The notes beneath the pieces were generated by a model. The model worked only from the letters and a program-made list of their open reading frames with translations. It had not been told where the DNA came from and made no database searches. From Actinomycetes bacterium (GTDB taxonomy: Bacteria; Actinomycetota; Acidimicrobiia; Acidimicrobiales; Acidimicrobiaceae): DNA of 43,050 bases. Of the stretch, positions 1-43,050 are shown piece by piece (within the stretch, counting starts at the first letter, position 1; every line of letters starts with the position of its first letter). The stretch lies in contig JAKAZZ010000021.1 of assembly GCA_021826315.1 (NCBI GenBank), forward strand, positions 1 through 43,050. Reading direction: 5' to 3'. A program made the translations under genes and the position numbers.

Positions 1-2
1 TC

Positions 3-1457
3 GTAGGTGGAACCTCAACAGCATCAGTCAGCGGTTCAGTCTTTACAGTCAACTCCGGCGTAACGGCCACCATATCTGGAATGACTATTCAGTACGGACA
101 AACAGGTAACGGCGGCAACGGCGGTGGCATCAACAACTCCGGTACTCTCACCGCCACCAATGACACTATCTCCAGCAACACAGCCACCAAAGCCGGCGGA
201 GGCATCTCCAACAATGGTGGCAACCTAACCGCCACCAATGACACTATCTCCAGCAACACAGCCCCCATCGGCGGCGGCATCTTCAACATAAGAGGCACCC
301 TAACCGCCACCAATGACACCATCTCAAACAACACGGCCACCAAAGCCGGCGGAGGCATCTTCAACATAAGCGGCACCCTAACCGCCACCAATGACACCAT
401 CTCAAACAACACGGCCGTCTACGGCGGCGGCATCTACACCAACGGTGGCGGCAACCTCACCGCGACCAACGACACCATCTCAGGCAACACAGCTTCCCGC
501 CACGGCGGCGGCATCTTCAACGGTGGCGGTAACCTAACCGCCACCAACGATACCATTTCAGGTAACGGCGTCAACAGCGGCGGTACCGGCGGCGGCATCG
601 CCATTTACGGCGGTACCCTCACACTCGCCGCCTCTATAATCGCCGATCAAACCTCTGGTGGCAACTGTTCTGTGAATAGTGGCACCATCACCGATGCCGG
701 TTACAACCTGACAGATGGCACCTCGTGTGGTTTGTCCGTTAGTTCAGACGTGATAGAGAATGCACCAATTACCCTCCCAGCGCTTACCACCGTTGGTAGT
801 ACCCAAGTAATCCCAATTGCTCCACTATCTCCAGCCTTTGACATCATCCCATCTACGTCAGTGCTATGTACTGGTGGATCAGGCGTATCTCTTGGTGCAG
901 TAACGGGTCTAAATATCCCATCTACAGATCAAGTAGGCAACCCAAGGATTGTATCCATTGGTACCCGGACTGCTAACAAGTGTTCTATTGGTTCCTATCA
1001 AGATCAAGTGTGGACCCCAAATGCTCCAACCATTAAAACAGCTACTCCAGCTAATGGTTCAGCTACAATCACATGGACAGTCCCATCAAATAACGGTGGA
1101 TCACCAATAACGAGTTATAGCGTTGAATATGCTACGTCATCTACTGGCACCTACCAAGTAGCTACCTCCTGTAGTTCAGTATCTACGACATCATGTAAGG
1201 TAACTTCACTAACTAATGGACATACTTACTACTTCGAAGTTCTTGCAACTAACGTCGTTGGAAGTGGTCCTCTATCTGCTCCAACCCATCCAGTAACGCC
1301 CATAGCTAGCCATCATCATCATCGACACCACCACCCAATAGTGCATGACAGAGATGAAAGAGGAAGAGGCCACTTGTACTACTGGTGGCGTCTGTACTTC
1401 TTCTACTGGCACCGCTTCTTCGTAGCTCACCACATAAGCTTCGAATTCACTAGATAG
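3..1457 (+). CDS. Secreted beta-helix repeat protein with fibronectin III domain (5' end outside window)
   Basis: The frame is open from base 3 with no stop upstream, so the ATG at 81 is internal and the gene begins left of the window. The residues before it (SVFTVNSGVTATISGMTIQ) are typical of right-handed parallel beta-helix surface proteins. Six imperfect repeats of about 25 residues follow, each with LTATNDTIS and a GGGI turn (about 144-600). A unique stretch with a few cysteines comes next, then one fibronectin type III domain (about 1015-1310). The end is odd: a His-rich run (SHHHHRHHHP), an Asp/Arg stretch, then a basic aromatic tail (LYYWWRLYFFYWHRFF). No LPXTG motif or C-terminal membrane anchor is visible. 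Likely an extracellular adhesin or matrix protein; ligand unknown. The N-terminal signal peptide cannot be seen here. Confidence 0.8.
   Translation, partial: VGGTSTASVSGSVFTVNSGVTATISGMTIQYGQTGNGGNGGGINNSGTLTATNDTISSNTATKAGGGISNNGGNLTATNDTISSNTAPIGGGIFNIRGTLTATNDTISNNTATKAGGGIFNISGTLTATNDTISNNTAVYGGGIYTNGGGNLTATNDTISGNTASRHGGGIFNGGGNLTATNDTISGNGVNSGGTGGGIAIYGGTLTLAASIIADQTSGGNCSVNSGTITDAGYNLTDGTSCGLSVSSDVIENAPITLPALTTVGSTQVIPIAPLSPAFDIIPSTSVLCTGGSGVSLGAVTGLNIPSTDQVGNPRIVSIGTRTANKCSIGSYQDQVWTPNAPTIKTATPANGSATITWTVPSNNGGSPITSYSVEYATSSTGTYQVATSCSSVSTTSCKVTSLTNGHTYYFEVLATNVVGSGPLSAPTHPVTPIASHHHHRHHHPIVHDRDERGRGHLYYWWRLYFFYWHRFFVAHHISFEFTR
144..600 (+). repeat. Six in-frame ~75-bp coding repeats
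   Basis: The segment accgccaccaatgacac recurs six times with near-identical flanks, encoding the LTATNDTIS...GGGI beta-helix rungs. Units three and four are almost identical at DNA level, which suggests recent duplication or gene conversion within the gene. Confidence 0.85.
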
Positions 1458-1463
1458 CTTTCT

Positions 1464-1502
1464 CCGATTTGATCTCTCATCGTCGCAGAGAGATCAAATC
1501 GG
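1464..1502 (+). terminator. Strong hairpin after the repeat-protein gene
   Basis: A perfect 15-bp inverted repeat (ccgatttgatctctc / gagagatcaaatcgg) with a 9-nt loop begins 6 bp after the stop codon. There is no T-run after it, so it would be a U-less hairpin terminator or an mRNA 3'-end stabiliser. Confidence 0.7.
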
Positions 1503-3253
1503 TACCTTCGGAGGCTGTCCTAAATGACCTTCAAGTTCGTACTGGTAAACCGCGTACTGAAGTCCGGAATACTCTACTGAAAGTCTCTTTTGTCGCTAAT
1601 AACGCGGCTTTGACTGTTTGGATTTATCTTCGATTTGAGGTTGACAACAATGCGGTTAGTTCGTTTTAGCCTTGGCGCATAGCGACTTGCACCGACTTTG
1701 GAGGCTATTGAGCGCAGGGAGGTCCGTCGCTCCAGATCCTCGCTCATCGGAGGTTCCTCGATGTCCTCCTGCCAATCCCGCCGCTTCGATCAAGTTGATC
1801 TCGAAAGTTACCCATCTCAATGCGTTCATGACGTGCATCGTCTAGCATCAAGTGAACATGTTCGACATCCGTTCCACTCCCCACGATTTCTGCGATAACC
1901 CACGAAATGATGGCAACTGGTATTCCAGAGACGATCGTCCGGTCTTTTTGTTCCCTCTGACGTACCTTTTGAAAGATTTCCGGTCTCCGGACTCGACGCC
2001 GCGGCTTGACGGAGAGATGAGTCGGCGATGACGGCATGGGCTTGGGTGAAGTAGCAGAGCTGGGATACGGCCAAATCACCTAGGTTACTTTATCTGCAAT
2101 CTTCCATGGATATGGTGTAGCAAAACTGAGGCTATACCTAAGTTTGCTACACATAACCCGCTTTCGGAGGATTGACGGGTCATGTCGAATGGGGCAGATC
2201 TTCGATCGGGTCTCCCGTTTCCGGAGCGATTATGCCTATCATTGGGAGACCGCATCAAGTTCATTCTGTCGCCGAGGCCCTCCACAGGTCCTAGCGGGAC
2301 TTTCTTAGCTATCGAATTCAACTCCTCCATACCTCTGGCAGGATAGGTAGCTGGTATCGATTTTTGTAGTAACCAGGTTTTGGTCGTTCAACTCTTTGGG
2401 GCGCTGTATCCAACTCGAGAATTTCAAAGAGGATTTGCTGTATGTCGCTCATCTAAGTAAGCAGCCTCTTTACCCGTGGCCCCCGCTCTTTTGCTCGGTC
2501 CGGTGAAACATGGGGGGATGTGATTATCTCGATGTGTCCAAGCTGGGCAATAGGTGCCTTCGCATTGGCTGTGTCTCTGTGTGTGGCGAAGTTCGTCATG
2601 GTTGCTCACTTACTTTTCGTCTATGAAGTGCTGGTTTTCCTTCTCCACGCCCATCAGGTGACGAATCAAGGCGAGGAGTAGCTCTACACGTAAATCACTT
2701 TCTCGAATACTCAACAGGACAAATCACTAGATCACGTGGCATAGTGGACAGCTTTCGAGTAAATAGGTCAATTACCTTGGGACAACGTGTTTTTGAAACT
2801 TCCATAGATGCTGGTCAGGTAGTTCCTGCGCTATCCCACCAAGGTTTACCGACGGAGTTCACTCTTCAGTTCAATACAACTGTCTGCATTGGGGGTGTTA
2901 AGGAGCACAAATTCAAAATGGTGCTCAAAGCCGGCCAATGAGTGTTAAAGACTCCGAACGTGGAACTAAAAACAACTATTGACCTACGTGGTAGCGCGAG
3001 GGTACCACGTATGTCTTCATTTGATGTGCGTCTGCGTCTCAGGTCATGGTGGCGAAGGAGACGGGGTTTGATAACGTGTCTGGAGTACTACGCATTCGCG
3101 TACCGTAACTTGCAGAGCGTGACTTTGGGCAACTGATTGCAGTATTGAGAAGCGCAGTGCTCATCGACGCAGCAGCGGTGGCTTCGGAGCTTGCGCTAGC
3201 GGGTCTTATGCTCGTTGAGGACGAGGCAGACATCTTGGACGAAGACGATACTG
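1503..3253. other. 1.75-kb stretch with no supportable gene
   Basis: Only short overlapping open frames on both strands occur (none above 111 codons), without recognisable domains, convincing ribosome sites or conserved neighbours. It may hold decayed gene remnants; the best candidate, a 48-codon minus-strand frame at 2453-2599, is too weak to call. The stretch 3145-3333 (+) is open for 62 codons but overlaps a strong hairpin and the end of the next gene, so I do not call it. Confidence 0.6.
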
Positions 3254-3287
3254 CTGCTCTCGTCATGGAGTTCGATGACGAGAGCAG
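3254..3287. terminator. Perfect 13-bp stem hairpin downstream of the alpha/beta hydrolase gene
   Basis: ctgctctcgtcat (3254-3266) pairs perfectly with atgacgagagcag (3275-3287) across an 8-nt loop. It lies 29 bp beyond the stop of the minus-strand gene ending at 3316. No T-run follows on either strand, so it is a probable U-less terminator or 3' stabiliser rather than a canonical intrinsic terminator. Confidence 0.6.
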
Positions 3288-3315
3288 TGCAGCTCAAGAT
3301 GGAGTAGTTGTTGCC

Positions 3316-4365
3316 CTATCGGTCAAGCCATGAACGAACTGCGTCAGTAAGAAATTTTTCGTCGTCGGGAATCCCCGCCGGATTTCCGGCTCGATGCCCC
3401 CAGATACTGGGAATGACCTTCAGTTCTCCGTGGCGAAGCTCCGCGAGTTCGAGAGCGTTGTCGGCTACCCGGAAGTAGAGGTCGGTTTCACTTGGAATGA
3501 GTAACACCTTTGCCTCAATGGCATTAAGTGCTCCTTTGAGATCGCCACCGTAGCGCGGGTTTGCGCTGATATCAGCCTCTTGCCAGGTACGAGCTTGCGC
3601 GTAGAGGTTTGCTGCTCTTCGAGCACCAAAGGACGCTTCCCAATCAGTGCGGAGGAATGTCTCTAAATCTGGGGCTCCGAGTGCAGTCTGGTAAAGCCCG
3701 GCACGATAAAAGTCCTGGCTGAGACCCCAGCCAGCATAGATATGGCCAAATGCTCTGAGAGATGCGACTGGCTCACTCGAGAAGTGGCCGTCACCGATAT
3801 ATTCAGGAGCAGCCTCCAGTGTTCGTAGGAGGCCGGAGAGGAAAACCTTGTTGTGCGCTGAGGTTTTCGCACTTCCACACACGATGATGGAGCGCTCCAC
3901 CTTATCTGGAAACTCCGAGGCCCAGTGATAGGCTTGGCCTGCTCCCATGGAGAAGCCATATGATGCGGCGATATGGTCGACTCCGAAGAATTCGGTGAGG
4001 AGCCGATGTTGAGCCCGGACGTTGTCTCGCATGGTGACGAGGGGCGGAAATTCGAGATCGTCGGCAGCGCTTGAGGATAGTCCATTAGAAAACATGTCGG
4101 GGATGATGATGAACCATCGCTCAGGGTCGAGAATCTTGTCTGGACCTATGAGCCATGCGAGACCCTCGTGGGTTGCTGTGTAGCTACACGGATAAATGAT
4201 GACATTATCGCGTGCCGCATTGAGGGTTCCATGGCTTTGCCACTGGAGGCGGGCCTGTCGGATGACTCCGCCGCGTTCAACCTCAAAGTCGTCGAGTTCA
4301 AAGGTGCCGTTGTGAATTGGCCATGTCATTGTTGCTGTTCGTTCCATTTCTGTTGGAGATGGCAT
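3316..4365 (-). CDS. Alpha/beta-fold hydrolase of the MetX (homoserine O-acetyltransferase-like) family
   Basis: About 349 residues with the MetX-type fold. The nucleophile Ser lies in YGFSMGAGQ, the acid is probably the Asp in PSETDLYF, and the catalytic His is in IWGHRAGNP near the C-terminus. The early motif VIIYPCSYTATH corresponds to the strand after which MetX proteins form the oxyanion hole. I start it at the ATG at 4365, preceded by gtagagggcac, rather than at the longest frame (4410); an ATG at 4329 is another possibility. True MetX acylates homoserine with acetyl-CoA in methionine synthesis, but many relatives with this sequence type act on other substrates. No methionine genes are adjacent, so the substrate is open. 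A strong hairpin follows the stop. Confidence 0.8.
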   Translation of the reverse strand: MPSPTEMERTATMTWPIHNGTFELDDFEVERGGVIRQARLQWQSHGTLNAARDNVIIYPCSYTATHEGLAWLIGPDKILDPERWFIIIPDMFSNGLSSSAADDLEFPPLVTMRDNVRAQHRLLTEFFGVDHIAASYGFSMGAGQAYHWASEFPDKVERSIIVCGSAKTSAHNKVFLSGLLRTLEAAPEYIGDGHFSSEPVASLRAFGHIYAGWGLSQDFYRAGLYQTALGAPDLETFLRTDWEASFGARRAANLYAQARTWQEADISANPRYGGDLKGALNAIEAKVLLIPSETDLYFRVADNALELAELRHGELKVIPSIWGHRAGNPAGIPDDEKFLTDAVRSWLDR

Positions 4366-4410
4366 GTGCCCTCTACCTTCTAACGTAGCTGTTTTGGCGT
4401 GTTTCATCAT

Positions 4411-4824
4411 GAGGTTTCGGCGGAAGTGTGTCGGGTCTCGAGATAGCTCAGGTCGGTGGATGCCTTAGTCTTTCGAAGCGATTTTGTGCCTCCTGAGCAT
4501 GTTTCGAATATTCACTTTTTGACGACCGACGGTTCGGCTCGATACTGGAGGTTTGTGGGAAGCGCGGTGTCGCTCGTGAACGCCAATCGGATTATGGGGG
4601 AGTCGTTTTGGTTGCTGCGTCGAAGACGATTCGGCTTCGACTTGAATTAACAGCCGCCTCTAATCATCCTTTGTAGCCCCAGAGAACTACAAGGCCCGAA
4701 CGATAAACTTACGGACGCTTTGTGGAAACTATTGGAGTCTTTCACAATGGAATTTATGGGTGGATTCTTATATTTTGCGGGCGGAAATTGGACTGTGACC
4801 ACGTCCTATTAGGGAATTAGAAAA
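4411..4824. other. Intergenic region upstream of the fhaA operon
   Basis: No gene is supported here; a 64-codon frame at 4456-4650 has no recognisable features. An imperfect hairpin (cctttgtag 4668-4676 with ctacaagg 4687-4694) lies about 130 bp before fhaA. AT-rich sequence at 4745-4785 presumably contains the operon promoter, but I cannot identify a convincing -35/-10 pair. Confidence 0.4.
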
Positions 4825-5502
4825 TTGAAGTATCATGTAGATGTGCCATTTAGTGAAATTGAGGGTCGCCTTGAGCGCTTGGTCGAAGGAGTCTTCGCCA
4901 GGTTCTCAAAGAGTGCGATCCAGCCCGCGGAAATTGGAAAAAAGCTAAGTCGCCATATCGACATGGAGAAGCGCATCGGTGTGCGCGGGCCTATCATTCC
5001 TAATGACTATCTAGTTGTTCTATCGCACGAAGATTTTGACGAATTAGTTGACATCTCGAATGCATTGAAGTCTGAGCTCCAAACCCTGATCCACCAGGTT
5101 GCTAAGGAGCGAAATTACCGCTTCGTCGGATTTCCAGATATCAGAATTAGTTACGACGATAATCTTCATCGTGGCTCCTTTGCAATTGAATCGAAGTTCA
5201 TCGAAGATAGCGACTATCTCGGCCACGTCTTTATCGAGTTGCCCAATGGCCTTAGAATTCCAGTTGGAAAGAGCAATATCACAATTGGCCGTGCTCCTTC
5301 TTCTACCGTCATCATCGACGACCCCAAAGTCTCTCGTAGCCACGCTGAGATCACACCACTTGGAAATGGTTCTGTGGTAATTCGTGACCTTGGAAGTACC
5401 AATGGAACCAAGGTAAATGGAAAGAAGATCACTTCTCTTCAGATTGACGATGGTGATGTAGTCGATATCGGAACGGTCGAGATTAAGGTGGGGCGTCAGT
5501 AG
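4825..5502 (+). CDS. fhaA: FhaA-like protein (DUF3662 plus FHA domain)
   Basis: The 225-residue product has the FhaA N-terminal (DUF3662) domain over residues 1-115 and a phosphothreonine-binding FHA domain over about 150-222. The latter shows GRAPSS, SRSHAEI and LGSTNGTKVNG, the loops that contact phosphopeptide. The start is TTG, with aggga about 9 nt upstream. The Mycobacterium FhaA has a long Gln/Pro-rich linker between these domains; here the linker is very short. FhaA proteins bind phosphorylated partners such as MviN and PknB to tune peptidoglycan synthesis. It is first in a tight operon; the next gene starts 3 bp after the stop. Confidence 0.92.
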   Translation: MKYHVDVPFSEIEGRLERLVEGVFARFSKSAIQPAEIGKKLSRHIDMEKRIGVRGPIIPNDYLVVLSHEDFDELVDISNALKSELQTLIHQVAKERNYRFVGFPDIRISYDDNLHRGSFAIESKFIEDSDYLGHVFIELPNGLRIPVGKSNITIGRAPSSTVIIDDPKVSRSHAEITPLGNGSVVIRDLGSTNGTKVNGKKITSLQIDDGDVVDIGTVEIKVGRQ

Positions 5503-5505
5503 CGC

Positions 5506-6021
5506 ATGCCAGTTGGTCTCTTAGTTGTCTTCAAGTATGTTCTGATTGCTCTGATTTGGCTATTCTTCTTGCGTGCACTGCGTGCTGTCTACGTTCAAGT
5601 TAGGCCACCAAAGGTGAAGAAGGCAAAGGAAGAGGCGCCAAGGCCAGTCGTTGATGAATCGGCCAAGAGGTCCGGGTGGATAACCGCGCCCAAGTTACTT
5701 GATAGATCAGCCTCTAATCCCCACGTCCGCTTTGGCCTTCGCGCAATTGGCGATACTGAAGAAACGGGCGACGTGTGGCCCATTGACAACTTTGTCACTA
5801 TTGGAAGATCTGCTGGTTGCACAATTTCGATCCCAGACGACGAATTTAGCTCTTCAGTACATTGCCGACTTACTAAGACCGATACCAACTACTTGATCGA
5901 GGACCTTGGAAGCACTAACGGTACGTACTTAAATGGTAAAGTTCTCAATTCACCAGCTGTTGTTTCCGAAGGTGACGAGATTTCAGCAGGCCGTTCGCGA
6001 TTTAAAGTGGTGCGGGTATGA
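5506..6021 (+). CDS. fhaB: FhaB/FipA-like membrane-anchored FHA protein
   Basis: The 171-residue protein has one N-terminal membrane segment (about residues 4-24), a basic linker and a C-terminal FHA domain (about 95-165) with IGRSAGC, SSVHCRL and LGSTNGTYLNG. Note VHC where the family usually has SRxHA or SxxHA; the binding Ser and Asn-Gly are retained. In mycobacteria FhaB (FipA) links FtsZ and FtsQ under PknA phosphorylation. Here its partner kinase would be the PASTA kinase encoded 2.7 kb downstream. The gene overlaps pstP by 4 bp (ATGA). Confidence 0.9.
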   Translation: MPVGLLVVFKYVLIALIWLFFLRALRAVYVQVRPPKVKKAKEEAPRPVVDESAKRSGWITAPKLLDRSASNPHVRFGLRAIGDTEETGDVWPIDNFVTIGRSAGCTISIPDDEFSSSVHCRLTKTDTNYLIEDLGSTNGTYLNGKVLNSPAVVSEGDEISAGRSRFKVVRV

Positions 6022-7232
6022 AGGTTCAAGTTGGAGCCTCGAGCGACCGTGGACAGGTCAGGGCTGAAAACCAAGATTCCTACCTATTAATGAATCACGC
6101 CTTCGTCGTTGCAGACGGAATGGGTGGTGCCAACGGAGGTGCTACGGCATCAAAGATGGCAGTTGAGGTCTTCGAGACATCTTTAGGAGATGCTACAGAT
6201 CATACCGAGGTAGAGCGTGCCCTTCGCGAAGCTAATGCTGCAGTTCATCGACTCTCGCGTGAGGATGCAACCCTAAAAGGGATGGGTACCACCTTTGTTG
6301 GCGTAGTGATCGATGGTGAGAACCAAGATCACTTAACTTTGATCAACGTAGGCGACTCGAGGGCCTATATATTGCGTGGTACGGAGTTCATCCAGTTGAC
6401 TTTGGATCACTCTTGGGCCGAGGAGATGATCAGAGCCGGCAAGGTAAAAGAGAGTGATCCCGCAAGTATTGCATCGCGTCACGTTTTGACCAGGGTGGTC
6501 GGTGTTGCATCAGAGGTTGAGCCCGATATGTGGTCCATCGTGGCCGAGGCGGGTGATCGTCTGATCTTATGTTCTGATGGGGTTACTAACGAACTTGCAG
6601 ATCCTGAGATAGCAACTATCCTGGCGCAAGGCCATAGTGCTCAATCTACGGCAGAGGCGTTAGTCGCAGGTGCAGTGGCAGCTGGCGGTCTCGACAATGC
6701 TACCGCGGTTGTTATCTTTGTCGAGGGCGAAGCACAGCACCCGGATGCCAAAGTTATAAAGTCGCCGATTCCAGTTGTTAGGGTTGCTCCAGAGATACAC
6801 GAGCTTCGTTCGATCGGAACCATGGTTGGTAGAAGCCATCACGGACCTATGTTGGGAGCGATTCCAACGCCCATTTCAAAGTCGTACTTTAGGTCTTTGG
6901 CGACGGCATTTCGGATATTTACATTTCTCTTGCTATTTGGATTGATAGTTGGCCTTGGTGTATTTGGCATCAAGACCTATGCCAATGGCGAGTACTTCGT
7001 TGGAGTGAACAGTACTAGCCACGTTGCGATCTATCAGGGTCGCCCCGGTGGCATCTTGTGGTTCAAGCCGAAAGTTGTATCGACTGAGTCGATTGCGACG
7101 TCGTCGCTCTCCACCGCGATCGTCACGAAACTACAAAGTGGGGTAGTAGAGACAAGTTATTCAGCGGCCATTCAATACGTCAATAACTTGAAGAGTCTGC
7201 AAGCCTCCTTTGCGAGCGGAGGTGGTGGCTGA
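6018..7232 (+). CDS. pstP: PP2C-family Ser/Thr phosphatase PstP
   Basis: The 404-residue protein has a cytoplasmic PP2C domain (about 1-235) with all metal-binding motifs: RAENQDSY, VADGMGG, LINVGDSRAYI, LCSDGVTNELAD and GLDNATAVVI. A linker leads to one membrane helix (about residues 297-318) and a roughly 85-residue extracytoplasmic tail, the topology of mycobacterial PstP. It dephosphorylates PknA/PknB and their targets. Start and stop overlap the flanking genes by 4 bp and 1 bp, so it is probably co-translated with fhaB and pbpA. Confidence 0.95.
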   Translation: MKVQVGASSDRGQVRAENQDSYLLMNHAFVVADGMGGANGGATASKMAVEVFETSLGDATDHTEVERALREANAAVHRLSREDATLKGMGTTFVGVVIDGENQDHLTLINVGDSRAYILRGTEFIQLTLDHSWAEEMIRAGKVKESDPASIASRHVLTRVVGVASEVEPDMWSIVAEAGDRLILCSDGVTNELADPEIATILAQGHSAQSTAEALVAGAVAAGGLDNATAVVIFVEGEAQHPDAKVIKSPIPVVRVAPEIHELRSIGTMVGRSHHGPMLGAIPTPISKSYFRSLATAFRIFTFLLLFGLIVGLGVFGIKTYANGEYFVGVNSTSHVAIYQGRPGGILWFKPKVVSTESIATSSLSTAIVTKLQSGVVETSYSAAIQYVNNLKSLQASFASGGGG

Positions 7233-8725
7233 TGCGAAGTCGAATCAGGATGCTCGCAGTCTTTCTATTCAGCCTCTTTTTGATCCTGTTCCTGCAGCTA
7301 AATCATGTTCAGGTCCTTCAGGCACACGAACTCAATAACCATAAGGGCAATTACCGAGCTATCACAAATTCGCTCTCTCAGGATCGAGGTGCGATTTATA
7401 CCAGTGACGGTCAAGTAATCGCCGAGACCGTGCCCTCCAAAGACGTCTATAAGTATCAGCGTTTTTACCCAAATGGTCCACTGTATGCTCAGGTGAGCGG
7501 ATTTGATTCGATCAACTATGGCCTCGATGGTTTGGAGTTGGAGTACAACTCGTATCTACAGTCGACCAAGCTACCACCTAAGACCTTTGGAGATCTAGTG
7601 ACTCCAAAGTACGGAGTCGACAACGTTATAACTACCATCAATTCAAATCTCCAAAAGGTGGCCCAGAGTTCGCTTGGAAAGTTGCAAGGCTCGGTAGTCG
7701 CGATCGATCCGAGTAACGGCGACATCCTAGCGATGTATTCAAATCCATCTTTTGACCCGAACCTCCTTGCATCAATCTCGGCCACCGTTGAAAAGCAGGC
7801 CTTTGATGCAAATAACTACGGTCCAACCCAACCCGGATTAGCCAGAACTTACAGGCGCAGTTATCCGCCGGGTTCAACCTTCAAGATCGTTACCTCTTCA
7901 GCGGTATACGACCATATGCCATCGTTGGCAACTAAGCAGTATCCGGTCGTTAGTTCGATACCCCTTCCCGATACAGTCAATCGCCTTCACAACTACGCCA
8001 ATGAATTGTGCGGTGGAAACATTGTGCCAATGCTCGCGGTCTCATGTGATACTGGCTTTGGTCAGATCGGATTGGATCTTGGAGCGAGCAACCTAGCAAG
8101 CGAAGCCCAATCATTCGGTTTTAATCAGAGCCCACCTATCGACCTACCACTGCCAGCGAAGTCGACATTTCCGGTCGCCTCTTACTTCTCCAATCAACTA
8201 CCGACACTTGCCTATTCGGCGATCGGTCAGGGAAATGTTGCTGCAACCCCACTTCAGATGGCCTTAGTAGGTGCTGCAATCGCAAACAATGGCGTCATTA
8301 TGACGCCGCATCTGATGAAGTACATCACCAACAGCCAAAATGCAGTTGTAACTAAATACAAAGATCACCCATGGTTACAAGCCACATCGCCAGCAACTGC
8401 CCAATCGGTTACAAGCCTGATGGAAGGTGTTGTGACGAATGGTACCGCCCAAGGCATCGCCATACCGGGGCTCAAAATAGCCGCCAAGACCGGAACCGCT
8501 CAGCTAAGCTTATCGGCGAGTAATCAGGCGAGTCCAAACGGTAACGATAACTGGATGGTTGCGTTCGCTCCGGCAGGTAGTGGTAGTGCGAAGATTGCCA
8601 TTGCGGTAGTTGTTCCAGCGCAAGCGGGCATGGCAGCAGATTCTACAGGAGCGGCATATGCCGGTCCGGTTGTCAAAGCTATTCTGAATGCATACTTTAA
8701 TGCCAACAAGGCAATTGGAGGGTAG
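7232..8725 (+). CDS. pbpA: Class B penicillin-binding protein (PbpA type)
   Basis: The 497-residue transpeptidase has an N-terminal membrane anchor (residues 7-25), a dimerisation domain and a transpeptidase domain. The active-site motifs are PGSTFK (SxxK, near residue 214), SCD (SxN position, near 271) and KTGTAQ (KTG, near 419). Asp replaces Asn in the second motif; E. coli PBP2 also has SxD there, so this need not be inactivating. It cross-links septal or elongation peptidoglycan outside the membrane. A RodA/FtsW glycosyltransferase normally precedes pbpA in this cluster, but none is present here. The start overlaps pstP by 1 bp (TGATG). Confidence 0.95.
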   Translation: MRSRIRMLAVFLFSLFLILFLQLNHVQVLQAHELNNHKGNYRAITNSLSQDRGAIYTSDGQVIAETVPSKDVYKYQRFYPNGPLYAQVSGFDSINYGLDGLELEYNSYLQSTKLPPKTFGDLVTPKYGVDNVITTINSNLQKVAQSSLGKLQGSVVAIDPSNGDILAMYSNPSFDPNLLASISATVEKQAFDANNYGPTQPGLARTYRRSYPPGSTFKIVTSSAVYDHMPSLATKQYPVVSSIPLPDTVNRLHNYANELCGGNIVPMLAVSCDTGFGQIGLDLGASNLASEAQSFGFNQSPPIDLPLPAKSTFPVASYFSNQLPTLAYSAIGQGNVAATPLQMALVGAAIANNGVIMTPHLMKYITNSQNAVVTKYKDHPWLQATSPATAQSVTSLMEGVVTNGTAQGIAIPGLKIAAKTGTAQLSLSASNQASPNGNDNWMVAFAPAGSGSAKIAIAVVVPAQAGMAADSTGAAYAGPVVKAILNAYFNANKAIGG

Positions 8726-8731
8726 TTGAAC

Positions 8732-10537
8732 GTGGCTCAGCCTTACGGTAGTCGCTATGAGATTGTTGAAAAGATTGCTCGCGGAGGCATGGCTGATGTC
8801 TTTAAGGCACGAGACCTCCTACTCGACCGTAGTGTTGCGTTAAAGGTACTCTTTCCGGAGCTCAGCACTTCAGATGCATTTGTTGAGCGCTTTAGGCGCG
8901 AGGCTACTGCGGCCGCCAACCTTAGTCACCCAAATATCGTCTCAGTCTTCGATTGGGGCAAAAGCGAGAACTCCTACTTCATCGTCATGGAGTTAGTTGA
9001 AGGCCAGACTCTCTCTGCTCTAATCAGGAACAACGTGAATATGGGCTTCGAGCACGCTGCTGCAATCGCAAGTGACGTCGCCTCTGCGCTTGGATATGCC
9101 CATCGCCACGGTGTTGTCCACCGAGATATTAAGCCTGGCAACGTTCTTATTACAAATGACGGCCACGTCAAGGTAACTGACTTTGGCATCGCAAGAGCCC
9201 AGAGTGCTTCGAGCGAAGATCTCACACAAGCCGGTTCAGTAATGGGCACTGCAAGCTATATCTCACCAGAGCAGGCCGAATCTAAGTCAGTCGATGGTAG
9301 AAGCGATATCTACTCCTTGGGAATCGTACTCTTCGAGATGATCTGTGGCCAACCCCCATTCAAGGGTGAATCTGCCGTATCTGTTGCCATGAAGCACGTC
9401 AATGAAGCACCTCCCGCAATCGAGTCGCTAAGGCCGGGTACACCTCAACCCTTGATCAACGTAACGATGAAGGCCCTTTCTAAAGACCCCTCCGATCGTT
9501 ACGCTACGGCTCAGGATTTCCGAGCAGACCTACTCAGATTTATTCAAGGGCGCCCGGTCGAGGCAGGTTCGGGGCTGAGGGGTGGCGACGCTACCGCGGT
9601 CTTTGATGAAGTAGTTAATAGTAGACGGGGCTTCTCTGACGATAGGGCTCCCGACTACCTAGAGGCGACGACCATAATACCGTTGGCTCCAGCCCAACCA
9701 AATAAGAAGCGTGAAAACCTCGGAACTATTATCGCAGTAGCAGCGGGTGTAGTTGTCCTTGCAATCTTCTTCCTGGTTTTCTCCCTTGTAAAGGGCAATA
9801 AGTTGGCTACCCCAACTACCACTACTCTGCCAGCTATTTCGGTTCCATCGGTAGTCGGTGATCCTGTAAATACCGCCACGAGCTCACTTTCGTCACAGGG
9901 ATTGGTATATAAGATCTCATACCAGCAGTCTTCCTCGGTACCCAATGGAACGGTTCTATCGCAGAATCCAGTGGCGGGATCTCAGGTAACCAAGGGGGCA
10001 TCTATTGCGATCCAAGTCTCCTCTGGGGCGGCTCTAGTCGCCTTGCCGAATGTCGTCAATCAGACGATTGGTAATGCGGAGTCACAGTTAGTGCCACTTG
10101 GTTTTTCGATTTCAACGACGTACGTTAACTCCTCTACCCCTAACGGAACTGTCATAAAGCAGAGTCCAACAGGTGGCGGAAAAGCGCCGCAAGGATCCAC
10201 CATAGATCTCACAGTCTCCAATGGTCCATCTCAAGTTAGTGTCCCTGACGTGAGCGGTCAACCAAGTGCTCAAGCGGCAAATGCCCTTGGTACAGCAGGG
10301 CTCTCCCTTGGTAATACCACCAATCAGCCATCTGCGACTGTGCCATCTGGTGATGTTATCTCGACGAACCCAACAGCAGGAACTCAAGTAGCTCCTAACT
10401 CGAGCGTTGATCTCGTGGTTTCGAGTGGTCCTGCACCGACTACAACGACGACCGCAGCTCCAACCACTACGTCGCCTACAACGACGACCGCAGCTACGAC
10501 GACGACCGCAGCTCCAACCACTACCGCCGCCGGCTAA
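8732..10537 (+). CDS. pknB: PknB-type Ser/Thr kinase with three PASTA domains
   Basis: The frame opens with TTG at 8726 directly after the pbpA stop, but ggaggg at 8717-8722 is better spaced for the GTG at 8732 (MAQPYGSRYEI), which I prefer. The kinase domain (about 9-275) has the Gly loop IARGGMADV, catalytic HRDIKPGN, DFG and the GTASYISPEQ P+1 loop. One membrane helix (about 332-357) leads to three extracellular PASTA repeats (about 370-570), which sense muropeptides or lipid II, and then a Thr/Ala-rich tail of about 35 residues. It would phosphorylate cell-wall and division proteins, with FhaA/FhaB as readers and PstP as eraser. The companion kinase pknA is absent. Its 3' end overlaps the opposing trpG/pabA by 17 bp. 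Confidence 0.96.
   Translation: MAQPYGSRYEIVEKIARGGMADVFKARDLLLDRSVALKVLFPELSTSDAFVERFRREATAAANLSHPNIVSVFDWGKSENSYFIVMELVEGQTLSALIRNNVNMGFEHAAAIASDVASALGYAHRHGVVHRDIKPGNVLITNDGHVKVTDFGIARAQSASSEDLTQAGSVMGTASYISPEQAESKSVDGRSDIYSLGIVLFEMICGQPPFKGESAVSVAMKHVNEAPPAIESLRPGTPQPLINVTMKALSKDPSDRYATAQDFRADLLRFIQGRPVEAGSGLRGGDATAVFDEVVNSRRGFSDDRAPDYLEATTIIPLAPAQPNKKRENLGTIIAVAAGVVVLAIFFLVFSLVKGNKLATPTTTTLPAISVPSVVGDPVNTATSSLSSQGLVYKISYQQSSSVPNGTVLSQNPVAGSQVTKGASIAIQVSSGAALVALPNVVNQTIGNAESQLVPLGFSISTTYVNSSTPNGTVIKQSPTGGGKAPQGSTIDLTVSNGPSQVSVPDVSGQPSAQAANALGTAGLSLGNTTNQPSATVPSGDVISTNPTAGTQVAPNSSVDLVVSSGPAPTTTTTAAPTTTSPTTTTAATTTTAAPTTTAAG
10432..10531 (+). repeat. Low-complexity Thr/Ala codon repeat at the 3' end of pknB
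   Basis: Imperfect tandem units based on acgacgaccgcagct encode the TTTAA-type tail. The last unit runs into the stop codons of the convergent trpG/pabA, giving that protein its Arg-rich C-terminus. Such an array is prone to length variation without frameshift. Confidence 0.75.
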
Positions 10538-11135
10538 GGGCTAGGTTAGCTTTCGTAATTTCAATGAAATTCCGAACTAGTGCCTTGCCGTCGGTGGTGT
10601 AGATCGACTCGGGATGGAACTGGACGCCATAGAGGTCGTACTCACGGTGTTTCATCCCCATTACGAGTTCGTCTTCTGAGCGGGCTGTAATCTCTAACTC
10701 TGATGGAATCGTAGCTTCATCGACGATAAGGGAGTGGTATCGGGTAGCTATCATAGGATTTGGAACCCCTTTGAAGAGTCCTTCTCCGTTGTGGGTTATC
10801 TGAGAGGTCTTTCCATGCATCGGCTTTGGTGCCCGAATAACACTTGCGCCATAGACCTCTCCTATTGCTTGGTGGCCGAGGCATACGCCAAGGATCGGTA
10901 GCTTTGGGGCGTAATCTGTGATGATTTGCTTGGTCTCGCCCGCTTCCGATGGATTTCCTGGTCCGGGAGAGATGACGATGGCGTCGTAGTCTCCAGAGTC
11001 GATATTGCTGCGATCGACGCGATTATTGCGCACTACATCAACGTCTATTTCAAGTTCTCTAAAGTATTGGACTAAATTGAAGACGAATGAATCGAAGTTA
11101 TCGACCATAAGGATGCGTGGCGACTTGTTTGTCAT
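10521..11135 (-). CDS. trpG/pabA: Glutamine amidotransferase subunit of anthranilate/aminodeoxychorismate synthase
   Basis: The 204-residue class I glutamine amidotransferase has the nucleophile Cys in GVCLGHQAIGE, the oxyanion motif SPGPGNP and the catalytic His-Glu in VQFHPESIYT. It supplies ammonia from glutamine to TrpE or PabB for tryptophan or folate synthesis. Neither partner is in the window, so the choice between trpG and pabA cannot be made from sequence. A trpG-annotated gene also sits between crgA and pknB in Mycobacterium, so this is conserved synteny. It converges on pknB with a 17-bp overlap. Confidence 0.93.
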   Translation of the reverse strand: MTNKSPRILMVDNFDSFVFNLVQYFRELEIDVDVVRNNRVDRSNIDSGDYDAIVISPGPGNPSEAGETKQIITDYAPKLPILGVCLGHQAIGEVYGASVIRAPKPMHGKTSQITHNGEGLFKGVPNPMIATRYHSLIVDEATIPSELEITARSEDELVMGMKHREYDLYGVQFHPESIYTTDGKALVRNFIEITKANLALSRRR

Positions 11136-11205
11136 ACATCAGAGCATAACTTGTCTGATTTAGTGACTTTATCGGAGATCTAACTTTGATCTTGGAGGGA
11201 ATTTC

Positions 11206-11490
11206 TTGTCTGAACGGCGAGCGCGGGTAGAACGCAAACGGGAGATGCAAAAGAAGAGGGCAGCGAACAGGGGTGTTACTCCAACTGGTAGGGTCCAAGC
11301 CCCTCTTCGTCGCAAGGGGCCATCGCCTAGGTGGATGCTCTATCTCATCTTTGCCTCCCTTGCCTTAGGGTTTTTATTGATCTTTATCAACTATCTTGGC
11401 GTCCTGCCAGGTGGTGCCTCAAACTGGTACCTTTTGGTTGGTATCGTCTTGTTGGCGGTGGGATTTTACGTCGCCACTAAGTATCGCTAA
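11206..11490 (+). CDS. crgA: Cell-division protein CrgA
   Basis: The 94-residue protein has a highly basic N-terminus of about 45 residues and two membrane helices (about 46-64 and 73-90) separated by a short loop, the standard CrgA architecture. It starts at TTG with ggaggg 6 nt upstream. CrgA recruits FtsI and other divisome parts at the septum in actinobacteria. It is divergent from trpG/pabA across about 70 bp and completes the conserved crgA-trpG-pknB neighbourhood. Confidence 0.93.
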   Translation: MSERRARVERKREMQKKRAANRGVTPTGRVQAPLRRKGPSPRWMLYLIFASLALGFLLIFINYLGVLPGGASNWYLLVGIVLLAVGFYVATKYR

Positions 11491-11537
11491 CTCCAAAGTG
11501 TGAATGAATGAAATGACCCTGTGCTAACGTCAATGGG

Positions 11538-13628
11538 GTGATTGACAGAGAGATACTAAAGTTCATCGCCAAAGAGCGCTACATAGGTACCAGGCAGTGG
11601 GTTTCACCCAAGTTCTCCCCCGATGGTAGTAAGGTCTACTACCTCTTCGGTGAAGAGGATGACCCTTCGACCCTCCATCTTTTTGCCTTTGATATCGAAG
11701 AGAAATCTTCAAAGAGGCTAAACGTCGGGGCGCAAGTCGAAGGTGGAGAGCTATCGCTAGCAGAGGAGCTTCGTCGCGAGCGACTTCGAAGTCCCTATCA
11801 AGGGGTTAGCGAATTTAGGATCTTCGGGGACGCTGAAGCCCATTTGATCTTGGTAAATACCGATGGACGCTTCTCACTCTTTGACCCGATTACTGAGCGT
11901 GTTGTCTTTGAATTTAGCGAAGACGGCGTTGTGGATGTAAAGCCCTTAGAGTCTCTTGATCGATGGGTTGCATCTACAACTAATAAGATTCTGATCTTCG
12001 AGGTCTCAAGTGGCGCCACTAACGTTGTGGCAGAGGCACCGGCGAATAACTCCCTTGGAATTGCAGAGTACATCTGTCAAGAGGAGTTTGGAAGACTAAG
12101 CGGACTCTTTACCCACTATGGCTCATCGGCGTTTGTCTATGCGAAGATTGATCACTCGCCAACTCCAGTCTTTCCAATCGTAAATCATTCGAGTGGCGAA
12201 GTTCGCCTCGAGGAGTATCACTATCCATTTGTAGGTGGAGACAATGAGAAGGTCGACCTGATCCTCAATGGGGCATCCGGCGAGGTTACCCTAGACCTCG
12301 GGGTATGTGAGTACATCCCTCACGTTGAATGGGTAAGTGATCAACTTCTAGTTGTTGCAACGTTGAATCGTGCCCAAACGCTACTTAGATGGATCTTCTT
12401 TGATGCAAGTGGACGCGTTGTCTCAACTACCGAGCGAACCAACGAGAAGTGGATTAACGTCTCGCCAGCTTTAGAGGTAGTGGATTCTACAACCATCGCG
12501 GTTATCGACGAGGAGAGCGGCTTTGGCCACATCCTATTGATCTCCTCAGATGGTGAGCTAAAACAACTTACCGAGGGCGATTGGATGGTCTCTGATATCG
12601 TTGGAGTCGCCGACGGGAGCATCTACTTTATCGGATCCCCCTTAGATCCACGGTCACGACCGATCTATCGAGTCTCGCTTGCCGGCGGCGCCATCGAGAA
12701 AGTCTCTTTTGAGCGTGGCCTTCACGCCGGTCAAATCTCACCAAGTGGCACTCACATCGTCGATCTATTCTCAACCAAGGACCAACCAGTTACTACCCAA
12801 GTTCGATCACTAACTGGAGATCTTCTCTTTGAACTTGTATCTCCGGTTGATCAGGCGCCATTTGCGATGGATCCCCCGATCGACCTCGAATACACCACTC
12901 GAGATGGGGTAACACTGTATGGCCAACTCTACCTGCCCGATGGTGACACAACTGGGGCATCGCTTTTGGTTGACGTCTACGGTGGACCTCATGCACAACT
13001 CGTCACCGATACCTTTGGTGCTACTAAAGACTTAGAGGCGCAGTATCTTCGTTCAATTGGGATCGCTACCTTGAAGGTCGATAACCGAGGGTCTGCAAAT
13101 CGTGGAAAAGCATTTGAAGAGTGGCTCTTTCACTGTTATGGAACCTATGAGTTGGGTGATCAATTGGAGTTCCTTGACTATGTCATTGAGCTCTATGGCT
13201 TTGATAGCGCCAAAGTTGGCGCCACTGGATGGAGCTACGGTGGGTTTATGACCCTCTCTCTCCTTCTCAAGTACCCTGATCGCTTTAGGGTTGGTGTCGC
13301 TGGTGCCCCTGTAACTGACTTTCGCTTCTACGATACCGGTTATACCGAGAGGTACCTTGGCTCAGATCCAAGTGCAGATTCCTATGTAAAGTCCGACGTC
13401 AGGCCACTGATCACGCGCCTCAAGTCGAAGTTACTTGTAATCCATGGATTGATCGACGAGAACGTTCACGTCAGAAATACCCTCTCACTGATGCAGGAGG
13501 CGACTGAAAAGGGAGTCATGTTCGAGACCTTTTTGATTCCAAATTCACGCCACATGCCAAGAGGCGAGGGGTTGTTGATGGAGATCGCAGATCGGCGCCT
13601 TGGGTTTCTTATTGAGAATCTTTGGTAG
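11538..13628 (+). CDS. S9-family peptidase (prolyl oligopeptidase/DPP-like)
   Basis: The 696-residue enzyme has a beta-propeller N-terminal part (to about residue 430) and a C-terminal alpha/beta hydrolase domain. The catalytic triad is Ser566 (GWSYGGFM), Asp640 (HGLIDENVH) and His672 (NSRHMP). The layout fits the dipeptidyl-peptidase IV / acylaminoacyl-peptidase branch of S9, which cleaves short peptides. No signal peptide is visible, so it is probably cytoplasmic. The start is GTG with only a weak ribosome site. Downstream at 13674 is a strong terminator. Confidence 0.92.
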   Translation: MIDREILKFIAKERYIGTRQWVSPKFSPDGSKVYYLFGEEDDPSTLHLFAFDIEEKSSKRLNVGAQVEGGELSLAEELRRERLRSPYQGVSEFRIFGDAEAHLILVNTDGRFSLFDPITERVVFEFSEDGVVDVKPLESLDRWVASTTNKILIFEVSSGATNVVAEAPANNSLGIAEYICQEEFGRLSGLFTHYGSSAFVYAKIDHSPTPVFPIVNHSSGEVRLEEYHYPFVGGDNEKVDLILNGASGEVTLDLGVCEYIPHVEWVSDQLLVVATLNRAQTLLRWIFFDASGRVVSTTERTNEKWINVSPALEVVDSTTIAVIDEESGFGHILLISSDGELKQLTEGDWMVSDIVGVADGSIYFIGSPLDPRSRPIYRVSLAGGAIEKVSFERGLHAGQISPSGTHIVDLFSTKDQPVTTQVRSLTGDLLFELVSPVDQAPFAMDPPIDLEYTTRDGVTLYGQLYLPDGDTTGASLLVDVYGGPHAQLVTDTFGATKDLEAQYLRSIGIATLKVDNRGSANRGKAFEEWLFHCYGTYELGDQLEFLDYVIELYGFDSAKVGATGWSYGGFMTLSLLLKYPDRFRVGVAGAPVTDFRFYDTGYTERYLGSDPSADSYVKSDVRPLITRLKSKLLVIHGLIDENVHVRNTLSLMQEATEKGVMFETFLIPNSRHMPRGEGLLMEIADRRLGFLIENLW

Positions 13629-13673
13629 TCCATCTAAAACAAATGCCCTAATTGGGGCGTAGTTTTGAAACGT

Positions 13674-13703
13674 AAACAGGGAGGGCAGATGCCCTCCCTG
13701 TTT
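13674..13703 (+). terminator. Intrinsic terminator, probably bidirectional
   Basis: aaacagggagggca pairs perfectly with tgccctccctgttt (14 bp, centre ga), about 45 bp after the S9 peptidase stop. The stem begins AAA and ends TTT, so it could serve both this gene and the thiolase gene reading from the other side. Confidence 0.85.
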
Positions 13704-13732
13704 CGTTCTGCGTAGATCTGCTCCTGCCAAGG

Positions 13733-13857
13733 TTCAGCGGGATAAAGGCTGAACCCTTAGACATGAACCCTGGGCTTTGAGCCCTGAACATCGAACCCTG
13801 AGCGTTGAGGCTTAAGGTTTGAACCATTAGCCGTTGGTCATGTCTAAGGGCTAATGG
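13733..13857. repeat. Cluster of nested, mutually exclusive inverted repeats
   Basis: Between the terminator and the thiolase stop there are a 13-bp perfect inverted repeat (cccttagacatga 13754-13766 with tcatgtctaaggg 13838-13850) and a 9-bp one (ccattagcc 13824-13832 with ggctaatgg 13849-13857) whose arms overlap, so both cannot form at once. Small hairpins (gttcag/ctgaac, gggct/agccc) and three copies of gaaccct lie inside. No open frame of substance is present. Confidence 0.7.
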
Positions 13858-13873
13858 CAGGGCCTTATCTTAT

Positions 13874-15046
13874 CTAGAGCCTCTCGATGATGGTGGCATT
13901 TGCCATGCCGCCACCTTCGCACATCGTCTGGAGGCCGTAGCGTCCGCCGGTGCGCTCTAGCTCGCAGAGGAGGGTCGCAAGTAGCTTGGTTCCAGAGGCG
14001 CCAAGTGGGTGACCTAGGGCGATTGCTCCACCATTGACATTCACCCTTGACATATCTGGGTGAATCTCCTTCTCCCACGCTAGAACTACGGAGGCGAAGG
14101 CTTCGTTGATCTCGACTAGATCCATGTCTTCGATCGACATCTTGGTTCGCTCCAAGATCTTTTGTGTTGCAGGGATTGGGCCGGTGAGCATGGTTATTGG
14201 GTCAACTCCGGCTAGGGAGAATGAGACGAAGCGTGCCCTTGGCTTGAGGTTTAGTCTTGCGGCCATCTCTTCGCTCATGATGAGGGCCGCAGAGGCGCCG
14301 TCGGTGATCTGTGAAGAGTTACCGGCTGTTACCTTGCCATTCTCTTTGAATGCTGCCTTTAGGGAGGCTAGAACCTCGAGCGAGGTGTCACGGATTCCCT
14401 CGTCCGATGTCTGAATCTCACCAGTCTCTCCGCCCTCTGCGCGGCGTACTGCGATCGGTATGATCTCTCGGTCAAAGCGGTTCTCGTCTCTCGCGATTGC
14501 GGCAAGTTGTTGGCTACGAAGCCCGAAGCGGTCGAGTTCTTCGCGTGAAAGGTTCCACTGGTCAGCTATGAGTTCAGCTGAGAGTCCTTGGTGTACGAGG
14601 CCACCCTGATCGCTGTAGCGCTCCATGACCTTTGGGCCAAAGGGCTTACCTGGTCCATTGGCGGCAGAGGAGCCCATTGGAACCTGGGTCATTGCCTCGA
14701 CACCTGCTGCAATTACCACGTCGTGAAAGCCTGACATGACAGATTGAGCTGCGAAGGCTACTGCTTGCTGTGATGAGCCGCACTGGCGGTCAACCGTAGT
14801 TGCACAGACTGTCTCTGGAAAGCCCGCTCCTAGGACCGCGTTTCTTGCGATGTTGATCGATTGTGCACCGACCTGCATAACGCAACCCATAACCACATCT
14901 TCGATGATTGCTGGATCAATATCGTTTCTAGCTACGAGTGCCTTGAGGGTCTCGGCAGCTAGGTCGGCTGGGTGCCAACCTGATAGCTTGCCATTTCTCT
15001 TTCCGCCTGGAGTGCGGACTACGTCTACTATTACCGCATTGGTCAC
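13874..15046 (-). CDS. Acetyl-CoA C-acyltransferase (thiolase)
   Basis: The 390-residue thiolase has the acyl-accepting Cys89 in VDRQCGSSQQA, the NEAFA motif, His in ALGHPLGASG and the second Cys in TMCEGGGMANA. It exchanges acyl groups with CoA, either degrading 3-ketoacyl-CoA or condensing acetyl-CoA. No beta-oxidation partners are adjacent, so direction and chain length are unknown. It is transcribed toward the hairpin cluster. Confidence 0.93.
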   Translation of the reverse strand: MTNAVIVDVVRTPGGKRNGKLSGWHPADLAAETLKALVARNDIDPAIIEDVVMGCVMQVGAQSINIARNAVLGAGFPETVCATTVDRQCGSSQQAVAFAAQSVMSGFHDVVIAAGVEAMTQVPMGSSAANGPGKPFGPKVMERYSDQGGLVHQGLSAELIADQWNLSREELDRFGLRSQQLAAIARDENRFDREIIPIAVRRAEGGETGEIQTSDEGIRDTSLEVLASLKAAFKENGKVTAGNSSQITDGASAALIMSEEMAARLNLKPRARFVSFSLAGVDPITMLTGPIPATQKILERTKMSIEDMDLVEINEAFASVVLAWEKEIHPDMSRVNVNGGAIALGHPLGASGTKLLATLLCELERTGGRYGLQTMCEGGGMANATIIERL

Positions 15047-15132
15047 CTTATTGAACCCTCACTTCATAAAACAGTTTGTAATCAAACTATTTAAAGAAGG
15101 TATCAGAGTTTGGAGGGGCTATCAAGCGATAG

Positions 15133-16848
15133 CTAAACCTTGAGAGTCGTTTTGTCAAATGCAACGACGTCGATCAGGCCAAGGTCAGTGATTCGAAGAT
15201 CTGGTATTACAGATAGCCCGAGGAACGAAAGGGTCATAAATGGCTCTTTGAGAGTTCCTTTTAGCCCACTGTGCACCGCCTCTTCAAGGGTTCGTAGCTG
15301 TGCTGCCACCTCTGGTGCACGCAATGTCGACATCAGCCCACCTACATTTAGCCTTACCTCGGCGAGGATCTTTCCATCGAGGACGGCTACTTGGCCACCG
15401 CCTATCTCTCGTAGGCGTTCAATGGCGATATTCATGTCGTTATTCGATGACTCGTTTAGACCACCAACCACCATGATGTTGTGTGCGTCGTGGGCGACTG
15501 TCGATGCAATCGCGCCTCGTTCGATACCAAAACCTTCGACAAAGCCAACGCCATATCGTCCAGTCTTATGGTGGCGTTCGATGACTGCTATTCGTGAGAG
15601 GTTATCGAGTTGTGTTGCAGGTGTGTGTCGCTCGTTCGTTAAAAGTGAATTCTCATGCACGACAATCACCCTGACGATGTCACTGTCGTCGAGGTCGATG
15701 AAAAAGTCGTAGTGCTTTTTCTGCTCGGTGTTCACCGATGACAACATCCAGTTAGGTGGGGGACTTAGATTAATTGCGGTGGGTAGGGCAATGTTGTCTT
15801 TTGCTACTTGAACACCTCTGTGAAAGACCATATTGGTCTTGAACGAGACAAGATCCTCTAAGACCACGACATCGGCTTGATAGCCAGGTCCAAGGGATCC
15901 GAGGTCGTAGAGTTGGTGGTACTCTGCGGGATTGGAAGTTGCTAAGACAAGAGCGTCTTCGGGGCGGATGCCACATTCAACGGCAATCTTTAGACAGTCG
16001 TTCATGTGGCCATCTTCGATCAGAGTCGAGGGTTCGCGATCGTCGGTGCAAAGGGCCACACGGTCGGTACCACCAACTTTGACGGTCTTTATCAACTCCC
16101 GTAGGTTCTTGCTAGCAGACCCTTCACGAATGAAGATCCACATCCCCTTTTGACGCTTTTCGTGGGCCTCTTCGAAGGTGGTGCACTCATGGTCAGATTC
16201 AACCCCAGCGGTTAGGTAGGCATCTAGATCTTTACCCCTAACCGATGGCGCATGGCCATCGACTCGACGACCATTGGCACTTGCAATCTTTGCTAATACC
16301 TCGTCGTCGCCGTAGATGACTCCGGGATAGTTCATGACCTCTGCTACACCTATAGCGCCATAATCATCTAAGAGAGACGCAACTGAATCTGGCCCAAGTG
16401 TTGCACCTGGTGATTCAAACTTTGAGGCCGGAACACAAGATGAGGCGGAGACTAAGAATTGAAAGCGCTGTTTCTTGGCTGCGTCGATCAGGGCTGAGAC
16501 GCCAGGAACTCCAAAGACGTTAGCAATCTCATGGGGGTCTGCTATGACTGTTGTGGTTCCATTAGCTAGAGCTAAGGGCACAAACTCATCGATCCAAAGT
16601 TTGGTGGACTCTAAATGCATGTGGGCATCGATAAATGCTGGGACGATGTGGCGGCCGGCAACTTCGATGATCTCTTTGGCGGGGCGATCTCCCCATCCGA
16701 CGATTACTCCGTCAGTTATTGCTAGTGAGGTTTCGACCCACTCTCTCGTAGCGGTGGAAAAGATCTTTCCACCGCGGATGAGTAGGTCTACTTCAACGTC
16801 GCCGCGAGATGCGGCAAGGAGTTTGGAACTTCGGGGGGTGCGTGCCAT
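15133..16848 (-). CDS. ade: Adenine deaminase
   Basis: The 571-residue protein is an Ade-type amidohydrolase. It has DAHMHLEST with the metal-binding histidines, DPHEIANVFG, GHAPSVRGKDL, the ESDHECT segment and CTDDREPSTL, plus the long C-terminal domain typical of Ade. It hydrolyses adenine to hypoxanthine and ammonia in purine salvage. The usual length is about 550-600. It starts at ATG 16848. A small hairpin (gctatc 15118-15123 / gatagc 15128-15133) sits at the stop codon. Confidence 0.94.
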   Translation of the reverse strand: MARTPRSSKLLAASRGDVEVDLLIRGGKIFSTATREWVETSLAITDGVIVGWGDRPAKEIIEVAGRHIVPAFIDAHMHLESTKLWIDEFVPLALANGTTTVIADPHEIANVFGVPGVSALIDAAKKQRFQFLVSASSCVPASKFESPGATLGPDSVASLLDDYGAIGVAEVMNYPGVIYGDDEVLAKIASANGRRVDGHAPSVRGKDLDAYLTAGVESDHECTTFEEAHEKRQKGMWIFIREGSASKNLRELIKTVKVGGTDRVALCTDDREPSTLIEDGHMNDCLKIAVECGIRPEDALVLATSNPAEYHQLYDLGSLGPGYQADVVVLEDLVSFKTNMVFHRGVQVAKDNIALPTAINLSPPPNWMLSSVNTEQKKHYDFFIDLDDSDIVRVIVVHENSLLTNERHTPATQLDNLSRIAVIERHHKTGRYGVGFVEGFGIERGAIASTVAHDAHNIMVVGGLNESSNNDMNIAIERLREIGGGQVAVLDGKILAEVRLNVGGLMSTLRAPEVAAQLRTLEEAVHSGLKGTLKEPFMTLSFLGLSVIPDLRITDLGLIDVVAFDKTTLKV

Positions 16849-16891
16849 AAGTAATTATTCTACTTTCTTATGGCTTCAAACAAAGTGGCCT

Positions 16892-17455
16892 CTAGTTTAC
16901 GGACTCCTTGAGGCTTCTTCTAGCTGAGAGCGCTGCATAATCAACGACACAAGTTGGGCAGTCGTCGCAGTTGACTAGGCCAAGGTTGAATGCTATACCG
17001 AAGATCTTACAACCAAGGCAAAAGCCTAGGAATCCCTCGAGGGAGGCGGCCACGCCGAGGGCGATCAGAACGATTAGCGCTGGAGTGAAAGACGAGAGTG
17101 TAAGGGCGAGGATTGCTGCACCGAACGAGAAGACGACGCCGATTGCTTGGGCGAAGCGCTTCGGCTTTCCTGCTACAAGCTTTTCGTACTTGCTTAGGCG
17201 TGGGGCTACAAGCTTGGTAGCGATAATGCCCAATGGCGAGATCTTTGGACCAGAAGAAACTCTCGCTAGAAAGCCGTAGCACAGAGGGATAAAGAGCAGG
17301 CGGTTGTGGGTTATCGCGAGGAAGGCGACCTGTGCTACTACGCCAATAGCAACTACTCGGGCGGCTACTTCATTTACTGGATCCGGGAAGGTAAAGAACC
17401 CTTGCTTACCCTTTGCATTTGATGCTGTATCCGTCTGTGCCTTTGCCACTGCCAT
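16892..17455 (-). CDS. DUF4395 family membrane protein
   Basis: The roughly 187-residue protein has four predicted membrane segments and the DUF4395 signature cysteines near the C-terminus (GFCLGCKIFG, then NCDDCPTC). A TTG just before the ATG extends the frame by one residue; I use the ATG. The family is common in actinobacteria, often beside thioredoxin or rhodanese genes, which are not seen here. Function unknown; the paired cysteines suggest redox or metal chemistry, but that is inference. Confidence 0.85.
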   Translation of the reverse strand: MAVAKAQTDTASNAKGKQGFFTFPDPVNEVAARVVAIGVVAQVAFLAITHNRLLFIPLCYGFLARVSSGPKISPLGIIATKLVAPRLSKYEKLVAGKPKRFAQAIGVVFSFGAAILALTLSSFTPALIVLIALGVAASLEGFLGFCLGCKIFGIAFNLGLVNCDDCPTCVVDYAALSARRSLKESVN

Positions 17456-17649
17456 CAATACTCCATCCGTGTCAGCTGCGTTATCTAACTAAAAACTTCT
17501 ATTGTTGATAAACCTTATCATATTTATTCTATTTCCGTTGTGGGAAGATTTCATGCCATCTAGGGGATCTTGATAGTGTGACTCTTTTGATGAACTCTAT
17601 CGAAAGGCGTTAGCGTTATCTTCAAGGAAAGTTTGTAGAAAGTAGATTT

Positions 17650-18120
17650 ATGCCTCGATCTAGAGTGGCTTTACTTGGACTCATGGCCATTGCGGTCTCC
17701 TCCTGTGCAATTGGTGCCACTAATACACCTGGCGGTGCTGCGAGTGGTTCTGGCGAGAAGGTCACCGTCGATAATTCGCCATTTGGCAAAGCCATGGTTC
17801 TTTCAAGTGGGCAGTCGATCTACACCCCTGCTGTTCAAGGATTTGCCTGCTCCGTATCGTGTGCCGCTACCTTTCATCCGATTACTGCGAAGCACATCGT
17901 TGCAGCAGTTGGCGTTAGCTCTAGCTTTTTGGGAACGAAGAGCGGTCAACTTCTCGTAGGTGGCCACCCCGCCTATATCTACTCCGGCGATACCTTGCCC
18001 TTTGAGGTCTCTGGTGAAGGGTTGACGAAGGATGGCACCAAGTGGTACCTCATCTCTCCCAAGGGCGATCTGGTCATTGGTAAGGCTGGCGCGAGCGGCT
18101 CTGTAATTAAATTAGGCTGA
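17650..18120 (+). CDS. Secreted lipoprotein (COG4315-like)
   Basis: The 156-residue precursor has a lipoprotein signal peptide with lipobox VSSC (Cys19). The mature part contains two related halves of the kind found in the COG4315 lipoprotein family (GKAMVLSSGQSIYTP and SGQLLVGGHPAYIYSGD), although the family's Yx(F/W/Y)xxD motif is degenerate. Two further cysteines (FACSVSCAA) may form a disulphide. Location: outer face of the membrane. Role unknown. Confidence 0.75.
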   Translation: MPRSRVALLGLMAIAVSSCAIGATNTPGGAASGSGEKVTVDNSPFGKAMVLSSGQSIYTPAVQGFACSVSCAATFHPITAKHIVAAVGVSSSFLGTKSGQLLVGGHPAYIYSGDTLPFEVSGEGLTKDGTKWYLISPKGDLVIGKAGASGSVIKLG

Positions 18121-18151
18121 TCTTCCTGACGGCTAGCTACGGGAGTCATAA

Positions 18152-19480
18152 ATGGCCAAAGTTGATACTTCGCCATCGCGCGGGATGCGAGATCTACTAC
18201 CCCGTGAGGTTGCAATTAGAGACCACATGACCTCGGTCATTCTCGATACCTATAGAGAGGCGGGGTTCGTAAAGATTGAGACCCCGGCTGTAGAAGACCT
18301 CGATCGCCTCATCGGCAGTGGTGGTGGAGAGAATGAAAAGCTCGTCTTCAAGATCTTAAAGCGCGGCGAAAAGCTAGAGAGCGCCAACGAAGGTAGCCTT
18401 GCCGATCTTGGGCTGCGATTTGACTTAACCGTTCCCCTCTCTCGTTACTACGCCCACAACTTCGCCAAACTAGGTGGCTCGACATTGCGGTCGATTCAGA
18501 TCGGACCAGTCTGGCGTGCTGAGCGTCCGCAAAAGGGGCGTTACCGACAATTTGTTCAATGCGACATCGACATCATCGGCGAAGCCTCCATCGTCGCTGA
18601 GTTAGCACTCATCTCAACCACGCTTAGGGCGCTCGGTCGCATAGGGATTCCATCTCTGTCGCTGCGCTTTAACCACCGGGCCCTACTCGATCAGATCCTT
18701 GACTTCTTCGAGATCGACAGCGATGCACGTTCTGGAGTTTTGATCGCCCTCGACAAGCTAGATAAGCTGAGCAAAGAGGAAGTTGCAAAGCTGATTGTAG
18801 ATCTTGGGGTGATGCCCGCCGTCGCAGATGACCTATTAGATCAGATGGTAGCCCTCGGCGAAGGAGGGCTTGTAGAACGAGATCGCTTGGCCAAGGTTGG
18901 CATCGCGGATAACGTGGCCGATGACCTTGTTGCTATTGCGGCCTTGGCGCAAGATGGGGAGTTCAAAGATGTCAGCTTTGTCTTTGATCCCACTGTTATC
19001 AGAGGAATGGGATACTACACCGGTCCTATCTTTGAGCTCAGTTTGCCGCAGTTTGGATTTTCAGTTGGTGGTGGCGGTCGATACGACACCATGCTCGAGC
19101 GATTTGGAAGGCCGGCACCAGCATGTGGCTTTTCGATCGGATTCGAAAGAGTCGCCCTCTATCTAGAAGAGTCTGGTTTTGATCCACTCCTCGATCGAAA
19201 CGTGGTCCACATTCGCCTTGCAGATGCTTCTCTGTTCACTAAAGCAACTCCGATTGCTGCGAGACTTCGTGAGGCCGGGTATGTCGTTGACTTCGATGGA
19301 TCAGGGCGCAAGGCGGAGGCGTTGCTTAGAGGGTATCGCAAGGGGTATGAAGAGAGCGGTAGGCGCGGAGTCGAGGCTTTCATCGACTTTGGTGACGATG
19401 ATATTGTGAATGTGAGTCGGGTTGGTGGGTCTGAAGGTGAGATCGACTTGGTTCGGGGATTGGTAGCAACAAAAGAGTAG
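18152..19480 (+). CDS. hisS: Histidyl-tRNA synthetase
   Basis: The 442-residue class II synthetase has motif 1 region SRGMRDLLPRE, motif 2 region RAERPQKGRYRQFVQCDIDI, the histidine-specific RGMGYYTGPIFE, motif 3 GFSIGFERV and a C-terminal anticodon-binding domain (about 350-435). The complete anticodon domain and catalytic motifs favour HisS over the HisZ regulatory paralogue. It charges tRNA-His in the cytoplasm. It marks the last housekeeping gene before the defence island. Confidence 0.93.
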   Translation: MAKVDTSPSRGMRDLLPREVAIRDHMTSVILDTYREAGFVKIETPAVEDLDRLIGSGGGENEKLVFKILKRGEKLESANEGSLADLGLRFDLTVPLSRYYAHNFAKLGGSTLRSIQIGPVWRAERPQKGRYRQFVQCDIDIIGEASIVAELALISTTLRALGRIGIPSLSLRFNHRALLDQILDFFEIDSDARSGVLIALDKLDKLSKEEVAKLIVDLGVMPAVADDLLDQMVALGEGGLVERDRLAKVGIADNVADDLVAIAALAQDGEFKDVSFVFDPTVIRGMGYYTGPIFELSLPQFGFSVGGGGRYDTMLERFGRPAPACGFSIGFERVALYLEESGFDPLLDRNVVHIRLADASLFTKATPIAARLREAGYVVDFDGSGRKAEALLRGYRKGYEESGRRGVEAFIDFGDDDIVNVSRVGGSEGEIDLVRGLVATKE

Positions 19481-19533
19481 CGATTGTGTTATCGTCGCTT
19501 CGATTTTGTCTGACGAAGTGGCCGTCGTCGAAG

Positions 19534-20192
19534 TTACGAAATTGTCTTCCCCATGATCGTATCATTGGTGCTATCAGGAGATTCAAATCCGAGACTTTTT
19601 AAGAGTTTGTGCATACCAGACGAAGGATTGTTTTTTGGAAAGTTGTTTCCAGTTCCTTTGTGGTGTATGTCTAGGAGTTGAGCACGATGTTGAGCAATCT
19701 CGATGTTTGGTAAGTATTTGTTTACATCTAAATTTTTATCTTTTGAACCGTCTAACTTGGCGCGTAATTTCACGGCGTCAGCAGTTCCAATATGAGCGTT
19801 TTGGTTTTGAAGATGCAAGATCAGCCAAAGTTCAAAACATGGATTTGATATCGCAAGATTTATGTCCTCGTTGAGGGCTAACCGAACGGCCTCATCAATC
19901 GTTTGATGATCGTCAACGTCAAAAGCGCACCAGATTTCGTCTACGCCACCAAGTCTTTTAGATTCGACGGCAGCACTTACGATACTTAGAGGATCTCTGC
20001 CAGAGCCCTTTTCAATGTTGAGCTCGACGTCCTCTCGACTCCGTAGCATCTTTTTTAGGGTATTCAAATATTTTGGTTCGGTTACTCGTCCCTCGCAGTG
20101 TACTTCGACGACCTTGCGAGGGTTTTTGTTTCCATCTTTCGCCGCAGATCTTTGTCGAGACGTGCTTTTCTGTTATCGGCGCGCTGAACCAT
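19534..20192 (-). pseudogene. rloB: RloB-family protein (AbiLii-like), frameshifted near the N-terminus
   Basis: The main frame (TTG at 20067, 177 residues) lacks the family's N-terminal motif. That motif, VVEVHCEGRVTEPKYL, is encoded just upstream in the same frame but has no start codon behind it. A good start (ATG at 20192, 3 bp after the stop of the ATPase gene) gives a basic N-terminus (MVQRADNRKARLDKDLRRK) in another frame. Adding one base in the A5 run at 20123-20127 joins the two into a normal RloB of about 219 residues. RloB proteins are TOPRIM-like partners of AAA15 ATPases; the pair resembles RloA-RloB and lactococcal AbiL. As written the gene is broken, or it uses a -1 frameshift at the A-run. 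Confidence 0.8.
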
Positions 20193-20195
20193 GTG

Positions 20196-21497
20196 CTATC
20201 GATCGTTGCTGGCACTAAGCGCATTCAACTGCGGGCTGTCACCTAGGAACGGTATGCCGCCGTATTTACCTTTTATGTATGCCCTCTCTAGATTCTCATC
20301 TTTTCTAGCAGCCGTTCTGCCATACTCTGCTAGCGCTGTCAAAGTCGTAGCTCCAGTTTCGTCCCTTTCTGTTATCCAAACTTCATCTCGGTTGAGGGCA
20401 TTCATCAGGTGAACATCGTGGGTCGTAAAAATCAATTGTGCATTTCGAGGATTGCTAATTGGGTCTCGAAAAAAGTCAACGAGTCGCTCGGAGATGTTTG
20501 GGTGTAGTCCCGAGTCGAGTTCGTCGACGACAAGAGGCGCCCCTCGTTTGAGTGCGCCAAGCATAGGCCCGATGTATTCAAACCATTTTTGTGTCCCAAG
20601 TGATTCTTCAGTTAGGTCAAATGCCACCTCTTCTCCATTGCTAGTGTGTAACATCTGAATTTGGCGGCGCTTCGTGACTCTATTGAGTTGATCTTCGGAA
20701 TCTTGGGATGCTGAAATTTCTTCGATTTTCACATCATTAATGCCCAAATCCGCAAAGCGAAGTAGCTGGATTGCAGAGTCTCGGTCTCTCGCGCTCTCCG
20801 TAGCTCGGTCACCAAATAATCCGAGCTGCATTCGCTCCTGTTGCTCCAGGAAGATGGTTCCAGTTCGATCTCGCAAGTATGGAGGAACGTTAGGGCGCAT
20901 TCTCGTACCGCTCGAGGCAAAGCGACCAAGGTATCGAATCTGAGCAATCGACCGAGCAAATTCCTGAATTTCGGGTGCTTTTAGCTTTAGACCGACCGAG
21001 AGTAGAAATGTTGTAGATGTAGTGAGCTCTTGAAGGGCATTGCGTTGCTTGAGGTTGCGCGATGGCTCTATGACATTTTCGAATCTCTCAAATACCGTAC
21101 GTCTTTTTTTCAGGGGATAGTTGTGGAGGCTTTCGCGGACAATCTCCTTCTCGTTGAATTCGACGAAATAGTCATAGCGTACGCCTTCAAGGATCATTTC
21201 GACTTCGATAGATGTATTGCGATGTGGTCCTTCAGCGAATTTAAATTTGCTCACTGGTATCCGCTCGGAAATCGAAGTCATCGAATTCAATACTTGGTTC
21301 GAGAGCCAATAGAGCGCATCGATTACGTTCGACTTTCCCGACGCATTCGGTCCGTAGATTGCGGCAGCCGTTAGAACTTTGTGGTTCATCATTGGTACGG
21401 CGCGAGCCGCTGGTCGATCGTCGTCGACGGCAATCAGCGAAAATTCAATCGTCTCGTAGATTGAGCGAAAGTTGGATACCGCAAGTCGTAGTAACAC
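20196..21497 (-). CDS. rloA: AAA15-family ATPase (RloA/AbiLi-like)
   Basis: The 433-residue ABC/SMC-like ATPase of the OLD/AAA15 class begins with a typical N-terminus (LRLAVSNFRSI), then Walker A at 49-56 (GPNASGKS), a signature-like LTEESLGTQ, Walker B LVVDELDSGLHP and the switch histidine FTTHDVHLM. The start is GTG at 21497. It pairs with the RloB-type gene 3 bp downstream; in AbiL the two act together in abortive phage defence. The ATPase is intact while its partner is frameshifted. Confidence 0.88.
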   Translation of the reverse strand: MLLRLAVSNFRSIYETIEFSLIAVDDDRPAARAVPMMNHKVLTAAAIYGPNASGKSNVIDALYWLSNQVLNSMTSISERIPVSKFKFAEGPHRNTSIEVEMILEGVRYDYFVEFNEKEIVRESLHNYPLKKRRTVFERFENVIEPSRNLKQRNALQELTTSTTFLLSVGLKLKAPEIQEFARSIAQIRYLGRFASSGTRMRPNVPPYLRDRTGTIFLEQQERMQLGLFGDRATESARDRDSAIQLLRFADLGINDVKIEEISASQDSEDQLNRVTKRRQIQMLHTSNGEEVAFDLTEESLGTQKWFEYIGPMLGALKRGAPLVVDELDSGLHPNISERLVDFFRDPISNPRNAQLIFTTHDVHLMNALNRDEVWITERDETGATTLTALAEYGRTAARKDENLERAYIKGKYGGIPFLGDSPQLNALSASNDR

Positions 21498-21507
21498 AAC
21501 CCCGATA

Positions 21508-21540
21508 ATAGCTTAATTTGCGCATTTAAGTATAGCTTAA
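21508..21540 (-). promoter_or_regulatory. Possible promoter/operator of the ATPase-RloB pair
   Basis: Read on the minus strand, tatact (21534-21529) sits about 31 nt before the GTG start and could be a -10 box; the -35 is weak. The 9-mer ttaagctat occurs twice, 24 bp apart (21540-21532 and 21516-21508), on either side of where transcription would start, as an operator might. Tentative. Confidence 0.3.
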
Positions 21541-21574
21541 CGTGGAAATTCTGCATAAAAAGAGGCTTAAGTGA

Positions 21575-21961
21575 AAGAGATATGCATTTAAGCGTTCAGA
21601 TACACTTCGCGAGGCACGAGAAGAAGTCCGCGAGCGCACGAATCCCTTACCCGTCGAATTTGGCTCTCAGTGGCAGAAATGGTTCGGTGTGCGCTATTCG
21701 GGTGCGATTCCCGTTGATCAGTTGAATGAAGAGCTAGGTCGCCTTTGGCGGTAACTCGCACGCACACTTGAGAAGTCCCAAGGTGCTGATTTCGCCTTCG
21801 AACTGGCAAGAGCAACTCTTGGGGATACCCCGAGCCTGCTACAGCTCTTGCTTCAGGTGGATGACAATACAGGTTTATTTTACAAACAGAGGTTTTTCGA
21901 CAGATCTAAATTTGTGATGTCGACCGAACCTTTAGCGCAGGGTCTTTGTGTGCTAAGATGA
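21575..21961 (+). pseudogene. Decayed coding fragment of unknown family
   Basis: This plus-strand frame has protein-like composition (REAREEVRERT, WQKWFGVRYSGAIPVDQL, FAFELARATLGDTPSLLQLL). It lacks a start codon and is broken by one in-frame TAA at 21752; the frame continues sensibly beyond it to 21961. I do not recognise the family. It probably belongs to the same mobile-element debris as the next fragment. Confidence 0.5.
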
Positions 21962-22258
21962 GCTACTTTGGTACCTGCTCTCGCACCCGGACCTGCGCCG
22001 GGTGAACAGTGAAAACTAGTCAAATGGAATCATCCTTCGGCATTTTTGGAGAACAGTTCTGAAGTTGATAGCGAAGGTATCGATAAGGTAGAGCGTTCCC
22101 ACAAGGATATTTGGTGGTCCTAGCCAGACTCTTCTCGAACTTAACCCCGTCGACTCTAAGCCGTGCGATCACCTCCTACCGCCTACTAGACCTTACGAGG
22201 GTACATTTCGAACGAGCAAGTCGTGCGCAACCCAAGCGAGCAAAGCGGTTCAGCATGA
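21962..22258. other. Gap between two gene remnants
   Basis: No frame is convincing. The stretch connects two plus-strand remnants and is probably part of the same decayed insertion. I see no clear terminal inverted repeats or target duplication. Confidence 0.3.
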
Positions 22259-22540
22259 AGCAGCGCACATTTAGCTCAGCGTTACGAAAACGACTCAGCA
22301 GCATACGAACTGGCCTCAGAATATGAAATTGACCGCCGAACCGTTTTATTGCATCTAAGGGACTAAGGAATCACGTTGTGTCGGCAGTCCCCGAATAACG
22401 AAATGGTTCGGCGCTCCTTTACAGGATTTTCCCAAGCAAATGTTGGAGAGCAAATCGTCGTCTCGGCAGATACGGTACTTAACGATCTTTGGCAACGGGG
22501 AGTCGATATGCGATCCCCCCACAGGGGGAAGTGTCCGTGA
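22259..22540 (+). pseudogene. Remnant of a recombinase/resolvase C-terminal HTH region
   Basis: The frame encodes HLAQRYENDSAAYELASEY, then EIDRRTVLLHLRD, a TAA at 22364, and continues in the same frame with GITLCRQSPNN and later VVSADTVLNDLWQRGVDMRS. This tandem helix-turn-helix pattern (RYxxGxxxYELAxEFxIxRxTVxxHL, then a second SADTV..L..RGV copy) is characteristic of serine-recombinase-associated DNA-binding tails in actinobacteria. The catalytic domain, start and one codon are lost. Confidence 0.6.
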
Positions 22541-22778
22541 AGCGATGCGTTTGGCATTTCTTCGGCCAGTTTGGCAAGAACGATCTCAGATTCGAGCGAG
22601 GTTGTCAGTGGTTGGGTCGCCATTCTCGGCAGTCTTGGTAACGGCTTCGCAAGTGTCATTCCACGCCTCCCAACGATATATTCGCAGCCTTTGAATGCCA
22701 GCCCCAGTTTCTAAGACTGCCTCTCGATTATCAGAGTCGCGTTCCCCTGGGAAATTCAAGCTACGCAAATCTGCACAA
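22541..22778. other. Segment between recombinase remnant and helicase stop
   Basis: Both strands have short frames. The best is a minus-strand frame of 79 codons from GTG 22825, which overlaps the end of the helicase and includes IQRLRIYRWEAWNDTCEAV. It could be a small gene or a decayed tail of the operon. I cannot choose between them. Confidence 0.3.
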
Positions 22779-25502
22779 TCATTGCCACACGTTTCTGCCG
22801 CTTTTCTTCTTCGGAGTGAGTCCACGCCTTGCAGATAATAGAGCTACATCCTTCAGGCTAGTATTGCGCTCTAGCTTGGCCAGGATCGACTGTTGAGTCT
22901 CTGGCGTCCAGAAAATTCGGAGTTTCTCTCGCGCTCGCGTGATTGCCGTGTAGAAGATGCTGTGCGTCACATCCTCCTCATTCGCATCAGTTATGACGAC
23001 TTTCACGGAGTCATATTCGAGGCCCTGCGCCTTGTGGATCGAGACGGCATAGGCAATCTGAAAGGGTACGGTTGCGTTGCTCTGTTCACCGTCTTCGTCG
23101 CCATCGCCGGACTCGAAGACATCGAATCGTACGGTCGAACCCTCGACCCAACTGAGGTCATCAAAATTCCAGGTGTCCAGTTCCGTGACAGGGCGATCAA
23201 GCTCGACGTCGAAGGTCACCTTCCCTATGGATGCGGAAATACTGACGATTCGACCCTTGAGGTTGTTGTAGATGAGCCGTTTGAAGCGGTCAGAATCACT
23301 AAACAACACCGGGTCGCCCACCTTGAAAGTAGTTACGCCCCAAGTCACCGCGTCACCGGTGTTGCTACTTTGCAGGAATCGGTTGATGTTGTTGATGCCG
23401 TAAAGCCCGTCATAGTTGAGACAGAGGACGATCTCGTCCTTCTCTTGCGCCTGAAAAAGAGAACCATCTAGTACTGAGGAGTAACCGTTTGACGCAAGGG
23501 CCTCGGCGATATCGTCGTCCATGTTCCGCACTTTCGACCACAGGTCTAGAAGGTCCACATTCTTTGTTCGGAACGGAATGGTTAGTTCGAACACTGAAGT
23601 TGCGGGGATAAAAGAGCTAATAATCCCGAACCAATTGCCGAACTGAATCGATTCAATCTGGAAGACGTCGCCAACAAGAACGATGAGCTTGAAGGAAGTT
23701 GATTCCATGATTTTTAGAAGATCAGCATTGCTGACGGTACTGCATTCATCTATGAAGAGCACGTCGTAATCCGTGACATCGCCCCGCCTCAACTGACTGG
23801 CAATCGTGCGGAACGTGGTGTTTTGAGAGTTCACACGGCGGCTTAGGTTGTCGATGGCCGGGTGAGTCTGTGCGAGAAATAGTTTCGGATTCTCGTTGAA
23901 ATAATTGGCGATGTGATTGACCATCGTCGATTTACCTGTACCGGCTGCTCCGTAAATTACTGCAACTCTTGACTGGGCGAACAATTGCTTGAGTGCTTTC
24001 TCCTTGAATGGATCATCGATTGTGAGCGAGGTCTGACCTAGCCACGTTTCGACAGCGACCGAATACCCAGCTACCCCTGAACTCGCGTACTCCTGCATCT
24101 TCTCGATGATGGCAACGGTTCCGTCTTCATATCCTTGGACGAAGGAATGGTCTTGGGCGAGTACCAGGTCTCTAGCTGGACGGTTCGTGGAATAGAGCTT
24201 GCTATTGTGGGCCGCGACTAACTTGCTTACGTCCCCAAGGTCTTCCAATTCGGCAATGGGCGTATAGAGGATGCCTCGGTTCTCGATGCTGTTCTTCACC
24301 CGCCGCGCGAGTAGTTCGTGGGTCCGACCTGAGATGTCCAAACTTTCCGCCAAATCCGAGAATCTTGGGTTGTGACCGATGAGCGATGTGCAAAACGGCA
24401 TCGTGTCGAAGGGGATGCATCCATAGGCCACCCTGAGATTCGAGAGTCTTCCACATTCATCAGTCGAGAACTGTTGCTTAATGATTCTGTTATTCATTTG
24501 CAACATCAGATAGCGAAGAACGTTGCAGCCGGGAGACTTTGCCTGAACAATCTTGCGCGCCGTGTCCAGCACACCATAAATCGGAGACTTTCGCGTCTTT
24601 TGCAACACCGCTACCTTTACCTGATCATACTCGGCATCCGGCAGATCTATCAGGTCCAGGAGACTTGATGCCGTGGTCGTGAGGTGGTTCATCAGGTTGC
24701 GATATTCGGCACTTCCGGTTTCCGCCTTTATCATCGGCCCCAGCAGTCTCGAGAAGTTGTCGAACTCGCAGGGACGAACAGAGACCTCCCACGCTCGGAT
24801 GATCATGATTGGCATCGTGTTGCCGAGTACTTCAATCGAGTCACTTGCCAGGGCGATTTTCGCGGCGTAGTTGATTGTTATGTCGATGTCAGTGAATGCA
24901 ATAATCCTATCAGTCTTGCTCATCCGATCAATCGGCATCGAAAACGTAACTTCATAGTAGATTCGTCCCCCCACAAAGAAGGGGCGAGCATTCTGAATGT
25001 AGTACCGCGCACTCTTCTCGCTCGTTGACGTGCTCAGAATGCGATCATCGATACGCGAGGCAATCTTTTGGTGGTACTCGCGCAGGGACGGATCAAGGTC
25101 GACGGGAAAATCTTCCAGGTTCGCGAGGATGTCCAGTTGACAGTGGCTCTTCACGAGAGTCCGGAGTCGAAGCAGATGCTCGAAGTACTTGAGCATTAGC
25201 CGTTCAGAGGAATCGCCGTCAAGCGTGTAGTGCGAAGCACTGATCTTGATGAAGTCATGAAATCGCCGAAGCTGTTTGAGTTGCCCCGTGGCGCGTACGT
25301 GGGTAAGTGCCGCTTCGATGGCTTTGTAATCAAATTCGGTTGTCCCGGCGTTGGTATGAATGCGAACTGCTATCCCTTCAACGAGGTTTCGTAACTGAGA
25401 CAACACGATTTGAGACAGAAATGCTCGATCCTGCTCGTGGGCACCGATAGCCTTGGTAATCACTTCGTCGGCATTTTGGATCTGTAAATCTACCGATGCC
25501 AT
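22779..25502 (-). CDS. Large SF1 (RecD/UvrD-like) helicase of the defence operon
   Basis: The 907-residue protein has a roughly 480-residue N-terminal region that I do not recognise, then a superfamily 1 helicase core. Core motifs are Walker A GAAGTGKST (near residue 516), motif II LFIDECS, motif III region LVGDVFQ, and the C-terminal AYAVSIHKAQGLEYDSV and YTAITRARE motifs of UvrD/RecD-like enzymes. It would translocate on DNA with ATP. It starts 39 bp after the restored DUF2130 stop and is the last gene of the minus-strand run. Pairing with a coiled-coil nuclease-like protein suggests a nuclease-helicase defence module, which is inference. Confidence 0.85.
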   Translation of the reverse strand: MASVDLQIQNADEVITKAIGAHEQDRAFLSQIVLSQLRNLVEGIAVRIHTNAGTTEFDYKAIEAALTHVRATGQLKQLRRFHDFIKISASHYTLDGDSSERLMLKYFEHLLRLRTLVKSHCQLDILANLEDFPVDLDPSLREYHQKIASRIDDRILSTSTSEKSARYYIQNARPFFVGGRIYYEVTFSMPIDRMSKTDRIIAFTDIDITINYAAKIALASDSIEVLGNTMPIMIIRAWEVSVRPCEFDNFSRLLGPMIKAETGSAEYRNLMNHLTTTASSLLDLIDLPDAEYDQVKVAVLQKTRKSPIYGVLDTARKIVQAKSPGCNVLRYLMLQMNNRIIKQQFSTDECGRLSNLRVAYGCIPFDTMPFCTSLIGHNPRFSDLAESLDISGRTHELLARRVKNSIENRGILYTPIAELEDLGDVSKLVAAHNSKLYSTNRPARDLVLAQDHSFVQGYEDGTVAIIEKMQEYASSGVAGYSVAVETWLGQTSLTIDDPFKEKALKQLFAQSRVAVIYGAAGTGKSTMVNHIANYFNENPKLFLAQTHPAIDNLSRRVNSQNTTFRTIASQLRRGDVTDYDVLFIDECSTVSNADLLKIMESTSFKLIVLVGDVFQIESIQFGNWFGIISSFIPATSVFELTIPFRTKNVDLLDLWSKVRNMDDDIAEALASNGYSSVLDGSLFQAQEKDEIVLCLNYDGLYGINNINRFLQSSNTGDAVTWGVTTFKVGDPVLFSDSDRFKRLIYNNLKGRIVSISASIGKVTFDVELDRPVTELDTWNFDDLSWVEGSTVRFDVFESGDGDEDGEQSNATVPFQIAYAVSIHKAQGLEYDSVKVVITDANEEDVTHSIFYTAITRAREKLRIFWTPETQQSILAKLERNTSLKDVALLSARRGLTPKKKSGRNVWQ

Positions 25503-25541
25503 TGACTACTCATCTCCAGTGCGCCCATCTGAGTCGTCCGC

Positions 25542-26890
25542 CTAGTTCTTCGCTAGCCGGAGATTGTAATCAGAGTCGAGCAAGGCTTCCTTTGTCTTCT
25601 GGAGATGGTCGATGGTTTTGTCAATTTCCTCGATGGTAGTCTTGAACTTCTTCGATGTCAAGTTGCAGTTTCTTGCAAAGCCACTCTGATCTCATCGAGC
25701 TCGCTCTCGAAGTTAATAATGTCTATGTTCTGTTCCCGAACCCTTGCGAGCTCCGTCTTGTACGGCAGCGTACCCTGTGCCGCATTCCGCAGAAGGTTGA
25801 TAATCTGAATAAAGAACCGCGGACGAAAGATATACATCTTTGAAAAGCGGTGGGAAACATCGACGATACCCGCATTGTAGAGCTCGCTGTCCGGCTCGAG
25901 GAGCGACACGAGCACGGCGTATTCGCAGCTCTTTTCGTTACGGTCTTTATCAAGTTTCCTGAGGAAATCCTCGTTTTTCTTCTTCGTTGCTGTCATATCG
26001 CTCTCGTTCTTCATCTCGAACATGATGGAAATGAATTCGGTGCCAGATTCGTCTGAATCACGGAAGATGTAGTCACCTTTGCTACCACCTCGGACACCAG
26101 AGTCCTTCTCGAAATATGCCCGTGGGAAGAGGGTCGCTCGCAGACGGTTGAACTCAATTTCGCAATGCTGCTCAAGAGTTTCGCCGACCATCTTCGTCAA
26201 CAGCTTCTCCTTTATGTCCTTGAGGCGTTCAATTGCGTCATCTCGGTCCCTCAGCTGCGTTTCGTACCTGTCCTTTAAAGATTTCTCCTCAAGTTGCCCC
26301 TCTAGCACCACCCGCTCAAGGTTGTTCTTGAGCGCATCGCATTGTTTTTCGACAACGGCAACTGCCTCGTTAACAGCGAGTTGCTTCACAACCTCGGTCG
26401 ACTTGAGTTCGGACTTGAGACGCTCTACCTCGTCTTTGCGTGTCGCCTCCTCGAGCGCCCCGCCAATAGTAGTGTTGCACCGTGTCACAGCTATCAGCTC
26501 GACGGCGAATGTCTTGAGCATGTCGCACCCCATCTGCATTACAGTGGCTTCGTCTTTCACAATTTCGTGAAAGCATTCGGCCTCAGAAACGCCAATTCCA
26601 AGCGGATTGCGGCGATTATCGTTGTCACACAGTACCTTCGCAAGTTTCGCAAGATCGGAAATGATCACAGCAGTCGTGAACACGCGGTTGGTACAACCGT
26701 TAATGGTTTCCTCGGACTGACCCGAAAACCGGCGAGTCTGGGCTATGTAGGTCCGTTGTACTGTATTGATCTGATCGTTTATCAGTCTGCGGTTGAAGCC
26801 AAGGCCGGAGACGGCCATTACAAAGGGTTGTCCAGACCGGGTGTTGATCGGCACTTCCTCAACCCAGACAACTGAGTGGTAGCTTTTCAT
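25542..26890 (-). pseudogene. DUF2130 coiled-coil/PD-(D/E)XK protein with a C-terminal frameshift
   Basis: The open frame (410 residues, stop at 25658) has an unfamiliar N-terminal part (1-150), a coiled coil (about 150-245) and the DUF2130 nuclease-like domain with GDYIFRD and ISIMFEMKNE (the E-x-K pair). It stops after LDEIRVALQETAT. In another frame the sequence continues as SGFARNCNLTSKKFKTTIEE and DKTIDHLQKTKEALL, ending in NLRLAKN, which is the classic DUF2130 C-terminus, with its stop at 25542. One missing base near 25680-25690 explains the break. Restored, the protein would be about 449 residues. Whether the truncated form works is unknown. Confidence 0.82.
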
Positions 26891-26893
26891 GGG

Positions 26894-27718
26894 TCACAGC
26901 TTTCCACTGAGCGCCTCCAGGTCTATAAGTGCGCCGCGCAAGACTTGTTGCGCGATTAGCGCAGTCTCCATTCGTGGTTCAAAAGACTCCTTTAGCTGCT
27001 GACGGGGGTGGATATAGTTCCGAAAGTTTCGAACGTGCTCGGCATGACGCGCGATGTCCTCGCTCAAGACCCTGAGTTCCCGTGCGACGGCGATCAGCTC
27101 TCCAAGCTTCCACTCCTGCACCGGCTTGACCGTTCCCCGTATGCGCGGCGCCGCAGTTGCAGCCGTAAAGGTCGCAGCCTGGGCAACCGCCAGGTCCATA
27201 AGCAAGCCTTCGAGCGTCGAGCCGACGAGGAACACAACCGCCAGTGGTGCCTTCGCTTCAAGGCAGCGCTCAATCTCCCCTAGTCGCGCCGCGACGACTT
27301 GGGCTGACGTTAGCACTGAAGGCAGGGACGCCAGATCTACTCGCGTGAAGTCCTTTGCAAGGAACGCCGTATTCGCCGGATCAGCGTTTGAGGTGGGCAC
27401 GGATAACTGTGCAATAAGCTCGTCGTGGATTGCGAGTTCGAATGGCTTTGGCTCTACACCAGCGAGCTGCTTCGCGACGCGCCAACACTCCAGCAGCTCC
27501 AGGTTCAACTTCGCAACCTCTTCCTGCGACTCCTATTGCCAGATGGTGCGTAGCAAGACCGCTTTTGAACCACTCCCGTATTTCTCATACGGATCAAATC
27601 CAATAGCCGTCTCCACAAAATCAGCGAATCGTGCATTGCTGAAATCCAGCACGTAGCCACCGCCCATTTCGAAAATCGCCTCAAGCTTGCGCTTAGTCGC
27701 GTTGTCGAGAACAGCCAT
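26894..27718 (-). pseudogene. Abortive-infection/HEPN-like protein interrupted by an amber codon
   Basis: Two open frames (27718-27533 and 27508-26894) lie in the same register, separated only by a TAG at 27535-27533 followed by ESQEEVAKL. Read through, the product is 274 residues. The N-terminal part has EMGGGYVLDFSNARFADF and GSGSKAVLLRTIW, a pattern I associate with AbiJ-type N-terminal domains. The C-terminal half ends in a helical region with EHVRNFRNYIHPRQQ, resembling the Arg...His motif of HEPN ribonucleases. The ATG overlaps the Cap15 stop (TAATG), so it belongs to the CBASS unit. An internal re-start near 27508 could still make the HEPN half alone. Confidence 0.7.
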
Positions 27719-28344
27719 TATTCCGCGCCTCGGAACAAGGCCGCCGCGTCATCGAAGTCGTCGACAATCTTCAAACGACGCTTCTCGAAGCGAAGCTCGC
27801 CCTTGCTGTCGCGGTCCGTCCAGTATCTGCCTGCCAGGCGATGAGCAGGCGTACCCGAAATTTCGAGCGCGACAGAGCCGTGGTGCATCGGACTACGGCT
27901 CCGCACATTAGCTCGGGGGCGATTCAAGTAGAGGTAATCAAGCACCGCTACGCCGTCTTGCTGGGCGACCCGTGCGAGAGTCGATGATGAGCACGACTCA
28001 CGCGTCACGAGCCGGATGGTTACGACGGTGGAGGTTTGGCGGACGATCAGATAGGCCTCTACGGGGTCGATGGTTTTTCCGGTTGCGGGATCGACGTACA
28101 TAGACGAGATGGTGCCTTGCCATGTCCCCCGAACGCTTCGAGGAACACTCGGGATTCGCTGAACGGGCGGCAAGCGCCAGAGCCAAAGGTCATACACCGT
28201 CAGCAATAGTGTCGACACCAAGACAGCTCCGGAGAAGTAACGCAACCAGACGAGATTTAACTTGCCACTCGTGCCCCACGAGCTCACGGCAAAAACCCCG
28301 ATCACCACGGCCGCCGTCACTTTGACGATGATCGCACGGTTCAT
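27718..28344 (-). CDS. cap15: CBASS effector Cap15 (2TM plus beta-barrel nucleotide receptor)
   Basis: The 208-residue protein has two N-terminal membrane helices (about 7-24 and 34-54) and a beta-rich domain with the Cap15 hallmarks: VRGTWQGTISS, the LIVRQTSTVVTIRLVT strand, YLYLNRP, HHGSVALEI and LAGRYWTDRDSKGELRF. Cap15 proteins bind the cyclic nucleotide made by the partner CD-NTase in the beta-barrel, oligomerise and disrupt the inner membrane, killing infected cells. The gene overlaps the CD-NTase stop by 4 bp (ATGA). It is intact, but its activating enzyme is disrupted. Confidence 0.88.
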   Translation of the reverse strand: MNRAIIVKVTAAVVIGVFAVSSWGTSGKLNLVWLRYFSGAVLVSTLLLTVYDLWLWRLPPVQRIPSVPRSVRGTWQGTISSMYVDPATGKTIDPVEAYLIVRQTSTVVTIRLVTRESCSSSTLARVAQQDGVAVLDYLYLNRPRANVRSRSPMHHGSVALEISGTPAHRLAGRYWTDRDSKGELRFEKRRLKIVDDFDDAAALFRGAE

Positions 28345-29301
28345 GACTTAAACCCCAGGTAGTTCCAACCAGCCTTCACGAAGGCTCGCGCATCCTCGCG
28401 GCTCCACTTCTGCCCAGGCGCGAAGAGGAACTTGCACTGGTTAACCTCAGGCCAACGAGCGCTCTCCTGGTCTGGCTCAGGCCCGTCGAGTTCGTGGAAG
28501 ACGTGACTAATGATTCCCTTGACGGTGTCGATCCAAGTTGATTGCATGAGGATCGAGTCAGGCACGTTGTAGACGAGGCATTCGATGAAGAACGACGGCA
28601 CCTCACGGTGTGCACCGTCATAGACCATCGCATTTTCAAGTCGCTTCATGGCGATGGGGCTTCCATCGGCAGCTACTACGTTGACCGTCATAGACCATCG
28701 CATTTTCAAGTCGCTTCATGACCCGGACAGCCTGCTTGTAACGCAGATTGCTGCGTTTGTTCTTGGCGACGCCGTTGGTGCGCTGCTGCTCTGGATAGTT
28801 GATCAGCGAGCCACCGTCGGTTTTGAAGACCTTTGAACCCTCGCGATAAGTACCCGAGTTGAAGTAATAACGGAAGTCGAAACAAGGCACAACATCGGCC
28901 TCCACGCGAGCGGAACTCGAATTGATCCTGAAAGCGGTTGATCCTGAGGAGTCGACCTGACCCGAGAATTTCGCCTCTAAAGCGGCCTTAAGCTCGGACC
29001 GAAGGACGCTTGGTGTCCAAGGTCCCTTGTATGACTCACCCGGCACCTTTGCGCCCGGTGTCTCTTCTTTCCAGTAGAAGAGGTTCGTGTATTGAACTGC
29101 AATATCCACGTCGCTATCGGAGCGAACATTTGTGTTGTTTGCATAAGAACCCTTCGCATAAACCTTCATTGAGCAACCCTTGAATACGGAGTGGTTTTCG
29201 ACGGCTTCTCGGATCATCCGGACAGTTCGCTTTTGTTTCTCCTTCTCAGTGTCGCTTGACGGGCCAGTCCAACCCCTGAGCTTGTCTTCAAGTGCCGCCA
29301 T
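28341..29301 (-). pseudogene. cdn: CBASS CD-NTase (cGAS/DncV-like) split by a 70-bp duplication-type insertion
   Basis: The first frame (29301-28636) has the nucleotidyltransferase signature GSYANNTNVRSDSDVDIAV (catalytic Asp64 and Asp66) and a third Asp at about 136 in VEADVVPCF. It runs to VRVMKRLENAMVYDG and then becomes nonsense. The second frame (28709-28341) repeats IAMKRLENAMVYDG and continues with the true C-terminal part (REVPSFFIECLVYN to NYLGFKS). Deleting 70 bp between the direct repeats gives one 296-residue enzyme, the normal CD-NTase size. It would make a cyclic di- or trinucleotide signal for Cap15. The start is 5 bp after the hsdR stop, with aggggaa as ribosome site. As written the C-terminal half is out of frame. 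Confidence 0.88.
28614..28720. repeat. Perfect 37-bp direct repeats flanking a 33-bp spacer inside the CD-NTase gene
   Basis: The 37-mer beginning accgtcatagaccatcgc occurs at 28614-28650 and 28684-28720 with no mismatch. The spacer 28651-28683 is unique in the window as far as I can see. The repeat period is 70 bp, which is not a multiple of three, so one copy plus spacer causes the frameshift in the gene. Confidence 0.95.
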
Positions 29302-29306
29302 CGTGG

Positions 29307-32300
29307 TTATTCCCCTGATCGCTCCACGCCTAGTACAAAAAATCGCTCGAAATATTCGCCGAGTCGTGCGAGTACATGCTGCTTCTTCGCACTGTGACCA
29401 CCGTCGGAGGAAAAGCGCGAGACTGGTGGGAGGATCTCTGTAACAGCAGTTCCGGCAGTTGAAATAGTACCATCACGAAAAGCCCGCTCGATAAACTTCT
29501 TTGTCTCATCTGGTTTTAGTCCTTCTTGAGCAATGATGTCCTCAAGTTCAGCAGTTCGACTTTTATCAACATAGACACGCCACTCATCGTCAATGTTGCC
29601 GGTGGCGGTCACTGAATCAACGAATGCCATAATGAGCTCTTTCTTGTTGCGCAACGAGATACTCGAATCGATGGAACGCTTGATCTGTGAGATCGCCTCC
29701 GCCTCCTTTTCTGCATCATCACCTTGGGTATCACGCCATTTCTGGACGAGCATGAGGACATAGTCGACGTTTATCTCAACTTGTTTTATTAGCTCAATCT
29801 CAAAGACGATGTCATCGTTGATTGACTCCTTCTCGGCATCGTTGACACGCCGAAATTCTGCATAGAGGTCAAGATATACGCTGCGGTAGTCTTGGCTTTG
29901 GCGATCGGTCAGGATCTCGTGGCCGTCAAACTCGTCAAACGAGGTCAGAATGTTTTGCAAGCGGAGAATTGAACCAAAGAGCGCAATGAATTCCTTCTGT
30001 GCGGCTTCACCGATAATCTGTGTGCCTAGCGGGTACTTCGTAAGTAGTTCTTGGGCGCGTTCGGAATACTCTTCGTAATAATCTTCATAGGGTTTGAGAA
30101 GGACGATTCCGCCTGCATCTTTATTGCCAAATAAAGCGATTGCTTCATTGGTCTCTTCTTCTAAGTTGCGAAACGAGACAATGTTCCCGTAGGTCTTCAC
30201 TGAGTTCAATATTCGATTGGTACGTGAATAAGCCTGTAGGAGTCCGTGGTTGACTAGGCGTTTGTCAGCAAAAAGCGTGTTTAGGGTCGTGGCATCGAAG
30301 CCAGTGAGAAACATGTTCACTACGATAACGAGGTCAATTTCGCGATTCTTCAGCCGAAGTGACAGGTCTTTATAGTAGTTCTGAAACTTATCCGATGATG
30401 TATCAAAACTTGTATCAAAGTAAGTGTTGTAGTCATTGATTGCATCGTCAAGGAAGTCCCGAGATGGCCGGTCAAGCGCATTGGTTTCGAAACCTTCTTC
30501 GTCAAGGAAGTCGTCACCGATGTCTTCATTGGGAGCATAGGAGAAGATGATACCTATCTTGAGTTTGCGATCTGAGGGCAAGTTCGTTTGCTGTCTCTTG
30601 AACTCGGCATAGTAAAGTTTCGCCGCGTCAATTGAAGCCGTTGCGAAAAGCGCGTTAAAACCATTGAGACGCTTTCCCTCAATTGCATAATGTTCGGCAC
30701 GTTTTGTCTTTTGGTTAAAATGCTCAAGTATGTAGGCAACAACTTGACCGAGTCTCTCTTTTGCGAGGAGTGCACGCTCGGTATCAATTGCCGAGACCCG
30801 CTTGTCGTCTAAACGTTCAGATACCTTAATGGTGTTCACGTAGTCAATGCGAAATGGGAGGACATTTTTATCGTTGATTGCATCCACGATTGTATAAGTA
30901 TGGAGCTTGTCTCCAAAAGCCTGCTCGGTGGTTTTTAGTTTGGGGTTTCCACCCTTTCCGGCATTTACGGCAAAAATAGGGGTGCCAGTAAAGCCGAACA
31001 GGTTGTAGCGCTTGAACGCCTTAGTGATAGATCTGTGCATGTCACCAAATTGTGAGCGGTGACACTCATCAAAGATAATGACAATGTGTCCGCCATAAAT
31101 GGCGTGTCCTCTATTGCCGGAGACGAAGTTAGACAATTTTTGGATGGTTGTGATGATTATTTTTGCGCTCGGGTCCTCTAATTGCTTTTTTAGGACGGCA
31201 GTTGAAGTGTTCGAGTTTGCTGCGCCCTTTTCGAAGCGATCGTACTCTCTCATAGTTTGATAATCGAGGTCTTTGCGGTCCACGACAAAGAGCACTTTTT
31301 CTACATCGCTGAGCTTTGATGCGAGCTGGGCAGCCTTAAAGCTTGTAAGAGTTTTGCCCGAACCGGTGGTATGCCATATGTAGCCACCAGCGCCAATTGT
31401 ACCGAGTTGTCTATAGTTCGTCGAGATCTCAATCCTTTGTAGAATTCTCTCTGTCGCAACGATCTGATACGGACGCATAACTAGTAAATGCTTTTCGGCA
31501 GTTAGTACGCTATAACGAGTCAGGATATTGAGCAAGGCGTGCTTCGCAAAAAATGTCTTAGTGAAGCCTACAAGATCCTGGATAGGCCTATTGGTGGCAT
31601 CTGCCCACCATGAGGTAAATTCAAATGAGTTAGAAGTCTTGCGAACCTTCTTCGATCCAGCACTCTCGTCGAGGTGTTGGCGCCGGGTGGTGTTCGAATA
31701 GTACTTCGTCAATGTGCCATTACTAATAACAAAGAGCTGCACATAATCAAAGAGGCCAGAACCTGCCCAGAAGCTATCTCTCTGGTAACGATCGATCTGG
31801 TTGAATGCTTCTCGAATATCAACGCCACGACGTTTGAGCTCGATATGAACTAGAGGAAATCCATTAACAAGTACGGTTACGTCATAGCGATTAGAGCGCG
31901 CTGCTCCACCTTGAACTTTGTCAACCTCGTACTGATTTATGACCTGTAGACGATTGTTATGTATATTCGTCTTGTCTATCAGCATGATGTTTTTTGTTGA
32001 GTTGTCGTCGCGCTTTAGAACTTGGATATGGTCCTCTTGGATGCGTTTGGTCTTCTCACCTGGACCCTCGTTAGCCCCAGAGATTTTGTCGCTAAAGAAT
32101 CTCTTCCACTCACCATCTGAGAAACTGATTGCATTTAAGATTTCGATCTGGGTGCGGAGATTACTTATGAGCTGTACTTCACTCGTAATCGGAAGGTACT
32201 CATAGGCTTGCGACTGTAGGAGTCTGATAAATTCTCGCTCTAAGTCCGCTTCTGACTGGTAGGAAGTTTCGGTTGCTACATCCGAGATGAATTCGGCGAC

Positions 32301-32360
32301 AACTGTACTTTCTGAACTTACGACAATTGGCTCGTATCGGCTTGCCTTAGCGTCGGTCAC
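29307..32360 (-). CDS. hsdR: Type I restriction enzyme, R subunit
   Basis: The 1017-residue protein has the N-terminal PD-(D/E)XK nuclease (YDVTVLVNGFP, then HIELKRRG), followed by SF2 translocase motifs: Walker A WHTTGSGKT (near residue 335), DECHRSQFG (near 430), LFGFTGTPIF and the QAYSRTNR arginine-finger motif. A helical C-terminal region binds the methylase core. It translocates DNA and cuts unmethylated DNA far from the target site. The start is GTG, overlapping the hsdS stop by 4 bp (GTGA). The frame is intact. Confidence 0.96.
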   Translation of the reverse strand: MTDAKASRYEPIVVSSESTVVAEFISDVATETSYQSEADLEREFIRLLQSQAYEYLPITSEVQLISNLRTQIEILNAISFSDGEWKRFFSDKISGANEGPGEKTKRIQEDHIQVLKRDDNSTKNIMLIDKTNIHNNRLQVINQYEVDKVQGGAARSNRYDVTVLVNGFPLVHIELKRRGVDIREAFNQIDRYQRDSFWAGSGLFDYVQLFVISNGTLTKYYSNTTRRQHLDESAGSKKVRKTSNSFEFTSWWADATNRPIQDLVGFTKTFFAKHALLNILTRYSVLTAEKHLLVMRPYQIVATERILQRIEISTNYRQLGTIGAGGYIWHTTGSGKTLTSFKAAQLASKLSDVEKVLFVVDRKDLDYQTMREYDRFEKGAANSNTSTAVLKKQLEDPSAKIIITTIQKLSNFVSGNRGHAIYGGHIVIIFDECHRSQFGDMHRSITKAFKRYNLFGFTGTPIFAVNAGKGGNPKLKTTEQAFGDKLHTYTIVDAINDKNVLPFRIDYVNTIKVSERLDDKRVSAIDTERALLAKERLGQVVAYILEHFNQKTKRAEHYAIEGKRLNGFNALFATASIDAAKLYYAEFKRQQTNLPSDRKLKIGIIFSYAPNEDIGDDFLDEEGFETNALDRPSRDFLDDAINDYNTYFDTSFDTSSDKFQNYYKDLSLRLKNREIDLVIVVNMFLTGFDATTLNTLFADKRLVNHGLLQAYSRTNRILNSVKTYGNIVSFRNLEEETNEAIALFGNKDAGGIVLLKPYEDYYEEYSERAQELLTKYPLGTQIIGEAAQKEFIALFGSILRLQNILTSFDEFDGHEILTDRQSQDYRSVYLDLYAEFRRVNDAEKESINDDIVFEIELIKQVEINVDYVLMLVQKWRDTQGDDAEKEAEAISQIKRSIDSSISLRNKKELIMAFVDSVTATGNIDDEWRVYVDKSRTAELEDIIAQEGLKPDETKKFIERAFRDGTISTAGTAVTEILPPVSRFSSDGGHSAKKQHVLARLGEYFERFFVLGVERSGE

Positions 32361-33667
32361 ACCAAAGCCTCTTCGAACGTCAATAGCCGGTCTCGATAAT
32401 GTTCATATTGCTTTCGGCGAGCAGCTAGCTCAGCGGGGAGGCCGGTAGATAGGTCGTTTACGAGTGCATCGAACTTGTCAAGTATATCGACGATTCGGTC
32501 TTGCTCTTCTCGTGAAGGTATGGGAATCGCTATTTTGCCAAGACTCTCGCCAGATATACGACGTACCTTGGTTCCTGTGATGTAGCGCTTCTTGTGCGAC
32601 TGGAATTCGTCGGTCTGAAAGAAGTACGAAACATACTTTGGCGCAAGAGTGTGACGGAATATGAATGCATCTCCGCTGACAGCAACTTGTTCCTCGCCAA
32701 TCCACGCAACAGCTTTACCAACGGCCTTGTCGTCTTCGCTCGTCGTAGCAATCACAAGATCACCAGGGCGGGCTTTACGAGATCTCCCTGCCAACTCTGC
32801 GTCAACAAAAGACACAACTTCGGTAGCGGACGTACCGTAATAAGTATGTACCTGGCCATAGTGAATAGCGCCGATTCCCGAGGAGCGTAAATCTGCTTTC
32901 TGAATCCCGTTACCCCGTACAAACTTCCCAACACTACCCATCGGAATCCTCCGTACACCCCCCGTTTCAGGGAAGCTCAACAATTCATCCCGATAGTAGG
33001 CATACTGACGACGACGGGCTTCCAGCTCTGCTTCCAGCTCTGCTTCCAGCTCTGCTTCCAGCTCTGCTTCCAGCTCTGCTTCCAGCTCTGCTTCCAGCTC
33101 TGCTTCCAGCTCTGCTTCCAGCTCTGCTTCCAGCTCTGTAAACGTATCTAGTATTCGTACGATCTCGTGCTGGACTTCGATAGGAGGGACGGGGATTCGG
33201 AACTTCTTGACTGCATTGTCCGAAATAGCCGGATAGCTTGCGCCGCGCTCGTTTGCCTCGATATAGGTACTGAAATCCGAAGTACCGAGCAAGTGAAATA
33301 GAAAATTGGTCAGAATGAGGTTCGACTTTGGACGCAGGATGCAGTAGCCAGTGCTCGCAATCTGACCATCATGCTCGGCAGAGATTATCGCGTATCGTTT
33401 AAGCGTCGGTCGCGTCGTACCAAAGATCACATCTCCCTCGCGGACAATCTGCTGAGCCCGACTGGGCGCGTTTGCATTCGAAATGGTCTGGGTCTCCGTG
33501 ATGGCATGGGTGTTTCGGTCGACCGAAGTGAGGTCGATGTACTGAAACGCCTCTCCAGCAACACTTGACCATCGGATCGTCGTGCTACGCTGAACGACTG
33601 AACCGATTGACTCGAAGCGAACACGCTCTGGGCACATCAGGTTGATGAGATCATCAATCCGACTCAT
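32357..33667 (-). CDS. hsdS: Type I restriction specificity subunit with long ELEA repeat linker
   Basis: The HsdS protein has two target-recognition domains: TRD1 over about residues 1-150 and TRD2 over about 235-375. Each is followed by a coiled-coil conserved region (VRILDTFTELEAELEA and VDILDKFDALVNDLST), and both halves close with the RRxQYxxYRDxLLxF motif. The first spacer contains ten perfect Glu-Leu-Glu-Ala units (about residues 178-217), encoded by 12-bp repeats. In EcoR124-type HsdS a difference of one four-residue repeat here changes the spacing of the bipartite DNA site. The start overlaps the upstream gene by 4 bp (ATGA). Intact. Confidence 0.95.
   Translation of the reverse strand: MSRIDDLINLMCPERVRFESIGSVVQRSTTIRWSSVAGEAFQYIDLTSVDRNTHAITETQTISNANAPSRAQQIVREGDVIFGTTRPTLKRYAIISAEHDGQIASTGYCILRPKSNLILTNFLFHLLGTSDFSTYIEANERGASYPAISDNAVKKFRIPVPPIEVQHEIVRILDTFTELEAELEAELEAELEAELEAELEAELEAELEAELEAELEARRRQYAYYRDELLSFPETGGVRRIPMGSVGKFVRGNGIQKADLRSSGIGAIHYGQVHTYYGTSATEVVSFVDAELAGRSRKARPGDLVIATTSEDDKAVGKAVAWIGEEQVAVSGDAFIFRHTLAPKYVSYFFQTDEFQSHKKRYITGTKVRRISGESLGKIAIPIPSREEQDRIVDILDKFDALVNDLSTGLPAELAARRKQYEHYRDRLLTFEEALV
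33022..33138. repeat. Ten 12-bp tandem repeats in hsdS
   Basis: The core ccagctctg recurs every 12 bp ten times (first at 33022, last at 33130) without mismatch, with ctt between copies. On the coding strand each unit reads GAG CTG GAA GCA (last unit GCC). Because the unit is four codons, slippage keeps the frame and only changes linker length. Confidence 0.97.
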
Positions 33668-34122
33668 GCCGTGACCTCGGTGATGTCGGTCGACGGGTTA
33701 GCTTGCGAAATCCGCGATTCAATCGGAAAGATAACAGCGAAGGCGAACTGATAGCGGTGCTCAGCGATGTATGCCTTGAGCTTCTCCTCGTCTGCGCTGC
33801 CATGTGCAGTACTGCTCTTTTTCGCCTCGATCACTACGAGGTTGTTCTTAGTGTTCCTGTGATGGATAACAATGTCCGGAAAGACGGTGCGGGCATCTGT
33901 GTCGTTGGTGGAGATGTTTTGAACCGACAACTGCTTCGGGATGTCTCCGTCACGGTTGTATTCACAATCCACGTGCCATTCCTGGAATTCTGACTGGAGA
34001 TATTCGGCCAGCTTGTGGGTGATGCTTCGCTCATTTGCATTAAGTTCGAGCAAGGCAAAATCGTTGCGGAGCAACCTGCAGTACGCCGAATGTAACTTTC
34101 GAATCACTTCAGAGTGCTCCAC
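33664..34122 (-). CDS. Small PD-(D/E)XK-like protein between hsdM and hsdS
   Basis: I start it at GTG 34122 (VEHSEVIRKLHSAY), which has ggaggg 7 nt upstream inside the hsdM end, rather than at the longer frame (34191). This gives 152 residues and a 14-bp overlap with hsdM. It contains NERSITHKLAEYL, then HVDCEYNRDGD and the nuclease-like core FPDIVIHHR...LVVIEAKKS (D...E-x-K). Stand-alone proteins of this type occur near defence genes; the function is unproven. It could be a nicking or accessory nuclease of the R-M complex. It overlaps hsdS by 4 bp. Confidence 0.75.
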   Translation of the reverse strand: MEHSEVIRKLHSAYCRLLRNDFALLELNANERSITHKLAEYLQSEFQEWHVDCEYNRDGDIPKQLSVQNISTNDTDARTVFPDIVIHHRNTKNNLVVIEAKKSSTAHGSADEEKLKAYIAEHRYQFAFAVIFPIESRISQANPSTDITEVTA

Positions 34123-35686
34123 GTTCAGAACCCTCCAAGTCCGCGACAATCGCATCGATCTGAGTGCGGAGCTCCGATTGCCTCTCAACAATCCTGGCTA
34201 TCTCGGCGTTCAGCACAGTGATGTCAACGGCCTCGCTAGTGTCTTCTCGCACAACATACGAGGACACCGCAATGTTGTAGTCGTTAGCTTGTATCTCTTC
34301 AAAGGACACGAGCTTTGCAAAATAGTCTTCAGATTTGCGCTCCGTAAAGGCGCTAAGGACTTTTTGCCGATTGGACTCAGCGAGCTTATTCTTATTGCCT
34401 GACCGCACGAACTCAGAAGAAGCATCTATAAACAAGATGGAGTTATCCGTCTTCGACTTCTTGAGAACCAGAATACAGGTAGCAATCGAAGTGCCAAAGA
34501 AGAGATCTGGCGGGAGCTGGATAACTGTATCTACGTAGTTGTTGTCAATCAAGTATTTGCGGATCTTCTGCTCCGCACCCCCTCGATAGAGCACGCCAGG
34601 AAACTCGACAATTGCAGCCGTACCGTTTACTGCCAGCCAGTGGAGCATGTGCATAGTGAAGGCTAGATCAGCTTTGGATTTAGGCGCGAGCACACCGGCT
34701 GGAGAATAACGTGGATCGTTGATGAGCAATGGGTTGGCATCACCCTCCCATTTAGTTGAGTATGGGGGGTTAGAAACAATTGCCTCGAAGGGTTCTTCAT
34801 CCCAGTGTGCGGGGTCTATGAGTGTGTCCCCGTGAGCTAGGTCAAACTTCTCGTAGTTGATATCGTGTAAAAACATGTTTATTCGAGCGAGGTTGTAGGT
34901 CGTCAGATTGATTTCCTGTCCAAAGAAGCCCTGTCGGACGTTCTCTTTTCCCAGTACCTTAGCGAACTTCAATAGCAAGGAACCGGAGCCGCAGGCGGGA
35001 TCGTAGACCTTGTTTACGGAAGTTTTTCCAACTACTGTGATCCGAGCAAGTAGTTCGGAGACCTCCTGCGGGGTGTAATACTCGCCCCCAGACTTACCCG
35101 CATCCGATGCGTACATCTGCATTAGGTACTCATACGCATCGCCGAAGGCGTCGATGGTGTGATCGGAGAAGTTGCCAAGACCGAGATCGCCGATTGCGTC
35201 GAGGAGCTTTACTAGCTTCTCGTTGCGCTTCGCTACCGTTTGTCCCAGCCTTGCGCTATTGACTTCAAGATCGTCGAATAGGCCTTTCAGATCATCTTCT
35301 GAGACTGTACCAACTGCGGAACCTTCGATGTTCTTGAAGACCCGTTCCAATGTTTCGTTTAGGTTCTCGTCTTGGGCCGCATGTTTGCGAACGTTGACAA
35401 AGAGCTCGCTTGGAAGGATGTAGAAGCCCTTTTCGGCCACCGTCTCCTTTCGTCCAAACTCTGCCTCAGGGTCGCTCAGCTTGGCAAAGTCGAAGTCGGC
35501 CTGTCCAGCCTTGTGCTCGCCTAGGTTTATGTAGGCGGTTAGGTTTTCCGAAATGAAACGGTAGAAGAGGATGCCGAGCACGTAGGTTTTGAAATCCCAC
35601 CCGTCAACGCTGCCACGGAGGTCGTTGGCGATGCGCCAGATGGTCTTGTGAAGCTCTGCTCGCTGGGTTTCTTTAGTTTGGCTCAT
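34109..35686 (-). CDS. hsdM: Type I DNA methyltransferase, M subunit
   Basis: The 525-residue N6-adenine methyltransferase has the HsdM N-terminal helical domain (LHKTIWRIANDLRG), the SAM-binding motif DPACGSGSLLLKF and the catalytic NPPYSTKW. With HsdS it methylates the host target site and so protects it from HsdR. The C-terminal coiled region (about 485-520) would contact HsdS. It overlaps the upstream mrr-like gene by 4 bp. Intact. Confidence 0.96.
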   Translation of the reverse strand: MSQTKETQRAELHKTIWRIANDLRGSVDGWDFKTYVLGILFYRFISENLTAYINLGEHKAGQADFDFAKLSDPEAEFGRKETVAEKGFYILPSELFVNVRKHAAQDENLNETLERVFKNIEGSAVGTVSEDDLKGLFDDLEVNSARLGQTVAKRNEKLVKLLDAIGDLGLGNFSDHTIDAFGDAYEYLMQMYASDAGKSGGEYYTPQEVSELLARITVVGKTSVNKVYDPACGSGSLLLKFAKVLGKENVRQGFFGQEINLTTYNLARINMFLHDINYEKFDLAHGDTLIDPAHWDEEPFEAIVSNPPYSTKWEGDANPLLINDPRYSPAGVLAPKSKADLAFTMHMLHWLAVNGTAAIVEFPGVLYRGGAEQKIRKYLIDNNYVDTVIQLPPDLFFGTSIATCILVLKKSKTDNSILFIDASSEFVRSGNKNKLAESNRQKVLSAFTERKSEDYFAKLVSFEEIQANDYNIAVSSYVVREDTSEAVDITVLNAEIARIVERQSELRTQIDAIVADLEGSERGAL

Positions 35687-36582
35687 TCAAAAAAATCCTC
35701 ATCTACATCTACGATCTGAAGAGTACGTTTAACTTGGACTCCAACTCGGTAGCGAATCATAAGCTCGGCTAGTCTAGATCCATCTATGAGCACCACTCGG
35801 GTTGACACGCTCTTGGCGTATTCAATTGCTCCAGAGCTGAAACGGCCCGTAGTAATAAATACGCCTTGGTTGGCTTGCTGCCCTTGCAACGCGCCCACAA
35901 ACGACTGAATGTCTGGGCGCCCTACTGAGCTATCCAAGGAATAGCGTTTTGCCTGGATGTAGACACGACTTAGCCCGAGCACATCTTGATCAATGATGCC
36001 GTCAATACCTTCGTCGTTAGACAGCTGTGTCCTTGTAGCCTTGGTATCAGCGCCGCCATAGCCCATGGCGACCACTAAATCAACGACGGCCTGCTCGAAG
36101 AAGGCGGGATCCTGAGAATGCGAACGAACAAGGAGATTACTCTCCACTTCGTCATTAATGCGCGCGATACCTCGTTCGACGAGCTCGTGGGGGTCAAGTT
36201 TGTCAGGTGCAGGTGCACTTACGGCTGTGGGTAAGTATTTCTTGCGGCCATCGTCATAACCCTCGATCAAGCGAAGATCTGCTTCGGTAAGTAAATTTGG
36301 ATGTGTCTCGAGCAGTATGCTGCCTGATTCTGTGATCGAGTGATGGCCACGAGAGGGTCGCATGATCGCATTTGCCTTGACGAGATAGGTGATCGCCCAG
36401 CTAATTCGATTTTCGAATCTCCGCTCGCCTGAATCAAGTACCTCAGCACGCTGCTCATCATTAAGATGGGTTTCCTGAGCTACAAGATCGTAAAGCTCTC
36501 GCCGGCTGAGAATCTTTCCGTCAGAAAGAACTTTCAAGGTCGGAACCATGAACTGGTCCCATGTAGGCAGTGCACTTGTCAC
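35683..36582 (-). CDS. mrr: Mrr-family restriction endonuclease
   Basis: The protein has about 299 residues from the GTG at 36582 (VTSALPTWDQFMVPTLKVL), preceded by aggag. The longest frame (36660) adds 26 residues that look non-native. An N-terminal winged-helix Mrr_N domain (about 1-90) is followed by a linker and a C-terminal PD-(D/E)XK domain with NDEGIDGII and YIQAKRY (Asp and Gln-x-Lys catalytic residues, the Mrr variant). Mrr cuts DNA carrying foreign methylation. The GTGA overlap with the small upstream ORF and the ATGA overlap with hsdM indicate translational coupling. Confidence 0.9.
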   Translation of the reverse strand: MTSALPTWDQFMVPTLKVLSDGKILSRRELYDLVAQETHLNDEQRAEVLDSGERRFENRISWAITYLVKANAIMRPSRGHHSITESGSILLETHPNLLTEADLRLIEGYDDGRKKYLPTAVSAPAPDKLDPHELVERGIARINDEVESNLLVRSHSQDPAFFEQAVVDLVVAMGYGGADTKATRTQLSNDEGIDGIIDQDVLGLSRVYIQAKRYSLDSSVGRPDIQSFVGALQGQQANQGVFITTGRFSSGAIEYAKSVSTRVVLIDGSRLAELMIRYRVGVQVKRTLQIVDVDEDFFE

Positions 36583-36845
36583 GGTTGTCTCCTGGCGACC
36601 GAAACAGTCCCGCCCGTAGCCCGAGAAAGCAACGCCATGTTCTTGATTAAGGTCTCCCAAGGAAGCTTAATATTGTATCTGTTGTAGTCGACATTAACGA
36701 AACCTTCAGGATTGTTCACGATGCCAGCAATGTGTTTGCACTCACTCGGCTCCTGGTTGCCCCTAAGTGCATCAGCAGTATCCCAAAGCCGTTGTTCGAG
36801 CGTCTTTGCTGGCTTCGTCGCACTCTTGCGAGGCTGGCCCGTCAT
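36579..36845 (-). CDS. Small ORF starting like an HsdM N-terminus, first gene of the defence operon
   Basis: This 88-residue frame begins with a Lys-rich leader, then TLEQRLWDTADALRGNQEPSE, nearly the textbook start of HsdM of another subfamily. After CKHIAG it changes to unrelated sequence (FVNVDYNRYNIKLPWETLI and TGGTVSVARRQP). It looks like a deletion fusion between the start of a lost hsdM and something else. Its stop overlaps the mrr start by 4 bp (GTGA), so it is probably translated. It could be only a leader that couples translation of mrr. Confidence 0.6.
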   Translation of the reverse strand: MTGQPRKSATKPAKTLEQRLWDTADALRGNQEPSECKHIAGIVNNPEGFVNVDYNRYNIKLPWETLIKNMALLSRATGGTVSVARRQP

Positions 36846-36905
36846 CAGTGTTGTTCCTGCGGAAATTGTTCAAACTGGCGCCTTGATTTTTTCATAATTT
36901 CCCTT

Positions 36906-36914
36906 ATTATAACA
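36906..36914 (-). promoter_or_regulatory. Extended -10 promoter of the defence operon
   Basis: On the minus strand, TGTTATAAT (36914-36906) is a perfect extended -10 box (TG-N-TATAAT), about 60 nt before the first ATG of the run at 36845. The matching -35 position (taatta-like) is poor, which is normal for extended -10 promoters. No other equally good promoter was seen at the gene junctions downstream. Confidence 0.6.
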
Positions 36915-37088
36915 TTTCATGCAGGATCTAATTATCTGAATACAACTTTACACCTGACCTGTTGCAAATGTATTAGTGCAATATGTTGGATATCTAGATT
37001 TAGATAAAATCGACTTCCTGCTACCAATCATCCTGTTCAAAGAGGCATCCTTAAATGTGCATACCTCTTAATTGATTTCTAAAGGTAC

Positions 37089-37631
37089 CTACCGTTCCCG
37101 AGCATTACCACTGTAAAGCCCGCCATACAAATCATGGAACTCAACGCTTGCGCCTCGTTCGTCGCCAAAATCAAGCGTTTTACCAATGTGGTGAGTTCCC
37201 GCTCGTTTAAAATACGTGAGGCCACGGTGGCTCCAGATGGTATCTGGGCGATCGCCAATGAAGACTGCTCCGAAGGATGCAAATCTAGTAGGTTCGTGAA
37301 AAGCCTGACTGTGCTCCGTGAGTGCACCAGGGGTGCCAAGATCTCGATCAGCTGCTAGTCGAAAATTGAGATCATAGGTTTGGCCTCGCCGCATCGGCTC
37401 TTTGTACCAGAACTGATGAGCAAATCTTGCCCCGATACGTTTTGTCTTGACAGTAAACTCCCCTTCGGCGATTGGTCGTCCTGGATAAGAACTGCGGATA
37501 GATATCAAGTCGGCTTCATCGAACGTTGTAATCAAACGGTGCCACTCCCTATTCTCTTGCCAAGAACGGTTGCGGACAACCGTCAAAATACGAGCAGACT
37601 GTTGGTTAAAGCCGTTGTGTGATTGCGGCAT
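37089..37631 (-). CDS. Hypothetical protein beside the tRNA
   Basis: The 180-residue protein matches no family I recognise. It is rich in aromatic residues, His and Arg, and looks beta-rich (FTVKTKRIGARFAHQFWYK, YDLNFRLAADRDLGTPGAL, FASFGAVFIGDRPDTIWSHR). No signal peptide, membrane segment or catalytic motif is evident. It lies 45 bp after the end of the fragment at 37677-37928 on the same strand, so the two may once have been one transcription unit. It ends about 170 bp before the defence-operon promoter. Confidence 0.55.
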   Translation of the reverse strand: MPQSHNGFNQQSARILTVVRNRSWQENREWHRLITTFDEADLISIRSSYPGRPIAEGEFTVKTKRIGARFAHQFWYKEPMRRGQTYDLNFRLAADRDLGTPGALTEHSQAFHEPTRFASFGAVFIGDRPDTIWSHRGLTYFKRAGTHHIGKTLDFGDERGASVEFHDLYGGLYSGNARER

Positions 37632-37660
37632 TGCAAATCCAGTCGGAGATTTAGGATACC

Positions 37661-37675
37661 AACCCGTAACGGGTT
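37661..37675. repeat. Short perfect palindromic hairpin
   Basis: aacccgt and acgggtt flank a single base. The element sits just past the stop of the minus-strand fragment ending at 37677 and 30 bp before the next start. It may be a weak 3' hairpin or a protein-binding palindrome. Confidence 0.4.
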
Positions 37676-37676
37676 G

Positions 37677-37928
37677 CTAATGAAGGTCGCGTAAGGACGA
37701 TTCTTCTCCGTTGGCAACAGCTTTTACCTTGATAACGTGATTGTCGACGTAGTGTTGACGTCGATCCTTGAGATAGGACATGCTCTCGATCGCAGGGGCG
37801 AGTCCAAAGATGTTGAGCAATATCTGAGGGTATGAATTACGAGTCGACTCGCGATCTACGTGTTGAATGGTTGCTACATACGGCCGCCAAAATTTGTTGA
37901 ACCGAGGAAGCTTGAACCGTTGATAGTT
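37677..37928 (-). pseudogene. 5'-truncated gene fragment abutting the tRNA-Ser 3' end
   Basis: The frame runs 83 codons from 37928 with clear protein character (YQRFKLPRFNKFWRPYVATI, YPQILLNIFGLAPAIESMSY, YVDNHVIKVKAVANGEES) and ends in TAG. There is no usable start near its beginning: a TGA lies directly upstream and the tRNA CCA end is 10 nt away. It therefore looks like a gene whose 5' part was cut off at the tRNA. I do not recognise the family. An internal ATG (ESM) could start only a very short peptide. Confidence 0.55.
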
Positions 37929-37937
37929 TCAAAAGAA

Positions 37938-38024
37938 TGGCGGAGGGAGTGGGATTTGAACCCACGGACCTTTTGGGTCAAAGCATTTCAAGTGCTTCGC
38001 ATTCGACCGCTCTGCCATCCCTCC
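37938..38024 (-). tRNA. tRNA-Ser (anticodon UGA)
   Basis: The 87-nt gene has a perfect acceptor stem (ggaggga/tccctcc), discriminator G and encoded CCA. The anticodon stem-loop aagca-cttgaaa-tgctt has anticodon TGA, followed by a long variable arm typical of class II Ser tRNAs and a T-arm with gggttcaaatccc. It reads UCA and related codons. Its 3' end faces the defence island, a common integration site for islands. Confidence 0.95.
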
Positions 38025-38041
38025 GCGGTACAGAATAGCAG

Positions 38042-38977
38042 TTAATCTCTAAATTCTCTGCGCTTCAGAATCCCTTCAATCCAGAGGTGGCCGGGGTCGT
38101 CTGACGACAACGATAAACTAGCAGAGCCCTGGTACTTTGGGTAACTTCCCATAAACCTTACATCTGCCAAGCGGTCCTTGAGATTGACCAACGCATCAGC
38201 TACAAGGGGATCTCGTACGTGGCCATCGAGTTCAATTACGAAACAGTACTCTCCAAGCCCTTTTTTGGACGGCCTTGATTCGATCTTCGTTAGGTTTATT
38301 CTTCTAGCGTAGAACTCTGCCAAGATCGAAAACAAGAACCCCGGTTCGTCGCGCACTTGAAAGCAAGCAATGGAGGTTCGATCATTTCCTGTACGAGGGG
38401 GCAGTCCTTCTTTCGTGACTTCAATAAAGCGCGTTTGGTTTCCGCTGTGGTCTTCGATGTTGCTGTTGATGATCGACAGCGAATAAATCTCAGCCGCTTT
38501 GTGTGGTGCTATTGCAGCTAATGAATTATCTCCTGACTCAGATACTTCACGGGCAGCCTCTGAAGTTGACGTAGTAGCCCTAAGTATTGCGTTTGGTAGC
38601 CTTTGTGCCAGAAACTTACGACACTGTGCCAGCGGTTGCGGGTGAGAGATGACGGTTTCGATATCATCTAACGAGGTGTTGGCGAGTGCCATCAAGTCGT
38701 GGTGAATGTCGTGAACGTACTCGCCGACGATCGATAGTTCATAGTCGAAGATGAGAGAGTCAATTGTGGCTGATACGCTTCCCTCGATTGAGTTCTCTAT
38801 TGGGACAAAGCCGGTGTCGACTTGACCCTCAGCTACTGCCTCTAAGACCTGGGCGATTGTCGCAAAGGGGACTGTCTCAGCCTGTGTTCCTCTCAGCCTT
38901 TGCTCCATCAACGCCTCTTCAGAGAAGGTGCCTCTTGGGCCTAGAAAACCGATCTTTTTAAGCGTTGTCATTGGCAA
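38042..38977 (-). CDS. pheA: Prephenate dehydratase
   Basis: The 311-residue monofunctional enzyme begins KIGFLGPRGTFSEEAL. It has a PDT domain (about 1-190) with the NSIEGSV and NQTRFIEV motifs (the catalytic Thr-Arg-Phe) and a C-terminal ACT domain (about 200-285) with LTKIESRPSKKGLGEY, which binds phenylalanine for feedback inhibition. It converts prephenate to phenylpyruvate in phenylalanine synthesis. The frame opens at TTG 38977; the ATG two codons later (38971) is equally possible. Confidence 0.95.
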   Translation of the reverse strand: MPMTTLKKIGFLGPRGTFSEEALMEQRLRGTQAETVPFATIAQVLEAVAEGQVDTGFVPIENSIEGSVSATIDSLIFDYELSIVGEYVHDIHHDLMALANTSLDDIETVISHPQPLAQCRKFLAQRLPNAILRATTSTSEAAREVSESGDNSLAAIAPHKAAEIYSLSIINSNIEDHSGNQTRFIEVTKEGLPPRTGNDRTSIACFQVRDEPGFLFSILAEFYARRINLTKIESRPSKKGLGEYCFVIELDGHVRDPLVADALVNLKDRLADVRFMGSYPKYQGSASLSLSSDDPGHLWIEGILKRREFRD

Positions 38978-39056
38978 ATAATCTAGCTTCCATTACCAAG
39001 GGCTGCCCCTCGTCTTCTAAACCGTAGCTATCCAAATTCGCCTAGCATGTCAAGCT

Positions 39057-39770
39057 ATGAATGGTGATCAAACAACAAGTGGATTTGCCGAAATTGACCA
39101 CGGTCGCTATGCCCGAATTGGAATACCTGAGGCGATCTATGCGCCCGGAAAGGCCAAGAGCCAACTCATTGCGATAGCTCGAGAGATGGATAGAAAGAAT
39201 CAGGGGCCGGTTCTGGTAACACGAGTGAACCTCGAGGTTGCAGAAGAGCTTCTAAAGACATTTCCGGACTCGTTTTCTATGCCGAATCTGGTGCGCGATG
39301 CCAATCATCTCTATTCAGTAGTTATCTCGGCCAATGCTGCCCGGGATAAAAAGGTCGTTGTAGTTACCGGTGGAACAACGGACCTTCCGGTTGCAAACGA
39401 AGTAGCAGCCACCCTTATATCCTGTGGGATCAGCTGCGAGATCATCTCTGACGTTGGTATCGCCGGTTTGCACCGGATTATGGCTCGCCTCGATCACATT
39501 AAGACATTTGACGCTGTCATCGTCGTAGCTGGTATGGAAGGAGCACTCGCCTCTGTCCTTGGTGGTCTTATCCCAACACCATTGATAGCAGTCCCAACTT
39601 CAACTGGATACGGTGCATCAAATGGTGGTGCAACTGCGATGATGGCGATGTTGGCCTCGTGTGCTCCCGGCATAGCTGTGATGGGAATTGACAATGGCTT
39701 TGGTGCTGCATGTGCTGCACTTAGAGTCGTCAATCAGCTTGATGCCTCTCGAACGACCACAAAGCCATGA
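39057..39770 (+). CDS. larB: LarB, nickel-pincer cofactor biosynthesis carboxylase
   Basis: The 237-residue protein has a C-terminal AIR-carboxylase/PurE-like domain (about 95-225) with VVTGGTTDLPVANE, DVGIAGLHRI, VVAGMEGALASVLGGL and PTSTGYGASNGG. LarB carboxylates and hydrolyses nicotinic acid adenine dinucleotide at the first step of the nickel-pincer nucleotide pathway. It overlaps larC by 4 bp. LarE, the sulphur donor, is not in this window. Confidence 0.93.
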   Translation: MNGDQTTSGFAEIDHGRYARIGIPEAIYAPGKAKSQLIAIAREMDRKNQGPVLVTRVNLEVAEELLKTFPDSFSMPNLVRDANHLYSVVISANAARDKKVVVVTGGTTDLPVANEVAATLISCGISCEIISDVGIAGLHRIMARLDHIKTFDAVIVVAGMEGALASVLGGLIPTPLIAVPTSTGYGASNGGATAMMAMLASCAPGIAVMGIDNGFGAACAALRVVNQLDASRTTTKP

Positions 39771-40945
39771 CTAGCGATTTGCATCTTTGGTGTCCATCGG
39801 GTCTTTCGGGAGATATGTTTGCTGCCCTCTCCTTTGGATTGGGATTAGACATCGAGCTTTGTCGATTCCTAATCGATGAGATTGGCCTTGGTGAAAATAT
39901 CGAACTTCACCTTGAAGATGGGGTTAATGGCGCTTTTCATGGCCCAAAGTTTTCAGTTATCCCGCACGGTGAGTTTTCAACGCGGCGCTTTGCCGACATC
40001 TTGCTCCTCTTTGAAAAGATCAGGAGGGTTGATGTAGCAGAGATGGCAAAGAGGATCCTTAGTGAGCTTGCTGCAATTGAGGCAAAGCTTCACGGCAGTG
40101 CGATTCAAGAGGTCACCTTCCATGAAGTAGGTGCGTGGGATACCATCGCCGATGTGGTCGTCGCAGCTACTGCCATCTGTGAACTTTCAATCTCAAGGGT
40201 TTTCCTTCACTACCTAGAGGTTGGCAAAGGGTTGCGGATTACTTCACACGGTGCTGTAACCATCCCAGCTCCAGCGACGATCGAGGGTTTAGTTGGTATC
40301 GAATTTCACTCGAGTGTTGAGGGCAAAGAGTTACTTACTCCAACGGCGATGGCGATCCTAGAGGCCTTGGGTGCCGTCAACTTTGGTGGCGGCGGAATCG
40401 TGCTCGATAAGGTCGCGATCGGCATCGGCGAGATGGTTCTAAGTGATAGGTCTAATCACGTTCGTGGTGGACTGTGCAAAGGGGAGAGGAAGACCGCCGA
40501 GGAGCGGGTCGTTCTTATTCAAACCAACCTTGACGATCGAAGCCCTGAGTTCGTGGCTTCTATGTTGAACGAGGCTCTTGAGGCTGGTGCGCTAGATGTA
40601 TGGCAAGTTGCCATGACTGGAAAGAAATCGAGATCTGGCGTCGTTATAAACGTGCTGGCGCGAATTGAAGATCAGCAGATCATGGAGGATTTGATCCTCT
40701 CTCGGAGTGGGTCGCTAGGGGTTCGTTCTAGTTTTGTTGATCGACGTATCCTCTCAAGAGAGATCGTAGTTGTCGATCTCTCGGGCGATCAAGTTAGGGT
40801 AAAGGTAGGTCCGCACAATTCGAAGATCGAAAGTGATGACCTAATCGCCTTAGCAAGGGGGCGATCTATCTCGTTGCTAGAGGCGCAGCGGATAGTTATA
40901 AAAGAATTTATAAGACAGTTTCCAGATAAAAATCTCCCACTCTAA
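39767..40945 (+). CDS. larC: LarC, nickel insertion enzyme for the pincer cofactor
   Basis: The 392-residue protein has the family start HLWCPSGLSGDMFAALS, the FHEVGAWDTIADVV motif and a C-terminal domain with IQTNLDDRSPEFVASML and WQVAMTGKKSRSGVVINVLA. LarC inserts nickel into the pincer nucleotide using CTP. LarC is often made from two reading frames (larC1/larC2) joined by programmed frameshift; here it is one continuous frame. It would serve lactate racemase or another LarA-type enzyme encoded elsewhere. Confidence 0.93.
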   Translation: MTSDLHLWCPSGLSGDMFAALSFGLGLDIELCRFLIDEIGLGENIELHLEDGVNGAFHGPKFSVIPHGEFSTRRFADILLLFEKIRRVDVAEMAKRILSELAAIEAKLHGSAIQEVTFHEVGAWDTIADVVVAATAICELSISRVFLHYLEVGKGLRITSHGAVTIPAPATIEGLVGIEFHSSVEGKELLTPTAMAILEALGAVNFGGGGIVLDKVAIGIGEMVLSDRSNHVRGGLCKGERKTAEERVVLIQTNLDDRSPEFVASMLNEALEAGALDVWQVAMTGKKSRSGVVINVLARIEDQQIMEDLILSRSGSLGVRSSFVDRRILSREIVVVDLSGDQVRVKVGPHNSKIESDDLIALARGRSISLLEAQRIVIKEFIRQFPDKNLPL

Positions 40946-40994
40946 TTAGTAGTACTTTGTAGAAGAAAACTTATAGGTAGCAAGGTAAGGCCTA

Positions 40995-41930
40995 ATGAAA
41001 TTCCGACAACTTGGCAACAGCGGACTAACCGTATCTGAGATTGGCCTTGGATGCAATAACTTCGGAGTCCGATGTGACTTCGAGACGACCCGTCAGGTCC
41101 TAGACAAAGCCATTGACTTGGGGATCAACTTCTTCGATACCGCAGATATCTACGGTAACCTCGGTGGGTCCGAGACCTTTATGGGCCAGATCCTTGAGGG
41201 ACGAAGAGACGACATAGTATTGGCAACCAAATTTGGTATGTCGATGAATACAGGTGACGCATCTAGGGGTTCCCGCCGCTACATTCGCAAAGCAATAGAG
41301 GCCTCCCTTACGCGCCTTCGCACCGACTATATCGATCTCTATCAATTCCACGAGCCAGATCCCAATACCCCAATTGAAGAGACCCTAGATGCCCTGAATG
41401 AACTCGTCCTCGAGGGCAAAGTCAGGTACATCGGCTCTTCAAACTTCGCTGGCTGGCAGATTGCGCAAGCCGATCACGTAGCTCGGGAGCGCGGAACGCA
41501 ACGATTTATCGCAGCCCAAAACCACTACTCGATGATTAAGCGCTTCATTGAGGATGAGGTAATCCCAGCGGCAAGCCAATACAAGGTAGGAATTCTCCCC
41601 TACTACCCATTGGCATCTGGATTGTTGACCGGTAAGTTCAAGAGAGATCAACTCGCACCAACTGGTACTCGCCTGGCATCTCGTCCATCCGAGTTGGCAA
41701 ATGCCGACTTTGATCTCATCGATGAGCTAACGAAATACTCAAGTGAGTGTGGCTTTACGCTTCTTGATCTCGCCTTTGCGTGGCTACTAGCTGAGCCCAC
41801 CGTCTCATCAGTCATAGCGGGTGCTACCTCAGTCTCCCAGCTAGAGGGCAACGTTGCGTCAAACCGTGTCACTTTGACCAAAGAACAGTACGATGAGGTT
41901 ACGTTGATACTTTCTCAGCACACAAAATAA
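40995..41930 (+). CDS. Aldo/keto reductase
   Basis: The 311-residue TIM-barrel oxidoreductase starts MKFRQLGNSGLTVSEIGLG. It carries the catalytic Asp and Tyr in FFDTADIYG, Lys in LATKFG and His in YQFHEPD, followed by IGSSNFAGWQI and the NADPH-site SVIAGATSVSQLEGN. It belongs to the AKR group related to YghZ/Kv-beta-type enzymes. Substrate unknown. The enzyme gene downstream starts 24 bp after it and may be co-transcribed. Confidence 0.92.
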   Translation: MKFRQLGNSGLTVSEIGLGCNNFGVRCDFETTRQVLDKAIDLGINFFDTADIYGNLGGSETFMGQILEGRRDDIVLATKFGMSMNTGDASRGSRRYIRKAIEASLTRLRTDYIDLYQFHEPDPNTPIEETLDALNELVLEGKVRYIGSSNFAGWQIAQADHVARERGTQRFIAAQNHYSMIKRFIEDEVIPAASQYKVGILPYYPLASGLLTGKFKRDQLAPTGTRLASRPSELANADFDLIDELTKYSSECGFTLLDLAFAWLLAEPTVSSVIAGATSVSQLEGNVASNRVTLTKEQYDEVTLILSQHTK

Positions 41931-41954
41931 GTCATCGATCAATTTGGGTGGACA

Positions 41955-42899
41955 ATGGAATTAGATCCTGGGATCCAATTTGTACTTAGTCAATTGAACC
42001 AACCTTCTGCACCGCCGTCAGGTGGTGAGGTAGTCCGCCCAAGTCTCGATGAATTTAGAGTCATGTTCAACAACGTTTCGCGACTAGCTAGCGGAAACGT
42101 TGAATCAATTGAGAGCATCGAGGACCTCGAAGTTCAACTAGTGGGACGTTCTTTAGTAGTTCGAGCGTTCATCCCCGAAGATTGCAGTCGCAATGCGTAC
42201 GGAATCTTCTTCCACGGAGGAGGCTTTACTCATGGATCGATCGAATCTCACCATGGTGTCGCGGCACAATTGGCGGTAGCGACTCGTTCCAAGATCTACT
42301 CTGTCGACTACCGACTCGCCCCCGAGGCGCCGTTTCCCGCAGCAGTTGAAGATTGCGTTGAAGCAACGACTGCGATCATCGCACTTAGCGATGAGAATCG
42401 GTCTACGCCGCTGTTCTTGGCGGGTGACTCTGCCGGTGGAAACCTCTCCTTGGTAACTTCGATCGCCCTAAACAAAGACGATCCAGGTCGAATTGGGGCA
42501 CAACTTCTCATCTATCCGGTCGTAACTTTTGAAGAGCGTCCCTCAGTTGAACGATTTGCTACCGGGTACTTTCTGACGCGAGATGACCTTATCTACTACC
42601 GCAAGTGTTACCTTCCCGATGAGAACTCTCTGCAAGATCCTCGGGTAAACGTTCTGCTTTCGCCGAACTTAGATGTATCACCACCGACACTTATTATCTC
42701 GGCCGATCACGACCCCCTCTTCGATGAGGCACCGTTTCTAAAAGAAGCCCTCCAAGGCGTTGGTGTCAGCGTTGAACACGCCATCTTCGAGGGCGTAATC
42801 CACGGCTTTGTCTCCATGGGTGCCTTTACCGAAAAGTCAAAGGCCGCACTAGAGCGTTGTGCCGAATTTTTAGATCGTTACCTTTCAGCTAAGTCGTAA
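41955..42899 (+). CDS. Alpha/beta hydrolase, hormone-sensitive-lipase-type esterase
   Basis: The 314-residue esterase has the oxyanion motif FHGGGFTHG, nucleophile Ser in GDSAGGN, Asp in ISADHDPLFDEA and His in GVIHGFVSMG, the full HSL-family (Pfam alpha/beta hydrolase_3) set. It hydrolyses short-chain carboxylic esters. No signal peptide, so cytoplasmic. It follows the aldo/keto reductase closely on the same strand and converges with the partial gene at the right edge. Confidence 0.93.
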   Translation: MELDPGIQFVLSQLNQPSAPPSGGEVVRPSLDEFRVMFNNVSRLASGNVESIESIEDLEVQLVGRSLVVRAFIPEDCSRNAYGIFFHGGGFTHGSIESHHGVAAQLAVATRSKIYSVDYRLAPEAPFPAAVEDCVEATTAIIALSDENRSTPLFLAGDSAGGNLSLVTSIALNKDDPGRIGAQLLIYPVVTFEERPSVERFATGYFLTRDDLIYYRKCYLPDENSLQDPRVNVLLSPNLDVSPPTLIISADHDPLFDEAPFLKEALQGVGVSVEHAIFEGVIHGFVSMGAFTEKSKAALERCAEFLDRYLSAKS

Positions 42900-42914
42900 A
42901 AACGAGAGATTTGA

Positions 42915-43050
42915 CTATTTGATCACCGGTTGGACATGTCTTAGCTGCTTGCGTTGAATGGCGTCAAAGGCTGATCGATACCCATCCAAAATAAGTGCGT
43001 CCGAGCGAGAAAAATCCAGCCAATTCGTCTCAGCCGCTACTGGGCTTTCA
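42915..43050 (-). CDS. C-terminal end of an unidentified protein (partial)
   Basis: The minus-strand frame is open from the right edge of the window to a TAG at 42917-42915, giving 44 residues that include ETNWLDFSRSDALILDGYRS and the end LRHVQPVIK. The composition is protein-like and the spacing to the convergent esterase (15 bp) is natural. The DFSRxDxLIxxGYRxA pattern recalls the C-termini of patatin-like phospholipases, but too little is present to assign it. Confidence 0.6.
   Translation of the reverse strand, partial: ESPVAAETNWLDFSRSDALILDGYRSAFDAIQRKQLRHVQPVIK

Follow-up and report, generated by a model that had tools for sequence, protein, structure and literature searches.

The window, a 43,050-nucleotide stretch of DNA from an Acidithrix-related actinobacterium, is judged from its sequence to hold an 18.5-kb defence island (about 19481-37937) that adjoins a tRNA-Ser(TGA) gene and contains a co-directional run of restriction-modification (R-M), CBASS and further defence genes (Table 1). 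We hold with good confidence that the backbone in this island is an R-M operon, that the position behind hsdR is a slot for exchangeable modules, and that the CBASS now occupying it is predicted to be inactive. The initial annotation had described 22779-36845 as a single eleven-gene operon on the minus strand; the co-directional ORFs are there as stated, but the run reads through lesions and its first ORF is a stump.

Table 1. Features of the window in order of position.
Feature	Position	Strand	Remarks
hisS (presumed from its sequence)	18152..19480	+	other-side chromosomal flank; DNA 13875-19395 homologous in G402
AbiL pair (RloA/RloB-like)	19534..21497	-	AAA ATPase 20196-21497; RloB domain 19534-20067
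A_rec remnant	22111..22525	+	A_rec is 279 aa in A. ferrooxidans
SF1/RecD-like helicase	22779..25502	-	full-length match to PADLOC candidate PDC-S53; PDLC05035 residues 1-896, profile 1-897/900
DUF2130 ORF, chimeric N-terminus	25658..26890	-	homologous continuation 25545-25673 in another frame
T1RH-type hsdR C-terminal tail stump	26465..26803	-	T1RH-like_C E=9.8e-14; fused in frame to DUF2130 ORF
HEPN/AbiJ-like gene	26894..27718	-	split by in-frame TAG at 27535-27533
Cap15-type 2TM CBASS effector	27718..28344	-	intact, 208 aa; Cap15_CD_rec E=1.1e-13; PADLOC 2TM E=2.5e-76
CD-NTase (CBASS cyclase), frame broken	28341..29301	-	ORF 28636-29301 (221 aa); C-terminal part in ORF 28341-28709
CD-NTase lesion	28614..28720	-	perfect 37-bp direct repeat (28720-28684, 28650-28614) and 33-bp filler
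HsdR, EcoR124 type	29307..32360	-	full length; EcoR124_C 1-260/260
HsdS	32357..33667	-	Methylase_S
Small protein resembling PD-Lambda-3_A	33664..34122	-	between hsdM and hsdS; PADLOC E=1.7e-36
HsdM	34109..35686	-	N6_Mtase, HsdM_N
Mrr-type (type IV) restriction enzyme	35683..36582	-	Mrr_N, Mrr_cat; mREase_IV
hsdM stump	36579..36845	-	T1RH-associated hsdM codons 1-39 joined to unrelated sequence
16-codon leader ORF	36845..36895	-	ends TGATG at hsdM stump start; from sequence and leader alignment
Extended -10 promoter-like motif TGTTATAAT	36906..36914	-	upstream of whole run
Gene upstream of hsdM in relatives, 5'-truncated copy	37089..37850	-	tblastn residues 75-326, 78%
tRNA-Ser (TGA)	37938..38024	-	ARAGORN; chromosomal flank of island; homologous flank in G402, G403

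A close relative supplies the island-free site: in G402, of the same genus, about 400 bp separate tRNA-Ser (ending at 3675 in L174) and hisS (4077), against 18.5 kb in the window. G403 carries an island at the same site, including the AbiL pair. Neither an integrase nor an att direct repeat was found with the window's island; a search with the tRNA-Ser end returned only matches of at most 11 bp, and what remains is the A_rec remnant, which we take to be recombinase-like and for which Pfam gave only weak HTH matches below cut-off and no curated match. In L010, L141 and L142, too, the module array is followed by an A_rec gene. A single chromosomal site common to the window and Acidithrix ferrooxidans (inferred to belong to the same genus) was considered and rejected, because in the latter the tRNA-Ser/pheA flank match lies on one contig (G396:C17) and the hsd locus on another (C78); what the two share is the hsdM leader together with the CBASS pair, and they differ in insertion point, as far as draft contigs tell.

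The HsdM, HsdS and HsdR frames are open and each has the domains of its family, making this a type I R-M system; Cap15 and the helicase are likewise open in this assembly. The earlier domain names (Mrr, HsdM, Methylase_S, EcoR124_C-type HsdR, SMODS, Cap15_CD_rec, DUF2130 and SF1 helicase) all hold. Within hsdS a 12-bp repeat, present ten times at 33018-33138, separates the two HsdS halves. Mrr, hsdM, the small protein, hsdS and hsdR would form a type I R-M operon behind a single leader promoter, and the extended -10 element proposed upstream of the run is indeed at 36914-36906, in a conserved leader: among six aligned leaders TGNTATAAT is kept in five and TGTTACAAT stands in the remaining one. 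Window DNA 36730-37850 matches the A. ferrooxidans leader region at 76.7% over 1129 bp; the truncated gene there, 327 aa long in A. ferrooxidans, matches no Pfam family. The ORF just behind the leader, previously counted as a gene in its own right, is the stump of another hsdM, its residues 1-39 being 92% identical to A. ferrooxidans HsdM.

At the hsdR/CD-NTase junction the reported 5-bp gap is confirmed (hsdR stop at 29307, CD-NTase ATG at 29301), and the R-M and CBASS parts are co-directional and tightly joined, as a single operon would have them. No promoter-like site is listed nearby on the minus strand, with promoter-like sites in 22000-38100 at background overall (14 vs 12.8 +/- 4.0 in shuffles). 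Terminator-like sites are at background as well (13 vs 15.5 +/- 4.0 expected); one weak minus-strand example, with a 5-pair stem at 29363-29346 and a T-rich tail, falls inside the last part of hsdR, some 40 bp ahead of the stop codon, and may be a real terminator, which would count against the single-operon reading. The slot module may share a transcript with R-M. In four of the six family loci the gene that follows begins no more than 8 bp away from the hsdR stop codon, so that it would come last in transcription and could be coupled to hsdR in translation.

The EcoR124-type hsdR of the window was found in 6 of the 42 family genomes, and taking at each locus the next same-strand gene, we found it to be defence-annotated at five, with five kinds represented: the CD-NTase/Cap15 pair in the window, a CapV patatin with an SMODS/AGS_C CD-NTase in G412 (4-bp overlap with hsdR), an ATPase with a partial Ppl match in G404 (overlapping hsdR), PDC-S06 in G403 (1-bp overlap) and PDC-S19 in G416 (171-bp gap). 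In G414 two proteins without a defence match follow after 61 bp. The hsdR of G412, from the same family, is 86% identical to the window's, and its CBASS is of a different kind (CapV). Defence genes of five kinds at five of six loci are more easily reconciled with a module slot than with a dedicated partnership of R-M and CBASS. Two baselines limit this reading. Outside the family, in the same phylum, a same-strand ORF of at least 60 aa begins within 20 bp downstream of the same hsdR in 2 of 10 loci; at T1RH-type hsdR loci (30 of 37 matches) such an ORF lies within 20 bp either way in 10 of 30, by a simple ORF caller; some of these ORFs are likely spurious, and two are the next hsdM.

Could the arrangement be ordinary defence-island clustering, a chance pile-up at a tRNA site whose tight spacing has no functional meaning? 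The island is tRNA-linked, it holds additional defence genes (AbiL) and several broken ones, and the G414 slot is without a known defence gene, all of which would suit such an origin. The expectation that hsdR followed by CD-NTase/CBASS would be met in other genomes was borne out, however: in A. ferrooxidans, which has a different type I core, hsdR overlaps an intact CD-NTase (74% aa) by 4 bp, as it does the CapV module in G412. Since CBASS recurs tightly behind hsdR in relatives, pure chance juxtaposition is unlikely to explain the arrangement in general. Both the slot position and the tight overlaps return with unlike contents, two CBASS kinds included, and a 4-bp overlap with the following gene is still present at some of the hsdR-tail stumps. 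We regard clustering as rather unlikely.

These stumps bear on how modules may be exchanged. Clear T1RH-core stumps are limited to residues 1-65 of hsdM and 882-1043 of hsdR. Their confinement to the hsdM start and the hsdR end points to a swapping of R-M cores and of downstream modules, perhaps by recombination within these two ends. In A. ferrooxidans and G404 an hsdR-tail stump and a gajA gene overlap by 4 bp; the overlap with the next gene is absent in four of eight tail stumps. Matches to the hsdR tail lie outside full-length frames in 8 of 14 cases in the family, and those to an N-terminal control stretch in 4 of 10, some of each at contig edges; the control is too near the tail figure, and a stump asymmetry between the two hsdR ends was dropped as statistical proof. 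We tentatively raise a broader reading, which is possible but falls short of an even chance: that immunity genes generally accrete at a seam formed by the 3' end of type I hsdR. New modules would enter at the stop codon with overlapping starts, and a short hsdR tail would outlive the loss or swap of its R-M core, since the ribosome-binding and coupling signal used by the next module lies within it. If so, such operons would preserve successive defence systems in layers, as a stratified record, and unknown defence modules would be flagged by orphan hsdR tails. Orphan tails that overlap the next gene by 4 bp could also serve as search bait for new defence modules.

The module now in the window's slot is a two-gene CBASS, in which the CD-NTase would make a cyclic nucleotide and the adjacent Cap15 is the putative membrane effector. 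The SMODS match of the CD-NTase (26.0 bits) is slightly under the cut-off of 26.5, and the GS...DxD motif, which we take to be catalytic, is in place, with G51, S52, D62, D64, D66 and D136 invariant in eight aligned sequences. The frame is incomplete: an insertion of 70 extra bp breaks it, leaving an ORF of 221 aa where L003 and L010 have 296 aa. No origin was found for the 33-bp filler, which is single-copy in the 2.8-Mb assembly allowing up to 3 mismatches. Three of the junctions first described hold up only when lesions are read through: the CD-NTase/Cap15 overlap, as the CD-NTase ORF ends at 28636 and the remainder is in a different frame; the 1-bp Cap15/HEPN overlap, as an in-frame TAG interrupts the frame that opens with the ATG at 27718; and the 39-bp DUF2130/helicase gap, as the open DUF2130 frame ends at 25658 and its continuation to 25542 is frame-shifted. 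The CBASS is predicted to be inactive because the CD-NTase is truncated, and it is probably dead in this assembly; with the CD-NTase, HEPN and DUF2130 genes all broken, there is probably no working suicide module in this genome.

Behind the CBASS come an AbiJ/HEPN-like gene (so named by likeness) and then an older module of DUF2130 and the PDC-S53 helicase, headed by the stump of a lost hsdR, which matches A. ferrooxidans HsdR residues 882-994 at 45% (E=3.5e-24). AbiJ as a firm name was dropped: Pfam matched nothing in the N-terminal piece and, in the C-terminal piece, only DUF4145 at a score under its cut-off. Relatives of the helicase stand at 55-63%; it appears in 8 plasmid records, and three such regions gave no matches to the window HEPN or DUF2130 proteins. 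The proposed order Cap15/HEPN/DUF2130/helicase failed to recur, appearing in 0 of 80 CD-NTase loci (3.2 to 20.6 kb).

An error of assembly could account for the lesion in the CD-NTase, since the assembly is draft (110 contigs, 2.8 Mb, 89.92% complete), and mis-joins can produce a repeat with unique filler, in which case the CD-NTase would be intact. Independent lesions in HEPN (the in-frame stop) and DUF2130, together with hsdM stumps common to other assemblies, fit real decay instead, making an artefact distinctly unlikely.

It is improbable that the window holds a dedicated R-M/CBASS fusion, in which CBASS acts as a guard and kills the cell once restriction has been overcome, in the way that PrrC serves EcoPrrI. 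The window, A. ferrooxidans and G412 all have CBASS tightly behind hsdR, and PrrC and DarTG2 offer precedents in the available text of the sources (PMC3506569, PMC12255303). A same-strand type I/III R subunit ends no more than 2.5 kb upstream at 7 of 65 related CD-NTase loci (those with at least 3 kb upstream), leaving 58 without one; within 4.5 kb downstream there is one match among 66 (at least 4.5 kb downstream), itself an hsdR-tail stump. The upstream excess suggests more than chance, on raw counts at E <= 1e-10 from five R queries, four of them drawn from the counted loci. The window's own CD-NTase is broken, and four of the six family loci hold non-CBASS content in the slot, which also speaks against such a guard. 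A Cap15-like gene is next to the CD-NTase in most of 80 relatives; plasmids carry CD-NTase relatives in 51 records, all below 60% identity, and in five plasmid regions a Cap15-like gene was next in each and a window HsdR match in none.

That the 37-bp direct repeat is a phase-variable switch and the lesion a reversible off-state of the suicide module is very improbable: the repeat is perfect, the filler otherwise single-copy, and neighboring hsdS has a variable-number repeat too, but the CD-NTase is one open frame in 72 of 80 relatives (strict test) and the broken HEPN and DUF2130 genes resemble decay.

The exchangeable slot can be set beside several known systems. Like type I (short) CBASS with CD-NTase and 2TM Cap15, the window pair consists of two genes with touching ends, an SMODS cyclase and a Cap15 domain; it differs in lying 5 bp behind hsdR and in its broken cyclase frame. 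EcoPrrI/PrrC, a type IC hsd locus with an embedded anticodon nuclease, likewise combines a type I R-M locus with a growth-arrest gene, which according to the available text acts upon restriction inhibition (PMC3506569, PMC12707154); there the Hsd complex has a single specific partner, PrrC, whereas the gene behind hsdR here varies between genomes. The RptR-RMS-DarTG2-M48 island of EPEC also carries a defence module among its type I R-M genes and ends in a metallopeptidase gene, comparable to the YgjP-like metallopeptidase behind hsdR in L015 (by Pfam) and L050, L058 and L069 (by sequence likeness), but its DarTG2 lies between hsdS and hsdR, and the available text describes no exchangeable slot behind hsdR (PMC12255303). 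In the predicted superoperons of CoCoNuT systems R-M genes likewise come early and potentially suicidal ones at the end, with differing genes and regulators and, in the text available, no CBASS pair behind hsdR (PMC11090510). A 2012 hypothesis paper, as far as its text is available, proposed that toxin genes in R-M loci are repeatedly replaced (suicide-gene displacement), named Ymh and DUF4145 as R-M-linked domains, and already posed the question of functional coupling versus mere neighborhood of immunity and suicide genes; CBASS modules and hsdR-tail stumps are not described in that text (PMC3506569). A topical search of open-access literature, in its available text, yielded no description of an exchangeable slot behind hsdR. 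A conserved hsdR slot with varied systems, two CBASS kinds among them, is a natural experiment in which core and leader are alike and the downstream module changes. R-M-linked suicide genes are already known (PrrC, DarTG2), and what appears new is the proposed exchangeable slot with its hsdR-tail stumps.

The open reading frames (ORFs) between 22779 and 36845 all lie on the minus strand, as the initial annotation had stated; the CD-NTase does start 5 bp from the hsdR stop, and the extended -10 promoter proposed for the run is located at 36914-36906. By profile searches, the R-M part comprises an Mrr-type enzyme, HsdM, a PD-Lambda-3_A-like small protein, HsdS and an EcoR124-type HsdR, and the downstream part a SMODS-like CD-NTase, a Cap15 effector, a HEPN-like protein without family assignment, a DUF2130 protein and a RecD-like helicase, the last a full-length match to the PADLOC candidate defence system PDC-S53. 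The description of this run as an operon of eleven genes was confirmed in part and its interpretation partly supported: the layout stands, and three of the eleven (CD-NTase, HEPN-like, DUF2130) proved to be broken, which had been overlooked. Promoter-like and terminator-like sites occur across the region at the level of shuffled sequence; a weak terminator-like site lies within the hsdR end (29363-29346). The best minus-strand promoter-like match of the region (25661-25633, TTGACA-17-TACCAT, 10/12) is upstream of the helicase, and a separate start for this gene is possible. A 16-codon leader ORF (36895-36845), in a stretch conserved in relatives, terminates in TGATG where the hsdM stump begins and may act as a translational leader.

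The EcoR124-type hsdR of the window is present in six of the 42 family genomes, followed in each by the genes listed below.

Genes following the EcoR124-type hsdR on the same strand in the family genomes
Genome	Gene(s) behind hsdR	Junction	PADLOC E-value
Window	CD-NTase/Cap15	5-bp gap	
G412	CapV-type phospholipase + SMODS/AGS_C CD-NTase	4-bp overlap	4.5e-104, 3.6e-172
G404	ATPase, partial Ppl match	overlap	
G403	PDC-S06	1-bp overlap	
G416	PDC-S19	171-bp gap	
G414	two proteins that look membrane-like on inspection, neither with a defence match	61-bp gap	

The G412 pair is a CBASS of another kind than that of the window. The adjacency of hsdR to CD-NTase/Cap15 recurs in Acidithrix ferrooxidans, there behind a T1RH-type core and with a 4-bp overlap; its CD-NTase is the closest found (74%, among the best 80 of 259 confirmed relatives) and its Cap15 matches at 56%. 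In genome G062, an AlbA_2 protein and a helicase of the window type (55%) come after the T1RH hsdR.

The best-supported reading is an R-M operon with one leader promoter and an exchangeable last position. A single leader promoter would transcribe the operon, and its final position would serve as a slot in which defence modules join at the hsdR stop codon, so that they would be transcribed last and their translation could be coupled to that of hsdR. Recombination within the conserved beginning of hsdM and end of hsdR would bring about the exchange. In CBASS, a CD-NTase produces a cyclic nucleotide upon infection and an effector damages the membrane; in intact copies of the present module, the CD-NTase would produce such a signal when the cell is infected and Cap15 would attack the membrane. 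It is possible that CBASS acts as a guard of restriction.

Both ends of a T1RH-type core, read as stumps of an earlier operon, can be recognized in the window. The first ORF (36579-36845) is 92% identical to A. ferrooxidans HsdM over residues 1-39 and divergent thereafter, and a DNA match to that species (36730-37850; 76.7% over 1129 bp) takes in the upstream gene, the promoter and the sequence up to codon 39. The N-terminus of the "DUF2130" protein is a C-terminal tail piece of a T1RH-type HsdR (T1RH-like_C, E = 9.8e-14; 45% against residues 882-994 of the A. ferrooxidans HsdR). In a search with the whole T1RH core, its hsdM start (to residue 18-65) was found in five EcoR124-type family loci (the window and L140, L141, L142 and L143) and its hsdR end (residues 882-1043) in the window and L140; the remaining matches were the resemblance between the HsdM, or between the HsdR, of the two cores at 24-29% (33-36% over two short stretches of L142) and one weak HsdS match, also in L142 (E = 8e-4). 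The hsdM stump was looked for in G414, the sixth EcoR124-type family locus, and is absent there.

Isolated hsdR ends also occur elsewhere. Further downstream in A. ferrooxidans (locus L010) and G404, the stop of an orphan hsdR tail overlaps gajA by 4 bp, and a purine-rich, Shine-Dalgarno-like stretch before the gajA start sits within the tail; the Gabija assignment comes from the A. ferrooxidans pair, to which the G404 genes are 93% and 90% identical. G404 carries an additional orphan tail upstream of a PDC-S19 gene. Within the family, eight of 14 hsdR-tail matches fall outside full-length frames, against four of ten hsdR-head matches taken as a control (some of each at contig edges), and an excess of orphan tails over heads is therefore not proven. 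The 4-bp overlap with the next gene is seen at three of the eight non-full-length tails and at a fourth at a contig edge, and is absent from the other four; several intact hsdR genes likewise overlap the next gene by 4 bp, and the wider order holds one further orphan tail with this overlap (L200). At L180 (G452) an orphan hsdR tail, and at L189 (A. ferrooxidans genome G396) an intact hsdR, overlaps by 4 bp a downstream AAA ATPase gene, and the two ATPase genes are similar.

The CD-NTase ORF stops after 221 aa, its remainder lying in a different frame (28341-28709), because of 70 extra bp made up of a perfect 37-bp direct repeat (28720-28684 and 28650-28614) and a 33-bp filler that occurs once in the assembly; this repeat lesion is possibly an assembly error. 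In relatives the two parts form a single protein (296 aa in both L003 and the A. ferrooxidans locus L010), and 72 of the best 80 of the 259 confirmed loci passed a strict one-frame test. The remaining eight comprise a truncated gene (L058), two possibly broken ones (L014 and L066), one rejected for its start codon (L068) and four in which the C-terminal match is too weak for judging (L069, L074, L079 and L085). An in-frame TAG (27535-27533) interrupts the HEPN-like gene, which starts at 27718; the 61-aa N-terminal piece shares 48% identity with the beginning of a 407-aa protein, intact and located two genes past the CBASS pair, in Promicromonospora (L053). The DUF2130 frame stops at 25658, with a homologous continuation out of frame (25545-25673; 79% to an intact relative). 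Given these broken genes, the prediction for this assembly is an inactive CBASS. Sphaerimonospora (L058, 9995-10546) offers a second case of a decayed CBASS following R-M genes: its CD-NTase, downstream of hsdR and a YgjP-like gene, is truncated (183 aa), with no Cap15 match after it.

The wider survey drew on 284 pattern matches to the CD-NTase, of which 259 were confirmed and the best 80 used. A type I/III R subunit in the same orientation ends no more than 2.5 kb upstream in seven of the 65 loci with at least 3 kb upstream (L010, L015, L044, L050, L058, L065 and L069), and a downstream R-subunit match was found in one of the 66 loci whose downstream sequence reaches 4.5 kb or more, namely the tail stump of L010. 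The order Cap15/HEPN/DUF2130/helicase did not recur: the HEPN C-terminal part, the DUF2130 domain and the helicase were unmatched in all 80 loci, the match in L010 being limited to the stretch of the DUF2130 ORF that corresponds to the hsdR tail, and the HEPN N-terminal piece was matched in one (L053). Leucobacter (L065) and Arthrobacter (L044) share type III-like Res genes, a CD-NTase/Cap15 pair and an OLD/AAA gene of similar sequence, in differing order (Pfam basis: the Leucobacter Res and Arthrobacter AAA genes only), and Nocardioides sp. Root190 (L055, 9053-10873) has two different CD-NTases in tandem ahead of the effector.

The PD-Lambda-3_A-like gene (33664-34122) is placed between hsdM and hsdS; two genes of this kind flank hsdS in G403, and G414 has a single ORF resembling it. 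Ten perfect 12-bp repeats (an EAEL-type spacer, 33018-33138) separate the halves of the window HsdS, with four exact copies in G404 and G416 and three in G412 and G414; spacers of this kind alter specificity in EcoR124-type enzymes. In G403, G412 and G414 (L142, L143 and L151), HsdS reads as two half-length ORFs.

From tRNA-Ser(TGA) to hisS is about 400 bp in the same-genus genome G402 and 18.5 kb in the window (19481-37937), where the DNA alignments break off at 19395 and at 37938. G403 carries a different island at this place, and the far end of that island has the same AbiL pair; the related loci of A. ferrooxidans and G404 sit elsewhere, judging by contigs and flanks. The AbiLii/RloB-like ORF (19534-20067) has a TTG start and may be 5'-truncated, its length being 177 aa compared with 206 aa for that of G403.

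In the parts of the topical open-access literature available to us, we found no description of orphan hsdR tails or of a CBASS occupying a slot that follows hsdR. R-M loci with repeatedly replaced suicide genes were proposed in 2012 (PMC3506569), PrrC in EcoPrrI (PMC12707154) and DarTG2, which lies within a type I locus (PMC12255303), are worked examples, and the predicted CoCoNuT superoperons place restriction early and suicide last (PMC11090510).
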